Source: Blautia pseudococcoides (lineage in GTDB: Bacteria; Bacillota; Clostridia; Lachnospirales; Lachnospiraceae). Taken from it: a DNA stretch of 64,000 nt. Where the stretch lies: positions 4,173,501-4,237,500 of the forward strand of contig NZ_CP015405.2 of NCBI RefSeq assembly GCF_001689125.2, read 5' to 3'. The position numbers and the translations under genes are program-made. Below, piece by piece: positions 1 through 64,000 of the stretch. Positions within the stretch are counted from its first letter, which is position 1, and the number at the start of each line of letters is the position of its first letter. The notes beneath the pieces were generated by a model. The model saw only the letters and a program-made list of their open reading frames with translations. It had not been told where the DNA came from and made no database searches.

Positions 1-422
1 CACTGTTTCACCAGCTCTTTCAGACACGCAAGAACTCCCGCATAGTTTGGGTCATAGGGATTTTCAGGCATATATCCCACGTGTGTAGCCACATCCTTAA
101 CATGGATCATAGCAGCGAATGCAACGCCCTTCTGCAGCATTTTCACCCGCTCGAAACGAAACGCCTCGGGCACAAGTCCCAGGGTAAGCTGGCCGTCATA
201 GAAATCCCATACTCTTGGACCTTCCCACCCGCACCAGAATGCCGTGATATCCACATCATGGTGTTTGGCAGCCGCATTGACCTGATCTGCAGTCTCCTGG
301 TTCATGATCTCTTTATCCCAGCAAACAAGCTGGCAGCTCTCCATTCCCATGGAACGCAGCTCCGCGAATTTGGCATCCACATCCGTATCCCGGAAAATTT
401 CGATCAAAACTCCTACTCTCAT
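1..422 (-). CDS. Sugar phosphate isomerase/epimerase, 3' end outside window
   Basis: The translated fragment begins MRVGVLIEIFRDTDVDAKF and runs 140 codons to the window edge without a stop. The opening strand, the FRDTDVDAKFAELRSMGMES helix and the following TFWCGW-like strand (here ITAFWCGWEG) fit the xylose-isomerase-like TIM-barrel family, which isomerises or epimerises sugars, keto-sugars and inositol derivatives. Only about half of a usual 270-290 residue protein is present, so metal ligands in the C-terminal half cannot be checked. The ATG follows GAGAGGTATTT, a modest ribosome binding site. It is the last visible gene of the operon that starts at 4618 and lies 26 bases after the second permease gene, so it probably acts on the imported sugar. 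Confidence 0.75.
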   Translation of the reverse strand, partial: MRVGVLIEIFRDTDVDAKFAELRSMGMESCQLVCWDKEIMNQETADQVNAAAKHHDVDITAFWCGWEGPRVWDFYDGQLTLGLVPEAFRFERVKMLQKGVAFAAMIHVKDVATHVGYMPENPYDPNYAGVLACLKELVKQ

Positions 423-448
423 AAATAAATACCTCTCTTTTTCTTTTC

Positions 449-1276
449 TCAACCTTTCACTGCACCCGCTGTAATTCCGCCTACAATGTGTTTCTGCATG
501 ATCACGAAGAAGATCAAACTGGGGATCATGGACATCACAATACCGGGCAGAGCATGTTCCCAGTCGGCCGTCTGTGCGGAGAACTGCATATAAAGGGCGT
601 TCTGTATGTTCATCGCCTTGGCATTTCCGCCTACGATCAACTGGTTGGTAATGATATCATTCCAGGTAGCCAGGGTATCCAGAACCACAACCGTGGTCAG
701 GATAGGCTTCAGCAGCGGCAGCACAATGTTAAAGTACGTTCTGACCTTGCTGGCACCGTCAATACAGGCGCACTCTTCCAGCTCAATAGGTACATTTTTT
801 ACAAATCCGTGGATCATGTAAACAGCCAGGGGCATACAGAGTCCTGTACTCACCAGTATATAGCCAATCTTACTTCCTGTCATTCCAAGATTTGCAACCA
901 GTCTCGTCAGCGTGATCATGTAGGACTGGAACGGCACCATCATAGGGATAATGATCAGCACAAAGCACACGCCTGACAGTTTCCCTTTTGTCCTGGCCAG
1001 CTTATACGCAGCCATAGGTGCCAGCAGCGCAATGATCAGCACTGTACATATGGTATATAGCAGCGTATTTCCGATCAGCAGCGGAAAGTCAAACTTAGTC
1101 CATGTCTCAATATACATATTCAGACTCCAGCTCTTAGGAAGGGCCAGGAATTCCTGCAGCATATCATTATACGGTTTAAACGAGTTAATAAATATCAGAA
1201 GCAGGGGCATCAGCCAGAACACGGAACATATGAACACAATAATGGAAAGAACGCTTATTTTTCCCGCTTTTTTCAT
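449..1276 (-). CDS. Carbohydrate ABC transporter permease, MalG type
   Basis: This 275-residue integral membrane protein has an N-terminal membrane segment (about residues 8-30), further hydrophobic segments, and the EAA loop EECACIDGASKVRTYFNIVL that docks to the ATPase, placing it in the MalG/UgpE-like inner permease family. It would form the membrane channel of a sugar importer with the MalF-type partner encoded just upstream. Its ATG overlaps the partner's TAA by one base (TAATG), so the two are translationally coupled. No ATPase gene is present in the operon; such CUT1 systems commonly share a multitask ATPase such as MsmX encoded elsewhere (family knowledge). Confidence 0.9.
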   Translation of the reverse strand: MKKAGKISVLSIIVFICSVFWLMPLLLIFINSFKPYNDMLQEFLALPKSWSLNMYIETWTKFDFPLLIGNTLLYTICTVLIIALLAPMAAYKLARTKGKLSGVCFVLIIIPMMVPFQSYMITLTRLVANLGMTGSKIGYILVSTGLCMPLAVYMIHGFVKNVPIELEECACIDGASKVRTYFNIVLPLLKPILTTVVVLDTLATWNDIITNQLIVGGNAKAMNIQNALYMQFSAQTADWEHALPGIVMSMIPSLIFFVIMQKHIVGGITAGAVKG

Positions 1277-2160
1277 TATGCCTCTACCTCCTTACTCTTG
1301 GTCACTTTAAGCTGTATTACTGTTACGATCAGAACAAACATTACAAATACAAGGGATTTCGCGGTTGCCATTCCATACCGGTTGTTGACAAACGCCTCTT
1401 TATAAATATTGTACGCCACAGATATCGTGGAGTTCGCCGGACCACCCTTGGTAAATACCATGATCACATCAAACAACTTGAACGCAAACGTCAGAGATGT
1501 AAGCATACAGATGGAAACCGCCGGCATGATCAGAGGCACTGTCACTTTTCTTAGAACCTGGAACTTATTGGCACCGTCTATTTTCGCGGCTTCGATCAAT
1601 TCTTTCGGCACCGCAATAATACCCGCTATGTAATTCACCATATAAAATCCAAGATTCTGCCACACCGTCATGATCACCACAACAAAGAATGCCAGTTTAG
1701 CCGTACCAAGCCAGCTCCAGTTAAACATCTCCCATCCTGTCACCTGATACAGCGCCTCAAATCCCGGACCCAGAATAAATTTCCAGATCAAGCTGATCGC
1801 AGTCAAACTGATGATGTACGGGATATAATAAAACGCACGTCCTACACTTGAACTCTTCTTCTCTTTCGCCATGACCAGCGCCACCGTAAGAGAGAGCACG
1901 TTTACGATCACAACATAGAACACTGAGAATTTCAGTGTAAACGCAGTACTCTTCCAAAACAGCGCATCGTTGGTAAATATATTTACAAAGTTCTGAAGTC
2001 CCACAAACTCCATATCCTTACTGATTCCATTCCAGTCAAACACAGAATAATACAGATTCATCAGAAACGGCACATCTGTGGAAAAAAGAACAAACGCCAC
2101 TGCCGGAAACACAAACAATGCAAATATCAATAAATCTTTTGTTTTTCCTTTGCCTTTCAC
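1276..2160 (-). CDS. Carbohydrate ABC transporter permease, MalF type
   Basis: This is a permease of about 294 residues with six expected membrane segments and the EAA loop ELIEAAKIDGANKFQVLRKV. A longer in-frame reading to an ATG at 2244 exists, but its extra N terminus (MRLQRPRFLRR...) runs through the transcription terminator at 2219-2253. The GTG at 2160 sits seven bases after GGAGG and gives a natural start, VKGKGKTKDLLIFALF. It pairs with the MalG-type permease that overlaps its stop. The substrate is not evident from sequence; the oxidoreductase and isomerase genes of the operon suggest a sugar or inositol-like compound that is oxidised or isomerised after entry. Confidence 0.88.
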   Translation of the reverse strand: MKGKGKTKDLLIFALFVFPAVAFVLFSTDVPFLMNLYYSVFDWNGISKDMEFVGLQNFVNIFTNDALFWKSTAFTLKFSVFYVVIVNVLSLTVALVMAKEKKSSSVGRAFYYIPYIISLTAISLIWKFILGPGFEALYQVTGWEMFNWSWLGTAKLAFFVVVIMTVWQNLGFYMVNYIAGIIAVPKELIEAAKIDGANKFQVLRKVTVPLIMPAVSICMLTSLTFAFKLFDVIMVFTKGGPANSTISVAYNIYKEAFVNNRYGMATAKSLVFVMFVLIVTVIQLKVTKSKEVEA

Positions 2161-2218
2161 TTTCACGCCTCCAAATTTCCCCTTTCCGAAACAGCAGACC
2201 GCACTGTCCGCCCGTCTT

Positions 2219-2253
2219 AAAAAACGGGGCCGTTGCAGCCGCAACAGCCCCGT
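2219..2253 (-). terminator. Intra-operon terminator between binding protein and permeases
   Basis: On the minus strand a stem with arms ACGGGGC and GCCCCGT, extended inside by GTTGC/GCAAC, is followed by six T residues. It lies 34 bases after the stop of the solute-binding protein and before the first permease. It should end most transcripts and let some read through, giving more binding protein than permease. Confidence 0.8.
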
Positions 2254-2286
2254 CCGGTCATCGTTACCCCGCCGCAGTTTCCAGCT

Positions 2287-3561
2287 TTACTGTACAACCC
2301 ATCCGTTCTGGAATTCTTCAGTTACCTGTTCCGCAGTCATATCACCTGTCATATAAGCCTGCAGTGCCGGTCCCACAATGTCGCCGTATCCGTTTGGCTC
2401 GATAGTATGGATCCATCCGTTTGTCTTGCCTTCTTCCACATATGTGGATGCATCGTTAGCAAGGGCGCCCTTTACATCCATATCTGTCTTTGCACCGGGA
2501 ACAGCGCCGACACCGTCACACATCCATTTCTGGCCCTCCTCAGATGTGAGGATGTATTCCAGATATTCTTTTGCCAGATCAAGGTTTTCGGAATCTTTGT
2601 TTACAAGGTATGTCCAGTTACAGGAGGACAGCAATGTGACATCCTCTGCGTTATCACTTACCGGGCAGGGAAGGAATCCCAGGTTCGCGTCCGGATTGAA
2701 GGAATCCAGTGTGGACTGGCACCAGTCACCCATATGGATAATGGCTGCCTCGCCATTTGCAAGCATGTTCTCACTTGTCTCCCAGTCAACCTCAAGAGGC
2801 TTGTCCGGTCCGTATTTTACAGCCAGGTCCAGAAGACGGAATACGTTCTGGAAATTTTTCAGATCTTTGAATTTCATATCTCCGCTGTTCAGTTTCTCTA
2901 CAACACCCTTAGCGTCCAGGGATTTGTCCATCATGTAATGTGTGGACAACTGCTGCAGCACCCATGTTTCTTTTGCCGCAAGTGCAAATGCGGTGATGCC
3001 TGCTGCATCTAACTTCTCGCAGGCTGCTTCCAGCTCATCCATGGTTTTCGGAAGTTCTGTGATCCCTGCTTTTTCAAACAAATCTTTGTTGTAGATCATT
3101 CCCATATTTTCATAAGTCCAGGGCAGGGACATGATTTTTCCGTCAGCGTCTCTTCCTGTCTCCAAAGCCGCCTCATTAAATTTATCCAGGACTTCCTTGT
3201 CATCCGTCCAGTCATAAGCGTATTCATAATATTTCTGTGCTGATGTTCCGGACTCCACGTCAAACACATCCGGGATATCCCCTGAGTTAATACGTGACTG
3301 AAGAAGTGTGTTGCTGTCATTGGCAGCGTGCTGTACTTCAATCTTAACGCCAGGGTGTGATTCCTCGAACTTTTTGGCCATCTCCGCATACTCATCCAGG
3401 CCGTAAGCATGGGCATCGAATACCTTCAGGGTAATCTCCCCGCTGCTGTCTTTGCTGTCCTTTTTCGCCTGGCTCTTAGCCTCATCTGAGCCGCCGCAGG
3501 CTGTCAGGCAGGATGCTGCCAATGCCGCTGTCATCAGAACCGCCAGTGTTTTCTTCATCAT
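2287..3561 (-). CDS. Extracellular sugar-binding lipoprotein of ABC importer
   Basis: The 424-residue protein begins with a lipoprotein signal peptide (MMKKTLAVLMTAALAASC) and lipobox LTAC followed by GG, so the mature protein would be anchored by its cysteine to the outer face of the membrane. The core, with ITLKVFDAHAYGLDEYAEMA, FEESHPGVKIEVQ and the INSGDIPDVFDVESG segment, is typical of family 1 extracellular solute-binding proteins (MalE-like, SBP_bac_1) for carbohydrates. AAGGAGG lies seven bases before the first ATG. It would deliver substrate to the two permeases encoded downstream. The ligand is unknown. Confidence 0.92.
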   Translation of the reverse strand: MMKKTLAVLMTAALAASCLTACGGSDEAKSQAKKDSKDSSGEITLKVFDAHAYGLDEYAEMAKKFEESHPGVKIEVQHAANDSNTLLQSRINSGDIPDVFDVESGTSAQKYYEYAYDWTDDKEVLDKFNEAALETGRDADGKIMSLPWTYENMGMIYNKDLFEKAGITELPKTMDELEAACEKLDAAGITAFALAAKETWVLQQLSTHYMMDKSLDAKGVVEKLNSGDMKFKDLKNFQNVFRLLDLAVKYGPDKPLEVDWETSENMLANGEAAIIHMGDWCQSTLDSFNPDANLGFLPCPVSDNAEDVTLLSSCNWTYLVNKDSENLDLAKEYLEYILTSEEGQKWMCDGVGAVPGAKTDMDVKGALANDASTYVEEGKTNGWIHTIEPNGYGDIVGPALQAYMTGDMTAEQVTEEFQNGWVVQ

Positions 3562-3592
3562 AATTTTTCCTCCTTGAAATATATCATTATTT

Positions 3593-4618
3593 TTATTTCC
3601 TTTTCACATATTCCTTTGCCCGTCTCCACTCTTCAATTCCCTGACGGACCGATTTAATTCCTTCTTCCAGAGGCGCAACCTCCACTTCTCTGCCGTCCCG
3701 GAGACATTCAATAAAATATTTGATCTCCGTGTAGTACGGTCCCAGGTTGGAAACATTGATCCCCGCCGAATCATCCTTCACGTTATATTCCCGCTCAAGC
3801 TGGGGATACTCAATGGTTCCGTCATTTTTATAAACTGCCAGCGGTTTTTCCTCCCGCCCGCGGAATACAATACTTGCCTCCTCAAAGCATGCATGGAAAC
3901 TGGCCTCAAAAGGAAGCGCGGAGCTGATATCCCAGATTCCCTCTGTCACTGCAAACACTTTTCCGAATTCATATGTAGTAAAAATCTGGTTGATCATTCC
4001 GGTTTCAAATGCAGTTGCCCTTACATCAAAGGAATCCGGTTCTCCCAGCATATATCTGAGAAAATCCAGGTCATGTACATGGAGGTCCAGAACAACAGAA
4101 CCGCTCTTGTCCTCTTTATGGAACCAGTCCTCAAATCCCCAGGCCGCGTCACCGCTTACCCTCTGCATGGTAATGGATTTCAGCTCACCATATCTGCCTG
4201 TGTCATAACAATCTTTCAGATACCGGTATTCATCAAAGGAACGAACCACCTGGCCCACCATAACCTGCACCTTGTTTCTCGTCTTAGCATCCAGAAGCTT
4301 TTGTGCTTCCTCCTCTTTCAGACATACCGGCTTCTCCACAAACACATTGATCCCTCTGTCCATGGCTGCCACAGCATGTTCTGTGTGAAGATAACTGGGA
4401 AGACAGATATGTACGCTGTCCAGCGTCTCCGCTTCCAGAAGTTCCATGCCCCTCTTGTAGAGTCTGGCGTTCGGCCATTGTTCTGCTGCCTTCTCAAGAA
4501 ATTCCGGCCTGCAGTCTGCCAGGGCTGTTACTTCAACATCCATCTTGGATGACAGTGCTTTCAGCGACAGGTTGTGAGTAGTTCCCATACCTCCGCATCC
4601 GATTAATCCCACTTTCAT
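3593..4618 (-). CDS. Gfo/Idh/MocA family NAD(P)-dependent oxidoreductase
   Basis: This 341-residue protein starts with a Rossmann nucleotide-binding motif (MKVGLIGCGGMGTTHNLSL), has the family signature VFVEKPVCLKEEEA near residue 100, and then a C-terminal alpha/beta substrate domain. Members oxidise or reduce sugars, inositols or sugar-derived ketones. It is the first gene of the operon, 31 bases upstream of the binding-protein gene, and the upstream region diverges from a ROK regulator. A second family member lies at 7722-8780. The pairing with a sugar isomerase suggests keto-sugar or inositol-type catabolism; this is inference. Confidence 0.9.
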   Translation of the reverse strand: MKVGLIGCGGMGTTHNLSLKALSSKMDVEVTALADCRPEFLEKAAEQWPNARLYKRGMELLEAETLDSVHICLPSYLHTEHAVAAMDRGINVFVEKPVCLKEEEAQKLLDAKTRNKVQVMVGQVVRSFDEYRYLKDCYDTGRYGELKSITMQRVSGDAAWGFEDWFHKEDKSGSVVLDLHVHDLDFLRYMLGEPDSFDVRATAFETGMINQIFTTYEFGKVFAVTEGIWDISSALPFEASFHACFEEASIVFRGREEKPLAVYKNDGTIEYPQLEREYNVKDDSAGINVSNLGPYYTEIKYFIECLRDGREVEVAPLEEGIKSVRQGIEEWRRAKEYVKRK

Positions 4619-4731
4619 CTCATCATCCTCTTTTCTTTTTGTTTGTCCAGTGACCTTACTAATAAATTTTAAAATTAAAAGCCTCGCCGCCGTTTTAGCT
4701 GTTTTTGGCTTTTGCTGATGTAAAATTTATT

Positions 4732-4840
4732 CATTTGATAGCTATACAATAGCATCTGATATCATATATGTCAATATATTTTTACGTCTTTGTTGGCACT
4801 TAATGTAATTTACGACATTTTCAACATTTTATAGCTATAC
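4732..4840. promoter_or_regulatory. Divergent control region with repeated TAGCTATAC motif
   Basis: The 471-base gap between the oxidoreductase (minus) and the first ROK gene (plus) is AT-rich and has no coding signal. It carries a direct repeat, CATTTGATAGCTATAC at 4732-4747 and CATTTTATAGCTATAC at 4825-4840 (15 of 16 bases the same, 93 bases apart, with a palindromic TAGCTA core). A separate inverted repeat TGTGACTTTTCACA lies at 4991-5004. They are candidate operators for the neighbouring ROK regulators. A possible plus-strand promoter TTGCAT-17-TAGCAT lies shortly before the ROK gene. Confidence 0.45.
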
Positions 4841-5089
4841 TTTTTGTGCATATTTTATATTGTTCTGCCTTATTCCTATGACATTACAATTTATTTCCAC
4901 TATTTTCCTTCTTCCATCAATCATATTCATAGTATATCATGGCTCACATTCATCATTTCATGTAAAAATCTTCATATCTCCCATCTTTTATGTGACTTTT
5001 CACAAATAATATTGCATATCTTCTAGTTTTATGGTAGCATTCAATTAATAATACCACTTTACAATTGAACTCACAGAGGAGGTGAGCAT

Positions 5090-6295
5090 ACGAAACTTCT
5101 GACACAGCAGGTGATCAAGAACACCAATATGAAACACCTGTATTCCTCCATATACATCGAAAACGGAATATCACGCACAGAACTGGCCAGACGGACCCAT
5201 CTCAGCAAAACCACTGTATCCACACTGGTGGACGAACTGATCGAGGGGGAGTTTATTGCCGATGAAGGTACCTCCCACTCCGATTGCGTCGGCAGAAAGC
5301 CCAACTGCCTGAAGGCACAGACAAACCAACACTATGTGATCGTCATAAGCTGGGTGGACAATATTGCAGAGGCCCATGTGGTGGATGTAGCCGGCACCTC
5401 TGTCTACAGTACACGTTTAAAACTAGAAAAAGGACAGACCTATATCTCCCTGTCAAAGATCTGCGTTTGCAGGGATATCCTGTCCAAGTTTGATCCAAAA
5501 CGGATTCTGGGCATCTGTGTTGTAGTGTCTGCCATGATAGATGCGGTGCGAAACGAGATATATTCCACAACCCTGAGCCTTGGCCCGGGAGGAGGCGGTA
5601 ATCTCATACATGAACTGAGCTTTGCCTTTCCGGATTATCCCGTAGCCCTGCTGGAGGACACTGCCTGCTATGCCTACGCGGAAAAAATATATACGCAGGT
5701 CAAAGAAAAAAACTTTGCTTTCATTAATTTCGGACGGGGCATCGGCGCAACCATATTTATAGAAGGGAACATGCTGGGCAAGGCCAGCGGCTCTGTCACC
5801 CAGTTCGGGCATTATTCGGTCACTCCCAAAGGCCCCTTATGTATATGCGGCAACCACGGCTGCCTGGAGGCCATGTTCTCGGAATCGCAGATAAAGGCCC
5901 GTCTGGAAGAGTCAGGCAAAAAAAGCTGCCTCCTGGGACGCGCGGCCATTACATTTGAGGATTTGGGCAAAGCCGCGCTCTACAAAGATCCCGCCGCCAT
6001 CCACACACTGGAGATAATGGCCAGGGACCTGGCGCTGGCGCTGAGCAACTTGATCTGTATTGTAAACCCGGAACTTATTATCCTGGGAGGAAAAGGGCAG
6101 CATCTAGGTACATTATTTTTGGAGGAGGTACAGAGTTCACTGAGAGATGTAGGGTTCCGGCGAATGGTAGACTTTTCCGGATTAAGGTATTCCCAGCTTC
6201 AAAGCGATGCCTATCTAAACGGTGCCATGAAATATTTCTTTGACACCTATTATTCCTTCCTGGAACCAAAGCCAGGCGCCTTCTATATCGGATGA
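5090..6295 (+). CDS. ROK family transcriptional regulator, apparent ACG start
   Basis: The protein combines an N-terminal winged-helix domain (GISRTELARRTHLSKTTVST) with a ROK sugar-kinase-like domain and the zinc motif CICGNHGCLE. This is the layout of NagC/XylR-type regulators that sense sugars or sugar phosphates. The first ordinary start codon is a GTG at 5111 with no ribosome binding site. Alignment with the paralog at 6473 places the start at ACG (5090), six bases after AGGAGGT: ACG-AAA-CTT-CTG-ACA-CAG-CAG here against ATG-AAA-CTA-GTC-AAT-CAA-CAA there. From ACG the protein would be 401 residues, close to the paralog's 398. The gene diverges from the sugar operon and probably controls it. 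Confidence 0.85.
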   Translation, partial: TKLLTQQVIKNTNMKHLYSSIYIENGISRTELARRTHLSKTTVSTLVDELIEGEFIADEGTSHSDCVGRKPNCLKAQTNQHYVIVISWVDNIAEAHVVDVAGTSVYSTRLKLEKGQTYISLSKICVCRDILSKFDPKRILGICVVVSAMIDAVRNEIYSTTLSLGPGGGGNLIHELSFAFPDYPVALLEDTACYAYAEKIYTQVKEKNFAFINFGRGIGATIFIEGNMLGKASGSVTQFGHYSVTPKGPLCICGNHGCLEAMFSESQIKARLEESGKKSCLLGRAAITFEDLGKAALYKDPAAIHTLEIMARDLALALSNLICIVNPELIILGGKGQHLGTLFLEEVQSSLRDVGFRRMVDFSGLRYSQLQSDAYLNGAMKYFFDTYYSFLEPKPGAFYIG

Positions 6296-6472
6296 CGGCA
6301 CAGCCGGAATTCCACAAAGTGTTTTCATGCAGAACACAGGATTTTATTTGTTCCTAATGCTTTTTTGTGATATGTTTAGAGTAAGTCAATTGTTACCGTC
6401 CCATGGGCTGCGCGCTGCAGGCCTGTCACGTAACAGGATATTATTAATGAAGCAAAGGGAAAGCAGGATACT

Positions 6473-7669
6473 ATGAAACTAGTCAATCAACAATTAATCA
6501 AAAATACCAATTTAAAACAGCTTTACAATTCCATCTACCAAAACCCCGGAACGTCAAGAGCACAGTTGTCCAAAGACTCTCATTTGAGCAAAACTGCTGT
6601 CTCCTCACTGGTGGATGAATTGATCGCCCGAAAGTTTGTATATGATTCAGGGACAGGGGGAAGCACCACTGTGGGACGAAAGCCCAACAGCCTGCTCCTC
6701 CGTGCGGAGCAGTATTATGTAGCCGTGGTCTGTCTGGAGGAAGATAAGCTAAACGCAGCCCTGGTAGACATTACCGGGGCCTCCTTACTGCCTGCGCAGA
6801 TGGATGTTTCCTCACCGGAGGTTTATATCCCCCTGTGCCGGGATTACATACAGCAGACAGTGCTTGGACAGATCCAAAAGGAACAGCTGCTGGGAATCTG
6901 CATTGTGGTGCCTGCCATGATAGACCCTGACAAAAGAGAGATATTCGCCACAACCTTAAATCTTCCGCAAATGGATTTTGTGGGGGATATACAGCGTGCC
7001 TTCTCTGATTTTTCCGTCAACATACTAAATGATACTGCCTGCTTTGCTTACGCGGAAAAAGTCTACACACAGATTACAGAACAGGATTTCGCCTTTATAA
7101 ACTTCGGAAAAGGTATCGGAGCCACACTCTTCATCCGGAATGAAATGCTGGGGCACGCCTGTGCCTCTTACACGCAGTTTGGACACTATTCCATCAATCC
7201 CAAGGGAAAATTATGTTCCTGCGGAAACAGGGGATGCCTGGAACTGATGATAGGGGAGGGTTCCTTAAAGGACAGGATCGCCCAGACCGGCAGCAGTCCG
7301 GCATTTAAAAAATCATCCCCTGTCACATACGCGGATTTAGGACAGGCCAGCGTATACGGGGATGTGGTCTCCCGTAAGTTGATACGCGATATCGCCGATG
7401 AATTTTCCCAGGCACTGTGCAATCTGATCTGTATGGTGCACCCGAAGCTGATCATTATAGGGGGCAAGGGAAAAGACCTGGGACCAGTATTTTTACAGGA
7501 GATACAGGAATGTCTGCACACGACCGGTTTCCGCCGCATGGTAGATTCTGTCAGCGTGCGGTACAGCCTTCTGGATTCCGGCGCCCTGTACAATGGTGCC
7601 ATGAAGTATTTTTTTGATATTCATTATAATTTTACACAGGAGATGGACGGAAGCTTTTTCATCGGATAA
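6473..7669 (+). CDS. ROK family transcriptional regulator (paralog of upstream gene)
   Basis: This 398-residue regulator has the same layout as its neighbour: a helix-turn-helix around residues 20-50 (GTSRAQLSKDSHLSKTAVSS), a ROK domain with FINFGKGIGATLFI, and the zinc motif CSCGNRGCLE. The two proteins are similar throughout, including the C-terminal segment RRMVD...NGAMKYFFD, so they arose by tandem duplication. The gap between them is 177 bases with no evident terminator. A weak AGGA lies five bases before the ATG. The next gene, a Gfo/Idh/MocA oxidoreductase, is 52 bases downstream and may be co-transcribed. Confidence 0.92.
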   Translation: MKLVNQQLIKNTNLKQLYNSIYQNPGTSRAQLSKDSHLSKTAVSSLVDELIARKFVYDSGTGGSTTVGRKPNSLLLRAEQYYVAVVCLEEDKLNAALVDITGASLLPAQMDVSSPEVYIPLCRDYIQQTVLGQIQKEQLLGICIVVPAMIDPDKREIFATTLNLPQMDFVGDIQRAFSDFSVNILNDTACFAYAEKVYTQITEQDFAFINFGKGIGATLFIRNEMLGHACASYTQFGHYSINPKGKLCSCGNRGCLELMIGEGSLKDRIAQTGSSPAFKKSSPVTYADLGQASVYGDVVSRKLIRDIADEFSQALCNLICMVHPKLIIIGGKGKDLGPVFLQEIQECLHTTGFRRMVDSVSVRYSLLDSGALYNGAMKYFFDIHYNFTQEMDGSFFIG

Positions 7670-7721
7670 AAGGGTTACGCCCGAACGCGCCCATTTCCTT
7701 ATATGATAACGGAGGTATGAA

Positions 7722-8780
7722 ATGAAAAAACTCAGAGCTGCAATTATGGGCTGCGGAAGGATTTCCGTCTGCTACGAGGACGCGTTTAGGCGTCTTACGG
7801 ATCATGTGGAGCTTGTATGCGCCATAGATATTGACCAGGAGAAGGCAAAGGCCTTCGCGGAAAAATTCAATTGCCACTACTGCACAGACCTGGAAACCGC
7901 GCTGCCGTATGATCTTGATGTGATACACCTATGCCTTCCCCACTACCTGCATCCGGTCATGGCTGTAAAGGCTATGGAGGCAGGACTCCATGTTCTGACA
8001 GAAAAACCCATAGCCATTTCCCTGCAGGATGCGGATAAGATGATGGAGGCACAGCAGCGCACAGGAAAAAAACTGGGCGTCATATTCCAGACCAGATATA
8101 CAAAAAGTGTGGAAAAACTCAAAGAACTTATGGATGCCGGATATTTCGGACGCATCCTCTCTGCCCGCTCTTATCTTACCTGGAACCGTCCCCGCACCTA
8201 CTATGAGGGAAGCGACTGGAAAGGCACCTGGGACAGAGAGGGCGGCGGCGTGCTCATTGACCAGGCCATACACAGCATGGACCGGGTACGCTACATGCTG
8301 GGCAGCGATATTGAATGGATCGACGGAAGCATACACAACCACTGCCATGATACGGTAAAGGTGGAGGATGCCGCCGAGGCTGCCATCCAGTTTAAAAACG
8401 GCTGTATCTACAATCTCTATGCCTGCAATTCCTACGCCTCAGACGCTCCCATCACCATTGAATTCCAGGGAGAGAAAGGGCGCTGCGGCCTGATACAGGA
8501 TATGGGATTCTATGAGGCAGAGGGCTGTTACACTGAGATCCGCAACACTTACGAGACCACCAATGTAGGGCCGGATTACTGGGGCAGCAGCCATCATCTG
8601 CAGCTCAGAGACTTTTATGAGTCCATACTTCTTCACCGTCCTGTGGCGATAGATGCCATGGAGGGAAGAAAAACACTAGAGATGGTAAAAGGGATCTATT
8701 TGTCCTCTCTGAAAAGAGAACGAGTTTATCTTCCATTTGAGGATGTATGTTATAAGGATGTGGATATCCCTGTTGAGTAG
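7722..8780 (+). CDS. Gfo/Idh/MocA family NAD(P)-dependent oxidoreductase
   Basis: The 352-residue protein opens with the Rossmann motif AAIMGCGRISVCYEDAF, carries the family motif VLTEKPIAISLQDADKMM near residue 95, and has a C-terminal domain with GGGVLIDQAIHSMD, the conserved region that usually supplies the substrate-contacting histidine. GGAGGT lies five bases before the ATG. It belongs to the same broad family as 3593-4618 but is not a close copy, so the locus may carry out two oxidoreduction steps on one substrate. A bidirectional terminator follows. Confidence 0.9.
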   Translation: MKKLRAAIMGCGRISVCYEDAFRRLTDHVELVCAIDIDQEKAKAFAEKFNCHYCTDLETALPYDLDVIHLCLPHYLHPVMAVKAMEAGLHVLTEKPIAISLQDADKMMEAQQRTGKKLGVIFQTRYTKSVEKLKELMDAGYFGRILSARSYLTWNRPRTYYEGSDWKGTWDREGGGVLIDQAIHSMDRVRYMLGSDIEWIDGSIHNHCHDTVKVEDAAEAAIQFKNGCIYNLYACNSYASDAPITIEFQGEKGRCGLIQDMGFYEAEGCYTEIRNTYETTNVGPDYWGSSHHLQLRDFYESILLHRPVAIDAMEGRKTLEMVKGIYLSSLKRERVYLPFEDVCYKDVDIPVE

Positions 8781-8814
8781 AAAGAGAAAATCCGGGCGAT
8801 AAGATACCATTTAA

Positions 8815-8864
8815 AACCAGAAAACGGCGCAGCCGCAATGCTGCACCGTCTTCTGGTTCTTTTT
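8815..8864. terminator. Bidirectional terminator between convergent genes
   Basis: A long stem (outer arms AACCAG and CTGGTT, inner arms GCAGC and GCTGC) is followed on the plus strand by CTTTTT and preceded by an A-rich tract. It separates the convergent oxidoreductase and alpha-glucosidase genes. Confidence 0.8.
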
Positions 8865-8878
8865 ATTGTGTATATAGT

Positions 8879-10537
8879 TTACATCACATACACAGCCGCC
8901 TCATAAGGCCGCATCATCCGGTCTTCCAGAGCCGCATCTCCTTTATAATTGTCGATCAACAGCGCAGCTCCGCCGGCATTTAACCCTTCCGGCATATGGA
9001 AAGGAACCTTATGTTCCGTAAAGTTCAGGACCACGAACATTTTTTTGTCTTCATAATTTCTTTCATATATATAAAGGCTTTCATTCTCCGGCTCATACTC
9101 CCTGAAATCTCCGTACACAGCCACTTCATTTGCCTTGCGCATCTGAATCAGGCTCTTCATATAATAGAATATAGAATCCGGGTCCTCCAGCGCTTCTTTT
9201 ACATTTATCTCCTTATAGTTGGGGTTCACCTTCAGCCACGGTGTACCCACGGTGAATCCGGCATGTTGGCTGTCATCCCACTGCATAGGCGTCCTGGCGT
9301 TATCCCGGGAGCGGAAACGAATGGCATCCAGCAGAACCTCCGGATCCGCATCCCCGTTGACAACACGTTCCTTCCAAAGGTTCTTAACCTCAATGTCATT
9401 GTAATCCTCAATGGAATCAAAATGCACATTGGTCATCCCGATCTCTTCCCCCTGATAAATGTACGGTGTCCCCTGCATGGTCAGAAGCATGGTGTACAGC
9501 ATTTTCTGGCTCTCTTTGCGGAACGCTTTGTCATTTCCCCTGCGGGAAACCGTTCTCGGCTGGTCATGGTTGGTCCAGTATAAGCTGTTCCACGCCTTAT
9601 CCTGCAGAGCGGTCTGCCATTTGCTGAAGCAGGCTTTCAGCTCCGGAAGGGGCACCTTCCGGTAACTATACCGCTCAGGACCGCAGTCCAGAACATTTTG
9701 CTCAAACTGGAATACCATATTCAGCTCCGTACCCTCATTGTTTGCATAACGGAGGGCATGTTCCAGAGGTACATCCGGGGTCTCACCAACTGTCATAATA
9801 TCATATTTGGACAGAACTTCCCGGTTCATTTCCTGCAGGAACTCATGGATCCTTGGACCGTCCTGGAAGTGCTCGGTGCCGGTTATCTCAGCCGGCTTTC
9901 CATCCGGCAGCCCAGGCGTCTTGGAAAACAGGCTTACAACATCCATACGGAAACCGTCACATCCCATATCCAGCCAGAATTTCATCATATCGTAGATCTC
10001 ACCGCGCAGCTTAGGATTCTCCCAGTTCAGATCCGGCTGTTTCTTTGAAAACAGATGCAGATAATACTGGTCTGTAGTCTCATCATATTCCCATGCGGGA
10101 CCGTAAAAATAGGAAGTCCAGTTATTCGGCTCTTTCCCGTCCTTGCCGTCTCTCCAAATATAGTAATCCCTGTATGGATTCTCCTTTGATCTTCTGGATT
10201 CCGCAAACCACTGATGCTCATCTGAGGAATGGTTGACTACCAGGTCCATGACCAATTTCATACCTCTGTCATGGATCCCGGCAAGCATTTCCCTGAAATC
10301 ATCCATGTTTCCAAACTCATCCATAATATCCCTGTAATCAGAGATATCATATCCATTATCATCATTAGGCGATTTATAACAGGGAGACATCCAGATCACA
10401 TCAATGCCAAGCTCTTTCAGGTAATCCAGCCTGCTGATCACGCCCTGCAGGTCTCCGATCCCATCCCCATTGGAATCCATAAAGCTTCTGGGATATATCT
10501 GGTATACAACCGCCTCTTTCCACCACGCGTTTTCCAT
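8879..10537 (-). CDS. GH13_31 alpha-glucosidase, oligo-1,6-glucosidase type
   Basis: This 552-residue cytoplasmic enzyme matches the usual length of oligo-1,6-glucosidases (MalL/O16G). GH13 regions are all visible: DLVVNHSSDEH (about 98-108), GFRMDVV with nucleophile D199, VGETPD with acid/base E252, and TNHDQPR with D325. The residue after the nucleophile is Val200, which in this subfamily is associated with alpha-1,6 rather than alpha-1,4 linkages (established for the Bacillus cereus enzyme). It is the last gene of the importer operon starting at 14161, 76 bases after the MalG-type permease, so it probably releases glucose from imported isomalto-type oligosaccharides. Confidence 0.93.
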   Translation of the reverse strand: MENAWWKEAVVYQIYPRSFMDSNGDGIGDLQGVISRLDYLKELGIDVIWMSPCYKSPNDDNGYDISDYRDIMDEFGNMDDFREMLAGIHDRGMKLVMDLVVNHSSDEHQWFAESRRSKENPYRDYYIWRDGKDGKEPNNWTSYFYGPAWEYDETTDQYYLHLFSKKQPDLNWENPKLRGEIYDMMKFWLDMGCDGFRMDVVSLFSKTPGLPDGKPAEITGTEHFQDGPRIHEFLQEMNREVLSKYDIMTVGETPDVPLEHALRYANNEGTELNMVFQFEQNVLDCGPERYSYRKVPLPELKACFSKWQTALQDKAWNSLYWTNHDQPRTVSRRGNDKAFRKESQKMLYTMLLTMQGTPYIYQGEEIGMTNVHFDSIEDYNDIEVKNLWKERVVNGDADPEVLLDAIRFRSRDNARTPMQWDDSQHAGFTVGTPWLKVNPNYKEINVKEALEDPDSIFYYMKSLIQMRKANEVAVYGDFREYEPENESLYIYERNYEDKKMFVVLNFTEHKVPFHMPEGLNAGGAALLIDNYKGDAALEDRMMRPYEAAVYVM

Positions 10538-10613
10538 ACTGTTCTCCTTCCAACTTTTATTTGCAACTGCTCTGTATCTTTATAACTGTCCTTTACGGCA
10601 GCATTGATCATTC

Positions 10614-11444
10614 TTATTCTTTTACTGCACCGTTGGATATACCTGCCACGATCTGCTTCTGGAACAAAAGTACGATCAAAAGTGTCGGTATGACCACCAC
10701 CACCGTGGCCGCTGCGATCTGGCTCCAGAATACTGTAAACTGGTCCTTCAAATAACTCAGACGCACAGGAACCGTCTGGATCTTTTCGTCAATGTTCAGA
10801 GTACAGGATAACAGATACTCATTCCATGCAGCAATAAAACTCATGATTGCCGTGGTAAATACACCGGGAGCCGCAATGGGGAAAATAATCCTCCAAAGCA
10901 TTCCCCATGTGGAGCAGCCGTCAATCTTTGCCGCCTCCTCCAGGGCCAGCGGAACCTGATTAAAATGGGCAACCATGATCCACACCGCACTTGGCAGGGT
11001 TATTGTGGAGTACGCCAGGCAGACCCAGTATGTATTCAGAATGTCCAGTTTATAGAACATATTAAATATAGGTCCCACAACGATCATCTGCGGGAACATG
11101 GCAACTGCCAGGATCAGCCCCATAAGAAGGGCTTTTCCCTTAAATTTAAACCTTGAGATAATATACGCGGACATGGAAGCCACAACTACCACATAGAATG
11201 TGGTGGCTGCTGACATCACAAAACTGTTTACGATCGCCCGGAGCATTCCTTTCTCGAAAATAACGGTCTTGTAATTATCAAGCGTAGGATTCTCTGCAAT
11301 GATTCGGTAACAGTTGGCTCCGAAAATTTCCGATTCCGGTTTAAAAGAACTGATCAAGATCCAGAAGAAAGGAAATACTGTGATCAGCAGAAAGATAACC
11401 ACAAAAATCCAGCAGACTATATTAAATGTTTTATTCTTACTCAT
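10614..11444 (-). CDS. Carbohydrate ABC transporter permease, MalG type
   Basis: This is a 276-residue permease with an N-terminal membrane segment (NIVCWIFVVIFLLITVFPFF), five further hydrophobic stretches and the EAA loop ALEEAAKIDGCSTWGMLWRI. It would form the translocation pore with the MalF-type partner ending 15 bases upstream. The operon order is binding protein, MalF-type permease, MalG-type permease, glucosidase, with no ATPase gene. Confidence 0.92.
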   Translation of the reverse strand: MSKNKTFNIVCWIFVVIFLLITVFPFFWILISSFKPESEIFGANCYRIIAENPTLDNYKTVIFEKGMLRAIVNSFVMSAATTFYVVVVASMSAYIISRFKFKGKALLMGLILAVAMFPQMIVVGPIFNMFYKLDILNTYWVCLAYSTITLPSAVWIMVAHFNQVPLALEEAAKIDGCSTWGMLWRIIFPIAAPGVFTTAIMSFIAAWNEYLLSCTLNIDEKIQTVPVRLSYLKDQFTVFWSQIAAATVVVVIPTLLIVLLFQKQIVAGISNGAVKE

Positions 11445-11459
11445 TTTCCTTCCTCCCCT

Positions 11460-12689
11460 CTAATCATTATTGATCACTTCCGCACCCAGCACCTTCACGT
11501 AAAGCACTGCTATGACTGCAACGCAGACCGCCATTCCCATAACCACTACTGAACCGTATCCGTAATTACTCTGTCCGAACATAAGCTTGTAAGAGTACAC
11601 GGAGAGGGATTCTGTTCCGTTTCCGGGGCCGCCTCCTGTCAAAATAGCGATCAAATCGTATACACGGAACGCATCCATGGTACGGAACAAAAGCGCTACA
11701 AGAAGACTTGGCTTGATCAGCGGAAGGGTGATCCTGAAAAATGTCTTGATAGGACCGGCGCCGTCAATGGAAGCGCTCTCATACAGGCCTCTGTCTATTA
11801 CCTGCAGACCGGCAAGGAGAAGCAGCGCCATATAGGGAGCTGTTTTCCATACATCGGAGATAACAACAGATGTCATAGCGCCGTTTGCTGTCAAAAGCAT
11901 TGCGGACTGTTTGGGAATCAATCCGATGACAGAGAATATCTTGGATATGACACCATAACTTCCGTCATACATATAACTCCAGATCATAGCCGACACAGCC
12001 GTTGGGATTGCCCATGGAATCAGAGCGATCGTACGGACAGCGCCGATACCTTTAATAGCCTTATCCATAATAAGAGCCAGGATCATGCCGATCACAAGCT
12101 CGATGGCTACTGATATAACGGTAAACAGCAGTGTGTGAAGCAGTGCCTTAAAGAATCTTGTGTCTGTAAACAGTTTTCCAAATCCTTTCAGCCCGATAAA
12201 GTTTGACTCCACCACGCAGGAGTCCATATCATCCAGGATCTGAGGCATACCATCCCTGTTATACATATCCAAATCTGCATTTCTGTCATAAATGGCTGTA
12301 AGTCTTTCTCTGGTATCCTTATTAAAGGCCTTTATCTCCTCAATGGTTTCCGAGGAAACTTTTTCCACGCCTTTGGAGTCTTTATATTCCTTCTGCAGCT
12401 CATCTGCTTCCGCTTTGATCGCTTCAAACTCAGCCACATCTTCACTGCTCAGTCCCTCAGTGGCCATATCGGTTTCTATAAACCAGCTCACATAGCCCAA
12501 ATCCTGCGCATATAACTCTCCGTTCAACTGCTGGGACATATAGAAGCTATTGTGCTGCTGGTCATTGGTCCTGTAATCAAACAGCGTATACATCAGGGAT
12601 GTAACAATAGGATATATGGAAAATATACCGATAAAGATCAGCAGCGGAAGAATGAACAGGAATTGTTTGAACGTCATTCTTTTTATCAT
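11460..12689 (-). CDS. MalF-type ABC permease with large extracytoplasmic insertion
   Basis: This 409-residue permease is over 100 residues longer than usual. After the first membrane segment (about 8-32) comes a hydrophilic stretch of about 130 residues (roughly 38-170), rich in Glu, Lys and Ala and likely helical (DVAEFEAIKAEADELQKEY). Normal permease sequence then resumes (FGKLFTDTRFFKALLHTLLF). The EAA loop is ESASIDGAGPIKTFFRITL. The insertion is placed like the P2 loop of Escherichia coli MalF, which touches the binding protein. The ATG lies after GAGGGTAGATC. It pairs with the MalG-type permease downstream. Confidence 0.9.
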   Translation of the reverse strand: MIKRMTFKQFLFILPLLIFIGIFSIYPIVTSLMYTLFDYRTNDQQHNSFYMSQQLNGELYAQDLGYVSWFIETDMATEGLSSEDVAEFEAIKAEADELQKEYKDSKGVEKVSSETIEEIKAFNKDTRERLTAIYDRNADLDMYNRDGMPQILDDMDSCVVESNFIGLKGFGKLFTDTRFFKALLHTLLFTVISVAIELVIGMILALIMDKAIKGIGAVRTIALIPWAIPTAVSAMIWSYMYDGSYGVISKIFSVIGLIPKQSAMLLTANGAMTSVVISDVWKTAPYMALLLLAGLQVIDRGLYESASIDGAGPIKTFFRITLPLIKPSLLVALLFRTMDAFRVYDLIAILTGGGPGNGTESLSVYSYKLMFGQSNYGYGSVVVMGMAVCVAVIAVLYVKVLGAEVINND

Positions 12690-12826
12690 GATCTACCCTC
12701 TCTTCCGAACAAAACAAAGGTGCCGTATTAAGTCAATGACATATATTTGTATATGTAGTAACGCCTGACACGACACCCCTTCTCTCACTCAAATCATTTG
12801 TTTCTGTGCGGATATCTGCACACTTT

Positions 12827-14161
12827 CTACTGATTCAGCAGTCCCTCCACCTCTGTTGTGGCTGCATCCAGGTCAGATTCTCCTGACAGGAATTTGTGGA
12901 TGGAAATCTGCAATGCATCTGATAACTCTTCGTATTTGTCAGAGGACGGTCTTGCAATTGTGTTCTCCAGAGCTTTCATAAATCCCTCTTTGCCGAGAAG
13001 CTGGTTTGCTTCTTTTACTTCCGCATCATCCAGTGCTTCGTTGAATCCGGGAACATATCCGCCCTTGCTGCAGAAGATTCTCTGTCCTTCCAGAGATGTG
13101 AAGTAATCCAGGAATGCCCATGCTCCGTCTTTGTGCTCGCTCTTTGCATTCATAGCCAGCAGCCATCCGCCGATGCAGGAACCGCCGGGAATCGGAGCGA
13201 TATCTGTCTGATCCTGTGTCACTGCCGCGCCGTCTGCACCTAAGAGGCCCCATACATATGGCCAGTTACGGGAGAATACGGTCTCACCATTCACATAGCT
13301 GTTGGCTGCTTCTGATTCCTGATATACCAGAATATCATCCGGCGTGGCGTCGGAATCAACGATCTTCTTCATAGATTCCAGTCCGCCCTTTACATCTGTA
13401 AAGTTGGCAGTGTACTCGTTTGCATTGCAGACAAGTCCTTCATACTGGTTTGCCTGGAAGGTAAATCCTGTCTTGGTCCCGCCCTGTCCCTTATAGGTCT
13501 CAGCCATTGCCAGGAAATCATCCCATGTGTAATCGCCGCTTCTGAGTTTTGCTGCATCCTCCTCTGAGACAATGTCACTTCTGAAATAGATAACACCAAA
13601 GTCAGGATACAGAGGCAGCGCATATGTCTTGGCATTATATGTACCAGCCTGGATAGAACCTTTATTATAATCCGCCGGGCTTCTCTTGGCTTCCATCATA
13701 TAGCTGTCCAGCGCTTCAATATAGCCTGCTGCCGCCATATCACCGGCCCAAACCGTATCAATGGATACCAGGTCATATTCAGAACTTCCTGCCGAGAATG
13801 CTGTGTTCAACTGGCTTCTCGTCTGGTCTGTATCATTGGAAGCAGTTACCCATTTCACTTTATATTTATCCTGGGATTTTTCAAAGCCTTCAATGACTGC
13901 CTCTACCGCGCCGTTCCCATCATCCGAACGGAACAAAGTGATCTCTTCACGGTCACCATCTGCTGTTGATTCCTTTGTCCCGTTGTCTGCGGCTTCCCCT
14001 GCATCGTCCGCCTCATTGGCGTCATCCTTTGTGTCTTCCACTTCCTTAGTATCCTTCGTGCCCGTATCTGTGGATGCTTCCTTGTCATTTCCGCCTCCGC
14101 AGGCTGCCAGACCAAACACCATGGCTGTACTCAACATTACCGCTACCATTTTTCTTTTCAT
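12827..14161 (-). CDS. Extracellular sugar-binding lipoprotein of ABC importer
   Basis: The 444-residue protein has a lipoprotein signal peptide with lipobox LAAC followed by GGG, then an acidic, low-complexity linker of about 50 residues (Asp, Glu, Thr, Ala rich) that would hold the binding domain away from the membrane. The domain contains ITLFRSDDGNGAVEAVIEGFE and the SSEYDLVSIDTVWAGDMAAAGYI segment typical of SBP_bac_1 carbohydrate-binding proteins. It is the first gene of the alpha-glucoside operon. Two near-perfect palindromes lie upstream, the likely binding sites of the divergent LacI regulator. The ligand is probably an alpha-linked gluco-oligosaccharide, inferred from the glucosidase in the operon. 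Confidence 0.92.
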   Translation of the reverse strand: MKRKMVAVMLSTAMVFGLAACGGGNDKEASTDTGTKDTKEVEDTKDDANEADDAGEAADNGTKESTADGDREEITLFRSDDGNGAVEAVIEGFEKSQDKYKVKWVTASNDTDQTRSQLNTAFSAGSSEYDLVSIDTVWAGDMAAAGYIEALDSYMMEAKRSPADYNKGSIQAGTYNAKTYALPLYPDFGVIYFRSDIVSEEDAAKLRSGDYTWDDFLAMAETYKGQGGTKTGFTFQANQYEGLVCNANEYTANFTDVKGGLESMKKIVDSDATPDDILVYQESEAANSYVNGETVFSRNWPYVWGLLGADGAAVTQDQTDIAPIPGGSCIGGWLLAMNAKSEHKDGAWAFLDYFTSLEGQRIFCSKGGYVPGFNEALDDAEVKEANQLLGKEGFMKALENTIARPSSDKYEELSDALQISIHKFLSGESDLDAATTEVEGLLNQ

Positions 14162-14223
14162 TTTGTTTCCTCCTTTTGTTGGTGTTTTACGATACTTACA
14201 TAAAATGTCACATCTTGGCTGTC

Positions 14224-14239
14224 GGTGTTGTGCAACACC
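14224..14239. promoter_or_regulatory. LacI-type operator 1 of alpha-glucoside operon
   Basis: GGTGTTGTGCAACACC has perfect 7-base arms around a TG centre. It lies 62 bases upstream of the binding-protein gene, between it and the divergent LacI gene. A second site of the same design is centred 63 bases away, about six helical turns, a spacing that suits a DNA loop. Confidence 0.75.
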
Positions 14240-14286
14240 TCTATTGATATACTAAACATTAGCATAATACCCATAATATGTAAATA

Positions 14287-14302
14287 GGTTTTATGTAAAA
14301 CC
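14287..14302. promoter_or_regulatory. LacI-type operator 2 of alpha-glucoside operon
   Basis: GGTTTTATGTAAAACC has perfect 7-base arms around TG and shares the pattern GGTkTTrTGyAAmACC with the site at 14224 and with the GH65 promoter site at 31508. Confidence 0.75.
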
Positions 14303-14483
14303 ATCACGATATATAATTTAAACACTATTTAATTATACACTTTGCATATATACATCCCTTGTACAATCATCAAATTATACATTTCCGTTTCTCTTTATCT
14401 GACAAATGGATGAACTTTCTGACAACCTCTTGCAATTTCCCTTATTTCTGCTATTCTATAATAGAAGTAATAAACAATACATT

Positions 14484-14616
14484 GTAACTGTTCAGTCCCT
14501 TCACAGTTAAAGCAGAAATCCATGCAGAATCGCCTTTGGCGATGGGATCCTTGCCTGGCTGCTGAATGTTTTCTTACGGTCATCGCAGTGAATGCGAAGA
14601 CCTGCTGAATAATTAC
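14484..14616. repeat. Small inverted-repeat element, long form
   Basis: The left end GTAACTGTTCAG and the right end CTGAATAATTAC are imperfect inverted repeats (10 of 12 paired) about 133 bases apart. The left end carries the 25-base module TAACTGTTC-N-ACAGTTA seen elsewhere. The interior has small stems such as ATCGCC/GGCGAT and no coding signal. It lies in the LacI/binding-protein intergenic region (535 bases). Related long forms lie at 17535 and 54894. Confidence 0.55.
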
Positions 14617-14696
14617 GATACATTACTTATGTCACACTCAGACTGAAACTTTCATACAACAGACGGCCCAAGCCGTCCGCATTTGGGGGTAACCAG

Positions 14697-15722
14697 ATGA
14701 TAACAATAAAAGAAATAGCCAATATGATGAATGTCAGTCCCACCACGGTTGCCAACGTGATCCACGGCCGCACCAGCAAGGTGTCCAAAGAAAACGTAGA
14801 ACGTATTCAGCAGGCTTTAAAAGAGCACAACTATGTGCCGAAGATGGGGCTGGAAGCCCTGACAAAAGGCAAGACCAGGCTGATCATCGTGGTGATCCAT
14901 ACTACCAAACGCTATACCCAGACAACCGTTGGCGACCCTTTCTACAGCCAGACCATCGGCGTCCTGGAGGAGGAGATACGCAGGGCAGGATACTATATGA
15001 TGCTCTATATAGACCGGAATCTTGACAATATTTTTAAGACTGCCCTCTCCTGGAATGTGGCAGGGATCATTGCCGTGACACTGTCAAAGACCAATTACGA
15101 AAAATTGTGCTCCCTGGTGGACTGCCCTGTAGTTGGCATCGACACATTCATGGAAGATACCGCTCCACTGCCGGATACAGGCTATCATGTGACCCTGGAT
15201 GATATCGGCGCAGGGAAACAGATGGTCAATTATCTGGTCAACACGGGGTTCTCCAATATTATTGTCATCTCAGACGCCAAGATAGGCTCCTCCGCACTGA
15301 GAGCGGCAGGTGCAAAAATAGCCTTGAAGGAGCATAATATAAGCACAGAAAAACAATGGCACATGGTTCTGGACACACAGAAAAGACGGCGGGACAGCCA
15401 GTACAATTCCCTTCTGGCACTGTCCGGCAAAAAGTATGTGCTTTTCTGTACCGCAGACCAGCTTGCCTTTGAGGTGATCGGTTATCTGAACGAGCATGGC
15501 TGCTATGTTCCTCAGGATATTTCCGTGTGTGGATTTGACGACAATCCTTATGCGGAGTTCTGTGTTCCCAAGCTGACTACCATGCATCAGGATATTGCCA
15601 GGAAAGGAGAATTGGCTTCCGAGATCCTGTTCCGGCTGCTGTCCGGAGAGAACGTGGAGGAGAAAGCGATCCGCCTTCCCGTGGAGCTGGTCGTCAGAAA
15701 AAGCGTCCTTCCGCCGGATTGA
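14697..15722 (+). CDS. LacI family transcriptional regulator of alpha-glucoside genes
   Basis: The 341-residue protein starts with the LacI DNA-binding domain (MITIKEIANMMNVSPTTVAN, hinge helix region around residues 45-60) followed by a periplasmic-binding-protein-like effector domain (IIVVIHTT through SVCGFDDNPYAEF). GGGGGT lies before the ATG, and a small hairpin (GACGGC/GCCGTC, 14662-14677) precedes it. It diverges from the importer-glucosidase operon. The palindromes at 14224, 14287 and 31508 have LacI-type symmetry, so it probably represses the importer operon and the GH65 operon until an alpha-glucoside or its product binds. Confidence 0.9.
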   Translation: MITIKEIANMMNVSPTTVANVIHGRTSKVSKENVERIQQALKEHNYVPKMGLEALTKGKTRLIIVVIHTTKRYTQTTVGDPFYSQTIGVLEEEIRRAGYYMMLYIDRNLDNIFKTALSWNVAGIIAVTLSKTNYEKLCSLVDCPVVGIDTFMEDTAPLPDTGYHVTLDDIGAGKQMVNYLVNTGFSNIIVISDAKIGSSALRAAGAKIALKEHNISTEKQWHMVLDTQKRRRDSQYNSLLALSGKKYVLFCTADQLAFEVIGYLNEHGCYVPQDISVCGFDDNPYAEFCVPKLTTMHQDIARKGELASEILFRLLSGENVEEKAIRLPVELVVRKSVLPPD

Positions 15723-15743
15723 CAATTTTTTAACCATTACGAT

Positions 15744-15784
15744 TGCGGTAAATACAGATATTTTCCTGTTTTACCGCATTTTTT
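15744..15784 (+). terminator. Terminator after LacI gene
   Basis: The stem TGCGGTAA/TTACCGCA, extended by ACAG/CTGT, is followed by TTTTTT. It lies 22 bases after the lacI-type stop codon. Confidence 0.85.
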
Positions 15785-15798
15785 GTGGCTTTCTGCCC

Positions 15799-15817
15799 TT
15801 CCTACACTTTGTAGGAA
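15799..15817. promoter_or_regulatory. Palindromic operator before methyl-transfer operon
   Basis: TTCCTACACTTTGTAGGAA has perfect 8-base arms around CTT. Its core reads CTACAAAGTGTAG on the minus strand, identical to the core of the site at 26189-26205 between the second PucR gene and the URO-D methyltransferase. It lies 31 bases upstream of the likely -35 box. Confidence 0.7.
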
Positions 15818-15847
15818 AACCCAAGAAAAATCCCCCCGTTTTGCGGC

Positions 15848-15875
15848 TTGTACTTTCTGGGCATTTTGGTACAAT
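15848..15875 (+). promoter_or_regulatory. Promoter of methyltransferase-corrinoid operon
   Basis: TTGTAC and TACAAT are separated by 16 bases, giving a sigma-A type promoter about 35 bases before the start codon. GGAGG precedes the ATG. Confidence 0.6.
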
Positions 15876-15909
15876 AAAGTTATAAATTTGTACAGGAGGT
15901 TTTGCAAAT

Positions 15910-16728
15910 ATGATAATTATTGGGGAAAAGATCAACGGCTCCATACCGGCAGTTGCAAAAGCCATCGCTGAGAGGGATGCGGAGTTCATCAAAGACCGCG
16001 CCAGAAAACAAGCTGCTGCCAACGCCACCTACATAGACTGCTGTGCTTCCGTTGCGGAAGAAGTTGAGGTTGAAACTTTAAAATGGATGATCGAATGTAT
16101 TCAGGAAGTTACAGACCTTCCAATCTCTGTGGACAGTCCCAGCGCCGATGTTTTGAAAGAGGCCTACAAGTTCTGTAATAAACCGGGTCTTTTCAATTCT
16201 GTATCAGGAGAGGGCAGCAAGATTGATACCATCTTCCCGATCATGGCAATGGAAGAAAACAAAGGATGGGAAGTAATCGCACTGTTAAGTGATGATACCG
16301 GCATTCCAAAATCTGCCGCTGACCGTCTCCGTGTATTTGACAACATTATGGCAAAAGCGGAAGAATACCACATCAGCCCCAGCCGTATCCACATTGACCC
16401 GCTGGTAGAGATGCTGTGTACTTCTGAAGATGGCATCGCCATGAACATTGAAGTCATTGAGACAGTACGGAAAAGATATCCGAACATCCACATTACGGCA
16501 GCCATCAGTAATATTTCCTTCAACCTGCCGGTCCGCAAGCTGATAAATTACGGCTTCATGATCCTGGCTATGAACGCAGGACTTGACAGTGCTATCATGG
16601 ATCCTACAAACCGTGATATGCTGGGACTTGTATATGCCACAGAGGCACTTATGGGCGAGGATGATTTCTGTATGGAATACATCGGCGCTTACCGCCAGGG
16701 ACTGATCGGACCTGCTCCGAAGAATTAA
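15910..16728 (+). CDS. Methyltetrahydrofolate:corrinoid methyltransferase
   Basis: This 272-residue protein belongs to the pterin-binding (dihydropteroate-synthase-like) methyltransferases that move a methyl group between a corrinoid protein and tetrahydrofolate. The opening IIIGEKINGSIPAVAKAI, the YIDCCAS strand, LPISVDSPS, and the pterin-contacting AISNISFNLPVRKLIN near residue 200 are all visible. The length is normal for AcsE/MtgA/MT II proteins. It is followed after 87 bases by a corrinoid-protein gene. In an acetogen it would feed methyl groups from a methylated substrate into the folate branch of the Wood-Ljungdahl pathway; the role as MT II of an O- or N-demethylase is inference. Confidence 0.9.
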   Translation: MIIIGEKINGSIPAVAKAIAERDAEFIKDRARKQAAANATYIDCCASVAEEVEVETLKWMIECIQEVTDLPISVDSPSADVLKEAYKFCNKPGLFNSVSGEGSKIDTIFPIMAMEENKGWEVIALLSDDTGIPKSAADRLRVFDNIMAKAEEYHISPSRIHIDPLVEMLCTSEDGIAMNIEVIETVRKRYPNIHITAAISNISFNLPVRKLINYGFMILAMNAGLDSAIMDPTNRDMLGLVYATEALMGEDDFCMEYIGAYRQGLIGPAPKN

Positions 16729-16815
16729 TACATTTATGTGTTCGTGTTGAGGAATAGCAATGATTAAGAAACCAGAAACTATCAAATATCTTTTAAGAAA
16801 TGGGAGGAATTTATT

Positions 16816-17448
16816 ATGAGTAAGATTCAGGTTGTTGCAGATGCTGTTGCTGCTGGAAAAGCAAAACTGGTTGGCGGATTGGTACAGGAAGCACTGGATG
16901 ACGGATGCCAGGCTGTAGACGTATTGAACGCTATGATCGATGCAATGGGCGTTGTAGGTGAACGTTTCAAAAACAACGAGATCTTTGTTCCTGAAATGTT
17001 AGTTGCTGCACGTGCTATGAAAAAAGGCGTTGAGGTCCTGAAACCGCATCTGGCAAGCGGAAGCGCTGGTGTCTGCGGCAAAATGGTCATCGGAACCGTT
17101 GCAGGCGACCTGCATGATATCGGCAAAAACCTTGTAGCTATGATGATTGAAAGTGCCGGATTTGAAGTGATCGACTTAGGCGTTGATGTACCTACAGAGA
17201 AATTCGTAGAGACCATCAAAGCAAACCCGGATGTTAAGATTGTTGGATGTTCCGCTCTTCTGACCACTACTATGCCTGCATTAAAAGCCACTGTAGAGGC
17301 ATTAAATACTCAGGATTTCCGTGGAAATATTAAAGTTATGGTTGGCGGCGCTCCTATTACACAGGAATTTGCTGATGAGATCGGCGCTGACGCTTATACT
17401 GCTGATGCTGCATCCGCAGCTCAGAAAGCAAAAGAGCTTGTAGCATAA
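16816..17448 (+). CDS. Corrinoid protein (methyltransferase cobalamin-binding subunit)
   Basis: This 210-residue protein has the two-domain layout of MtbC/MtgC/OdmA-type corrinoid proteins: an N-terminal helical cap (about 1-85) and a Rossmann-like B12 domain. The DxHxxG motif GDLHDIGKN puts the cobalt-ligating histidine at H100, and CSALLTTTMP follows in the position that holds the nucleotide loop. It would shuttle a methyl group as methyl-Co(III) between a substrate-specific methyltransferase and the pterin enzyme encoded just upstream. A second corrinoid protein is encoded at 22472-23107. A strong terminator follows 43 bases after the stop. Confidence 0.93.
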   Translation: MSKIQVVADAVAAGKAKLVGGLVQEALDDGCQAVDVLNAMIDAMGVVGERFKNNEIFVPEMLVAARAMKKGVEVLKPHLASGSAGVCGKMVIGTVAGDLHDIGKNLVAMMIESAGFEVIDLGVDVPTEKFVETIKANPDVKIVGCSALLTTTMPALKATVEALNTQDFRGNIKVMVGGAPITQEFADEIGADAYTADAASAAQKAKELVA

Positions 17449-17491
17449 TAAAATAAGCTAAAATCCATATCTGTCATGCATACCCTATAAA

Positions 17492-17534
17492 AGAGGGAGG
17501 AGGCGCCGTTGTTTGGCGCCTCCTCTCTCTTTTT
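17492..17534 (+). terminator. Strong terminator after corrinoid protein gene
   Basis: A 16-base-pair stem (core GAGGAGGCGCC/GGCGCCTCCTC) with loop GTTGTTT is followed by TCTTTTTG. Confidence 0.9.
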
Positions 17535-17678
17535 GTTACTGTTCACTCCGTTCTCAGCAACACGCTGCGCGATGCACAGATATGGTGCATATGCTCCATA
17601 TCGCGCTGGCAACCCTCGGGCTTTTCATGCATCCTGCATGAAAACACCTCGCGGGATAGTGGCTGAGTGAACAGTAAC
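17535..17678. repeat. Small inverted-repeat element, perfect 14-base ends
   Basis: GTTACTGTTCACTC at 17535-17548 and GAGTGAACAGTAAC at 17665-17678 are perfect inverted repeats bounding 144 bases. The interior has further palindromic stretches (GCGCGATGCA, ATATGGTGCATATG) and no coding signal. It sits between a terminator and the GH36 promoter, and together with these it fills the 338-base gap. Confidence 0.75.
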
Positions 17679-17711
17679 CTCTTTTTGCTATATTATTGTC
17701 ACAATGACATA

Positions 17712-17740
17712 TTTACGCTTCTCTCCCTATCCAATATAAT
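17712..17740 (+). promoter_or_regulatory. Promoter of alpha-galactosidase gene
   Basis: TTTACG and a perfect TATAAT are separated by 17 bases. A short inverted repeat, TGTCA/TGACA, lies just upstream around 17697-17708 and could be an operator. Confidence 0.65.
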
Positions 17741-17786
17741 GAACACAGAAGTCCGTTTTTATTTCTATTTTAAAGGAGAACAATCA

Positions 17787-19979
17787 ATGGCTATAAAGAA
17801 AGATACTACAGGAAAATTATTCACCCTGCTTACCAAAAACAGCATGTACCAGATGAAAGTGGATGACCTGGACTTTCTGGTACACACCTGGTTCGGAAAA
17901 AGAACACAGGTATTTGACTACTCCTATCTGAATGCGGGAAGAGACCGGGGCTTTTCCGGCAATCCTTACGCTGCAGGCGATAACCGGGCCTATTCCCTGG
18001 ACACCCTTCCCCAGGAATTTCCCACCTACGGCAACGGTGACTACCGTGAGAGCGCTGTACGGCTCCGTTATGCGTCCGGTGCTTCCTCCTGTGAATTCCG
18101 CTATGCGTCCGCTGAGATCTTGGAGGGCAAATATTCCCTTCCGGGCCTGCCTGCGTTCTACGCCCTGGAGGAAGACACTGCCGACACCCTGGTCATCACC
18201 CTGAAGGACAGCACCGGCAGCGTATATGTCCATCTCTATTACGGTGTCCTGGAAGAAAAGGATATCATCACCAGAAGCGTGACCGTGGAAAACAAAGGAG
18301 ACTCTCCTGTTTATCTGGAGCGGATCATGAGCACCTGTACCGATTTCCAGTACGGAGATTTTGACTTTATCAGTTTCTACGGACGTCATGCCATGGAAAG
18401 ACTGTACTCCCGCACACAGGTCCATCACGGCATCCAGTCTGTGGGCAGCACAAGGGGCGCATCCAGCCACCACTACAATCCCTTTGTAATGCTGGCCGCA
18501 AAAGATACCACAGAGACCCGCGGGGAATGCTACGGATTTTCCTTTCTCTACAGCGGTGACTTCCTTGCCGAAGCGGAAAAAGATCAGAGCGGACAGACCA
18601 GATTCCTCATGGGAATACACCCGGATAATTTCTGCTATAAGCTGGAATCAGGCGATTCCTTCCACGCGCCGGAGGCAGCCATGGTTTACAGCGCAGATGG
18701 GATGGAAGCCATCAGCCACCGTTTCCACTGTGCCATCCGCAATAACCTCTGCAGAGGGGAATACAAAAAAGCCCGCCGCCCTGTTCTTATCAACAACTGG
18801 GAGGGCACCTATTTTAATTTCACCGGGGACAAACTGGTAGAAATGGCAAAGCAGGCCAAAGACCTGGGCGCAGAACTGTTTGTTATGGATGACGGATGGT
18901 TCGGCAAACGTGACAGTGACAATTCCGGCCTGGGTGACTGGATCGTAAATGAAAAGAAACTGGGCTGTTCCTTACATGACCTTTCCCGCAGGATCCATGA
19001 CCTTGGGCTTAAATTCGGCATCTGGTTTGAGCCGGAATGTATCTCCGAGGACAGCGGTCTATACCGGGCACATCCTGACTGGGCCTTTAAAGTTCCTGAG
19101 AAAGACCCGGTGAGAAGCCGTTACCAGCTTGTCCTGGATTTCTCCCGGAAAGAAGTCCGTGACCATATTTACAAAATGATGTGCGATGTGCTGGACAACG
19201 CACAGGTGGAATACCTGAAGTGGGATTTTAACCGCAGTATCGGTGACATTTTCTCCGCGGCCCTTCCCGCAGACCGCCAGGGCGAAGCCGCACACAAATA
19301 CGTGCTGGGACTTTACGAATTCCTGGAAAATTTAAACCGGCGCTATCCCCACATGCTCATAGAGGGATGCAGCGGCGGCGGCGGAAGATTTGACGCAGGT
19401 ATGTTATACTACACGCCTCAGATTTGGACCAGCGATGACACAGACTCCATTGAACGTCTGAAAATTCAGTACGGCACCTCATTTGCCTATCCTGTCAGCA
19501 CCATGGGCGCCCATGTATCCGCTTCCCCCAACCACCAGACCGGAAGGGCTGCCTCCCTGGCAACAAGAGCCACTGTAGCTATGGCCGGCACCTTCGGCTA
19601 TGAGCTGGACCCGGCAAAACTGTCTGAACAGGAAAAAAAGGAAGTCAGGGAACAGATCGAGACCTTTAAAAAATATTATTTCCTCATTCAGGACGGTACC
19701 TACTACCGCCTGGCAAGTCCTTACGAAAATGAGGAGTACACCGTATGGGAATTCGCAGCCCGGGACAAGAGCGAAGCCCTGCTTGGCATTGTCTCCACAA
19801 AGCTCACAGCAAACAATCTCTTTACCTGCATTCGTCTGCGGGGACTGGATCCGGATGCCATGTACCGTATAGGCGATAAAATCTATCTGGGCGCTGCTCT
19901 CATGGATGCAGGGCTGCCCATGCCGGTGCCGGATGCAGAATATCAGAGCTGGAACCTGCATTTGGTAAAAGAATCCTAG
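17787..19979 (+). CDS. GH36 alpha-galactosidase
   Basis: This 730-residue enzyme matches the usual length of bacterial GH36 alpha-galactosidases, which remove terminal alpha-galactose from melibiose, raffinose and stachyose. The nucleophile lies in YLKWDFNR (D480) and the acid/base in WTSDDTD (D550); CSGGGGRFDAGML lies between them. No signal peptide is seen, so it is probably cytoplasmic. The reading frame is open 40 codons further upstream, but the ATG at 17787 follows AAAGGAGAACAATCA and the promoter at 17712-17740 lies inside the longer reading. It is a single-gene unit placed among corrinoid methyl-transfer genes, with no transporter beside it. Confidence 0.95.
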   Translation: MAIKKDTTGKLFTLLTKNSMYQMKVDDLDFLVHTWFGKRTQVFDYSYLNAGRDRGFSGNPYAAGDNRAYSLDTLPQEFPTYGNGDYRESAVRLRYASGASSCEFRYASAEILEGKYSLPGLPAFYALEEDTADTLVITLKDSTGSVYVHLYYGVLEEKDIITRSVTVENKGDSPVYLERIMSTCTDFQYGDFDFISFYGRHAMERLYSRTQVHHGIQSVGSTRGASSHHYNPFVMLAAKDTTETRGECYGFSFLYSGDFLAEAEKDQSGQTRFLMGIHPDNFCYKLESGDSFHAPEAAMVYSADGMEAISHRFHCAIRNNLCRGEYKKARRPVLINNWEGTYFNFTGDKLVEMAKQAKDLGAELFVMDDGWFGKRDSDNSGLGDWIVNEKKLGCSLHDLSRRIHDLGLKFGIWFEPECISEDSGLYRAHPDWAFKVPEKDPVRSRYQLVLDFSRKEVRDHIYKMMCDVLDNAQVEYLKWDFNRSIGDIFSAALPADRQGEAAHKYVLGLYEFLENLNRRYPHMLIEGCSGGGGRFDAGMLYYTPQIWTSDDTDSIERLKIQYGTSFAYPVSTMGAHVSASPNHQTGRAASLATRATVAMAGTFGYELDPAKLSEQEKKEVREQIETFKKYYFLIQDGTYYRLASPYENEEYTVWEFAARDKSEALLGIVSTKLTANNLFTCIRLRGLDPDAMYRIGDKIYLGAALMDAGLPMPVPDAEYQSWNLHLVKES

Positions 19980-20008
19980 AGATTTCAAGTAAAAACTTTT
20001 CATAACTT

Positions 20009-20038
20009 GACCGCGGCAGTTTACTGTTGCGGTCTTTT
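20009..20038 (+). terminator. Terminator after alpha-galactosidase
   Basis: The stem GACCGC/GCGGTC with inner GCAG/CTGT-type pairing is followed by TTTTCTGTT, 29 bases after the GH36 stop. Confidence 0.8.
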
Positions 20039-20078
20039 CTGTTATACTTACTCTATAGCAAAATTGGGGGAATGAAAA

Positions 20079-21815
20079 TTGAATACACATCAAGTAACTT
20101 TTATCCGTGAAGGTAAATGCATCCTGGCAGAAGAAGGCACCACTGTCCTGCAGGCACAGCGGCAGGCAGGCCTGGATCCGGATGCCCCCTGCGGCGGGCA
20201 GGGTACCTGCGGAAAATGCATGGTACACGTGACAAAAGGCCCCGTGACCGGCATTCTCAAAGCCTGCCAGACAAAGATCACAGGGGATATGACAGTTGAC
20301 ACCCTTGTGAGAGAAAAAGAACATGCCATTCTGGCTGAAGGCTTTTCCCGCCCGGTACCGCTCCATCCTCTGCTCCGGTTCGGCAAAATACATATCCGCA
20401 AGGTAAAGCCAGGGGATAATCTGTCCGACTGGGACCGCCTGAAACTGGCGCTGGAGGAAACCTTTAAAGAGAGCATGGAACATTTAAAACCCGATCTGGA
20501 AATAGCCTCCGGGCTGTATGAAATGCTCAAGGAGACGGACACCTGGTATGCGGCAGTGTCTCATGACACCCTTCTTGACTTGCAGAAAGAGCCTGTCAAG
20601 GGATACCTGGCCGCCTTTGACATCGGGACCACTACGGTTGTAGGGTATCTGATGGATGCACGCACAGGCAGAGTCCTGGCAGTGGAGAGCAGTATGAATC
20701 CCCAGGCCCAGTATGGCGCTGATGTGATCATGCGCGCCAACTATGCACTTGAAAACGGAACCGGAAACCTGAGTGCCTGCATACGCCGGACTGTCCAGTC
20801 GATCCTGGATTCCCTGGCTGAAAAAGCAGGCATCCCCACAGACAGCATATACCAGATCTGTATCGTGGGCAATACCTGTATGCACCACCTGTTTCTGGGC
20901 ATATCCCCGGGAGCCCTTGTACATGCCCCTTACAATCCGGCCATCAGCCAGCTTCTCTTTTTGGATGCCGCCTCTTATGACCTGCGCATCCATCCTAGAG
21001 GACAGCTTATCCTGCTTCCGGATGTGGCGGGCTTTGTAGGTGCTGATACCATGGGATGCCTGCTCTGTATCCGCCCGGACCAGCAGGAAGATATCTCTCT
21101 GATGATCGACATAGGAACCAACGGAGAGATGGTACTGGGCAACAAAGACCGGCTGGCAGCTTGTTCCACAGCCGCAGGCCCTGCTTTTGAGGGGGCTAAG
21201 ATCGAATGCGGCATGAGAGGCGCATCCGGTGCTGTGGACCACGTGGAATACAGGGATGGCACATGGAGCTATACCACTGTAGGCGGAGAAAAAGCCATTG
21301 GTATCTGCGGCTCCGGCCTGATCGACCTGATCGCCTGCCTGAGAAAAGCGGGGATCATAGATGAGGCCGGAAAACTTCTGTCAGAGGACGGCACAGCCGC
21401 CTTTACACTTGTCCCTGCCAAGGAGAGCGGAAACGGCAGCCCCGTTTATCTCAGTCAAAAGGATGTCCGGGAGGTACAGCTTGCCAAAGCCGCCATCGCT
21501 GCCGGTATCCGGCTTCTTCAAAAAGAGCTTGGCATCACCGAGGAGCAGATTGCCCATGTATATATAGCCGGAGCCTTCGGCAACTACATGAACCCTGAAA
21601 GCGCCTGTGACATTGGCCTCATCCCCATTTGCCTGAAAAAGAAAATCGTACCGGTGGGAAATGCTGCCGGAGAGGGTTCCAAGATAGCGCTCATCAACAG
21701 GGAAGAGTTATTCTACTCGGATACACTGGCAAAGGAGATATCCTTTGTTGAACTGGCTGCTTCCCCGGAATTCCAGGACTGCTTTGTGGACGAACTGGAA
21801 TTCCCGGAACAATAA
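20079..21815 (+). CDS. Reductive activator of corrinoid proteins (RACo-like, ASKHA fold)
   Basis: The 578-residue protein joins an N-terminal [2Fe-2S] ferredoxin-like domain, with cysteines C38, C44, C47 and C63 (APCGGQGTCGKCM), to a long ASKHA-type ATPase domain (AFDIGTTTVVGYL, DIGTNGEMVLG, GICGSGLID). Such proteins use ATP to drive electron transfer to oxidised Co(II) corrinoid protein and restore Co(I). The start is TTG at 20079, eight bases after GGGGG; a nearby ATG in another frame stops after 12 codons. It probably reactivates the corrinoid proteins encoded at 16816 and 22472. It is followed 48 bases later by the DUF2284 gene. Confidence 0.92.
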   Translation: MNTHQVTFIREGKCILAEEGTTVLQAQRQAGLDPDAPCGGQGTCGKCMVHVTKGPVTGILKACQTKITGDMTVDTLVREKEHAILAEGFSRPVPLHPLLRFGKIHIRKVKPGDNLSDWDRLKLALEETFKESMEHLKPDLEIASGLYEMLKETDTWYAAVSHDTLLDLQKEPVKGYLAAFDIGTTTVVGYLMDARTGRVLAVESSMNPQAQYGADVIMRANYALENGTGNLSACIRRTVQSILDSLAEKAGIPTDSIYQICIVGNTCMHHLFLGISPGALVHAPYNPAISQLLFLDAASYDLRIHPRGQLILLPDVAGFVGADTMGCLLCIRPDQQEDISLMIDIGTNGEMVLGNKDRLAACSTAAGPAFEGAKIECGMRGASGAVDHVEYRDGTWSYTTVGGEKAIGICGSGLIDLIACLRKAGIIDEAGKLLSEDGTAAFTLVPAKESGNGSPVYLSQKDVREVQLAKAAIAAGIRLLQKELGITEEQIAHVYIAGAFGNYMNPESACDIGLIPICLKKKIVPVGNAAGEGSKIALINREELFYSDTLAKEISFVELAASPEFQDCFVDELEFPEQ

Positions 21816-21863
21816 ATATTCCATTACTATAAAAGCTAAAGAATGATGAATGGGGGATTTTAC

Positions 21864-22403
21864 ATGATCGACTATGAACAACTGGTGAAACTGGGAACAG
21901 ATACCGGCTTCTCCCATATAGCACCACTAAAAGGCAGCACCATCAAGCTGCTTCCGGAGGTACGCCAAATGTGCGAAGCCAACACATGCGGAATGTACGG
22001 CAAACGCTGGAGCTGCCCTCCGGGATGCGGGACCCTGGAAGACTGCCGTGCCAGAATCCAGCAGTATAAAAACGGGATCCTGGTTCAGACCGTAGGCCAA
22101 CTGGAGGATGCCATGGATGGGGAAACCATGATGGAGACAGAGGCTTTGCATAAGAAAAACTTCTTTGCCATGGAAAAACTGCTGAGGGAAACCTATCCGG
22201 ACATGCTGGCCATAGGCGCAGGCTGCTGTACCAGATGTGAAACCTGCACCTACCCTGACGAGCCCTGCCGCTTCCCTAAAAAGGCCTTTTCTTCTATGGA
22301 AGCCTATGGTATGCTGGTCACTCAAATCTGCAAAGCCAACGATATGACTTATTATTATGGTCCCTGCACCATTGCCTATACCAGTTGTTTTCTGCTGGAG
22401 TAA
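21864..22403 (+). CDS. DUF2284 cysteine-rich metal-binding protein
   Basis: This 179-residue protein has two cysteine-rich blocks: CEANTCGMYGKRWSCPPGCG near residues 35-55 and CCTRCETCTYPDEPC around 125-140. The pattern is that of DUF2284 proteins, predicted to bind iron-sulfur clusters or another metal. The ATG at 21864 follows GGGGG by seven bases and is preferred over ATGs at 21843 and 21846, which lack a ribosome binding site. It lies between the corrinoid activator and the second corrinoid protein. A role in electron supply to corrinoid activation is a guess from position; no reaction is known to me. Confidence 0.8.
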   Translation: MIDYEQLVKLGTDTGFSHIAPLKGSTIKLLPEVRQMCEANTCGMYGKRWSCPPGCGTLEDCRARIQQYKNGILVQTVGQLEDAMDGETMMETEALHKKNFFAMEKLLRETYPDMLAIGAGCCTRCETCTYPDEPCRFPKKAFSSMEAYGMLVTQICKANDMTYYYGPCTIAYTSCFLLE

Positions 22404-22413
22404 GCGCTATTCG

Positions 22414-22450
22414 GTAACAGTTCAGCCCTCTGGACTGTTACGCCTTTTTC
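22414..22450 (+). terminator. Hairpin terminator with repeat-family arms
   Basis: GTAACAGT and ACTGTTAC form a stem extended by CAG/CTG, followed by GCCTTTTTCT. The arms resemble the ends of the dispersed GTTACTGTTCAC elements, so a repeat copy may serve as terminator here. Confidence 0.65.
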
Positions 22451-22471
22451 TCATTGAAACAGGAGGACATC

Positions 22472-23107
22472 ATGACTACTTTAGAAGAACTTCGTCAGGC
22501 AATTGAAGACGGGCATCCGCGTGATGCCCAGTTTCTTGTGTCCAGAGCTTTGGATGAACATATCCATCCTTCCGTCGTTGTGGAACAGGCTATGGTACCT
22601 GCCATGAAGACTGTAGGGGAATATTACAAGCAGAACGATGCTGATATCCCCAAAATACTGGCGGCTGCCCGCAGTGTGAGAAAAGGATTTGACATCCTGG
22701 AGGAGCGATGCGGCGCCTTGGAAGAACAAAGCATTGGCACTGTTATTCTGGGTACTGTCGAAGGAGACCTGCACGATGTTGGAAAAAACCTGGTTGCGAT
22801 CATGTTCCGCAGTGCCGGCTTCAAGGTCATTGACCTCGGAGTTGACATTCCGGAAAAGCAATTCCTGAAAGCGGTTCGTGATAATCCGCAGGTTTCCATT
22901 GTATGTATCTCATCCCTGCTCACCACCTCCATACCGGAAATGCAGCAGGTTGTCAAATCTCTGCGCCGCCACGACAAGCAGCACCGGCTGAAGATCATGG
23001 TGGGAGGCGGTGCTGTCACACAGGAATTCGCCGACTCCATCGGTGCGGACGCCTACACGGAAACCGCAGTGGATGCTGCGGAAAAAGCCAAGACATTTAT
23101 CGTATAA
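22472..23107 (+). CDS. Second corrinoid protein
   Basis: This 211-residue protein is homologous along its length to the corrinoid protein at 16816: helical cap, then the B12 domain with GDLHDVGKN (ligand H101) and CISSLLTTSIPEM. AGGAGG lies before the ATG at 22472, which is preferred over an in-frame TTG at 22454. It ends 13 bases before a PucR regulator gene. With two corrinoid proteins and one visible pterin methyltransferase, each may serve a different substrate-specific methyltransferase, one of which is the URO-D protein at 26346. Confidence 0.92.
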   Translation: MTTLEELRQAIEDGHPRDAQFLVSRALDEHIHPSVVVEQAMVPAMKTVGEYYKQNDADIPKILAAARSVRKGFDILEERCGALEEQSIGTVILGTVEGDLHDVGKNLVAIMFRSAGFKVIDLGVDIPEKQFLKAVRDNPQVSIVCISSLLTTSIPEMQQVVKSLRRHDKQHRLKIMVGGGAVTQEFADSIGADAYTETAVDAAEKAKTFIV

Positions 23108-23120
23108 ACGGGGGATCACT

Positions 23121-24653
23121 TTGAAGTTATCAGCAGTGCTTTTATCCGAAATGATGAATAAAGAATTTCATGTTATCTCTCAGGGAAATCTGGATACAAC
23201 TGAGAGTTTTCTTCGTCCATTTTTATATGAGGACGGTTCCGGCTTTTCCACAGGGCATATCTGTCTTGTGAGGGCCAAAGACACGGAATCACTGGCCTCA
23301 CAGCTCACAGGACCGGTCTTTCTGATCATCTCCTTAAGACCCGGTGAAAGCTTTACAACGCCTTCGCACCCCTATCTGGTTCTGGATACCGGCTATACTC
23401 TGAGCCGCATCTTCAATTTTATCCAGGACCTCTACGACACTTTTGACACCTGGGATGAACGCCTCAGTACCATTCTGCTGAGCAACGGCAGTGTCCGTGA
23501 CCTTCTCAGTGTATCCCTGGAAATCTTTCATAACCCTCTGTGTGTCATCGGACTGGATTTTACACCCGTGGCTAATGCCGGGACAGAAGGGATACCGGAA
23601 AAATATCATCTGTACTCAGAGGATGGCTTGAACATTGAATATGTTAATGCACTGGCTCAGGATGAGGACTACACAAAAATGCTGGACTCCGACGTTCCTG
23701 TATTCTTCCCGGGTTATATTACGGGGCTGAACACCCTGAACGTCAATGTGCGGCAGGACGGGCATACCACACACCGTCTGGCACTCATAGAATATGAGCA
23801 CCCCATAGAGAACGGCAACGGCTATCTGCTTGCCCATCTGGGAGGCTATGTGGAATATCTGCTCTACCACGAACAGGCCCCTGCCTCACGGCAGTCCGAT
23901 GCGCTGCACAAGATCCTTCTTACCGTGCTCTCTGACCGCACAGCCGACTATCTGGACATCAGCCAGAGACTGTCTGCCCTTGGCTGGAGCACACAGCACG
24001 ATTATCTGTGCCTGATCTTCCAGATCACCTATCTGGATCAGAAGAAAATCACCACCAGGGCTATCTGCAACTATCTGGAAAAACAGTTTCCCTATTCCTG
24101 CAGCTTTCTTTTCAAAGAAGAGATCGTCACATATTTTAATCTGAGCCGCCTGGATATGGATGAAGATACCGTAGCGGGCAGCCTTACTTATTTCATCAGG
24201 GACAGTTTCCTGAAAGCCGGATACAGCCGCCCCATGCAGGGCCATATGAATCTGCGGCGCCAGTATATCCAGGCCAGCACAGCCCTGGATGTGGGAAGCC
24301 GGAAAAAGCCGTACCTGTGGATCCACCACTTCAACAATGTGGCACTCACCTACATCCTGGAACAGTCCACACGCAGACTGCCCGGATATATGCTGTGCCA
24401 TGACAAACTTCTTGATCTGCAGAAAATTGACCGGGAGCAGAATACGGAATACATGCTCACCCTCAGAACTTATCTGGAAGAAAATCTCAACGCCACACAG
24501 GCTGCCTCATTGCTGTTCATCCACCGAAGCACATTTCTTTACCGCCTGGATAAGATCAAAAATATTCTGGATTCCGGTCTGGATGACCCGGAAGAAATTT
24601 TTTATCTGAACCTGTCCTTCCGTCTTCTGGAGCAGGAGGAGGAAAAAAATTAA
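23121..24653 (+). CDS. PucR/CdaR family transcriptional regulator
   Basis: The protein is about 510 residues from a TTG at 23121, placed after GGGGGATCAC; this gives an N terminus (KLSAVLLSEMM) comparable to that of the minus-strand paralog (MKLTFYQIYYHL). A longer frame to 23010 overlaps the corrinoid gene and is rejected. The C terminus carries the PucR helix-turn-helix (ATQAASLLFIHRSTFLYRLD), and the N-terminal two thirds is a PucR-like sensory region. It ends by overlapping the oppositely oriented paralog by four bases. It probably senses a methylated substrate and controls the methyl-transfer genes. Confidence 0.85.
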   Translation: MKLSAVLLSEMMNKEFHVISQGNLDTTESFLRPFLYEDGSGFSTGHICLVRAKDTESLASQLTGPVFLIISLRPGESFTTPSHPYLVLDTGYTLSRIFNFIQDLYDTFDTWDERLSTILLSNGSVRDLLSVSLEIFHNPLCVIGLDFTPVANAGTEGIPEKYHLYSEDGLNIEYVNALAQDEDYTKMLDSDVPVFFPGYITGLNTLNVNVRQDGHTTHRLALIEYEHPIENGNGYLLAHLGGYVEYLLYHEQAPASRQSDALHKILLTVLSDRTADYLDISQRLSALGWSTQHDYLCLIFQITYLDQKKITTRAICNYLEKQFPYSCSFLFKEEIVTYFNLSRLDMDEDTVAGSLTYFIRDSFLKAGYSRPMQGHMNLRRQYIQASTALDVGSRKKPYLWIHHFNNVALTYILEQSTRRLPGYMLCHDKLLDLQKIDREQNTEYMLTLRTYLEENLNATQAASLLFIHRSTFLYRLDKIKNILDSGLDDPEEIFYLNLSFRLLEQEEEKN

Positions 24654-26173
24654 TTCTCCTCCTCCATAATATAAAAGGAGGCGGACAGGTAAAGCCTGGA
24701 ACGGAAATCCTCCAGATCCATCTGGGTCAGTTCAAGGATCCTCTCCAGCCGGTTCAGGAATGTACTTCTATGTATAAACAGTTTTTTTGCTGTCAGTGCC
24801 GCGTTATATCTGCACTGAAAATAGCAGTACAAGGTCTTATAGTACTCTGTATGCATTTTCGCATCATGCCCTTTCAGTACCAAAAGCCCGGGAGCACAGA
24901 TCTGCTCCGGTTCAAATTCCCCTCTTCCATGTATGAGAATATAATCCAGCGCATAGTCATCAAACCTGAAGTACCATGGTGTGGAGTCTTCTTTTATCCC
25001 CATCTCGAGGGCGATATCGGTCTGCTTAAAGGCTGTCTGTATCCCCTCAAACCCCCGGAATCTCCGGCTGACTCCTGCTGCAAGAAGGTTTTCCCTTAAA
25101 AAATAAGCCAGCTCCGGCTGAAAGTCTGTCATATGAAGCCTGCTGCCGTTCAGCAGAACCATCAGGCTGTCATTATATGCCACACAACAAGTATCCTTCC
25201 ACTGAAGTTCCATCTGAGGACACAGGTATTTGTCATACAGGGACTTATCATACCTGTAGCTCGGACGCATCTGGATCAGGTAATAGAGATCATCTTCTGA
25301 CCAGGAAACATTGACCAGAGCGGTCCTGAGCCTCTCACCGGGAACAGAATTCCCCCTCAGTTTCAGCCTGAGCATTTCATGCAGGCTGTCTAAGGCACGG
25401 TCAGCTATGTGAAAGGCCCCGAACCGCTCATACATCCGCTCCACATAATCTGCCGCCATATGGAGCAGGTCTTTGTGGTATTCATTATCCAACGGTGAGG
25501 TGCAGGATACAGCCAGCAGTTTGCCTGTAAACTCCCCCTCGAAAAACAGGTTCTTGCAGAGAAAGGTCATCTGCTCCAGCGAATAGGTATACACCCCGGC
25601 AAGCGTTGTGCTCCGCTGGTAAGACGGGTCTGAGATCAGCTGGCTCACCAGCGGCATGGGCAGTGCATGGCTTTCGTTGATAAATCCTTTTTTAAATTTC
25701 CCATCCCTGTCAGCCAGCGCCACATATGAAAAATTGGCATCTGTCAGAGCCAGGGAGGTGTCAAAGATTCTGCCGAAGCAGTCTATCAGTTCTCCGAAAT
25801 CCTGGTTCTCCATAAAAACATCCGTCACCGCGCGCTCCACATCCTCAAAATACTGGAAAATCTCCTGCAGGTCATTGAGCACCTGCTCTCTGGATTCTTT
25901 TTTGTCCAGCACAAGCAGGTCTGTATCAATCCGACAAAATATATCATCCACTTCCCCAAAACAGATAAAAATACAATCCTTCCACAGGGATGACTTCAGG
26001 TCTATTCTTCTCAGTTCACCACTCTCGATCAAAATCAGGTGCCCCCTGCACAACTGTCCCTCCCTGTAATAAACAGGCCTTTCCACCTTGATCTTACCGG
26101 GATTGCAGGAAATTCTCCTGGCTTCATACTTTTTTTTCAGATGATAATAAATTTGGTAAAAAGTAAGTTTCAT
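24650..26173 (-). CDS. PucR/CdaR family transcriptional regulator
   Basis: This 507-residue protein has the same layout as the convergent gene at 23121, ending with the PucR helix-turn-helix (NAALTAKKLFIHRSTFLNRL). The two share the HRSTFL recognition helix and similar N termini, so they are distant paralogs. The gene diverges from the URO-D methyltransferase gene at 26346, and the palindrome CACTACAAAGTGTAGTG lies 16 bases upstream of its start codon. It is therefore the best candidate for the protein that binds the CTACAAAGTGTAG sites and may also regulate itself. Confidence 0.87.
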   Translation of the reverse strand: MKLTFYQIYYHLKKKYEARRISCNPGKIKVERPVYYREGQLCRGHLILIESGELRRIDLKSSLWKDCIFICFGEVDDIFCRIDTDLLVLDKKESREQVLNDLQEIFQYFEDVERAVTDVFMENQDFGELIDCFGRIFDTSLALTDANFSYVALADRDGKFKKGFINESHALPMPLVSQLISDPSYQRSTTLAGVYTYSLEQMTFLCKNLFFEGEFTGKLLAVSCTSPLDNEYHKDLLHMAADYVERMYERFGAFHIADRALDSLHEMLRLKLRGNSVPGERLRTALVNVSWSEDDLYYLIQMRPSYRYDKSLYDKYLCPQMELQWKDTCCVAYNDSLMVLLNGSRLHMTDFQPELAYFLRENLLAAGVSRRFRGFEGIQTAFKQTDIALEMGIKEDSTPWYFRFDDYALDYILIHGRGEFEPEQICAPGLLVLKGHDAKMHTEYYKTLYCYFQCRYNAALTAKKLFIHRSTFLNRLERILELTQMDLEDFRSRLYLSASFYIMEEEN

Positions 26174-26188
26174 ACAAAATCATCTCCT

Positions 26189-26205
26189 CACTACAAAGTG
26201 TAGTG
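26189..26205. promoter_or_regulatory. Palindromic operator shared with methyl-transfer operon
   Basis: CACTACAAAGTGTAGTG has perfect 7-base arms around AAG. Its 13-base core CTACAAAGTGTAG is the same as the minus-strand core at 15802-15814. It sits in the divergent region between the second PucR gene and the URO-D gene. Confidence 0.7.
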
Positions 26206-26284
26206 TATCCATACTGAAAAGTCAATTATTTCATCGTATTTACTGCTTATGACAATTCTGTTATTATAATTATTATAAATCTAG

Positions 26285-26305
26285 CAGGGAAACGTGTTTT
26301 CCCTG
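26285..26305 (+). other. Leader hairpin of URO-D gene
   Basis: CAGGGAAA and TTTCCCTG form a perfect 8-base-pair stem in the expected 5' untranslated region, without a T tract. It may protect the transcript or act in attenuation. Confidence 0.4.
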
Positions 26306-26345
26306 ATTTCACGTTGGGGTTTCAGACAAAGGAGGTATTCATTTT

Positions 26346-27338
26346 ATGTTGACCAGAAGACAGAATTTATTAGAGACGATCCGCGGCGGTCATCCAGACC
26401 GTTATGTAAACCAATACGAGGCATTGGGAATGATTTTCGGCAATCCTTATACGGCTGCCAGCCCAAGCCCGGAATACGGCAAACCCCCGATCAAAAACGC
26501 ATGGGGCGTAACCATGGTGTGGCCTGACGGAACACCTGGCGGATTCCCGATCCACGATGAAGAACATATTGTCTGCAAAGATATCACGCACTGGAGAGAT
26601 TATGTGAAAGCTCCGCGCCTGGATTATTCTGATGCAGAGTGGGAGCCATTTATTGCTGAAACGGAAAAAGTAGACCGCAATGAATATTTTGTCACCCAGT
26701 TTATTGCACCGGGACTTTTTGAGCAGTGCCACCATCTGCAGGAGATCCAGAACGCGCTGATCAATTTCTATGAGGAACCGGAATGTACCCACGAATTGAT
26801 TGAATTCCTCACAGACTGGGAACTGCAGTACGCAGAAAAGATCTGCAAATATATCAAACCGGACGCCATCTTCCATCATGATGACTGGGGAAGCCAGACT
26901 TCCACCTTTATCTCCCCGGATATGTTTGAAGAATTTTTCCTTCCGTCCTACAAAAAAATTTACGGCTACTACAAAGACCACGGCGTAGAAGTTGTGATCC
27001 ACCATGCGGATTCCTACGCGGCAACTCTGGTTCCGTTTATGATCGAAATGGGAATCGACATCTGGCAGGGCTGTATGACCTCCAATAACATTGCGGATCT
27101 GATCGCCAAATACGGCGAGAAGGTTACCTTCATGGGTGGTATTGACAGTGCTTCCGTAGACCGTCCCGACTGGACACCGGAGCTGGTGGAAAAAGAAGTA
27201 CGCCGCGCCTGCCAGGAATACGGCACAAAATATTACATTCCGTGTATTACCCAGGGTCTGGGAATCAGTACCTTCCCGGGTGTTTATGAGACAGCCAGTG
27301 AGGCAATTGAGAAAGTAAGCAAAGAGATGTTCAAATAA
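26346..27338 (+). CDS. Uroporphyrinogen-decarboxylase-like corrinoid methyltransferase
   Basis: This 330-residue protein belongs to the URO-D family branch that includes MtaA/MtbA and the aryl O-demethylase component MtvB: IFGNPYTAASPSPEYGKP near the start, HHDDWGSQTSTFISPDMFEEF near 180-200, and GVYETASEAIEKVS at the end. No heme-synthesis neighbours are present, whereas corrinoid proteins, an activator and a pterin methyltransferase are. It is therefore likely the substrate-specific methyltransferase that moves a methyl group onto a corrinoid protein. In the region where MtaA carries a zinc HxC motif this protein reads VIHHADS, so metal binding may differ. The substrate is unknown; methoxylated aromatics are one possibility. 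Confidence 0.8.
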   Translation: MLTRRQNLLETIRGGHPDRYVNQYEALGMIFGNPYTAASPSPEYGKPPIKNAWGVTMVWPDGTPGGFPIHDEEHIVCKDITHWRDYVKAPRLDYSDAEWEPFIAETEKVDRNEYFVTQFIAPGLFEQCHHLQEIQNALINFYEEPECTHELIEFLTDWELQYAEKICKYIKPDAIFHHDDWGSQTSTFISPDMFEEFFLPSYKKIYGYYKDHGVEVVIHHADSYAATLVPFMIEMGIDIWQGCMTSNNIADLIAKYGEKVTFMGGIDSASVDRPDWTPELVEKEVRRACQEYGTKYYIPCITQGLGISTFPGVYETASEAIEKVSKEMFK

Positions 27339-27346
27339 TTAAAAAA

Positions 27347-27379
27347 ACGCCGGGACAGCTTTCCTGCTGCCCCGGGCGT
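27347..27379. terminator. Bidirectional terminator between convergent genes
   Basis: The imperfect stem ACGCC-GGG-CAGC/GCTG-CCC-GGGCGT has loop TTTCCT and is flanked by A7 on the left and TACTTTT on the right. Confidence 0.75.
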
Positions 27380-27385
27380 ACTTTT

Positions 27386-27703
27386 CTACTCCTCAGGGTT
27401 ATCCCCTGTATTCCATTCTTCCTCCGGAATCTCAGATTCCTCCTCCAGTTCATCCCAACTGATGGAATCCATCAGTTCTTTTGCCCTCTCATAGGTGTTT
27501 CTTCCAACCAGGATGTCAGTACCAAACGTACCGGATGTCCCGGCAATAATGGTAAAATATCCCCCTAAGCTGTTCCCCTGGGCAATATACGGAATATGAT
27601 TTTCATCCAGCAGCCCGGTCAGGGCTTCCCTCTGGTATATTCCATAGACGGTCCTGAGCTTTATCATCTCGTATTCGTCTTCCTGTTTCTTCTTATGAAA
27701 CAT
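27386..27703 (-). CDS. DUF2007-type putative signal-transducing small protein
   Basis: This 105-residue protein has a domain starting MIKLRTVYGIYQREALTGLL with ENHIPYIAQGNSL and a short beta-strand region ending DILVGRNTYERAKELMDSI, which fits the DUF2007 domain. The last 20 residues are strongly acidic. GAGGGGAT lies before the ATG. It ends the operon that begins with the GH65 phosphorylase and follows the acetyltransferase by 17 bases. No biochemical role is established. Confidence 0.65.
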   Translation of the reverse strand: MFHKKKQEDEYEMIKLRTVYGIYQREALTGLLDENHIPYIAQGNSLGGYFTIIAGTSGTFGTDILVGRNTYERAKELMDSISWDELEEESEIPEEEWNTGDNPEE

Positions 27704-27720
27704 ATCCCCTCCGTCAGAGA

Positions 27721-28362
27721 TTATTCTCTCCAGTCTTTGTTTACAGGCACACCTTTGCGGAAATACTCCTTATCCTCATCTGTGATAGGCCTGGCCACGC
27801 GGCACGGAGTTCCGAACGCTATCACATTATCCGGGATATCCTGTGTAACCACACTGCCGGCCCCGATAACCACATTATTTCCTATGGTTACACCCGGCAT
27901 GATCACCGCGTTGGCGCCTATCCATACGTCGTTGCCGATATGCACCGGAAGGGAGAACTGCGTGGCGTCTCTTCTGAATTCTCCGTATACCGGATGTCCG
28001 GTCACACAGATAGATACATTCGGTCCGCACATAACATAATCCCCGATATACACATCCACATCATCCACGATCACCAGGTTAAAGTTAGCATAAAAGTAAT
28101 TGCCCACATGGGTATTACATCCGTAGGAAAAATTCACCGGTGACTCGATCCAAACCTCATCTCCCAGAGAACCAAGTATCTGTTCCAAAAGCTCACGCTT
28201 CCGTCCATAGTCGGACGGGTTTGTCTGATTATAGGCGAATGTCAGCTCCTTGCCGTGCTTTCTCTGCCTTTCGATCAGTTTTTCGTAGGCAACATCTCTT
28301 TCATCCTTGTGCCCGAATTCCCGGTACAAAAGACCGCTTTTCATCTGCTGTTCCAATGACAT
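27721..28362 (-). CDS. Sugar O-acetyltransferase (maltose/galactoside acetyltransferase type)
   Basis: This 213-residue protein has the Mac domain (SLEQQMKSGLLYREFGHKDERD...) followed by left-handed beta-helix hexapeptide repeats (IGNDVWIGANAVIMPGVTIG, VVIGAGSVVTQDIPDN). The catalytic histidine lies in VTGHPVYGEF. Such enzymes acetylate non-metabolised sugars with acetyl-CoA. GGAGG precedes the ATG. It lies 126 bases after beta-phosphoglucomutase, probably in the same operon, where it could detoxify sugars that accumulate. Confidence 0.9.
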   Translation of the reverse strand: MSLEQQMKSGLLYREFGHKDERDVAYEKLIERQRKHGKELTFAYNQTNPSDYGRKRELLEQILGSLGDEVWIESPVNFSYGCNTHVGNYFYANFNLVIVDDVDVYIGDYVMCGPNVSICVTGHPVYGEFRRDATQFSLPVHIGNDVWIGANAVIMPGVTIGNNVVIGAGSVVTQDIPDNVIAFGTPCRVARPITDEDKEYFRKGVPVNKDWRE

Positions 28363-28488
28363 ATATTCAATCCTCCTGTATGTCCACTATTTTATCAAAC
28401 TTTTCCCGTAAAGTCACGAAAATTAACGTTCCGGCAGATTTGCGCATTTACTGTACGGACTGTAAGAAAGGCTCCCGGTAGAGGCCAT

Positions 28489-29130
28489 TCAGCCGCCCAC
28501 CGCCAAAAGCAGATCCGAGAATGTATCCAGATCATAATCGGCCTTATTGCATTTTACCGCGTCACCCATGGCAGCGCAGTCCATATTCCCTGCTATAGCC
28601 GCCTCCAGACCGGACTGGGCATCTTCCACCACCAGACAGTCCTGTGGCTGCAGATTCAGGTACTCTGCAGCTTTCAGGAATACTTCCGGGTCGGGTTTGG
28701 AACGTGAAATATTATTGCCGTCTGAAACTGCATCAAAATATCCGTCCAGTCCCAGACGCTCCAATATAAATCCTGCATTCTTACTGGAGGAACCGATCGC
28801 CAGAAGAAGTCCCCTGCTTCTCAGTGTATCCAGTGTCTCTTTCACCTGCGGGTCCAGGTCATCGGTGGTCATATTTTTCAGAAGTTCACGATACAGGTCA
28901 TTTTTTTCCGCCGCATAGCGCACTTTCTCCTCCGGGGACATCTGACCATGATATTTTTCCAATATAATATCAAAACTCTCCATCCGGCTTACGCCCCTGA
29001 GTCTGTTGTTGATCTCCTGGTCAAAATAGATACCCAGCTTGTCAGCCAGTTTCTTCCATGCCTGGTAATGGTATTGGTCCGTATGGCAGATCACGCCGTC
29101 CAGGTCAAAAATAATTCCTTTATATTTCAT
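28489..29130 (-). CDS. pgmB: Beta-phosphoglucomutase
   Basis: This 213-residue HAD-superfamily enzyme has nucleophile D9 and acid/base D11 in IIFDLDGVICHTDQYHYQAW, the substrate-specificity loop RLRGVSR, the motif-II serine in AIGSSSKNAG, and the motif III/IV region SRSKPDPEVF and VVEDAQSGLEAA. It converts beta-glucose 1-phosphate to glucose 6-phosphate. Its ribosome binding site AAGGAG overlaps the stop of the GH65 phosphorylase gene ten bases upstream, so the pair is coupled: the phosphorylase makes beta-glucose 1-phosphate and this enzyme carries it into glycolysis. Confidence 0.95.
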   Translation of the reverse strand: MKYKGIIFDLDGVICHTDQYHYQAWKKLADKLGIYFDQEINNRLRGVSRMESFDIILEKYHGQMSPEEKVRYAAEKNDLYRELLKNMTTDDLDPQVKETLDTLRSRGLLLAIGSSSKNAGFILERLGLDGYFDAVSDGNNISRSKPDPEVFLKAAEYLNLQPQDCLVVEDAQSGLEAAIAGNMDCAAMGDAVKCNKADYDLDTFSDLLLAVGG

Positions 29131-29140
29131 GGTTTTCTCC

Positions 29141-31426
29141 TTATCTCTTGATCTCGATAATATCCTTCAGTGTATATTTTGTGCCGAACACGGTAATCTC
29201 CCTGGGTTCCCCTTTTTCCAGGGTAAACACGGTCTTCTCTTTCTCCACACAGACCTGGATGTGGCTTCCCCGGTATCTGATCTTGAACGTATAGGATTTC
29301 CATTTATCAGGAAGCACCGGAGCAAAACAGATACCTGACTCTTTCAGCCGCAGGCCGCCGAAGCCATACACCACAGCCATATAATTCCCCCCCATATTAG
29401 CAGTGTGGATACCATCCTTTGTATTATGGTGCAGATTGAACAAATCCAGTTTTGCACTGTCACCGAAATAATCGTAGGCCTTATCCTTCAACCCCAGTTT
29501 TGATGCCACAATGCTGAAAATACATGTGGACAGGGAGGAGTCATGTGTAGTCACTTTCTCATAGTAGGCGAAGGATTTGCCGATAGTCTCCAAATCCTGC
29601 GCATCCTCATAGATAAAATGTGCCAGCACGGTATCTGCCTGTTTGCAGACCTGATAACGGTATAGGCAGAGAGGATGATAATGGAGAAGCAGGGGGAACT
29701 TGTCTGCAGGTGTTCCCTTGATATCCCACACTTCTTTTTGAAGGAAAGAATCATCCTGGGGATTAATCCCGGTCTCCGGGTCATAAGGCAGATACATCTG
29801 CTCTTCCGCCTTTTTGAACTCCGCGATCTCCTCCGGTCTCAGTCCGATCTTCTCAGCCACGGACGCGAGTTTACCCGCCTCACTCAGCAGTTCATAAAAC
29901 CTTACCGCCCAATGGAGATTATACTGGGCTCCGGCGTTGGTGTAATAGTTGTTGTTTACCAGACAGGTGTATTCGTCCGGACCGGTCACATCATTGATAT
30001 GGAATTTTCCCCTGTGGAAATTTCCCGCATCCATCCAAAGTCTGGCAGTTTCAAAAATAATCTCGGCGCCCTTCTCTGCCATCAGATCCAAATCCCCTGT
30101 TGCCAGATAATAGTCCACCACCGCATAGGCTATATCCCCGTCAATATGGTACTGGGCGGAACCTGCCGGGAAAAATCCGGAACACTCGGAACCTGAGATC
30201 GTCCTCCATGGATAGAGCGCTCCCTTTCTGTGTCCCATAATTCTGGCATTCTCCCTTGCAGCATCCAGAATGCTGTACCTGTATGCGATCAGACTGGCAG
30301 ATATCTCCGGATTGGTCAAGGTAAAGAACGGCTGCATATACATCTCTGTATCCCAGAAATAATGCCCCTCATACCCCTCACCGGAAAGTCCCTTGGCCGC
30401 TATATTGCTGTGTTCATCCCTGCCTGCTGACTGAAGGAGCTGGTAAAGATTGTACCTGACAGCAACCGCCAGGTCATCGTCCCCCTCAATATCCAGTGCC
30501 GACTGTGCCCAGAATTCGTCCAGGTATTGCCTCTGCTGCCTGTACCATTCCTCCAGACTGACAGACAATGCCTTTTCCATGGTTTTCTCTGCTTCCTGCC
30601 TGCAGTTTTCATATCTGAGAGAATCTGTGAATACCGTATACTTGATCAGACGGACACTCTCCCCTTCTCCCACACCGGTTCTCATTGTCCGGGTGATACA
30701 GTGCCCGTTTTGTACGGATTCCTCCTGAACGCCAGAACCGTTTCTACAGTCCAGCACATCCTTTACCGCCGTACATACTGTAAGTCCGGAGGTAACTGTC
30801 TCTGTAACCAGATACGACACGCCCTCTTTCATATCCGCGCTTATGGGACGCAGATGTTGAAAGCTCTCACCAGCCACCCTTGGGTCATTGGGATTACAGT
30901 AATTTTTCACATCCCCGTTATGTACGGATATAAACTCCAGCGTTCCGCTGAAATTCAGTGCCTCCACTTCGTACGATATGGTAAACAGCGGAAGAAGCAG
31001 AAATGAGGTCATTCTCCTGATGGTGATCCCGACTCTGTGTCCTTTTGGGGAACACCAAACTGCCTGCCTCTGTGTGTAACCGTTCTGCATATCCAGGCTG
31101 CGGCTGCTCTGCTCCACCGTGCCGTCAAACATACTGAATGTGTCCCCCTCAATACGCAGATAAATGGTCTGGGTATCTGCCACGTTGAGCATAGTCTGCT
31201 TTTCCTCTGCCAGTCCGCAGAGCTTTTCCGCCTGAGACATTTCTGCTATGTCATAAAAGCCGTTGATATAAGATCCCCGGATCGTGTCATACCCCCTGGC
31301 ATAACCCTCCTCAAAATCAGAACGGATCCCAATATAACCATTGGCATTATGGAAAACTGTCTCATTTAAAAGACACTGCTCATTGGCAAGTCCCATGTTC
31401 TCAATCTGGTAAACCCATTTATTCAT
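29141..31426 (-). CDS. GH65 disaccharide phosphorylase (alpha-glucoside)
   Basis: This 761-residue cytoplasmic enzyme has the GH65 layout: N-terminal beta-sandwich, then an (alpha/alpha)6 barrel with HYFWDTEMYMQPFF and the acid catalyst E485 in NDVTGPDEYT (E487 in Lactobacillus maltose phosphorylase). It phosphorolyses an alpha-glucosyl disaccharide to beta-glucose 1-phosphate, and the adjacent beta-phosphoglucomutase supports this. The exact substrate (maltose, trehalose, kojibiose or nigerose) cannot be read reliably from sequence. The promoter carries an operator of the same design as at the alpha-glucoside importer operon, so it may act on disaccharides brought in by that transporter. Confidence 0.93.
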   Translation of the reverse strand: MNKWVYQIENMGLANEQCLLNETVFHNANGYIGIRSDFEEGYARGYDTIRGSYINGFYDIAEMSQAEKLCGLAEEKQTMLNVADTQTIYLRIEGDTFSMFDGTVEQSSRSLDMQNGYTQRQAVWCSPKGHRVGITIRRMTSFLLLPLFTISYEVEALNFSGTLEFISVHNGDVKNYCNPNDPRVAGESFQHLRPISADMKEGVSYLVTETVTSGLTVCTAVKDVLDCRNGSGVQEESVQNGHCITRTMRTGVGEGESVRLIKYTVFTDSLRYENCRQEAEKTMEKALSVSLEEWYRQQRQYLDEFWAQSALDIEGDDDLAVAVRYNLYQLLQSAGRDEHSNIAAKGLSGEGYEGHYFWDTEMYMQPFFTLTNPEISASLIAYRYSILDAARENARIMGHRKGALYPWRTISGSECSGFFPAGSAQYHIDGDIAYAVVDYYLATGDLDLMAEKGAEIIFETARLWMDAGNFHRGKFHINDVTGPDEYTCLVNNNYYTNAGAQYNLHWAVRFYELLSEAGKLASVAEKIGLRPEEIAEFKKAEEQMYLPYDPETGINPQDDSFLQKEVWDIKGTPADKFPLLLHYHPLCLYRYQVCKQADTVLAHFIYEDAQDLETIGKSFAYYEKVTTHDSSLSTCIFSIVASKLGLKDKAYDYFGDSAKLDLFNLHHNTKDGIHTANMGGNYMAVVYGFGGLRLKESGICFAPVLPDKWKSYTFKIRYRGSHIQVCVEKEKTVFTLEKGEPREITVFGTKYTLKDIIEIKR

Positions 31427-31477
31427 TCTTTTCTTCCTTTCTTCTATCCGCTTTGGAGCTGCTCTTTTCTAGTCATC

Positions 31478-31523
31478 ATTCTAGCAACAACCTTTTTTAA
31501 TTTCAATGGTTTTATGCAACACC
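31478..31523 (-). promoter_or_regulatory. GH65 promoter with LacI-type operator
   Basis: On the minus strand TTGAAA and TAGAAT are 17 bases apart (31501-31506 and 31478-31483). Directly upstream of the -35 box lies GGTTTTATGCAACACC (31508-31523), which fits the operators at 14224 and 14287. The whole 322-base gap up to the histidine kinase start is AT-rich and otherwise featureless. Confidence 0.75.
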
Positions 31524-31748
31524 ATTAAATTACATAATAACTTTATTTTTGTTTGGACAGATTGACTAATAGCACCACCTAAATTGTACGGTTTTTATAA
31601 ATAAAACACATATTTCCACTACCGGATCATCCACTTATTATCTTTTATCCGTTCTATCAGATAAAACTAATTAAATTGCTTTTTTACCTTTTATCCACTA
31701 TACTTATACATATAGCTTCTATAAAACAATAAGCCGGGAGGGCACATA

Positions 31749-34592
31749 ATGAAAAGATTTCTTGCCTTGCTGCTGAGCATTATCCTACTTTTTTCCATAT
31801 CCTCACCCGTTTATGCCAAAGAGCCGCGTAAAGTTACCGTCGCCTTTCCCATACTGACTGACAGCCGTCTCTATATTGTCAATGAAGACGGAAGTCTTGA
31901 GGGCATGATGTACGAATATTTTGAAAATCTGGGAAAATGTGCGGGATGGGATATCCAGTATGTAGTGGATGAGATAGCGGTACTGTTCGACCGTTTCAAT
32001 AACGGTGATATTGATATCATGGGAACCACCAGTTATCTGGACTCTATGATTGAATATGCGGATTATCCTTCTATTTCCAGCGGTTTTGACTATACCTGCC
32101 TGGTTGTAAAAAACGACAACACAGACATCACATCAGGAGACCTGACTTCTCTTAACAATAAGTCCGTGGCTATTACAGAAATGCAGGCAGAGAACGGAAA
32201 AAAGGAGATGGTGGAGGACTTCTGTGAAAGCAATCAGATTCAAATGGATATAAAAATATATGCCTCCAAGGATGACTACGAAAGCGCCCTGCAAGATGGG
32301 GAAGCGGATATGATGCTGACCGGAAGCGCTGCCCGGGGCAACAACATGCGGATAGTCACCCGTTTTGCAGATTCCCCCTATTACACCATTGTATCCAAAG
32401 GTAAACCGGATATTCTGCGGGAGCTCAATGCCGCGCTGTATACTATGCATGCCATGTCACAAAATTATGTAAATAAATTAGAAAACAAATATATGAACGG
32501 AGATTCCAGTCTTTCAAATGCGTTCACTGCTGAGGAGAAGAATTATCTCAAAGAAAAAGGTTCCCTTACAGTGGTCCTGCCCAGGACATCATACGGAGCT
32601 GTGGATAATCTGGGTGAGAAAGGGAATTATACTTGTCTGGACGCGGATATCGCGGAGTATTTCTGTGAAAAGATCGGTGTTTCCGTTGATTATGTGGTGG
32701 CAGACAACACGGAGGATGCCGTTCAGATGATAAAAGAGCAGAAAGCAGATTTTCTGCCTGTCATGACAGCACTGCCGGGCAGTGAGGACACCTACGAAGA
32801 TTTGCAGCTATTTTCCTATAATACCCCTGAACAGATGCGTATCACCGCCAATCCCTCCTCAAACAAACCTGTACTTGTGCTGCCCAAGTATGAGCATGAG
32901 ATACTGGAGGACAATGCCATACTGGACAGTTATGAAAAGGTACTGTACTGCGATTCTGCGTCTGACTGTCTGAAATACGTTGCTGACGGCACTGCCACAG
33001 AGACCATATTGAACAGCTTTGCCTCCCAGTATCTCCTCATGGTAAACAGTTACCCAAACCTTACCATCGCACCAACCGATTTGAAGCTTACTTCCATGAC
33101 CCTGGCCGCACCAGCATCTGCCGATACGAATCTTCTCACCCTTCTGGAAAAAGCAGTGCTGAATATGGATTCCTCAGCCATTGATGATATTGTTTATCAG
33201 CGCATGATCACAGAACAGACCAACGCTTCCGTGACTTTATCAACATTCTTTAAAAAGCATGTGATTCCCATAACCTTGATCCTACTGGCTGTGATTGTAT
33301 TTATCCTGTCCTGTATTGCTTTTGTGGTGATCTCACGCATACGACAGAAAAGTATGCAGGATACACTGGTGGAAAGAGAACGAAACGAGAAGGAACTGAG
33401 CCGTGCTCTGGAACTGGCCAATGTGGCAACTGAAGCCAAGACAAGATTTTTGTCCAATGTCTCCCATGAGATGAGGACACCCTTAAATGGAATTCTGGGA
33501 ATGATCACACTGATGCAGAACGAAAACTCCCCGGAAAAAAACAAAGACCATCTGGAAAAGGCCAGAATCTCCTGCAGCCAGCTTCTTTCCCTAATTAACT
33601 CTGTGCTGGACATGTCCCGGATTGAAAGCGGCAGGGAGACCTTGTCCCCGGAAACTTTCCGTATGTCCACTGTTTTGGAGGAACTGCGGGCCATGCTCAG
33701 TATACAGGCGGAATCCAGAAATATTAATATGGATATCAACGGCGTCTCCATGCCTGACAGAATTTTGTTGGGAGACTGCGTTAAATTAAAACAAATACTG
33801 TCGAATGTGATCATGAATGCCATTAAATTCACGCCCGAAGGAGGGCAGATCACACTGACAGCAAAAGAAAAGGGGACAAACGAAACCGGCGAACTCCTCT
33901 ATTTATTTGCATGCAGGGACAACGGCATTGGCATGACCAGAGAATTCATGGATACCATGTTTCAGCCATTTACCCGCTCAGAGGAAGCAGATAAAATGCA
34001 GATCAGCGGAACCGGCCTGGGTCTGTCTGTGATCAAAGGCCTTGTGGATTTAATGCACGGCACCATAGACGTGGACAGCCAAAAGGGAGAAGGATCTGTC
34101 TTCCGGATCATCCTGCCCTTCCCGGAAGGACATAACACCGTGGAAGATACCACATTAGCGGCAGGAGACAAACAGGAATCTGCAGACCTGTCTGCGATGC
34201 TGGAGGGTAAGCGGGTTCTTATCACAGAGGACAATGAACTGAATCTGGAGATCACAGAACAGTTCCTGGAGATCATGGGCGTTGTATCTGATTCCGCTCA
34301 TGACGGCGTTGAGGCGGTGGACATTTTCTCCTCTTCCTCCCCAGGTTCCTTTGACGCCATTCTCATGGATATCCAGATGCCCAGAATGAACGGATATGAG
34401 GCAGCAAAGGCTATACGCAGCCTTCCCCGCAAAGATGCCTGCTCGGTACCCATTATCGCTATCACGGCTAACGCCTTCAGGGAAGACATGGAGAAAGCCC
34501 TCTCCTGCGGCATGGATGACCATCTTGCCAAGCCAGTGGATTTGAATAAACTGCAGGATATTCTTATAAAATACTGCTGCAGACAAGATTAA
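31749..34592 (+). CDS. Hybrid sensor histidine kinase with two solute-binding domains
   Basis: This 947-residue protein has a signal peptide (about 1-24, ending VYAKE), two tandem extracellular SBP_bac_3 domains (about 28-250 and 268-490), one membrane segment (about 500-525, ITLILLAVIVFILSCIAFVV), a HisKA domain with phospho-acceptor H573 in VSHEMRTPLNG, a HATPase domain (DNGIGM, GTGLGLSV), and a C-terminal receiver with phospho-acceptor D874 in AILMDIQMPRMNG. Such BvgS-like sensors bind small ligands outside and pass phosphate to an internal receiver. No output regulator gene lies next to it. It diverges from the GH65 operon and ends at a bidirectional terminator. Confidence 0.93.
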   Translation: MKRFLALLLSIILLFSISSPVYAKEPRKVTVAFPILTDSRLYIVNEDGSLEGMMYEYFENLGKCAGWDIQYVVDEIAVLFDRFNNGDIDIMGTTSYLDSMIEYADYPSISSGFDYTCLVVKNDNTDITSGDLTSLNNKSVAITEMQAENGKKEMVEDFCESNQIQMDIKIYASKDDYESALQDGEADMMLTGSAARGNNMRIVTRFADSPYYTIVSKGKPDILRELNAALYTMHAMSQNYVNKLENKYMNGDSSLSNAFTAEEKNYLKEKGSLTVVLPRTSYGAVDNLGEKGNYTCLDADIAEYFCEKIGVSVDYVVADNTEDAVQMIKEQKADFLPVMTALPGSEDTYEDLQLFSYNTPEQMRITANPSSNKPVLVLPKYEHEILEDNAILDSYEKVLYCDSASDCLKYVADGTATETILNSFASQYLLMVNSYPNLTIAPTDLKLTSMTLAAPASADTNLLTLLEKAVLNMDSSAIDDIVYQRMITEQTNASVTLSTFFKKHVIPITLILLAVIVFILSCIAFVVISRIRQKSMQDTLVERERNEKELSRALELANVATEAKTRFLSNVSHEMRTPLNGILGMITLMQNENSPEKNKDHLEKARISCSQLLSLINSVLDMSRIESGRETLSPETFRMSTVLEELRAMLSIQAESRNINMDINGVSMPDRILLGDCVKLKQILSNVIMNAIKFTPEGGQITLTAKEKGTNETGELLYLFACRDNGIGMTREFMDTMFQPFTRSEEADKMQISGTGLGLSVIKGLVDLMHGTIDVDSQKGEGSVFRIILPFPEGHNTVEDTTLAAGDKQESADLSAMLEGKRVLITEDNELNLEITEQFLEIMGVVSDSAHDGVEAVDIFSSSSPGSFDAILMDIQMPRMNGYEAAKAIRSLPRKDACSVPIIAITANAFREDMEKALSCGMDDHLAKPVDLNKLQDILIKYCCRQD

Positions 34593-34596
34593 AAAA

Positions 34597-34631
34597 CAGG
34601 TCCCGTGCATTTCGCGGGACCTGCCTTTTTA
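34597..34631. terminator. Bidirectional terminator between kinase and hemolysin III gene
   Basis: CAGGTCCCG and CGGGACCTG form a stem with A6 before it and CCTTTTT after it. The T tract runs into the stop codon of the convergent gene. Confidence 0.85.
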
Positions 34632-35291
34632 TACCGGCATGGGAAGAACAAAGAAATACATAACAATAAAGTGACATAAACTGCCACCCATAACAAACAG
34701 GTGGAAAATCTCATGCGACCCGAAATATTTATGGTTCGCATTGAAGATGGGAAGCTTCAGCGCATAAATAATACCTCCCACTGTATATATGATCCCTCCT
34801 GCCAAAAGCCAGCCAAAGCCTGCCGGTGACAATGCTTTTACAATGGGTACAAAGGCAAACACACAGAGCCATCCCATTGCAATGTATATGACTGAAGAAA
34901 ACCATTTTGGACAGGTGATCCAGCAGGCTTTGATCAGGATTCCCACAATGGCCACTAACCACACCGCGGTGCAGAGAATGGTACCTGTTTTTCCGTGGAG
35001 TACGATCAGACAGATCGGTGTATAGCTTCCTGCTATGAGAATAAAAATCATCATATGGTCCATCTTGCGCAGACGCCGGTTTACCTTTTCCGTGGAATCT
35101 ACCGTGTGGTAAATGGTACTGGCCGCGTATAAAAGTATCATGCTCAGCATAAAAATACTCATTGCAATTATATGGATACTGTCCGGCTCCCTGGCTGATC
35201 GGATCAACAGTGGTGCCGCCGCCAGAACTGCCATCACCCATCCTATAAAATGTGTGATCGCGCTGCCCGGTTCTTTGATTTTCAGTTTCAT
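34629..35291 (-). CDS. Hemolysin III family (PAQR-like) membrane protein
   Basis: This 220-residue protein has seven predicted membrane segments. The family motifs are visible: the N-terminal EPGSAITHFIGWVM, the SxxxH region STIYHTVDSTEKVNRRLRKM with DHMMIFILIAGSYTP, and the C-terminal HEIFHLFVMGGSLCHFIVMY, whose histidines bind zinc in PAQR receptors. AAGGAG precedes the ATG. It is a single-gene unit. The physiological role in Firmicutes is unclear. Confidence 0.92.
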   Translation of the reverse strand: MKLKIKEPGSAITHFIGWVMAVLAAAPLLIRSAREPDSIHIIAMSIFMLSMILLYAASTIYHTVDSTEKVNRRLRKMDHMMIFILIAGSYTPICLIVLHGKTGTILCTAVWLVAIVGILIKACWITCPKWFSSVIYIAMGWLCVFAFVPIVKALSPAGFGWLLAGGIIYTVGGIIYALKLPIFNANHKYFGSHEIFHLFVMGGSLCHFIVMYFFVLPMPV

Positions 35292-35496
35292 AACATCACT
35301 CCTTACTTTAATTATGTATATAGTATATACTTTAGCTACATTTAGTATTCTTAAATATCACATGTAGTTTTAAATACTATGTTCTGATATTTACTATACT
35401 ACTACTCATTTCCTTATATTGCAACCCTTTTTTATAAATTTTTTCAAATCCCAGGTCAGCCAGAAGCCTGTGTACAGCAGATACCGTATGCATTCA

Positions 35497-37302
35497 TTAT
35501 GCCAGCCACAGATATTCATATGGCCCCAATACTATATTATCCCACAGGGGAACTGTTTTTCCCTGAATCAGATCATGAAGCTCCCAGGGAAGGCCAAACC
35601 AGTTCACAGCATTGCAGTTCACAGTCTGCCGCTCCTCGCTGAAGTTTGCCAGCACCAGCATCTTATCCTCCCTGTGAAATGCAAAGACAGCCTTATTTCC
35701 CGTATCAATGGGGATAGATGGAATATCCGAAGCAAATATACGGTTATCCTTTCTCACCTGGATCATCTCTTTGATACCGCTGAAAATAACTCCCTGCACA
35801 GTCCCCATATCATGTCTGTCTGCCGCCTTATCCCAATCCATAGGTGCACGATGCAGCCACCTGGAATCATGGGCAATGGTATGGTCTTTCTTATAGTCCC
35901 ACCAGTTCATGGTGCCAATCTCATCACCGCTGTAAAGAAGCGGTATGCCTGTATAAGAGATGATCATGCTGTTCAGAAGCAGGATCCTCTTGACCGCCAG
36001 TTCCAGTTTATACCTGTCCTTCTTTGCAAGGGCCTCCTCCAGACCGCACAGGGAAGCCATAGTGCCGCTGTTTCTGGCATCCAGAGTCTCAGGATTGAAC
36101 TCATATAATTCACCTTTTGCAAAGCTTCCCGGAAACTTCCCTTCCATGAACTGAATAATAAACTGTTTATGGGCCTCAGGGTCCATGCCCAGATCTTTGA
36201 TGATATCCTTCTCAAATCCCCATCCAATATCATCGTGGCATCTGGCATAATTGATCCATACCCCGTCCTTGGGCGTACCGTAATCAATTGACATGGAACG
36301 CTGCATCAGCCGCACATCCCTGGCAGCCAGAGAATTCCAAAGAAGCACCATCAGGGACGCATTATACATAATGTGGCATTCCTTCTCCTCCGGGGTACCG
36401 AAATACTTCACGATCTCATGGGGTTCCACAATAGCCTCACCCAAGAAGATAACAGAGGGGCATACCTCCTCTATGATCATCTCGTACATTTTCAGCAGTG
36501 TGTGCACCTGAGGCAGGTTCATGGATGAAGTCCCCAGCTCCTTCCACATATACGGTATGGCATCCAGCCTGAAAATATCAATCCCCTTATTGGCCAGTGT
36601 CAGAAGTACGTGGGCGATCCGGTTGAACACATTGGGATTTTTATAATTCAAATCCCACTGAAATTCATAGAAGCGTGTCATGACAAATTTTCCAATATCC
36701 TCATAATAAGTAAAGTTCTTAGGCGCCACTTGCGGGAAGATTTCCGTCAGAGTCTTCTCATACTCTGAGGGAATGCCGTAATTGTCGAACATGTAATACA
36801 TATCTTCATATCCCGGCTGGTTTTTCCTGGATTTCAGCGCCCACTCATGTTCCTTTGCGGTGTGGTTCAGAACAAAATCAATACAGGTACGGATCCCCTT
36901 TTTCTTCAGCCTGTCAATAACGTGTTCAAACTGCTCTGTAGTGCCGAATTTCTTATCCACGTTCAAATAATCAGACACCGCGTATCCGCCGTCATTCTGG
37001 CCCTCTCTGGACTGCAGAAGCGGCATAAAATGCACGTATGTCACTCCCAGGTCTGCCAGGTAATCAATTCTTTTCTCAAAATCGGACAGGTTTTCTGAGA
37101 ACTTGTCCAGATACAGCATCATCCCCACCATCTTCTCCGAGAGATACCAGTCATTCCCCTTTTTATCCTGCTTTTTCAGTGCAGTACTTCTGTCCGCCTT
37201 TGCAGTCTTCATAATTTCCATAAGCTGGTCATAGAAAAATTGGGTGATCCCATTCTCCCCGTACAGCCCAAAGTAATATGTGCGCAGTTTTTCCATGGAC
37301 AT
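35497..37302 (-). CDS. Amylosucrase-like GH13 glycosidase/transglycosidase
   Basis: This 601-residue protein has the amylosucrase layout (GH13_4): an N-terminal helical domain (about 1-75), then a barrel with HFMPLLQSREGQNDGGYAVSDY, DFVLNHTAKEHEW, nucleophile D247 in IFRLDAIPYMW, acid/base E289 in FLGEAIVEP, and the third acidic residue in the HDD of RCHDDIGWGF near 355. The family acts on sucrose, making glucan or hydrolysing or phosphorolysing it. AAAGGAG precedes the ATG. It lacks a signal peptide and stands alone, so the donor sugar is not shown by context. Confidence 0.85.
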   Translation of the reverse strand: MSMEKLRTYYFGLYGENGITQFFYDQLMEIMKTAKADRSTALKKQDKKGNDWYLSEKMVGMMLYLDKFSENLSDFEKRIDYLADLGVTYVHFMPLLQSREGQNDGGYAVSDYLNVDKKFGTTEQFEHVIDRLKKKGIRTCIDFVLNHTAKEHEWALKSRKNQPGYEDMYYMFDNYGIPSEYEKTLTEIFPQVAPKNFTYYEDIGKFVMTRFYEFQWDLNYKNPNVFNRIAHVLLTLANKGIDIFRLDAIPYMWKELGTSSMNLPQVHTLLKMYEMIIEEVCPSVIFLGEAIVEPHEIVKYFGTPEEKECHIMYNASLMVLLWNSLAARDVRLMQRSMSIDYGTPKDGVWINYARCHDDIGWGFEKDIIKDLGMDPEAHKQFIIQFMEGKFPGSFAKGELYEFNPETLDARNSGTMASLCGLEEALAKKDRYKLELAVKRILLLNSMIISYTGIPLLYSGDEIGTMNWWDYKKDHTIAHDSRWLHRAPMDWDKAADRHDMGTVQGVIFSGIKEMIQVRKDNRIFASDIPSIPIDTGNKAVFAFHREDKMLVLANFSEERQTVNCNAVNWFGLPWELHDLIQGKTVPLWDNIVLGPYEYLWLA

Positions 37303-37424
37303 AGTCTTTTACTCCTTTCACACACCGGAAGCTGATTCCGTATTCTCTTGCTACAAGTATACAGGATAGACGGATTTCCCACAAGTCAAAAAGGCACCGC
37401 CAATCCATACACAGGCGATCCCTT

Positions 37425-37610
37425 TTACTCTTTGCTTTCTGTCATTATTCTGCTTTTCCATTTATTTTCTAAGTCCGGGCTGCGGGTTTCCTTGATCTTG
37501 AGCTCATCCTCACGGTCCGCATGTACCTGCATGACATTGGAATGCGCTGCGCTGATCAGCATTGCGCTGATAACAGATCTCGCATCGTAAATGCAGCTTC
37601 CGTATTTCAA
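37425..37610 (-). other. Short unassigned reading frame after broken ROK gene
   Basis: A 61-codon frame begins MKYGSCIYDARSVISAM and ends with a charged tail (DLENKWKSRIMTESKE). It overlaps the 3' end of the truncated ROK gene by four bases in another frame. I do not recognise the family. It could be the C-terminal remnant of another gene joined by deletion, or a real small protein. No clear ribosome binding site precedes it. Confidence 0.35.
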
Positions 37611-38038
37611 ATTATGCTACCAACCACTATTTTGTCCTTCTCCAGGTGGTTTACCGCCACATCATACTGAAGAAGGTTGTTCACATCATTGTTCACATAT
37701 ACCGGAACTTCAAAATACTCCCTTATCTCAGCCGAAATATTCCTGTTATGAAATACAACCTCCCCTGCACTGTTTCTTATATTTGTAGTACAGATGACCG
37801 TTTCCTTATCATTTGAGACGGAGGAGGGAACACCGATGGATACAGCATCTATGTTCTCAATTCCGTTGGAAACCCTGTACTTCTCAATAATTTCACAGAG
37901 CTTCTTCACAGGGTTGTGGGCATTGGCAATGTAAAAGCTTTTGATGACAGAAGGATTCCTCATCTCATTTTCCGGGGTCACAGCCCCGATGCGGAGATTT
38001 GTCCCACCCAGATCAATGCCTATTATTACATTATTCAT
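37607..38038 (-). pseudogene. ROK family sugar kinase, truncated to N-terminal half
   Basis: The frame begins with the ATP-binding motif IIGIDLGGTNLRIGAV and continues through VSIGVPSSVSND and VYVNNDVNNLLQYD, which are ROK sugar-kinase signatures (allose-kinase-like). It stops after KDKIVVGSII, exactly where family members continue with the second glycine-rich strand (usually FxGTGxG). Only 143 of about 300 residues remain; the zinc motif and second half of the active site are absent. It follows the ROK regulator at 38084 on the same strand, so the pair may once have been a regulator-kinase operon. Confidence 0.8.
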
Positions 38039-38061
38039 TCTCCACTTCTCTTCTTTCTTCG

Positions 38062-38086
38062 TAACTGTTCCGAATTTTCACAGTTA
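38062..38086. repeat. Short copy of GTTACTGTTCAC repeat family
   Basis: The 25-base module has left end TAACTGTTC and right end CACAGTTA. Its last three bases form the TAA stop of the ROK regulator gene on the minus strand. Confidence 0.6.
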
Positions 38087-39259
38087 ATTATAAATCTCAT
38101 CCACCCAGGCATCTCTCACCATATGAAAGCAGCCGCGCATCATATGATACTCATCATACAGCGCCTGACGGACTTGCACATGGATTGGGATCGCCTCATT
38201 CTCCAGAGATTCCACAAATTCCTGGAAACGTGTCATGATAAGCCTGCTGTAGTCACTGTAGCAGCTGTCCACAACCAGCATTCCCGGATTATATACCCAC
38301 AGCAGATTGTACAGAACCCTGACAATGACATCCAGCGCCTCATCTACGATCCTTTTCACTTCCTCCACCTGCTCCTCATAAGCGCGGATCACCTCTTTGA
38401 ACTTCTTATCAATGCCCGCCTGACGAAGTTTACGGTTCAGGACTGATACAGAGATCATATCCTCAAATGTGGTATATTTTTTTCCTGCGGTGTCTGTGAG
38501 CAAAAGCATCTTTCCCACCTCTCCGGCCATGAGCTCCTCACCCATGACCGCAGTGCCTCTGTGGATAAAGAACCCACCCACACCATGACCGCAGTAAAAA
38601 TAAAACTGGCTGTCTGCTTCAGAATCCATACTCTCATACTCTGACCATGCTGCCGGAACCACATCGTGCAGAACTAAAATATTACCGATTCCAAACGCTT
38701 CCGCAAACAATTGTTTTATATGCAGGTCCTTAAAGTCAGCTATGAGGTCATAATTAACCAGGTCAACATTTTCATAATAGGCACTTGGAACAAACACTGC
38801 AATCCCCACCGTAACTGTATGCAAAGCCGCAAGCTTTTCCTTTATCAGTCCAACCGCACGCAGGAGATTCTCCCTGTAGGTGCATTTGGGGTCAAATTCC
38901 AGTGTCTGCTCTGCCTCAGGTGCCTCATAGATATCATATATGAGGAAACTGATCTCATCTACAGATGTCAGATTGATGCATACAATATTGCCGAACTTTT
39001 CATTTATTTCAAGTGCTTTGGGTTTTCTGCCCACGTCACTGCCGCCGCAGACTTTTTCCACAAGGATACCGCCCCCGATCAGGTCATCCACAATATGCTT
39101 TACCGTCATGACACTGATATGGTTTTCTTTAGCCAGCTCACTTCTGGTCTTGGTCTTGTCCCGTAAAATACTCTGCATAATGTTCACAACATTTACATTT
39201 CTAATGGTGCTGACTGTCAGCGTCTGTTTTCTATCTGCATCTATAGTCATTGAAATCAC
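38084..39259 (-). CDS. ROK family transcriptional regulator without zinc motif
   Basis: This 391-residue protein has an N-terminal helix-turn-helix (TRSELAKENHISVMTVKHIV, about 35-60) and a ROK-type sugar-binding domain (FYFYCGHGVGGFFIHRG, AGEVGKMLLL). Unlike the ROK regulators at 5090 and 6473 it lacks the CxCGxxGC cluster: the segment after GEVGKM reads LLTDTAGKKYTTFED, so the usual zinc site is gone. The ATG used here is preceded by AAGGAAGTG. It is upstream of the broken ROK kinase; its targets are unknown. Confidence 0.88.
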   Translation of the reverse strand: MISMTIDADRKQTLTVSTIRNVNVVNIMQSILRDKTKTRSELAKENHISVMTVKHIVDDLIGGGILVEKVCGGSDVGRKPKALEINEKFGNIVCINLTSVDEISFLIYDIYEAPEAEQTLEFDPKCTYRENLLRAVGLIKEKLAALHTVTVGIAVFVPSAYYENVDLVNYDLIADFKDLHIKQLFAEAFGIGNILVLHDVVPAAWSEYESMDSEADSQFYFYCGHGVGGFFIHRGTAVMGEELMAGEVGKMLLLTDTAGKKYTTFEDMISVSVLNRKLRQAGIDKKFKEVIRAYEEQVEEVKRIVDEALDVIVRVLYNLLWVYNPGMLVVDSCYSDYSRLIMTRFQEFVESLENEAIPIHVQVRQALYDEYHMMRGCFHMVRDAWVDEIYN

Positions 39260-39274
39260 TTCCTTATTATTTTT

Positions 39275-39298
39275 TAACTGTCACTGCCTTTACATTTA
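39275..39298. repeat. Degenerate short repeat copy
   Basis: TAACTGTCACTGCC followed by TTTACATTTA matches the 25-base repeat module with one missing base and a few changes. It lies upstream of the ROK regulator. Confidence 0.4.
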
Positions 39299-39330
39299 CG
39301 ATTTTTCTCTATTGTAACGGATAATGCCTG

Positions 39331-39753
39331 CTATTTCAAACATTCTGTGAGAGATTTCTCAATGACAGCTACTGCCTCATCCACATTTTCTTTTGAAGTG
39401 ATCAGTGCAGGATGCATAACCACAACTACATTTTCCAGGTTTTTTCTACTCTCCAGCTCTGTCACCAGTCCATTTTGAAGCATGGATTCATAGAATTCCT
39501 GACCAAGTACATATTTATCTTCTGAAGATGTTCCCTCCAGCTCCATGCCCTGCAGAAGTCCATGTCCCCGAACATCTTTGATGACCGGGTATTTATCCTT
39601 CAGCTCCAGAAGCCTGCTGTGCAGATAGTCACCTACCACACGGCTGTTCTTCACAAGACCGTCACGCTCAATGATCTCAATATTCTTCAGGGCACTGCGG
39701 CATGTCAGCGGATAACAGGAATGGGTATGTCCGTGAAGGTTGATCTTGCTCAT
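39331..39753 (-). pseudogene. Class III aminotransferase, C-terminal remnant
   Basis: The frame encodes 140 residues. After a few leading residues, LHGHTHSCYPLTCRSAL matches the conserved class III aminotransferase segment (usually HGHTYSGHPxxCAAAL), and the rest is the normal small C-terminal domain (KDVRGHGLLQGMEL). About 300 N-terminal residues are missing, including the PLP-binding lysine, so it cannot be an active transaminase. It lies 26 bases after the flavin reductase gene, and GGTGAGG precedes an ATG, so it may still be translated. A deletion at the upstream gene border is the likely cause. Confidence 0.8.
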
Positions 39754-39779
39754 TGCCTCACCGATTTCTTTTCATATAC

Positions 39780-41756
39780 TTAAGCATTGCGGCCTGCAAA
39801 ATAACCGCTGGCTGTGGCTTCACGTATTCTTCCTGTCTTTTTGCAGTCTCCAACTGCTATAAAATCTATTCCCAAATCATAACAGGTATCTCGCAGCCTG
39901 TTTGTTTCTGAATCTTTTGGACGCACACCCGCTGCGATGAGGACGGAATCCGCCGCCAGCATTCTTTCTTCTCCGTCTTTATTTTTTACGATGGCGCCAT
40001 CCTCTGTGATCATCCTACAGGAACAGCCTGTCAGCACCGGGATTTTATAGTATGCTATCTTTTCATCTATCATCTGCTTCAGTCCGCCGTCAGCCTCCCC
40101 TGCGATAATATCAGTCATTTCTACGATAGTTACATTTTTCCCATCCTGGGCAAGGGCTATGGCCTCCTCACATCCCATAAGGCCCCCGCCGATTATCACC
40201 GTATTATTTCCCGGAACGGCTCCTGACCGATGCATAGATGCAGCGTACAATACATTGTTATCAGCAATTCCCTCAATAGGCGGAATAAACGGATCCCCGC
40301 CTATGGCGCCTATAACCAGATCCGGTTCCGCACTCCGGATCAGTTCCGGGGTCACGACCGTATTCATACGGACTTCAACCTGGCTGTCTTCTATACGGCT
40401 GATAAGCGAATCCCTGAACTTACGGATATCCTGCTTGAACTCAATATGATCAGAATAACTGAGTGTTTTTCCAAGAGAATCACTTGCCTCACATAAAATA
40501 ACCTTGTGCCCCCTCTCCAGCGCACCTAAAGCAGCCTGCATTCCTGCCGGGCCGCCGCCTGCTATCAGAATCTTTTTCTCCACTGTTTTAAAGGAATTCT
40601 CCCTGGCTATTTCACGAAGCCTTCCCATAACAGGATTCACAGAACAATATACCACACCGTTTGGATATGGTACATAAGGGATAAGTGCGCCACTGTTACA
40701 GCGCATACAGCGGATACAGTGGGCAATTTCACTGCTCTTTCCCTTCAATGCCTTTTTAGGAAGAAACGGGTCTGCTATCATTTGACGTCCCATCGCAACC
40801 ATATCTACCTTTTCTTCCTCCAGCAGTTTTTCCATATCATCCGGATCTGACAATCCTCCGATACCTGTAACAGGTACACTGACTGCTTTTTTTATAGCTG
40901 CTGCATATGGTATGTTTACACCATTTGGGAAAAACGGTCCCGGAAACATTCGCACCATAGTGGCCGGGTCATGGAAACTCCCCACAGATACATGGAATGA
41001 ATCCACCTTGCTCTCAATCATATGGGCAAAAACTGCCATTTCTTCCTCTTCCAGACCTCCCTCAATAAGCTCTGAACCTGAAATACGATATTCAATGGGA
41101 AAATTCCTCCCGCAGCGCGCCCTCACTCTATCCAAAACCATAATAGGGAATCGGGCACGGTTTTCCAGACTCCCCCCATATTCATCTGTCCGTTTATTAT
41201 TTAATGGTGAAAGGAATTGGTCTAAAAGCCATCCGTGACCTCCATGTATCATTACCATATCAACACCTGCAAATTTCGCCATAAAAGCCGCCTCTGCATA
41301 GGCGTCGGCAATTTCATTCATCATCTCCTCCGTCATTTCTTTCACTTTGGCACCATAATGATTGACTGACGGGGACGGCCCCCACACCTCCCCGTTATCA
41401 GGAAGATAAGCAGGATGGGCTCTTCTCCCGGAGTGCACAAGCTCTATGGATACAAACGTGTCATACTGATGCACGCTGTCAACCAGCCTTGTCAAGGACG
41501 GCAGGAGGCCCGGATCATCCAGATGGGCCATCCGCGGATGACATGCATCCGTACGTGAATGGATTCCGGTCTCCCCTATCGTAAGAAGTGCCGCACCACC
41601 TCTTGCCAATGTGGTATAAAAATCAATGTTATCCTGTGCAAAATACCCCTTTTCTTCCCCACGCCCGGTAATTGTCATGGGAGACACACAGATTCGGTTC
41701 TTTAATGTCAGCCGGCCGATTTTTATGGGGCTGAATAAATATGGATAATGCTTCAT
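39780..41756 (-). CDS. Old-yellow-enzyme-type NADH:flavin oxidoreductase with 4Fe-4S and FAD domain
   Basis: This 658-residue protein has the 2,4-dienoyl-CoA-reductase/BaiCD-like layout: an FMN TIM barrel (about 1-340; IGRLTLKNRICVSPMT, DMVMIHGGHGWLLDQFLSP), a cysteine cluster for a 4Fe-4S centre (HCIRCMRCN...YCSVNP, about 345-380), and a nucleotide-binding domain with ILIAGGGPAGMQAAL and NTVIIGGGLMGCEEA. Family members reduce activated C=C bonds of enoates, steroids or aromatic side chains in gut anaerobes. AAAAGGAGAGGG precedes the ATG. No substrate can be assigned; the only neighbour on the same transcript is an aminotransferase remnant. Confidence 0.9.
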   Translation of the reverse strand: MKHYPYLFSPIKIGRLTLKNRICVSPMTITGRGEEKGYFAQDNIDFYTTLARGGAALLTIGETGIHSRTDACHPRMAHLDDPGLLPSLTRLVDSVHQYDTFVSIELVHSGRRAHPAYLPDNGEVWGPSPSVNHYGAKVKEMTEEMMNEIADAYAEAAFMAKFAGVDMVMIHGGHGWLLDQFLSPLNNKRTDEYGGSLENRARFPIMVLDRVRARCGRNFPIEYRISGSELIEGGLEEEEMAVFAHMIESKVDSFHVSVGSFHDPATMVRMFPGPFFPNGVNIPYAAAIKKAVSVPVTGIGGLSDPDDMEKLLEEEKVDMVAMGRQMIADPFLPKKALKGKSSEIAHCIRCMRCNSGALIPYVPYPNGVVYCSVNPVMGRLREIARENSFKTVEKKILIAGGGPAGMQAALGALERGHKVILCEASDSLGKTLSYSDHIEFKQDIRKFRDSLISRIEDSQVEVRMNTVVTPELIRSAEPDLVIGAIGGDPFIPPIEGIADNNVLYAASMHRSGAVPGNNTVIIGGGLMGCEEAIALAQDGKNVTIVEMTDIIAGEADGGLKQMIDEKIAYYKIPVLTGCSCRMITEDGAIVKNKDGEERMLAADSVLIAAGVRPKDSETNRLRDTCYDLGIDFIAVGDCKKTGRIREATASGYFAGRNA

Positions 41757-41853
41757 AATTCCCTCTCCTTTTGTAATACCTGCTTTTTAACCGTACGGCA
41801 GAATTTGTATAACTTTATCTTACACCAGAAAAGATGGAATAACAACAAAATAG

Positions 41854-41878
41854 AAAAAGAGAGGCCAAACGGCCCCTC
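41854..41878 (-). terminator. Terminator after rubrerythrin
   Basis: On the minus strand GAGGGGCC and GGCCTCTC pair around GTTT and are followed by TTTTTCTATTTT. Confidence 0.85.
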
Positions 41879-41914
41879 CCTGATTACTATGTGAATGATA
41901 CAAATGTGAGGAAA

Positions 41915-42451
41915 TTAATAATTCTCTACTTTTCTTTCAAAGTATGCCTTCGGATGAGCACATACCGGACATACTTCAGGAGCTTCCTCTGCCTCGTGTA
42001 CATAACCACAGTTTCTGCACTTCCAGCCTAAAGGAGCATCTCCCTTAAAGGTTTTGTCAGCTTTATAACTTTCAAGGAGTTTTTTATAACGTCTCTCGTG
42101 CGCAGCTTCCACTTTTGCAACACCTTCAAATTTTACTGCCAGTTCTTCAAAGCCCTCTTCTCTGGCTTCCTGAGCCATACGTGCGTACATATCTGTCCAC
42201 TCGTAGTTCTCACCTGCAGCTGCGTCTTCCAGGTTCTGAGCAATATCATGGATTCCGTGAATCTCTTTGAACCACATCTTAGCATGTTCTTTTTCCTGGT
42301 CTGCTGTCTCCAGATATAAAGATGCTAACTGCTCATAACCGGCTTTCTTTGCTGCTGATGCGTAATATGTATATTTATTTCTGGCCTGTGATTCACCGGC
42401 AAATGCATCCCATAAGTTTTTCTCTGTTTTTGTTCCTGCGTACTTTGACAT
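41915..42451 (-). CDS. rbr: Rubrerythrin
   Basis: This 178-residue protein has an N-terminal four-helix ferritin-like domain with the diiron ligands in [13 protein letters not shown] and [25 protein letters not shown], and a C-terminal rubredoxin domain ([22 protein letters not shown]). It reduces hydrogen peroxide in anaerobes. The ATG at 42451 lies seven bases after CCTCC-complementary GGAGGG; an in-frame ATG 15 bases upstream overlaps that site. It follows the reverse rubrerythrin by about 120 bases and shares its PerR-controlled promoter; a hairpin (GCAGAGCCGG/CCGGTTCTGC on the minus strand) lies between them. Confidence 0.95.
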
Positions 42452-42570
42452 AATAAAACCCTCCATAAGATTCTGAAAATAACGACTATTTATTTTCTTT
42501 AGCAGAACCGGACATCTGCCGGCTCTGCCAATTGGTTGCTAATAGGGAAATACCAAAACTTTTATATGGA

Positions 42571-43113
42571 TTAGCCGAAATATCTCTTTAACAGGCCTTC
42601 AAATGCTTTTCCGTGACGAGCCTCGTCTCTTGCCATCTCATGTACTGTATCATGGATAGCATCCAGGTTAGCAGCTTTTGCACGTTTTGCCAGGTCAAAT
42701 TTACCAGCTGTTGCTCCGTTTTCAGCAGCAACACGCATTTCCAGGTTTTTCTTTGTGCTGTCTGTTACAACTTCGCCTAATAACTCTGCGAATTTAGCCG
42801 CATGTTCTGCTTCTTCGTAAGCAGCTTTTTCCCAGTATAAACCGATTTCCGGATATCCTTCTCTGTGAGCCACTCTAGCCATAGCCAGATACATACCAAC
42901 CTCTGAGCACTCGCCCTCAAAGTTAGCTCTCAGATCAGCAATGATATCTTCGCTTACGCCCTGAGCTACTCCTACAACATGCTCTGCTGCCCAGCTCATT
43001 TCGCCAGCCTGCTCTGTAAATTTATCAGCACCTACGCCGCATACTGGACATTTCTCCGGAGCTGCGTCACCTTCATAAACATATCCACATACACTACATA
43101 CAAATTTTTTCAT
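42571..43113 (-). CDS. Reverse rubrerythrin (rubredoxin domain first)
   Basis: This 180-residue protein has the rubredoxin domain at the N terminus ([25 protein letters not shown]) and the diiron four-helix domain behind it ([47 protein letters not shown]). This inverted order defines the reverse rubrerythrins, which serve as NADH-dependent peroxidase/oxidase components in clostridia and are PerR-regulated in Clostridium acetobutylicum. The ATG at 43113 is ten bases after AAAGGAG; an in-frame ATG at 43122 is too close to it. Confidence 0.93.
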
Positions 43114-43165
43114 AATACTCATTCTCCTTTTTAATTAAAATTTTGTTATTTATTGTTTTCTTGAT

Positions 43166-43215
43166 AACAGTAATTATTACTGTTTTAATGTAACATACTT
43201 GACAATTTTTGTCAA
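43166..43215 (-). promoter_or_regulatory. Rubrerythrin promoter with PerR-like operators
   Basis: On the minus strand TTGACA (43210-43215) and TACATT (43187-43192) are 17 bases apart. Just downstream lies the perfect palindrome AACAGTAATTATTACTGTT (43166-43184). The -35 region itself is in an inverted repeat TTGACA-N5-TGTCAA (43199-43215). The stop codon TGA of perR is inside the -35 box. Confidence 0.75.
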
Positions 43216-43619
43216 CTAGTTTTTTTAATTTTTTTTGTTTCCAGACATTTCTTACAAACACCGTAAAAGGTAGTCATATGACCTGTTATTTTACCATCAA
43301 AGCTCTCGGCCACTTTCTCCTTCATACAGTCAAATTCGCCTGCCTCTATGTCTGTGATACTGTGACACTGGGTGCATATAAAATGACTATGAGGTTTTGT
43401 ATTGCAGTCAAATCTGTCCGGCCCGTCTCCTGTTGTTATCTTTGCAATCTCGCCTAAGTCTACCAGAAGAGATAAGTTCCGATATACTGTTCCAAGACTG
43501 ATATTCGGAAAATCGGCTTTGATCCCTGCATATACAGTATCGGCCGTAGGATGCTCCTTGCTGTTCATAACGAACTCGCGGATGGATTCCCGCTGACGGC
43601 TGTACTTCAATGTTGCCAT
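43212..43619 (-). CDS. perR: Fur family peroxide repressor PerR
   Basis: This 135-residue metalloregulator has a winged helix (SRQRESIREFVMNSKEHPTA, GTVYRNLSLLVDLG), the RFD motif whose Asp is typical of the PerR iron site, the histidine cluster KPHSHFIC, and two CxxC pairs for structural zinc (CTQC, CKKC). In PerR, peroxide oxidises an iron-ligating histidine and releases DNA. It is encoded directly upstream of the rubrerythrins on the same strand, and both promoters carry similar palindromes. GAAAGGAGG precedes the ATG. Confidence 0.92.
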   Translation of the reverse strand: MATLKYSRQRESIREFVMNSKEHPTADTVYAGIKADFPNISLGTVYRNLSLLVDLGEIAKITTGDGPDRFDCNTKPHSHFICTQCHSITDIEAGEFDCMKEKVAESFDGKITGHMTTFYGVCKKCLETKKIKKTS

Positions 43620-43635
43620 CGCACCCTCCTTTCAA

Positions 43636-43687
43636 TAACAATAATTGTTACTGATATAACTATATTATACTTAACAATTTTTGTCAA
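43636..43687 (-). promoter_or_regulatory. perR promoter with operator palindrome
   Basis: On the minus strand TTGACA (43682-43687) and TATAGT (43659-43664) are 17 bases apart. The perfect palindrome TAACAATAATTGTTA (43636-43650) lies just downstream, the same arrangement as at the rubrerythrin promoter, with the same CTTGACAAAAATTGT -35 context. Confidence 0.75.
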
Positions 43688-43700
43688 GTATAATTTATAA

Positions 43701-43730
43701 AAAAGCCGGCTCTTTTTTCAGCCGGCTTTT
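43701..43730. terminator. Terminator after sialic acid operon
   Basis: AAAAGCCGGC and GCCGGCTTTT are perfect 10-base arms around a T-rich loop. It separates the RpiR gene from the perR promoter. Confidence 0.88.
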
Positions 43731-43780
43731 GTGTTATGGACTGGCACTGCGTGGGGGTTATTGCAGCAAGCTGCTTTGCA

Positions 43781-44596
43781 TCACCTGGCATCCAGCGCAT
43801 TGAGGGTATACTCATGTATTGCTTCTCTCCGGAATTTATCTGACTCCAGTATATGGGAAAATAAAATATCCACCATAACTAATATCGGAAACTGTGGGGA
43901 TATCGCCTTCCCCTTTTCCAGATTTTCCTTAACCGCAAACAAAAGTATCTCATCGCAGTAATCCAAAAATGTCTTATCCTTCCTGGATGTCATCAATATG
44001 GTAGTGGCCCCTCTCTCTTTGGCTGCCCTCAGAGAAGTCATGACTTCCTCTGTCCTTCCGCTGACACTGATACCGATAACAGCACAGTCCTCATCCAAGA
44101 GCACGGAGTTGATCTTCATAATATGCGTATCTGTCACTGCCTCCACGTTAACACCAATACGCATAAAACGAATCTTCATCTCCACGCCCACCAGACCGGA
44201 ACTTCCCTTGCCATACACATATACCCGCTTCTTCTCAGACAGTATATTGACAATACGCTTCATCTGCTCCTCATTCACCAGGGAATAACTCTTGTTTAAA
44301 AGTTCCTGGTAAGTATTCAGCACCATTTTGGTCTGGTCATTACTCACCGGGTAATTCCGCACAGTTCCCTGCTCATAACAAAAAAGAAACTCCCGGTATC
44401 CCTTATATCCACACTTTTTCGCAAAACGTGACAGGGATGCCTCTGACACGTACAGACGGCTGGAAACACTCTTGGAGGATAAATCTATTTTCTCTGTATT
44501 ATTGATAAAGAAATCAGCGATCGTCTTCTCCAGAGGTGTAAAGCTGCTATAAATTGATTCTATTTGAGGAATGATATTTTTTTCATACTGCTCCAT
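43781..44596 (-). CDS. RpiR/MurR family regulator, likely of sialic acid genes
   Basis: This 271-residue protein has an RpiR helix-turn-helix domain (about 1-80; SRLYVSEASLSRFAKKCGYK) and a SIS sugar-phosphate-binding domain (about 105-240; VYVYGKGSSGLVGVEM, AVIGISVSGRTEEVM). GGAGGT precedes the ATG. It is the last gene of the nan operon and has no terminator between it and nanK. Palindromes TGAAAATTTTTTCA and TGAAAGTTCTTTCA before nanE and nagA are likely binding sites, with N-acetylmannosamine 6-phosphate or a similar sugar phosphate as the probable effector (inference from family). Confidence 0.9.
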   Translation of the reverse strand: MEQYEKNIIPQIESIYSSFTPLEKTIADFFINNTEKIDLSSKSVSSRLYVSEASLSRFAKKCGYKGYREFLFCYEQGTVRNYPVSNDQTKMVLNTYQELLNKSYSLVNEEQMKRIVNILSEKKRVYVYGKGSSGLVGVEMKIRFMRIGVNVEAVTDTHIMKINSVLLDEDCAVIGISVSGRTEEVMTSLRAAKERGATTILMTSRKDKTFLDYCDEILLFAVKENLEKGKAISPQFPILVMVDILFSHILESDKFRREAIHEYTLNALDAR

Positions 44597-44665
44597 TCGA
44601 GCACCTCCATTCTATCTGTCCCTGCGGCAGGCAGCTCACTTTGGACCGGACAGCTAAAATATCAG

Positions 44666-45553
44666 TTAAGAATGCCTTCCCCTAAAATGGTAAAATGCTC
44701 CCAGCATTCCTGCCTGATTTTTATTTTCCGCAAAGGCCAGCCTGGTATGAGAAGCCACTGAGGGTATCAGATACTTATCCAGGCTCTTTCTGATCCGTTC
44801 ATACAGATATTCCTTCTGGGCCATGATTCCGCCTCCCAGAACTACCACTTCCGGGTTGATCACATAACAGATATTGGCGATTCCCATTCCAAGCACATCC
44901 ACTATCTCATCAATGGCACGGATACAGTCCATATCCCCCTGCTTTGCATGTTCAAACACATACTTTCCGTCAATACTTTCAGGACTTATATTTTTGTATT
45001 GAGCTGTCTTCTTCACCAGGATACTGCTTGCCCCCATATCCTGAAACTCGCCGCCCGGAAGATGCATATATCCGATTTCACACCCGCTTCCGGAAAATCC
45101 ATGGAACACCTGGTTGTCAATCACAATAGCACCGCCGATCCCTGTCCCGATGGTAAGACACAGGCTGATCCTGCTCCCTTTGGAAGCGCCCGCAAAGTTT
45201 TCCGCAAGCCCTGCACAGTTCACATCATTTTCCACCTCACAGGGCAAATGAAATTTGTCCTCCAGAGTTTTTTTGATCTCTGTTCCCGTATATTCCGGAA
45301 TCAGTGGGGCGGAATATGTGATCCTGCCCGCTTCGCAGTCCACCATGCCCGCTGTTGAGATACAGATACCCGCCGGCCTGTGATCCTTCAGGTAATCTTC
45401 AATGATCTTCACTGTTTTTTTCATGATTCCCGGTCCGCCATGCTGCATAGCCTCTGTGGGCATCTCACCTCCAGCAACAAATACCGCATCTTCCTGTATT
45501 ATACCATATTTTATCAAAGTACCGCCAATATCTATACAAATATATTGCTTCAT
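44666..45553 (-). CDS. nanK: ROK family kinase, probable N-acetylmannosamine kinase
   Basis: This 295-residue kinase has the ROK ATP motif ICIDIGGTLIKYGII, the central VENDVNCAGLAENFAGA, and the second glycine motif LTIGTGIGGAIVID. The usual zinc cysteine cluster after GCEIGYMHLPGG is replaced by EFQDMGASS, so zinc may be absent. AGGAG precedes the ATG at 45553; a longer frame to 45637 runs through a repeat copy and is rejected. In a sialic acid operon with nanA and nanE, a ROK kinase is expected to phosphorylate N-acetylmannosamine. Confidence 0.85.
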   Translation of the reverse strand: MKQYICIDIGGTLIKYGIIQEDAVFVAGGEMPTEAMQHGGPGIMKKTVKIIEDYLKDHRPAGICISTAGMVDCEAGRITYSAPLIPEYTGTEIKKTLEDKFHLPCEVENDVNCAGLAENFAGASKGSRISLCLTIGTGIGGAIVIDNQVFHGFSGSGCEIGYMHLPGGEFQDMGASSILVKKTAQYKNISPESIDGKYVFEHAKQGDMDCIRAIDEIVDVLGMGIANICYVINPEVVVLGGGIMAQKEYLYERIRKSLDKYLIPSVASHTRLAFAENKNQAGMLGAFYHFRGRHS

Positions 45554-45569
45554 ACGAATGCTCCTTATA

Positions 45570-45594
45570 TTACTGTTCACTACCTTTACAGTTA
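45570..45594. repeat. Short copy of repeat family upstream of nanK
   Basis: The left end TTACTGTTCACTACC and right end TTTACAGTTA form the 25-base module. It lies 16 bases before the nanK start codon, inside the operon. Confidence 0.6.
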
Positions 45595-45639
45595 TCTTTT
45601 TCTTCCCCGCATTTTTCGCGGCATAAAAACGTGACAAAA

Positions 45640-45680
45640 GGGAACTGTAATGTCACATCCCCGCGGCCGTTACAGTTCCC
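45640..45680 (-). other. Hairpin between yhcH-type gene and nanK
   Basis: GGGAACTGTAA and TTACAGTTCCC are perfect 11-base arms. On the minus strand the stem is followed by TTTTG, so it could partly stop transcription before nanK. The arms share the AACTGT/ACAGTT core of the repeat family. Confidence 0.6.
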
Positions 45681-45726
45681 TATATTGTACCATGAGTCTG
45701 CCCCCACAGTCTTAAAGAATCCTGGA

Positions 45727-46179
45727 TTATTTAATTTTTATCTTAAATATGGCTTTCTTAATCACAGCCGGACCATCAACAGCAACTGCTGTCCTGTGGG
45801 CATCCTTTGGGTAGCAGAGAAGAAAATCGCCTTCCGTCAGAACCACATGGCTGTTCGGCTCACCGTCAAGAGGAAGAAAATCATCCTTCTCCACAAATTC
45901 TTTTTGTTCCATGTTATCAATGAAATTCACATCAATCTGTTCCGGGCCTCTCAGCATAAAATGCAGATCCAGGTATTGTCTGTGTGCTTCCCAGAAACGG
46001 TTCTTGGGTGTTGTAGTCTCATACTCTACAATATTCACAAACAAATTGTCACCGTCAATCTGGTGGCTGCCCTTCTCATATCCCAGTAAGTCATGTTCCT
46101 TTGCGTACCGGAAACATTTCAACACTTCCTCTTCCAGCCAGGGATAATCCTTCAAATCTCTGATATTACCAAATACCAT
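45727..46179 (-). CDS. YhcH/YjgK/YiaL family protein (sialic acid cluster)
   Basis: This 150-residue cupin-like protein (MVFGNIRDLKDYPWLEEEVL) has the family features HRQYLDLHFMLRGPEQIDV and PKDAHRTAV, which include the conserved metal-binding residues. Members occur in sialic acid operons and are thought to aid sugar anomer conversion. AAAGGAGG precedes the ATG at 46179. It lies 32 bases downstream of the sodium symporter gene. Confidence 0.88.
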   Translation of the reverse strand: MVFGNIRDLKDYPWLEEEVLKCFRYAKEHDLLGYEKGSHQIDGDNLFVNIVEYETTTPKNRFWEAHRQYLDLHFMLRGPEQIDVNFIDNMEQKEFVEKDDFLPLDGEPNSHVVLTEGDFLLCYPKDAHRTAVAVDGPAVIKKAIFKIKIK

Positions 46180-46211
46180 TTTGCTGCCTCCTTTACAGAA
46201 CAAAATTAGGA

Positions 46212-47735
46212 TCAGTTTTTGTAAATTGTTGTATGCGCAGCCGGTACGGAGTTATCGCCCTTAACTTTTCTGGAAATAATACTTGCAGGCAGACCCACAA
46301 CCAGAGAAACTACAATAGAGATAATGGAGTAGGACCAGATAGAGATTGTCACATCCGGTGCCACAACCGGTACCACATATTTAATAGCCACCATAACAGC
46401 CGATGCTGCGATAAATGCGCATACAGCCCCGAACGTATTGGCCACCTTGGTAAATGCGCCCAGGATGAACGTACCAACCAGAATACCAAGTACCAGACCC
46501 ATAAATCCGTTAAACCATTCGTAAGCAGATTTCACACCGCCGTTAGCCAGGACCATAGCAACCACAATGGAGAAAATACCTACCAGAAGAGATACATACT
46601 GTCCAATCTTTGTCTGTTTCTCAAAGCTCAGCTCTTTTTTGGAAAGACGAGCCTGGATATCCAGAGTCCAGCTTGATGCCACAGAGTTCAGGCCGGTAGA
46701 AAGTGTGGACTGTGCTGCCGCATAGATCGCTGCCAGAAGCAGTCCGGTAATACCAACAGGAAGTTCAAATGCAATCCAGGATGCAAAAATCTGGTCCTGC
46801 TGTGCTGCCGGAGGAAGCTGATTCCCCTGTACCTGATAGAATACATATAACCCGGTACTGATCAGGTAAAATACAGTGGCGATAAAAATAGACAGACCGC
46901 CGTTTGTAAGCATCATCTTATTCAGTTTCTTTGTATCTGTTGTTGTTGTGAAACGCTGTACAATATCCTGGCTGGACACATAGGACCCCATAGTATTGAA
47001 ACCGGCGCCTACGATCATCAGGAATACACTGTCTTTTAAAATATTGGCATTGAAAATAGGCTGGTCAACTGCCAGGAACTTATGTCCTGCTGACATCTCA
47101 TGGAAGATAGCCCCAATACCGCCGTCAAGATGAGCGATCAGAAACACCAAGCCAAAGGTTACACCAACCAGAAGTACGGAACCCTGGATAAAGTCTGTCC
47201 AAAGTACGGATTTCAGGCCGCCTGTGTAAGAGTAAATGATCGCGATAATGCCCATAATGACAATCAGGATATTCACGTTGATCCCCATAAGGCTGGATAA
47301 TACCATACATGGCAGATACATGATAATGGACATACGTCCAACCTGATAAACAATGAACATAACAGCACCCAGGACACGCAGGCCCTTGCTGTTAAAACGC
47401 AGCTCCAGATAATGATAAGCAGTATCAATATCCAGCTTGCTGTAAATAGGCAGGAAGAATTTGATCGTAAGCGGAATAGCCAGCAGCATACCTAACTGGG
47501 CAAACCACATGATCCATGTTCCCGCATAGGAGTTTCCTGCCAGAGACAGGAAGGAAATGGGACTCAGCAGTGTTGCAAAAATAGATACGGATGTAACCCA
47601 CCACGGTACCGTTCCGTCACTCTTAAAGTATTCTTTTCCCTTCATTTCCTTTTTAGCAAAATGAAGACCGGCAAATAAAACGGCTGCCAGGTAAACGATC
47701 AAAATTGCCAAATCAATATAAGTAAAGCCTTGCAT
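46212..47735 (-). CDS. Sodium:solute symporter, probable sialic acid transporter
   Basis: This 507-residue protein of the SSS family has about 13 membrane segments, beginning FTYIDLAILIVYLAAVLFAG, with the conserved YFKSDGTVPWWVTSVSIFATLLSPISFL and the core sodium-site helix AAIYAAAQSTLSTGLNSVASS. GGAGG precedes the ATG. Its place between the lyase gene nanA and the yhcH-type gene, in the same orientation, makes sialic acid or N-acetylmannosamine the likely substrate, taken up with Na+. Confidence 0.9.
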   Translation of the reverse strand: MQGFTYIDLAILIVYLAAVLFAGLHFAKKEMKGKEYFKSDGTVPWWVTSVSIFATLLSPISFLSLAGNSYAGTWIMWFAQLGMLLAIPLTIKFFLPIYSKLDIDTAYHYLELRFNSKGLRVLGAVMFIVYQVGRMSIIMYLPCMVLSSLMGINVNILIVIMGIIAIIYSYTGGLKSVLWTDFIQGSVLLVGVTFGLVFLIAHLDGGIGAIFHEMSAGHKFLAVDQPIFNANILKDSVFLMIVGAGFNTMGSYVSSQDIVQRFTTTTDTKKLNKMMLTNGGLSIFIATVFYLISTGLYVFYQVQGNQLPPAAQQDQIFASWIAFELPVGITGLLLAAIYAAAQSTLSTGLNSVASSWTLDIQARLSKKELSFEKQTKIGQYVSLLVGIFSIVVAMVLANGGVKSAYEWFNGFMGLVLGILVGTFILGAFTKVANTFGAVCAFIAASAVMVAIKYVVPVVAPDVTISIWSYSIISIVVSLVVGLPASIISRKVKGDNSVPAAHTTIYKN

Positions 47736-47756
47736 CTGTTACCTCCCTCTAATCCT

Positions 47757-47784
47757 GTAACAGTCCGGATACCCGAACGGTTAC
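47757..47784. other. Intra-operon hairpin between nanA and symporter
   Basis: GTAAC-GT-CGG and CCG-AC-GTTAC pair into a stem without a T tract. It may stabilise the upstream mRNA; the ends resemble those of the GTTAC repeat family. Confidence 0.4.
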
Positions 47785-47829
47785 CTAATCTTTTTCTGTA
47801 TCCCTTTATAACAATTTAATCTTTTGCTT

Positions 47830-48759
47830 TTATGCCAGATATCTTTCTTTCGCAGCTTTTACCATCTCAGCAGCCTCATGTGCAATCACCACATCTGCTT
47901 CCTGAAGGTTCTCCAGCGGTTCACGGACACCGCCGATATTCACGTTGTCATTTGTGCGCAGGATCTCTTTTGCCACAGCATACATATTTGCGCGGCTGGA
48001 GCACATTTTGTAGATAATTTCATTGATGGCGTACTGTAATTCACAGGCTTTTCCTTTTTCCCCTGCTTCAACCAGCTCATTTAATTTCAGGAACAGCTCC
48101 GGCATAACCCCATATGTTCCGCCGATACCGCCGTCAGCACCGATGGCGCGTCCGGCTACAAACTGCTCGTCCGGACCGTTGAATACAACGAAGTCATCTT
48201 TTGCTGCCAGACCTGCTGATTTGAACATCTGGATATCCTGAGTGGGCATAGAAGAGTTCTTTACAGCAATCACTCTGGGGTTTTTCATCATCTCTGCAAA
48301 CAGACTCATTGTCAGAGCAGTACCTGCAAGCTGCGGAATGTTATAGATCACGAAATCCGTGTTGGGAGCAGCATTGCTGATGGCATTCCAGTAAGCTGAG
48401 ATAGAGTATTCCGGCAGACGGAAGTAAATCGGAGGAATGGACGCGATCGCATCTACACCCACACTCTCCGAGTGTTTTGCCAGCTCCACACTGTCTTTTG
48501 TGTTATTACATGCCACATGGTTAATAACAGTCAGTTTTCCCTTCGCCGCTGCCATTACGTTCTCAATGATGAGCTTTCTCTCTTCTACGCTCTGGTAAAT
48601 ACATTCACCTGAAGAACCATTGACATACACACCTTTTACGCCTTTGTCAATAAAATGCTGTGTGAGGGCCTGTACACGCTCTCCGCTCACATTGCCTTCC
48701 TCATCATAACATGCATAAAACGCCGGGATAATTCCTCTGTACTTATCTAATTTACTCAT
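47830..48759 (-). CDS. nanA: N-acetylneuraminate lyase
   Basis: This 309-residue TIM-barrel aldolase of the DHDPS/NAL family splits N-acetylneuraminate into N-acetylmannosamine and pyruvate. Visible features are the carboxylate-binding loop VNGSSGECI, the catalytic tyrosine region DFVIYNIPQLAGTAL, and the Schiff-base lysine in RVIAVKNSSM. AAAGGAGT precedes the ATG at 48759. Neighbours nanE, a symporter and nanK support the lyase role over dihydrodipicolinate synthase. Confidence 0.93.
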   Translation of the reverse strand: MSKLDKYRGIIPAFYACYDEEGNVSGERVQALTQHFIDKGVKGVYVNGSSGECIYQSVEERKLIIENVMAAAKGKLTVINHVACNNTKDSVELAKHSESVGVDAIASIPPIYFRLPEYSISAYWNAISNAAPNTDFVIYNIPQLAGTALTMSLFAEMMKNPRVIAVKNSSMPTQDIQMFKSAGLAAKDDFVVFNGPDEQFVAGRAIGADGGIGGTYGVMPELFLKLNELVEAGEKGKACELQYAINEIIYKMCSSRANMYAVAKEILRTNDNVNIGGVREPLENLQEADVVIAHEAAEMVKAAKERYLA

Positions 48760-48790
48760 TGCTGTGACTCCTTTCATCTTCCTCTTAAAT

Positions 48791-49489
48791 TTACTTTTCC
48801 AGGGTTGCCATCACATCTGTGAAGGATTTTGTGATCAATTGGGGACGTGTGATAATAGACCCTACTACCACGCTGTAACATCCCAGTTCGATCACACGTT
48901 TTGCCTTTTGGGGTGTGTTGATGTTGCCTTCCGCGATCACGTGATGTTTCACTTTGCTTAAAATTGTGCGAATGATCTCAAAATCATTCTCTTCAATCCT
49001 GTCGCCCTTGCTGTGCTCTGTGTAGCCAACCAGTGTCGTTCCAATGAAGTCAAATCCAAGCTCGTCTGCGTGAAGCGCTTCCTCCACGGTGGAGCAGTCT
49101 GCCATCAAAAGCTGTTCGGGGTATTTCTTTCTGATCTCCACATAAAATTCATCCAAAGTAACATTTCCGGGTCTCAACTCTTTTGTGGCATCAATGGCAA
49201 TGATTTCAGGTTTTACCTCCATCAGTTCATCTACTTCCTTCATGGTGGGGGTGATATAGACCTTGCTGTCATCATAGTCCCGTTTCACAATTCCAATTAC
49301 GGGAAGATCCACATTTTTCTGAATTTCTGCTATATCCTCCTTTGTATTGGCACGAATGCCCATGGCCCCGCCTTCCTTTGCCGCTCTGGCCATTCTTCCC
49401 ATAATAAATGAAGAATGCAGGGGTTCATGAGGGAGCGCCTGGCAGGATACGATCAAATGTCCCTTTAGCTTCTCTAAACGCTGATTCAT
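48791..49489 (-). CDS. nanE: N-acetylmannosamine-6-phosphate 2-epimerase
   Basis: This 232-residue TIM-barrel protein converts N-acetylmannosamine 6-phosphate to N-acetylglucosamine 6-phosphate. The segments [63 protein letters not shown] and [14 protein letters not shown] are those of NanE. AGGAGAG precedes the ATG. It is the first gene of the nan operon, 31 bases before nanA, and its product feeds nagA, which diverges from it. Confidence 0.96.
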
Positions 49490-49542
49490 AACTCTCTCCT
49501 TTCCGCATCTCGGCTTCTAATTGCTGCCTTCGCTTTGATTTC

Positions 49543-49570
49543 AGTATAGCATTTATGAAAATTTTTTCAA
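49543..49570 (-). promoter_or_regulatory. nan operon promoter with overlapping operator
   Basis: On the minus strand TTGAAA and TATACT are 16 bases apart. The palindrome TGAAAATTTTTTCA (49556-49569) covers the -35 box and spacer, well placed for repression. Confidence 0.75.
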
Positions 49571-49678
49571 TATTTTTTCCGATTCAGAAATTCCTTTCAC
49601 ACCAAATATCAACTTGCACAAATTTTAGCCGTGTTAAACCTTTGTTTTTTATCGATATTGACGTTTTGTGAAAGTTCT

Positions 49679-49692
49679 TTCAATTTATACAT
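49679..49692. promoter_or_regulatory. Operator upstream of nagA promoter
   Basis: TGAAAGTTCTTTCA has perfect 6-base arms around TT and matches the site at 49556 (TGAAArTTyTTTCA). It lies 16 bases upstream of the nagA -35 box. Confidence 0.7.
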
Positions 49693-49708
49693 CATACATT
49701 GAATTAAC

Positions 49709-49737
49709 TTGTAAAGGGAATTATAATAGAAGCATGA
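49709..49737 (+). promoter_or_regulatory. nagA promoter
   Basis: TTGAAT and a perfect TATAAT are separated by 17 bases. The transcript would have a 5' leader of about 108 bases with no strong structure. Confidence 0.78.
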
Positions 49738-49851
49738 ACCATACCATGTAAATGTAGTGACATCACATATTTTCCCAAAGAAGTGCAAAAAAATACAAGG
49801 ACAGGGAACAAATCATGTGATAGAGTGAAATCAGAAAAGGAGTGAAATCAG

Positions 49852-50955
49852 ATGATAATAAAAAATGGATTTATATTTCAGGAAGACGGCACTTTTAAAA
49901 AGAAAGACCTGTATGTAGAGAACGGAAAAATTGTATCTTCTATAGAAGAAGTGACAGACAGGAAAGAGATTGATGCTTCGGGCATGAAAGTCCTTCCCGG
50001 CGCTGTGGATGTACACAGCCACGGTGCATTCGGACACGATTTTTCCGACGCGGATGTGGAAGGACTTAAAACTGTCCTCCGTTATGAAAAATCCCATGGC
50101 GTGACTTCCTACTGCCCCACCTCCATGACACTGCCGAAAGAGCAGCTCCTGGATATTTTCGCAACTGCTGTAAAGGCAGGAAATGCAGAAGATCAGGCAA
50201 GGATTGTTGGAATCAATATGGAAGGGCCTTTCATTGACCCAGATAAAAAAGGTGCCCATGTAGAACGCCATATACGCAGACCGGATATGGGATTCTTCCG
50301 TGAATGCAACGAAAAAAGCGGAAATCTCATAAAACTCGTAACACTTGCCCCCAATATGGAAGGCGCCGATGAATTTATAGAGGAACTGAAGGATGAGGTT
50401 AAAATATCCATTGGTCATACCATGGCCGGCTATGACGCCGCACTGGCAGCCATGAGAAAGGGCGCCAATCATGTAACCCATCTATTCAACGCCATGCCGG
50501 CATACGGCCACCGTGACCCGGGCGTTGTGGGTGCTGCTGCAGATGCAGAAAACTGTATGGTGGAATTGATCTGTGACGGGATCCATATTCACCCAAGTGT
50601 TGTAAGAAATACCTTCCGTATGTTCGGAAGTGAAAGAGTTGTGCTTATCAGTGATTCCATGATGGCAACAGGCATGGAAAACGGCACCTACGAGCTGGGC
50701 GGCCAGGAAGTTACCATGAACAACAGGAAGGCAACATTGGCAAACGGCACGATCGCAGGCTCCGCAACCAACCTGTTTGACTGCATGAAAACAGCTATGA
50801 AATTCGGTATTTCTGAGGCAGACGCCATCTTCGCCGCAACAAGAAATCCAGCCAAGAGCATTGGAGTCTATGACAGAGTCGGATCTTTGACACCCGGAAA
50901 AGAAGCGGATATCCTGCTGGTGGATGACGCGTATAATCTGAAGAAAGTATTATAA
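49852..50955 (+). CDS. nagA: N-acetylglucosamine-6-phosphate deacetylase
   Basis: This 367-residue amidohydrolase has the metal motif VDVHSHGAFG near residue 53, the ligand glutamate in NMEGPFIDPDKKGAH near 123, the histidine segments SIGHTMAG and HVTHLFNAMPAYGHRDPG, and the catalytic aspartate in VLISDSMMATGM. It removes acetate from N-acetylglucosamine 6-phosphate, the product of NanE. AAAAGGAG precedes the ATG. It stands alone, diverging from the nan operon, and no nagB lies beside it. Confidence 0.96.
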   Translation: MIIKNGFIFQEDGTFKKKDLYVENGKIVSSIEEVTDRKEIDASGMKVLPGAVDVHSHGAFGHDFSDADVEGLKTVLRYEKSHGVTSYCPTSMTLPKEQLLDIFATAVKAGNAEDQARIVGINMEGPFIDPDKKGAHVERHIRRPDMGFFRECNEKSGNLIKLVTLAPNMEGADEFIEELKDEVKISIGHTMAGYDAALAAMRKGANHVTHLFNAMPAYGHRDPGVVGAAADAENCMVELICDGIHIHPSVVRNTFRMFGSERVVLISDSMMATGMENGTYELGGQEVTMNNRKATLANGTIAGSATNLFDCMKTAMKFGISEADAIFAATRNPAKSIGVYDRVGSLTPGKEADILLVDDAYNLKKVL

Positions 50956-50964
50956 TAAATAAAA

Positions 50965-51005
50965 GGCGAAAGCGCACTGGACATCCAGCTGCCTTTCGCC
51001 GTCTT
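50965..51005. terminator. Terminator after nagA
   Basis: GGCGAAAG and CTTTCGCC pair around a region that itself holds CTGG/CCAG, followed by GTCTTTT; AAAA precedes it, so it can work both ways. Confidence 0.8.
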
Positions 51006-51078
51006 TTATCCCTGTATTGTTTCCCCACAAAAATCACATTTCTTTACGCTCCCCCTGCTTATGATCTGCCTTCAATCC

Positions 51079-51315
51079 TTACTTGAATAATTTCAGCTTG
51101 TCCTTCCTGGAAAGCCGTTTTATCTCCCACTCTCTTTGCATGGCCTCCCTTTTAGTCCCAAAGGACTCATAATAGGCCAGCTCAACAGGAAGTCTGGACT
51201 TTGTGTATTTTGCCCCTTTTCCGGCGTTGTGGCACTTTATACGCCGTTCCAGGTCATTGGTCCACCCGGTATAAAGGCTGCCGTCACCGCATTTAAGGAT
51301 GTAAGTATAATTCAT
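51079..51315 (-). CDS. GIY-YIG nuclease family protein (YhbQ/UPF0213 type)
   Basis: This 78-residue protein is a single GIY-YIG domain: [36 protein letters not shown] carries the two tyrosine motifs and the catalytic arginine, and the glutamate lies in [14 protein letters not shown]. The family shows DNA-binding or nuclease activity in some members; the cellular role is unsettled. The 285-base gap upstream holds two hairpins (about 51420-51446 and 51553-51580) but no gene. Confidence 0.9.
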
Positions 51316-51600
51316 GATAAATCCCTAACCTGCCTTCTATGTAATGGCACCGCACCCGCCAGTGGCAAATACGGCGCCTCTATTCCAAAGCTGCCGATGA
51401 AAAAAAGTATATTTCCCATTTGCGGAAATTCGGATATTTCCGCAGAGGAACAGTGAAGCGCTGTTCTGATATAAAACCTGTAGAAATCTGATCGGCTGCG
51501 GATTTTCTGTTCCGCATAGTTTATTATACTCTAAAGTCTCATAAATGTGAATACAGGGACCACCAAATGGCAGTCCCTGTAAAAAGATATTCTGAAATGA

Positions 51601-53706
51601 TCATTTTAAAAGATATACATTGGTGTAATATACCCCCAGATTGTTCCCGCGATTATGGTCATTGACAAAAACATCTATGCGATTGCCTTTGATCGCACCA
51701 CCACAGTCAGATGCGGTAAAGATATGTCCGTTAATAATAACTCTTGTTCCATATGGAATAACTGTTGGGTCTACTGCGATGGTATCGCCTTCCACAAGAG
51801 GTGCTCCGGTGGAGGTAACCCCTGCCCACTGGTCATTACAGCATGCACCGCCGCAGTAATGTGTAATCTTATATGTGCCCAGACATTCGCCATACTGATC
51901 CTGGGAAGCGTTAACTTCTCCGATATCACTTCCATAGAATCCATATGTGTCATCCAGAACTCTGGTTGCCCACACTGCGTTTGCAGTATTGACATTTCCT
52001 ACAATAATTCCTGCACGGCTGTTTGCCGCCTCTACAGTTTTTCCTTCTCCGGCATACATCACAACATGATAAATCTCACTTCCGTTGGAATAGAAGATCA
52101 AGTCGCCCGGCTGTGCTTCATCAACCGGTATCTGTGTACCGTAATAAGCCTGATCCTCGGCAACTCTGGGAAGGTCATAACCGTACTGTGAATAAATACT
52201 CTGAACAAAACCAGAACAATCCGCACCGTCTGTCAGGCTTGTGCCGCCCCACACATAGGGATTGCCTACAAACTGGGATGCAAACTCCAGAATAGACTGT
52301 CTCAGTGCTCCACCCGGAACTCCACCCTTTATAGAGGTGATCGTATAGTAACATGCACTGTTATCTTCCGGTTTTATAAGCTCTGCAGCGGTATCCAGAT
52401 TCTCTTCCCCGCGCTCTTCTATGATCTTGTTTGCTTCATCATCCAGGTAAAGAGAACTCTTTTTAATAAATCCTCTTACATCTCCGGACTCTACATATAT
52501 CCAATCCTTATCTTTATCTGCAAGTACAAAACAAATGTTATCCAGATTCAAATTACCGATGACACGGCTCTTATCACTCTGAGATTCATGAATGGTTCCA
52601 AGTAAAGATTTGCACACTGCATAATCTTTTGAGACTACAGTAGACCTTACAGTAGTCTTTGTATAAAGGAATGCTTTATTTTCCAGAGGTGAAATTAATT
52701 CTTTTGCCTGTTTAAATTCTTCAACCACGATTTTCTTCTTGGCTGTTTTGTTTTTTTCTTCAGCTTCCTGTTTTTCTTTTGCTTTTGCGTCTGCTATCTT
52801 CTGCGCCTCATCACCTGTTAAAAGTTTTGACTTCAGCACAAATCCTCTGACAGTTCCTGACTCTATGTATACCCATGTTCCATCATCCGTATCCATGGTC
52901 TGTTCTTCCTCTTCATTGCCCAGACGAAGCTTCAATCCATCATTGCTCAGAAGATAACATACACCATCTTTATCCAGTGTTCCAATGACCCTTGCCTGCT
53001 CTGATTTTTCTTCATAGACGTTCAGATTCTCCAGGGCAAATGCATAGACCTTGCGAATGGTACGAAAACGGAAATTTTCCTTAATATCCGGCATTTCAAA
53101 AGCCTGCTGGCTATCAATCAAATTGCCGCTTGTCTCTGCATCCTGTGCCGGCTCCTCTGCTGGTGCCTCAGGCTCTGCGGGTGTTTCTTCTGCAGGCTTT
53201 TCAGGCTCCGCCGGTGTTTCCGGTTTTTCGGGATCCGGATTTTCCGGGTCTGGTTTCCCTGGATCTGGATTTTCCGGGTCCGGGTTCTCCGGGTCTGGAT
53301 CTGGATTTTCCGGGTCCGGATTCTCTGGGTCCGGATCTGGATTTTCCGGATCTGGGTTCTCCGGGTCTGGATTTGGATTTTCCGGGTCCGGGTTCTCCGG
53401 GCCCGGATTTGGATTTTCCGGTTTTTCCGGGTCCGGGTTCTCTGGGTCCGGATTGGGGTTTTCCGGGTCTGGATTCTCCGGGTCTGGTTCTTCAGTATTT
53501 GGATTGTCTGAGTTCTCGGGATTCTCCGAACCTGTCGGTTTTTGGTTTTTATCCTGATCTTTTATACTTGCAGAATCCGTATCCTCAGGCTTTTCAATTT
53601 TATTTGTTCCAACCTTTGTCATATCGCCGGCAAAAACAGCGGACGGTGTAACCATTGTCAGCACCACTGTTACAGCCACGACTCTGCTCAATTTTTTTAA
53701 ATGCAT
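51601..53706 (-). CDS. Secreted NlpC/P60 cell-wall hydrolase with SH3 domains and C-terminal 3D domain
   Basis: The 701-residue protein starts at the ATG after AGGAG (53706), with a signal peptide (MHLKKLSRVVAVTVVLTMVT, cleavage after VFA). A Pro/Asn/Asp/Glu repeat linker covers about 66-161, two bacterial SH3 domains lie near 217-299 and 359-424, an NlpC/P60 peptidase near 469-570 (catalytic C497 in GADCSGF, His in YHVVMY), and a 3D domain at the C terminus (DPTVIPYGTRV, TASDCGGAIKGNRIDV). It would cut peptide stems of peptidoglycan outside the cell; the 3D domain suggests a second, lytic-transglycosylase-like activity. Confidence 0.93.
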   Translation of the reverse strand: MHLKKLSRVVAVTVVLTMVTPSAVFAGDMTKVGTNKIEKPEDTDSASIKDQDKNQKPTGSENPENSDNPNTEEPDPENPDPENPNPDPENPDPEKPENPNPGPENPDPENPNPDPENPDPENPDPDPENPDPENPDPDPENPDPENPDPGKPDPENPDPEKPETPAEPEKPAEETPAEPEAPAEEPAQDAETSGNLIDSQQAFEMPDIKENFRFRTIRKVYAFALENLNVYEEKSEQARVIGTLDKDGVCYLLSNDGLKLRLGNEEEEQTMDTDDGTWVYIESGTVRGFVLKSKLLTGDEAQKIADAKAKEKQEAEEKNKTAKKKIVVEEFKQAKELISPLENKAFLYTKTTVRSTVVSKDYAVCKSLLGTIHESQSDKSRVIGNLNLDNICFVLADKDKDWIYVESGDVRGFIKKSSLYLDDEANKIIEERGEENLDTAAELIKPEDNSACYYTITSIKGGVPGGALRQSILEFASQFVGNPYVWGGTSLTDGADCSGFVQSIYSQYGYDLPRVAEDQAYYGTQIPVDEAQPGDLIFYSNGSEIYHVVMYAGEGKTVEAANSRAGIIVGNVNTANAVWATRVLDDTYGFYGSDIGEVNASQDQYGECLGTYKITHYCGGACCNDQWAGVTSTGAPLVEGDTIAVDPTVIPYGTRVIINGHIFTASDCGGAIKGNRIDVFVNDHNRGNNLGVYYTNVYLLK
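53222..53510 (-). repeat. Tandem coding repeat for proline-rich linker
   Basis: Units of about 33 bases encode variations of ENPDPENPDPD, repeated eight or so times with small changes. It is the linker of the NlpC/P60 protein and likely varies in length between strains. Confidence 0.85.
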
Positions 53707-53947
53707 AGAACTCCTTCCATTCCGGCTTTTTCCTACTGCAAAAAAAGCATAAATTTCTTTATACTTTATATTTTCACACCATTCTTTTCCAATGTCAACA
53801 AGAAAATAAAAATTCACTAAAAATTCAAACAAACTAAATAAAAATTTACATTGTATACAAATTTTTCTATCTTACTTTAAAATATACCATTTTGGGGGTT
53901 TCAAAAACTACCCTTTTCTGCGCCTCACACCCCCAATAAAACTTTTT

Positions 53948-53972
53948 TAACTGTTCACTACCCTTACAGTTA
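53948..53972. repeat. Short copy of repeat family
   Basis: The left end TAACTGTTCACTACCC and right end TTACAGTTA form the 25-base module. It lies in the 335-base AT-rich gap between spoIIQ and the NlpC/P60 gene, directly after the spoIIQ terminator. Nothing else was recognised in this gap. Confidence 0.65.
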
Positions 53973-53993
53973 CAGATTTTTCTATGTAAATAT

Positions 53994-54034
53994 AAAAAAC
54001 CACTTCAAAACAGTGATTCTGTCTTGAAGTGGTT
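53994..54034 (-). terminator. Terminator after spoIIQ
   Basis: AACCACTTCAA and TTGAAGTGGTT pair with inner ACAG/CTGT and are followed on the minus strand by TTTTTT. Confidence 0.88.
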
Positions 54035-54041
54035 TTCCTGA

Positions 54042-54851
54042 TTACGGCAGGTACTGGATAGGATCCAGCGGGCTTCCGTCTTTCTTCAGTTCAAAATAAA
54101 GGTTTGCACCCTCTTTTGTATAATATTTTGTAGGCTCATTCACATAACCAAGTGTTGCCCCTGCCTGTACATACTGCTCCGGCTGGAATGCCACATCTTT
54201 TAACTGACCGTAAACTGCCTGATATCCATTACCCAGGTCAACAGTAACTGTTGTTCCTGTCTCAACGTTTTCTTCCACAGCCACTACCTGACCGTTTGCA
54301 ACAGAGGCAACCGGTGTATCAACCTCTGAGGAAATAGCAATTGCCGGGCTGTATTTATATTCATTCAGAGTGGGGAAATATACAGTGTGTTCCATATCAT
54401 AATCAATGACTACCTGTCCACTTACAGGCCACTCCATAAGAGAGCTTTCTGTAAAGTTCACATCCGGTGCAGCTGCAACTGCTGCCTGGTTGTCCACCTC
54501 TGCGGATGCATCCTGTGTATCAGCCTCCGGCTGTGTATTCTCTGCTGCAGAGGCGTCTGCAGATTCAGTCTGCTCTGCTGCAGGCTCCTGGACTGCTTCT
54601 GACTGTGTATCTGCCTCTTCCGGCACTTCTCTGGTACCTTCAACCTGAGTGGTGTTGGCATCCTGGGATTCCTCCTCAGGTTTTTCTTCTGTTGTCATTG
54701 CCTCGTCAGAAGTATTCTCCTCATTCTTGACAAGTTCCTTTTCATTCGGTGTGCTCTTACTCCCGGACTGATATACAGCCGCACATGTTACAACTATGGC
54801 CAGCACTAAAAAACTGCTGAGAGCCACGCGGATTTTGTTTCTTTTACTCAT
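54042..54851 (-). CDS. spoIIQ: SpoIIQ-like M23 (LytM) protein, degenerate active site
   Basis: This 269-residue protein has a short basic N terminus, one membrane anchor (about 9-28, IRVALSSFLVLAIVVTCAAV), a long acidic Glu/Ala/Thr/Gln linker (about 35-135), and a LytM domain (about 150-262; PVASVANGQVVAVEENVETG). The zinc ligands of active M23 enzymes are missing: the HxxxD segment reads YKYSPAIAI, and the HxH motif reads LYFELK. In Bacillus, SpoIIQ is likewise non-catalytic and pairs with SpoIIIAH across the forespore gap. GAGGTG lies six bases before the ATG. The spoIID gene lies just upstream, as in other spore-formers. Confidence 0.85.
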   Translation of the reverse strand: MSKRNKIRVALSSFLVLAIVVTCAAVYQSGSKSTPNEKELVKNEENTSDEAMTTEEKPEEESQDANTTQVEGTREVPEEADTQSEAVQEPAAEQTESADASAAENTQPEADTQDASAEVDNQAAVAAAPDVNFTESSLMEWPVSGQVVIDYDMEHTVYFPTLNEYKYSPAIAISSEVDTPVASVANGQVVAVEENVETGTTVTVDLGNGYQAVYGQLKDVAFQPEQYVQAGATLGYVNEPTKYYTKEGANLYFELKKDGSPLDPIQYLP

Positions 54852-54893
54852 ATTCTTCACCTCAACCTATAGTGGGCATCCGCCCCTTTTGTT

Positions 54894-55008
54894 GTTACTG
54901 TTTACAGCCTTAAAAGCGCAGTTATCTGACCAGTAACACGCTTTGCTATGCATCGCGCTGCATCCCATTGGAAAGATTCTTCCCGGGAAAGTGGATGTAA
55001 ATAGTAAC
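54894..55008. repeat. Small inverted-repeat element, long form
   Basis: GTTACTGTTTACA and TGTAAATAGTAAC are inverted repeats (12 of 13 paired) bounding 115 bases. It shares AACACGCT and GCATCGCGCTGCATCC-like interior pieces with the copy at 17535. It fills most of the spoIID-spoIIQ gap. Confidence 0.7.
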
Positions 55009-55083
55009 CATTTGTTTTCTCTTATAGGATTGCCAGAATATGTGAACTTATACATAATTTTAAAATTCCGCGCAGCAACTCTT

Positions 55084-55953
55084 TTACTTTTGTATTTCCT
55101 TCAATTTTAGATCAGGGAAAAAATAATTTAAGATTTCCTCATACTTTTTCTTTTGTCCCGCCATTTTTTCCGCTGTATATTGGCTCAACCCTACCCCGTG
55201 ACCAATACCTTTACAGAGAAACCTCACCTCATTCTCCAATGTCTGGACCGTAAAACAGGAGGAGGGCAGATGCAGGATCTCTCTTATCTTCTCCCCCTGA
55301 AATTCCTGGTTTCCCACATTGATCTCCATAACATAACCCGCACGGTCAGTATTTTTGATCTCAATTTCCCCCATATCATCAATGGAAAAACCGGGATACG
55401 TGTTCTGGATCTGCTTTTTCAAATCATCCAGGGAAAAATAGCATCCCTGTATGTAGGAAGGGCTGTTGATATCTTCCGGAGTTTCCACGGAAGGGGCATA
55501 GGAAAAAGCATCTCCAAGTACCTCCTGGGCATCCCTGGTCTTTCCCTGGCTCAGTTCATGATAAGGAAGTTCCACCACATCCCCGTCTTTCATAAGTACC
55601 TGCCCCCTGGTATCAGCCGCCGCATCCTGGAACTTCTGGAACTGCTCCAGGAACAGATCATCCATTTTTCTTTTTTTCAGTGCCTGGGAAGCATTCTGAA
55701 TGGTATTCGCCGCGGTTCCTTTCTTCCACTCCAGATAGAGATTATTTCTGGCGATAATGGTTTGTGCTTTTATGGCTTCACGGGGCGCATCCCAGGATAT
55801 CTGAGATGCTGTGACAGCCGGAAGATAATCTTCCATATCTGATTCCCTGGAAACAGGGCACGCTTTTCTCCCGCATATAATAACAGTCAAAAGATATGGC
55901 AGTAAAAACAATATGAGTATTCCGGAAATCCCCGGACCTTTTCCTGCTTTCAT
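55084..55953 (-). CDS. spoIID: Stage II sporulation protein D, peptidoglycan lytic transglycosylase
   Basis: This 289-residue protein has an N-terminal membrane anchor (GILILFLLPYLLTVIICG) and a SpoIID/LytB domain: DYLPAVTASQISWDAPREAIKAQTIIARNN holds the catalytic glutamate in REAIKAQ, and the C terminus has FLCKGIGHGVGLSQYTAEKMA. SpoIID cuts denuded glycan strands during engulfment. It is shorter than Bacillus SpoIID (about 340 residues). No strong ribosome binding site precedes the ATG. spoIIQ follows, separated by a repeat element. Confidence 0.9.
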   Translation of the reverse strand: MKAGKGPGISGILILFLLPYLLTVIICGRKACPVSRESDMEDYLPAVTASQISWDAPREAIKAQTIIARNNLYLEWKKGTAANTIQNASQALKKRKMDDLFLEQFQKFQDAAADTRGQVLMKDGDVVELPYHELSQGKTRDAQEVLGDAFSYAPSVETPEDINSPSYIQGCYFSLDDLKKQIQNTYPGFSIDDMGEIEIKNTDRAGYVMEINVGNQEFQGEKIREILHLPSSCFTVQTLENEVRFLCKGIGHGVGLSQYTAEKMAGQKKKYEEILNYFFPDLKLKEIQK

Positions 55954-56023
55954 ACAAAACCCGGCCGATTTCTTTCTTTTATTATATGAATCGGCATTCT
56001 CGTCCCATACCTATTACATGCAA

Positions 56024-56060
56024 TCAGGGAATACACTGCCTTTCGCAATGTATTCCCTGA
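56024..56060. other. Hairpin between mnmM and spoIID
   Basis: TCAGGGAATACA and TGTATTCCCTGA are perfect 12-base arms. On neither strand is the stem followed by a clean T run (A-rich and T-rich tracts lie on one side), so it may be a weak terminator after mnmM. Confidence 0.5.
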
Positions 56061-56069
56061 GAAAAAATT

Positions 56070-56633
56070 TTATTTTTTTAAAACCAATACCGGTATGGGT
56101 GGATTATTTTCTCTGTTATAGTATGTACTCAAAATGACTACATATTTCCTGCTGTCCAAATTTTTCAGCATTTCCAGAATGCTGTCCCTCTCCTCAAAAC
56201 CGGTATCTCCTCCGCTGTAGATGCAAAGACTCATAGCACCGCCCTTTTTTAACAGCTCCAGGCCCTCTAAAATGGCCCTCAGACTGTTTTCGGGCTTTGT
56301 GGCTAGAGAATGGTCACCACCGGGTAAATATCCAAAATTAAAGAATATACCGTCAACTGTCTCTTTCCGCTCATACAGTCCCATATTGGTATGGCTCTCC
56401 AGCAGTAGTTCTGCCCGCTGCCTCAAACCATTCCGCTCCAGCAGCTTCTCTGTGGCATCAATTGCCTGCTGCTGGATATCAAAGGCTTTTACACGGCCAG
56501 TCTCACCTGCCATCCTGCACAGAAAAAGCGTATCATTTCCATTCCCCATGGTGGCATCTATATACACACCTCCGCGCTTTGCATGTATTCTAAAACTTTC
56601 ATGGCACCACTCTGTGATCTGATAAGATTTCAT
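56070..56633 (-). CDS. mnmM: tRNA wobble-uridine methyltransferase MnmM (YtqB family)
   Basis: This 187-residue class I SAM methyltransferase has the SAM motif IDATMGNGNDTLFLCRM, acidic ligand VKAFDIQQQAI, and the family motifs FFNFGYLPGGDHSLAT and STYYNRENNPPIPVLVL. YtqB/MnmM finishes the mnm5s2U modification in Gram-positive tRNAs (established for Bacillus subtilis and Staphylococcus aureus). Its ATG is three bases after the metY stop, so it is probably translated by coupling. Confidence 0.88.
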   Translation of the reverse strand: MKSYQITEWCHESFRIHAKRGGVYIDATMGNGNDTLFLCRMAGETGRVKAFDIQQQAIDATEKLLERNGLRQRAELLLESHTNMGLYERKETVDGIFFNFGYLPGGDHSLATKPENSLRAILEGLELLKKGGAMSLCIYSGGDTGFEERDSILEMLKNLDSRKYVVILSTYYNRENNPPIPVLVLKK

Positions 56634-56636
56634 TTC

Positions 56637-57926
56637 TTACTTTGTGCTGGCTTCCAACGCCTGTGCCAGGTCTTCAATAATATCCTCTACATTCTCAATA
56701 CCCACGGAAAAACGGATCATTCCAGGTGAAACCCCTGCTGCCACAAGCTGTTCATCATTTAACTGCCTGTGTGTATGGCTTGCGGGATGAAGGACACTTG
56801 TTCTTGCATCCGCCACATGCGTTACAATTGCTGCCAGCTTCAGGCTGTCCATAAATTTCACTGCTGCTTCCCTTCCGTCCTTCAATTCAAAAGAGATAAC
56901 ACCGCAGGTACCCTTTGGCATATATTTCTTAGCCAGTTCATAATATTTATCTCCGGGAAGCCCCGCATAATTTACATGGCTTACCAGGGAATGTTCATTG
57001 AGGAATTCAGCCACCTTCCGGGCATTATAGCAATGACGCTCCACACGCAGCGCCAGGGACTCCAGGCTGGCATTTAACATGAAACAGTTGGTGGGGGATG
57101 GAATGGAACCCAGATCACGCATAAGCTGCGCATTAATTTTCATAATATATGCTGCTTTTCCGAACTGTTTTGTGTACACCACCCCATGATAGGATTCATC
57201 AGGCCTTGTGAGGCCGTGAAACTTATCACCGTAAGCATCCCAGTCAAAATTACCGCTGTCAACAATAGCGCCGCCTACCTGCATTGCATGTCCGTCCATA
57301 TATTTTGTTGTGGAATGGATTATAATATCCGCACCCCACTCAAATGGACGGCAGTTTACAGGTGTTGCAAATGTATTATCAACAATCAACGGAACCCCAT
57401 GGGCATGTGACAGACCTGCAAACTTTTCGATATCCAGAACAACAAGAGACGGATTAGCAATGGTCTCAGCAAAAACAGCCTTGGTGTTTGGCTGAAAAGC
57501 TTTCTCCAACTCTTCTGCCGGCGCATCCGCATCCACAAAGGTACACTCAATGCCCATCTTCTTTGCTGTGACGCCCAGCAGGTTCAATGTACCGCCATAG
57601 ATGGCAGACGCACAGATCACATGGTCCCCCGCCTCACAAATATTAAATACAGCATAAAAGATAGCAGCCTGTCCTGATGAGGTAAGCACTCCCGCTACAC
57701 CGCCTTCCAGGTCTGCAATCTTAGCTGCCACCAAATCATTGGTTGGGTTCTGGCATCTTGTATAAAAATACCCTTCGTCTTTCAGGTCAAAAAGACGTCC
57801 CATCTCCTCAGTGGTATCATATTTAAACGTTGTACTCTGGTAAATAGGCAGAATTCTGGGCTCTCCTTTTTTTGGTTTCCATCCTGACTGCACACATTTG
57901 GTTTCAATGCGAAATTCTTTATCCAT
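56637..57926 (-). CDS. metY: O-acetylhomoserine aminocarboxypropyltransferase (sulfhydrylase)
   Basis: This 429-residue PLP enzyme of the Cys/Met metabolism family makes homocysteine from O-acetylhomoserine and sulfide. The PLP lysine is K208 in IIHSTTKYMDGH; YQSTTFKYDT near the start, TRCQNPTNDLVAAKIADLEGG and SVGIENVEDIIEDLAQAL near the end are typical, and the 429-residue length fits MetY rather than MetB. AAGGGGAA precedes the ATG. It forms an operon with mnmM. Confidence 0.94.
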   Translation of the reverse strand: MDKEFRIETKCVQSGWKPKKGEPRILPIYQSTTFKYDTTEEMGRLFDLKDEGYFYTRCQNPTNDLVAAKIADLEGGVAGVLTSSGQAAIFYAVFNICEAGDHVICASAIYGGTLNLLGVTAKKMGIECTFVDADAPAEELEKAFQPNTKAVFAETIANPSLVVLDIEKFAGLSHAHGVPLIVDNTFATPVNCRPFEWGADIIIHSTTKYMDGHAMQVGGAIVDSGNFDWDAYGDKFHGLTRPDESYHGVVYTKQFGKAAYIMKINAQLMRDLGSIPSPTNCFMLNASLESLALRVERHCYNARKVAEFLNEHSLVSHVNYAGLPGDKYYELAKKYMPKGTCGVISFELKDGREAAVKFMDSLKLAAIVTHVADARTSVLHPASHTHRQLNDEQLVAAGVSPGMIRFSVGIENVEDIIEDLAQALEASTK

Positions 57927-57960
57927 TGTTCTTTCCCCTTTTCATAATATACCAAAACTG

Positions 57961-57985
57961 TAACGGTTCCGTACCTCCACAGTTA
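57961..57985. repeat. Short copy of repeat family upstream of metY
   Basis: The left end TAACGGTTC and right end CCACAGTTA form the 25-base module with one base change. It lies 34 bases before the metY start codon. Confidence 0.55.
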
Positions 57986-58066
57986 CAGGCAAAACTTTAC
58001 TGTTGTTCATTTTACCACGATTCTTCTATTCTGTCATCTTCGTAAATATTGTTTCTTGCTTATCCT

Positions 58067-59428
58067 TTAAAATTCTTTCCGTCCGCTTTTATAATATTTC
58101 ACAAAGATGATCAGGAACCATACCGGCAGCACCAAGCCCTTCAATACACAGGAAAGGCTCAGCGTCCACCATACACCATTGAGTCCAAGAACCGTAGAGG
58201 ACAGCAGCATAGCCCCCGGTATCCTCAGTGTATTAAAAACAATTCCAGTCACAGAAGGGGGGACCGTCTTTCCAAATCCCTGAAAAGCTCCGGCGGTGGT
58301 GATCTCCATACACATGAAGAACTCCGATATTCCTATTATTCTCAGATAATCAACCCCCATTGGCAGTACATCTTTCTCCGTAATAAAAATCCGGAAGAAA
58401 AATTCAGGAAACGCAATGAGAATAAAGCTGGTAAAAATGCCCCAGAGAGCCATGATCCCCATGGCTGTCTTATACCCTTTTTTTATTCTATCCCTTTTTC
58501 CCGCTCCGTAATTCTGGGCTACAAACGCATTTACAGCTGTGGAAAACCCTCCGGCAGCCATCCAGGAAATAGATTCAATCTGGCTTCCAACCTTCTGTAC
58601 AGCTACCGCGGCATCCCCCCACCCTGCGATCAAACGGGCAATTACCATGGAAATTCCGGAAAACAGCGCATCCTGTACAGCCGGTGGAAATCCAATACGC
58701 ACTATATCCCGCACATGCTGCTTCTCTGCCCTCTGGGTCAAATGGATGTGCTGAAAAATAACCGGCTCACTCCAAACAGTGGCAATATAGAGGGCAAACA
58801 CAATAATCTGAGCAAATACTGTGGCAAGCGCTGCTCCAGTCACTCCCATTCTGGGAATAGGTCCAAATCCAAATATCAAGACCGGGTCAAGCACCAGATT
58901 AATGATCAGCCCAATGGTAGTTGCCCGGAAGGCAGCCATGGTATTTCCCATAGCTGTCAATATTCCTGTAAATACCTGATTCAAAAAAGAAAACACAATA
59001 GCTCCACAGGTAATCACCAGATATATTTCTGCATCATTTATAACTTCCGGACTGTTCAGCTTAAAAAAACCAATCAGCGGGCCGGCAAACAAAACACAGA
59101 TAATTCCATATATAATTCCCAGCAGCGTCCCCATCCGCAGGGAGGCTCTGACATAGTCAATGGCAGCATCCTTATCCATAGCTCCAAGCGACTGCCCTAC
59201 GGTCACTTGTCCCCCGATCCTGGGAATGGTGGTAATGCCGTTTGCCAGCCACATGTACATACCAGCGGCTCCTACTGCTGCTACCGCGTTGCTGCTGACA
59301 CGTCCGATCCAAATCATATCCACCATATTGTACGCCATCTGTATTAATGATGTTCCCATAATAGGAAAGGCTAATCTTGCCATAGAACCCGCTATAGGCC
59401 CTTCCAGCAAATCTACATTTCTCTTCAT
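58067..59428 (-). CDS. MATE family efflux transporter
   Basis: This 453-residue protein has 12 expected membrane segments in two homologous halves, starting LLEGPIAGSMARLAFPIMGTSLIQMAYNMVDMIWIGR, the conserved MATE opening, and TAVNAFVAQNYGAGKRDRIKKGY, the matching second-half motif. It would export cationic drugs or metabolites using Na+ or H+. The ATG has only a weak ribosome binding site. It stands alone upstream of metY. Confidence 0.93.
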   Translation of the reverse strand: MKRNVDLLEGPIAGSMARLAFPIMGTSLIQMAYNMVDMIWIGRVSSNAVAAVGAAGMYMWLANGITTIPRIGGQVTVGQSLGAMDKDAAIDYVRASLRMGTLLGIIYGIICVLFAGPLIGFFKLNSPEVINDAEIYLVITCGAIVFSFLNQVFTGILTAMGNTMAAFRATTIGLIINLVLDPVLIFGFGPIPRMGVTGAALATVFAQIIVFALYIATVWSEPVIFQHIHLTQRAEKQHVRDIVRIGFPPAVQDALFSGISMVIARLIAGWGDAAVAVQKVGSQIESISWMAAGGFSTAVNAFVAQNYGAGKRDRIKKGYKTAMGIMALWGIFTSFILIAFPEFFFRIFITEKDVLPMGVDYLRIIGISEFFMCMEITTAGAFQGFGKTVPPSVTGIVFNTLRIPGAMLLSSTVLGLNGVWWTLSLSCVLKGLVLPVWFLIIFVKYYKSGRKEF

Positions 59429-59603
59429 TTTTCTTTTAAATCCCCACTTTCAGACTCTAAACTTTATACTATCAGACATAAAAAAACCTGCAACCGGTTC
59501 CCAGGCGAAACCCTGAAGGAGTTCCTGCCCACAGTTTCCAGATAACGCAGTTTTTTATACAGTAACCGGAAGTTTTCAACAGAACATGGATCTTTCCCGG
59601 AAG

Positions 59604-59631
59604 TTATCCACACTTTTTTTAGATATCCACA
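59604..59631. other. DnaA-box-like sequences in intergenic gap
   Basis: TTATCCACA at 59604-59612 is a perfect DnaA box, and ATATCCACA at 59623-59631 differs by one base. The 327-base gap between the MATE exporter and the DUF6062 gene (both starts inside it) is otherwise AT-rich with no further feature seen. No replication genes are near, so an origin is unlikely. Confidence 0.35.
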
Positions 59632-59755
59632 TAAATCTTCTGGAAAAACCCATATTACTATTGTATCGCATAGAAATACATTTTGCACTCTTTCTTTCTT
59701 ATTTTTTTTATGTTACTCTAATAGCAGACAAGCAAAAAAACCGGGGGAAGAAAAA

Positions 59756-60529
59756 ATGAAGGAAAAAATATACACCATACCGCTGATGGATGCATTCCAT
59801 GCCGGCGACGAATGCCCTTTCTGCTTTATCGAAAGAAATCTGGAACAGCACTCCATGGACTTTGTCCTTGGATCCGGTGCCTCATATATGGAGGACGATG
59901 TACGGGCAGAGACAGATCAACTTGGGTTCTGTCATGAACACTATAAGAAAATGTTCGATTATGGTAATCGTCTGGGATGCGGGCTGATCCTGACTACACA
60001 CTTTAAGAAAAAAAACGAAGAGCTAAAACAGCAGATCAAAATGTTCTCTCCTGGAAAAGCCTCCATGCTGGGACATTTTAAAAAGGCAAAACTGGATGCG
60101 GACAATCCTAAAACCAACATTGGTGCCTGGATAAAGGAACAGGAGCAGAACTGTTATATCTGTGACTACTACAAAAATACATATGTGCGTTATCTTGATA
60201 CCTTTTTTGAGCTATACAGAAAAAATCCGGAATTTGTAGCTTTATTTAAAAATAGTAAAGGCTTTTGCCTCTCCCATTTTGGCGACCTGGTAGAAACCGC
60301 GGAATCTCTTCTTACGGACAAGGAGAAAGCTTCCTTCTACGAAATCCTCTTTCCTCTCATGACTGATAACATGCAGAGAGTCACAGATGATCTGGAATGG
60401 TTCTGTGATAAATTTGATTACCGGAACAAGGATGCGGACTGGAAGAACTCCAGAGATGCCATTCAACGGGGGATGCAGAAAGCAGGAAGCGGTTATCCGG
60501 CAGATCCGCCCTACAAAGCAAATTTATAA
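59756..60529 (+). CDS. DUF6062 family protein
   Basis: This 257-residue soluble protein has a conserved start (KEKIYTIPLMDAFHAGDECPFC) and three cysteine pairs or near pairs: CPFC near residue 20, CYIC near 133, and single cysteines in GFCHEHYKK and GFCLSHFGD. The pattern CxxC followed by CxxH repeats twice, suggesting two metal sites and an internal duplication. I know of no function for the family. GGGGGAAG precedes the ATG. It is a single-gene unit followed by a terminator. Confidence 0.8.
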   Translation: MKEKIYTIPLMDAFHAGDECPFCFIERNLEQHSMDFVLGSGASYMEDDVRAETDQLGFCHEHYKKMFDYGNRLGCGLILTTHFKKKNEELKQQIKMFSPGKASMLGHFKKAKLDADNPKTNIGAWIKEQEQNCYICDYYKNTYVRYLDTFFELYRKNPEFVALFKNSKGFCLSHFGDLVETAESLLTDKEKASFYEILFPLMTDNMQRVTDDLEWFCDKFDYRNKDADWKNSRDAIQRGMQKAGSGYPADPPYKANL

Positions 60530-60531
60530 CA

Positions 60532-60564
60532 CAAAGGGGACAGGCGTAACCGCCTGCCCCTTTG
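60532..60564 (+). terminator. Terminator after DUF6062 gene
   Basis: CAAAGGGG-CAGGCG and CGCCTG-CCCCTTTG form a long stem with loop TAAC, followed by TTCTC, a weak T tract. Confidence 0.75.
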
Positions 60565-60573
60565 TTCTCACAG

Positions 60574-60893
60574 TCACCTTATATTGATAACAAATTCATC
60601 TCCGGCCTGTTTAAAATCATTACTGAGTCTTCTGCTCTGCTCCGGAAATTTCACAGCGTATGGTGTCAGATGCAATTCTGTGGCCTCATCACTGAGATTT
60701 CCTTTATCAATGGTTGAGATCTTCATTCTTCCCATTCCATCACTCCACCGGGAAAATGTAAATTCCACTGGATTTCCACAATCATCCACACCTCAGATCT
60801 AACAATACTTCCATAGTTGTCAATCACATATTCAAGAGCCTTCTCGTTCCAGAACTTTAGCTGCTCTATAAAGTTATCTTCATTTATTTTCAT
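60574..60893 (-). pseudogene. Fused remnant: sigma factor N terminus and anti-sigma C terminus
   Basis: From ATG at 60893 the frame reads MKINEDNFIEQLKFWNEKAL followed by EYVIDNYGSIVRS, the start of a sigma-70 region 2 of an ECF-type sigma factor, and then loses similarity. From about 60789, one frame over, the sequence reads FTFSRWSDGMGRMKIS and ends LTPYAVKFPEQSRRLSNDFK, like the C terminus of DUF4179-type anti-sigma proteins. These two genes are usually adjacent, so one internal deletion removed the rest of both. Neither piece can act as its parent protein. Confidence 0.6.
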
Positions 60894-61249
60894 AAGCTGT
60901 CACCCGATTCTATATTCTTTAACGGCCGTTACAATATATACTTCGTATGGACGTAAGTGATTTCTATCCATATATAAATAAAAAATGAAAAACTTTTTCA
61001 CATTTCTTTTACTATTTCATCACAGATTCATCACATTTACAATGTATATTAGTATTTGAACAAAGCCAATAAGACTTTTTTCAAAATCTTTTTCTTTTTC
61101 ATATGCCGGTATTCCCTTATACCGGCTCTCCTTCTTTTTATATTTTTATAAAAGTAGACATGAAAATAAGAGGCCATGATCTATCCCCCCTCAAGATTAT
61201 GGCTTCTTATTTTCTATGTAAAAATCTCTGATGACCTTCCTGCATAAAA
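60894..61249. other. AT-rich gap without genes
   Basis: The 356 bases are strongly AT-rich. Two hairpins are seen: GCCGGTAT/ATACCGGC near 61105-61126, followed by a T-rich tract on the plus strand, and AAGAGGCCAT/ATGGCTTCTT near 61170-61207, which could back up the tRNA terminator. No reading frame with coding character and no 5S rRNA were found. Confidence 0.5.
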
Positions 61250-61253
61250 ATAA

Positions 61254-61296
61254 TAAAAAAACAGCTCAAACACAGAAATATCTGAATTTGAACTGT
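61254..61296 (-). terminator. Terminator of rRNA-tRNA operon
   Basis: On the minus strand ACAGTTCAAA and TTTGAGCTGT pair and are followed by TTTTTTTATT, eight bases after tRNA-Lys. Confidence 0.88.
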
Positions 61297-61303
61297 CCTA
61301 CAG

Positions 61304-61376
61304 TGAAGCATCGGGGATTCGAACCCCGGACAACTTGATTAAAAGTCAAGTGCTCTACCAACTGAGCTAATGCTCC
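61304..61376 (-). tRNA. tRNA-Lys (TTT)
   Basis: The cloverleaf has acceptor GGAGCAT/ATGCTTC, anticodon loop CTTTTAA with anticodon TTT, and T loop TTCGAAT. It is the last tRNA of the array; no CCA is encoded. Confidence 0.96.
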
Positions 61377-61409
61377 ATATTCAATTAGCAAACTAATAGG
61401 CAATAAAAA

Positions 61410-61482
<73 letters not shown>

Positions 61483-61494
61483 GTAAAACTTGAG

Positions 61495-61568
61495 TAGCGG
61501 GGACAGGATTTGAACCTGTGACCTTCGGGTTATGAGCCCGACGAGCTTCCAGACTGCTCCACCCCGCG
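61495..61568 (-). tRNA. tRNA-fMet (CAT), initiator
   Basis: The cloverleaf has anticodon CAT. The first base C faces A at the end of the acceptor stem (CGCGGGG/CCCCGCT A), and GGG/CCC pairs flank the anticodon loop (GGGCTCATAACCC), both marks of the initiator. Confidence 0.94.
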
Positions 61569-61601
61569 TTATTAATTTAAATCAACAATTTATTGTTGAA
61601 A

Positions 61602-61674
61602 AGCCGATGATCGGACTCGAACCGATAACCTGCTGATTACAAATCAGCTGCTCTGCCAATTGAGCCACATCGGC
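61602..61674 (-). tRNA. tRNA-Thr (TGT)
   Basis: The cloverleaf has acceptor GCCGATG/CATCGGC, anticodon loop TTTGTAA with anticodon TGT, and T loop TTCGAGT. Confidence 0.96.
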
Positions 61675-61708
61675 ATATTCACTTTAAAGTCTGACCTTAT
61701 CAGCTAAA

Positions 61709-61790
61709 TGGACGATGGTGGATTCGAACCACCGAAGCAATTTGCAGCAGATTTACAGTCTGTCCCCTTTGGCCACTCGGGAAATCGTCC
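61709..61790 (-). tRNA. tRNA-Tyr (GTA)
   Basis: This 82-base class II tRNA has acceptor GGACGAT/ATCGTCC, anticodon loop CTGTAAA with anticodon GTA, and a long variable arm. Confidence 0.96.
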
Positions 61791-61795
61791 AAAAA

Positions 61796-61868
61796 TGGGA
61801 CCTATAGGGCTCGAACCTATGACCCTCTGCTTGTAAGGCAGATGCTCTCCCAGCTGAGCTAAGATCCC
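61796..61868 (-). tRNA. tRNA-Val (TAC)
   Basis: The cloverleaf has acceptor GGGATCT/AGGTCCC, anticodon loop CTTACAA with anticodon TAC, and T loop TTCGAGC. Confidence 0.96.
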
Positions 61869-61903
61869 ATTATATTTTATTATTTTCTTTTTCAAGAAAA
61901 TAA

Positions 61904-61977
61904 CGACCCAGAAGAGACTCGAACTCTCGACCTCCGCCGTGACAGGGCGGCGCTCTAACCAACTGAGCCACTGGGCC
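61904..61977 (-). tRNA. tRNA-Asp (GTC)
   Basis: The cloverleaf has acceptor GGCCCAG/CTGGGTC, anticodon loop CTGTCAC with anticodon GTC, and discriminator G. It is the first tRNA after the 23S rRNA. Confidence 0.96.
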
Positions 61978-62060
61978 ATCACGAAGGTATATACCTTCAA
62001 AACCGCATATACAAAACACAAAAACCTTTTCTCTTACCCGCCGTTCGCACTTTCGTGCTT
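61978..62060 (-). other. 23S-tRNA spacer with processing palindrome
   Basis: The spacer has the perfect 16-base palindrome GAAGGTATATACCTTC at 61983-61998 and a small stem CGCACTTTCGTG-like next to the 23S end. It is too short to hold a 5S rRNA. The stems are probably rRNA/tRNA processing sites. Confidence 0.5.

Positions 62061-64000
<1,940 letters not shown>

Follow-up and report, generated by a model that had tools for sequence, protein, structure and literature searches.

Four-component O-demethylases have been described from Acetobacterium dehalogenans (Odm and Vdm) and Eubacterium limosum ZL-II, and a three-component system, MtvABC, from Moorella thermoacetica (PMC8398226, PMC12915777, PMC13222342, and PMC8630106). 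These systems share a substrate methyltransferase (MT1) of the URO-D superfamily, a corrinoid protein, and an H4folate methyltransferase (MT2) with the locus described here. The four-component systems have an activating enzyme, as does this locus.

The locus lies in the chromosome of a Blautia, a gut bacterium, within a 64,000-nucleotide stretch that was analyzed whole and is referred to as the window. By domain, it contains a four-component O-demethylase-type set: a URO-D MT1, a corrinoid protein, an H4folate MT2, and a RACo-type activator. In comparison with the O-demethylases, it adds a regular fifth gene (DUF2284), PucR-type regulators, and, in Blautia, a second corrinoid protein (CP2).

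Type 1 mlp gene clusters likewise contain URO-D proteins, a corrinoid protein, and a RACo-type activase. Their definition asks for a minimum of two Mlps and excludes a tetrahydrofolate methylase within 20 kb (PMC10418091). The Mto system of Methermicoccus shengliensis, which demethoxylates aromatics, has an MtvB-related MT1, a corrinoid protein, a methyltransferase, and an activase in one operon (PMC8630106). Its MtoB proteins are 47–48 kDa, whereas the URO-D protein of the window is 330 residues in length, and a literature search did not find DUF2284 named in that paper. The chloromethane system CdmBCA also has a URO-D MT1, a corrinoid protein, and an MT2, with the activator encoded apart from cdmBCA. 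This system is haloalkane-specific, and CdmB is an example of a URO-D MT1 with that specificity (PMC13222342). A small number of activators for many methyltransferase systems is not new: A. dehalogenans has 26 systems, with one characterized activator and three putative ones (PMC13222342).

O-demethylation by Blautia strains has been reported (PMC9602652, PMC8398226, PMC9560768). In the gut, O-demethylation changes plant polyphenols and drugs, and the underlying methyltransferase genes are mostly without assignment (PMC12915777).

Components of the locus

The components, as read from the sequence, are listed in Table 1. Every gene named in a preliminary description of this DNA was recovered in place. 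That description did not list the GH36 gene, which lies within the set between CP1 and RACo. Sugar genes flank the set on this stretch.

Table 1. Features of the locus, numbered from the first nucleotide of the window.
Feature	Position	Strand	Basis
MT2, methylcorrinoid:H4folate methyltransferase	15910..16728	+	NF005719 (NCBIfam) 328.8 bits, cut-off 259
CP1, corrinoid protein	16816..17448	+	PF02310 and PF02607, both over cut-off
Terminator-like hairpin 3' of the MT2-CP1 unit	17489..17533	+	20-pair stem, T tail, consensus scan
GH36 alpha-galactosidase, insertion, outside the system	17667..19979	+	PF02065 501 bits
RACo-type ATP-dependent corrinoid activator (AE)	20079..21815	+	RACo_C_ter 279.7, Raco_middle 170.6, Fer2 30 bits
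DUF2284 cysteine-rich protein, candidate Fe-S accessory of corrinoid activation	21843..22403	+	PF10050 171 bits
CP2, second corrinoid protein	22454..23107 (ATG 22472 possible)	+	PF02310 and PF02607 over cut-off
PucR1 regulator	23010..24653	+	HTH_30 64 bits, GGDEF_2
PucR2 regulator, divergent from URO-D	24650..26173	-	HTH_30 62 bits
URO-D superfamily substrate methyltransferase (MT1), 330 residues	26346..27338	+	PF01208 59 bits, cut-off 23.9

The longest frame of PucR1 overlaps CP2, and its real start is probably later. Taken together, terminator-like sites do not exceed the number expected by chance (17 found against 13.1, sd 4.3, in shuffles), and the promoter scan is near expectation (23 sites against 17.6 in shuffles). 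No riboswitch was found in the window with Rfam at gathering scores; the matches are seven tRNAs and part of a 23S rRNA.

The best solved relative of MT2 is 4o0q/4o1e/4o1f (E 3.5e-79), deposited as 'Dihydropteroate synthase DHPS'. We take 4O1E/4O1F to be the O-demethylase MT2 of D. hafniense. The same two entries have been used as CH3-H4F and H4F models of an MT2 (PMC13222342). RACo has its best solved matches in 3zyy and 4c1n.

CP2 is 45% identical to CP1. Neither reaches the NF047996 cut-off of 370 bits for glycine-betaine MtgC (196.8 bits for CP1 and 167.3 for CP2). An amine or betaine system of the MttB/MtgB type was also looked for; the window has no MTTB match, and four are present elsewhere in the genome. 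One of these four MttB genes adjoins the genome's third corrinoid protein.

Gene order and DUF2284 in related loci

Among 80 related loci in a named genome collection, 21 have a RACo relative (at least 40% identity) within the stretch examined and are defined here as hub loci. MT2 is present in 19 of the 21 (all except L018 and L023), as is CP1 (all except L018 and L038). The stretches of L018, L023, and L038 all begin at a contig end, and L018 has 1.7 kb before RACo with no CP1 match. The set co-occurs beyond chance. CP2 is present in eight hub loci, and a PucR1 relative (at least 38% identity) in 15.

Twenty genomes of the genus were searched for CP1, which is 83–100% identical in 12 (own genome included) and has a partial copy in a 13th. 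The seven-gene order MT2-CP1-RACo-DUF2284-CP2-PucR1-URO-D, without GH36 and PucR2, occurs in other Blautia records. GH36 is next after CP1 in 3 of the 13 genus genomes with a CP1 ortholog (own included), RACo is next in the other 10, and none of the 21 hub loci has GH36. PucR2 is 83% and 81% identical in L184 and L185, respectively, and was not found in L186-L189, nor in the 21 hub loci at 38% identity. Outside this genome, the GH36 and PucR2 insertions were found in just two others, both close to it. The dispersal of the set is recent and goes with these insertions, and a meaning of the split into units, on which the preliminary description remarked, is not supported. In Acetitomaculum ruminis, AcsV, RACo, DUF2284, MT2, and CP1 all lie within one 8-kb stretch.

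DUF2284 starts 27 nucleotides after RACo in the window and lies no more than 300 bases from RACo in all 21 RACo-bearing related loci. In 20 of the 44 class genomes listed with both, the two lie 6 kb or less apart, where approximately 0.8 pairs are expected; most genomes with RACo have no DUF2284. Clusters resembling mlp clusters contain it as well. DUF2284 regularly accompanies the activator and the corrinoid protein, and this partnership is the new element of an otherwise known kind of system.

The cysteines of DUF2284 are conserved, which suggests an Fe-S accessory of corrinoid activation. A further proposal is tentative and held with considerable doubt: DUF2284 proteins of this type may be Fe-S partners dedicated to reactivating corrinoids, serving RACo-type activators as their physiological source of electrons (or as a factor that handles the corrinoid). 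They would then be a fifth component common to folate-linked demethylases and to clusters that lack a folate methyltransferase, and the family at large would belong to both corrinoid and methyl metabolism. On the electron donor of the activator, the excerpts of PMC6739815 go no further than the examples of ferredoxin and flavodoxin. Should RACo receive its electrons from DUF2284, the in vivo reductant of the activator would be identified. No tie of DUF2284 to corrinoid methyl transfer was found in the excerpted literature searched, and a term search of PMC10418091 for DUF-type, metal-binding, hypothetical, or accessory proteins and for those of unknown function gave no match.

Proposed hub, satellites, and probable substrate

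The genome encodes a CODH/ACS subunit, AcsE, and AcsV. It has two RACo_C_ter matches (RACo of the locus and AcsV), three pterin-binding matches (MT2 of the locus is the only MT2-type protein besides AcsE), and three PF02607 corrinoid-protein matches, two of them in the locus. The methyltransferase matches are more numerous, with 17 URO-D and four MttB. The window has one URO-D match, and the nearest other is approximately 100 kb away. As the genome's single non-ACS set of activator and folate methyltransferase, the locus looks like a hub.

Three further members of the window's URO-D subfamily are found elsewhere in the genome beside MFS_2 and/or PucR-type genes. Among 69 satellite neighbors scanned, MFS_1 (9), PucR HTH_30 (8), and MFS_2 (5) are the commonest, and no glycosidase is among the 25 families shown of 128. 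MFS_2 is not found within 2.5 kb of URO-D in any of the 21 hub loci, and no transporter in the hub points to a substrate. In a search of ten other genomes, two (those with L021 and L051) had two RACo but a single URO-D match; therefore, an excess of MT1s over hubs is not a general rule. Another RACo-MT2-CP cluster (L190) is present in Blautia parvula, and published Blautia demethylation therefore need not stem from this type of hub.

The locus is very probably the core, or hub, of a corrinoid-dependent methyl-transfer system of the O-demethylase type in an acetogen-like Blautia. The sequence itself gives the components with their copy numbers, the conserved gene order, and the GH36 and PucR2 insertions; we infer the direction of flow, the class of substrate, the sharing of the hub, and the role of DUF2284. 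A methyl group removed from a methylated compound would pass through MT2 to tetrahydrofolate and on to the Wood-Ljungdahl pathway, where acetate is made, and oxidized Co(II) corrinoid would be re-reduced by RACo with ATP. DUF2284, most plausibly an Fe-S protein, would act alongside RACo and the corrinoid protein. The remaining URO-D methyltransferases are dispersed elsewhere in the genome, and several have a transporter or PucR-type gene of their own; they probably supply this one hub. The NF005719 match of MT2 and the CODH/ACS in the genome bear out the proposal in the preliminary description of an O-demethylase-type set with folate as the acceptor. Should many MT1s share a single hub, deleting RACo or MT2 alone would be expected to abolish corrinoid demethylation in such a Blautia, and the satellite URO-D genes should be assignable one by one.

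Methoxylated aromatics are the likely substrate of the hub. It is unlikely, with some real chance left to it, that the hub instead serves other methyl donors, such as haloalkanes, methyl-sulfur or methyl-selenium compounds, or O-methyl sugars. Both the chloromethane enzyme CdmB and the Mlps are URO-D methyltransferases (PMC13222342, PMC10418091), satellites occur with transporters of the MFS_2 'sugar' type, and sugar genes lie around the hub. However, GH36 is outside the conserved hub, the satellite neighbors are led by families other than glycosidases among those shown, and the hub has an H4folate methyltransferase, which mlp clusters lack.

The placement of GH36 inside the gene order would fit an alpha-galactosidase belonging to the system, with a galactosylated methyl-inositol such as galactopinitol as the substrate. 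This is very improbable, and it is rejected because GH36 is a lineage-specific insertion, found after CP1 in just 3 of the 13 genus genomes that have a CP1 ortholog and absent from the hub loci. Pinitol, demethylation, and corrinoid were also not found together in the literature searched. Just as improbable is a type 1 mlp gene cluster acting in methyl-sulfur or methyl-selenium metabolism. The grouping of a URO-D protein, a corrinoid protein, and a RACo-type activase is common to both, and DUF2284 is also found in mlp look-alike clusters, but the window has one URO-D match where at least two Mlps are required, and its H4folate methyltransferase (15910-16728) lies inside the 20 kb.

Placement of the URO-D protein

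The hub reading places the URO-D protein as an MT1. That it is a heme-pathway decarboxylase merely neighboring corrinoid genes has next to no probability: the superfamily PF01208 is common to both, but the hemE model TIGR01464 gives 21.3 bits against a cut-off of 302.95, the gene is syntenic with RACo in 21 loci (mostly also with MT2 and CP1), and one relative is fused to a corrinoid protein. The protein does not score as HemE, in line with the methyltransferase named in the preliminary description. As MtaA/CmuA, it scores 39 bits with TIGR01463, for which the cut-off is 235.4.

Relatives at E<=1e-3 number 3285 among 3689 candidates. The URO-D tree was built from own-genome proteins, relatives, and E. 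coli HemE; branches among the own-genome paralogs are long, and only groupings inside the 330-residue clade were used. The profile of this clade matched no solved structure at E<=0.01. The motif E-X14-E-X20-H, presumably the zinc motif of OdmB/VdmB, is absent from the URO-D protein of the window and occurs in 14 of 94 matched places with duplicates counted; as written, it was not found in the literature searched.

A plasmid search for named references returned four records, all below 60% identity, one of which is a fusion from Vescimonas. This fusion joins a URO-D relative, 36% identical to the protein of the window, to a corrinoid protein, and DUF2284 adjoins it.

Gene content and order of the locus

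The preliminary description had proposed an O-demethylase-type gene set at 15799..27338. All genes that it named are present, and its main line, a methyl-transfer set of known kind, was read correctly. Its gene list lacked the GH36 alpha-galactosidase. The genes are a H4folate methyltransferase (MT2), two corrinoid proteins (CP1 and CP2), an ATP-dependent corrinoid activator (RACo), DUF2284, two PucR regulators and a URO-D substrate methyltransferase (MT1). The hairpins 3' of CP1, GH36, and DUF2284 make several transcription units plausible at the locus, where the consensus scan as a whole found 17 terminator-like sites against 13.1 (sd 4.3) in shuffles.

Features of the methyl-transfer locus in the window
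Feature	Position	Strand or location	Basis
MT2	15910-16728		ORF and domain scans
CP1	16816-17448		ORF and domain scans
Terminator-like hairpin	17489-17533	3' of CP1	consensus match
GH36 alpha-galactosidase	17667-19979	between CP1 and RACo	
Terminator-like hairpin	20009-20034	3' of GH36	consensus match
RACo	20079-21815		ORF and domain scans
DUF2284	21843-22403		ORF and domain scans
Terminator-like hairpin	22414-22441	3' of DUF2284	consensus match
CP2	22454-23107		ORF and domain scans
PucR1	about 23010-24653		ORF and domain scans
PucR2	24650-26173	minus strand	ORF and domain scans
URO-D	26346-27338		ORF and domain scans

Twenty Blautia genomes, own included, were searched for CP1. An ortholog (at least 83% identity) is present in 13 (12 whole, one partial at a contig end) and was not found in the other seven. 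The next gene after CP1 is GH36 in three of the 13 (own, G295, and G300) and RACo in ten. G295 and G300 have the order LacI-MT2-CP1-GH36-RACo-DUF2284-CP2-PucR1-PucR2-URO-D. Four further longer stretches (L186-L189) read MT2-CP1-RACo-DUF2284-CP2-PucR1-URO-D, without GH36 or PucR2.

The related loci are the best 80 of 579 confirmed in a collection of named genomes, and the 21 with a RACo relative (at least 40% identity) are termed hub loci. These contain MT2 (19), CP1 (19), DUF2284 (21), CP2 (8), and PucR1 (15), with GH36 and PucR2 in none of the 21. The two sets overlap, as at least five of the ten GH36-free genus genomes correspond to the records behind L020-L024. L019, counted among the 59 loci lacking RACo, is a hub interrupted by a contig end. 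Because GH36 and PucR2 are missing from the 21 hub loci and from L186-L189, they are best read, from gene order, as insertions in the window's lineage. The set described earlier as dispersed is a real system, its scatter explained by these putative insertions.

The sugar genes flanking the hub (ABC transporter, GH13, LacI, GH65, and beta-phosphoglucomutase) are best read as neighbours, not parts. Alpha-glucoside/galactoside genes lie on each side, at 8879-15722 (GH13, ABC transporter, LacI) and 27721-31426 (acetyltransferase, beta-phosphoglucomutase, GH65). In G295 and G300 (stretches L184 and L185), LacI keeps its place on its side of the hub, and the acetyltransferase, beta-phosphoglucomutase, and GH65 genes keep theirs opposite.

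The URO-D protein and its satellites

The preliminary description had named clustering with HemE as a result that would count against it. Identity as HemE was rejected by score, the window URO-D having 21.3 bits against a cut-off of 302.95. The hemE model gives no more than 24.5 bits to any of the ten own-genome URO-D paralogs scored. The window protein also falls below the MtaA/CmuA cut-off (39 bits vs 235.4). At E<=1e-3, 3285 of 3689 candidates are its relatives; among solved structures, its profile found none at E<=0.01.

A 579-residue protein of Vescimonas fastidiosa is a URO-D::corrinoid-protein fusion, 36% identical to the window URO-D, with a corrinoid part that shares 45% identity with CP1 across 189 residues. 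This fusion argues that the window URO-D subfamily acts on a corrinoid protein. Methoxylated aromatics are a candidate substrate class, fitting the URO-D findings, the neighbouring genes, and the demethylation by Blautia strains reported in excerpts of PMC9602652, PMC8398226, and PMC9560768.

URO-D genes outside the hub are termed satellites. The closest own-genome kin are at loci L100 (69% over 266 residues), L106 (67%), and L102 (62%); L105 carries a 40% relative. In L102, L105, and L106 an MFS_2 transporter sits beside URO-D. A PucR-type gene is likewise adjacent to URO-D, or separated from it by one gene, at L105 (by similarity) and L106 (HTH_30). L100 has a nearby protein with GGDEF_2, a domain also in PucR1. 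In the tree, each of L100, L102, and L106 groups with a partner from Blautia parvula (100% ultrafast bootstrap), which places the origin of these satellites before the two species diverged.

The L100 open frame (268 residues) looks truncated. At L100:6766-8074 (near 2.548 Mb) its N-terminal part is absent, and a short frame, perhaps a fragment of a transporter, directly adjoins it. The gene resembles what a deletion would leave behind, and Blautia parvula has a full-length relative (L041).

A codon-usage script picked 90 satellite neighbours. In the 69 scanned, from 24 loci (the 21 left out were mostly farther ones), the leading families are MFS_1 (9), PucR HTH_30 (8), and MFS_2 (5), and the 25 families listed of 128 include no glycosidase. 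Among the 59 RACo-free loci of the best 80 of 579, an MFS_2 relative lies within 2.5 kb in 13 and a PucR relative within 4 kb in 25. Restricted to the 35 loci that extend 4 kb or more in each direction, the numbers are 9 with MFS_2 and 15 with PucR.

Proposed hub and activator numbers

The hub's role in its own genome and the DUF2284 partner are additions to the first reading. The genome is a single contig of 5,128,746 bases. It has two matches to the RACo C-terminal domain, in the window and at 1.20 Mb. The latter is AcsV (1025 bits) and adjoins AcsE and a CODH/ACS alpha/beta subunit. The three pterin-binding matches are AcsE (NCBIfam), the window MT2, and one at 3.13 Mb that is strong and probably FolP. 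PF02607 has three matches, two in the window and one beside MttB. There are 17 URO-D matches (at least one in a frame only 159 residues long) and four MttB matches. One hub would be common to many MT1s in this genome. Few activators for many systems are already in print: an excerpt of PMC13222342 gives A. dehalogenans 26 systems, with one characterised and three putative activators.

URO-D and RACo matches in ten further genomes (RACo numbers include AcsV and fragments)
Genome of locus	Organism	URO-D	RACo
L017		14	3
L018	B. schinkii	15	2
L021		1	2
L024		11	4
L030		8	3
L033	Murimonas intestini (record marked UNVERIFIED_CONTAM)	23	3
L035	B. parvula	30	3
L051		1	2
L075	Sporobacter termitidis	32	7
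L088	Acetitomaculum ruminis	10	3

With just one URO-D match in two of the ten, a hub with many MT1s is common, though not universal. An 8-kb stretch of A. ruminis contains AcsV (947 bits) together with RACo, DUF2284, MT2, and CP1, which ties the hub to acetogenesis. A 214-residue protein (L192:4795-5439) lies there between AcsV and the hub RACo, and a 216-residue ORF is likewise 3' of AcsV in the own genome (L114:14601-15251). More RACo-MT2-CP clusters, with a distant URO-D-like gene, occur in Blautia parvula (L190, 6.05-6.07 Mb) and Murimonas intestini (L191). These are more classical-looking systems, to which the window's genome has no counterpart by RACo count.

DUF2284 and its partners

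DUF2284 begins 27 nucleotides downstream of RACo in the window, and the two are 0-273 bases apart in all 21 hub loci (best 80 of 579). Among 293 class genomes, own included, RACo is present in 51 of the 61 with DUF2284 versus 123 overall (odds ratio 11.3, kinship ignored). Among the matches listed, 21 pairs have starts within 6 kb, in 20 of the 44 genomes that carry the two; placed at random in genomes of 2.7 Mb, they would give about 0.8 such pairs. Excluding the own locus, 19 such loci contain a CP1-like ORF (14), a URO-D-like ORF (15, several at only 21-30 bits), an MttB-like ORF (3), and an MT2-like fragment (1); some stretches stop at contig ends. From the CP1-like and MT2-like counts, DUF2284 tracks the corrinoid protein and activator regardless of a nearby folate methyltransferase.

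In Vescimonas, DUF2284 lies 7 nucleotides upstream of the fusion (L197:5457-7740, NZ_AP023416.1). A homocysteine S-methyltransferase family gene is divergent there, and a RACo is near 776 kb on the same replicon. Relatives in the plasmid collection occur in three records, this one and two of Subdoligranulum variabile, one of which has DUF2284 about 0.4 kb from RACo. Eleven cysteines (C44, C49, C58, C62, C68, C129, C132, C135, C142, C163, and C182) are conserved in 28 or more of the 31 different sequences compared, which suggests that DUF2284 carries Fe-S clusters.

Several observations speak against a role of DUF2284 dedicated to corrinoid activation. None of the three other own-genome DUF2284 genes is near a RACo or PF02607 match, 72 of the 123 RACo genomes lack DUF2284, and RACo stretches L190, L191, and L193 have no DUF2284 match. 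An arsenite-methyltransferase/DUF2284 selenoprotein is also listed in an excerpt of PMC13188914.

DUF2284 also occurs as a fused domain. In L217 it is joined to an O-methyltransferase, with CobT and a B12-binding radical SAM protein alongside; a ThiC-family frame, cut by the stretch end, matches BzaB below cut-off. L217 (domain scans) and L218 (judged from ORF starts) are taken as lower-ligand (bza) type operons.

The fusions lie at L217:2259-3827 and L218:2209-3789. Long DUF2284-type proteins (369-633 residues) occur in L219, L220, L221, and L222. Those of L221 and L222 adjoin genes resembling methylthioadenosine phosphorylase, judged from first residues, and a further neighbour in L222 belongs to the IF-2B family (MtnA-like). 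The domain scan of L221 shows a NifU_N-like protein, with look-alikes in L220 and L222.
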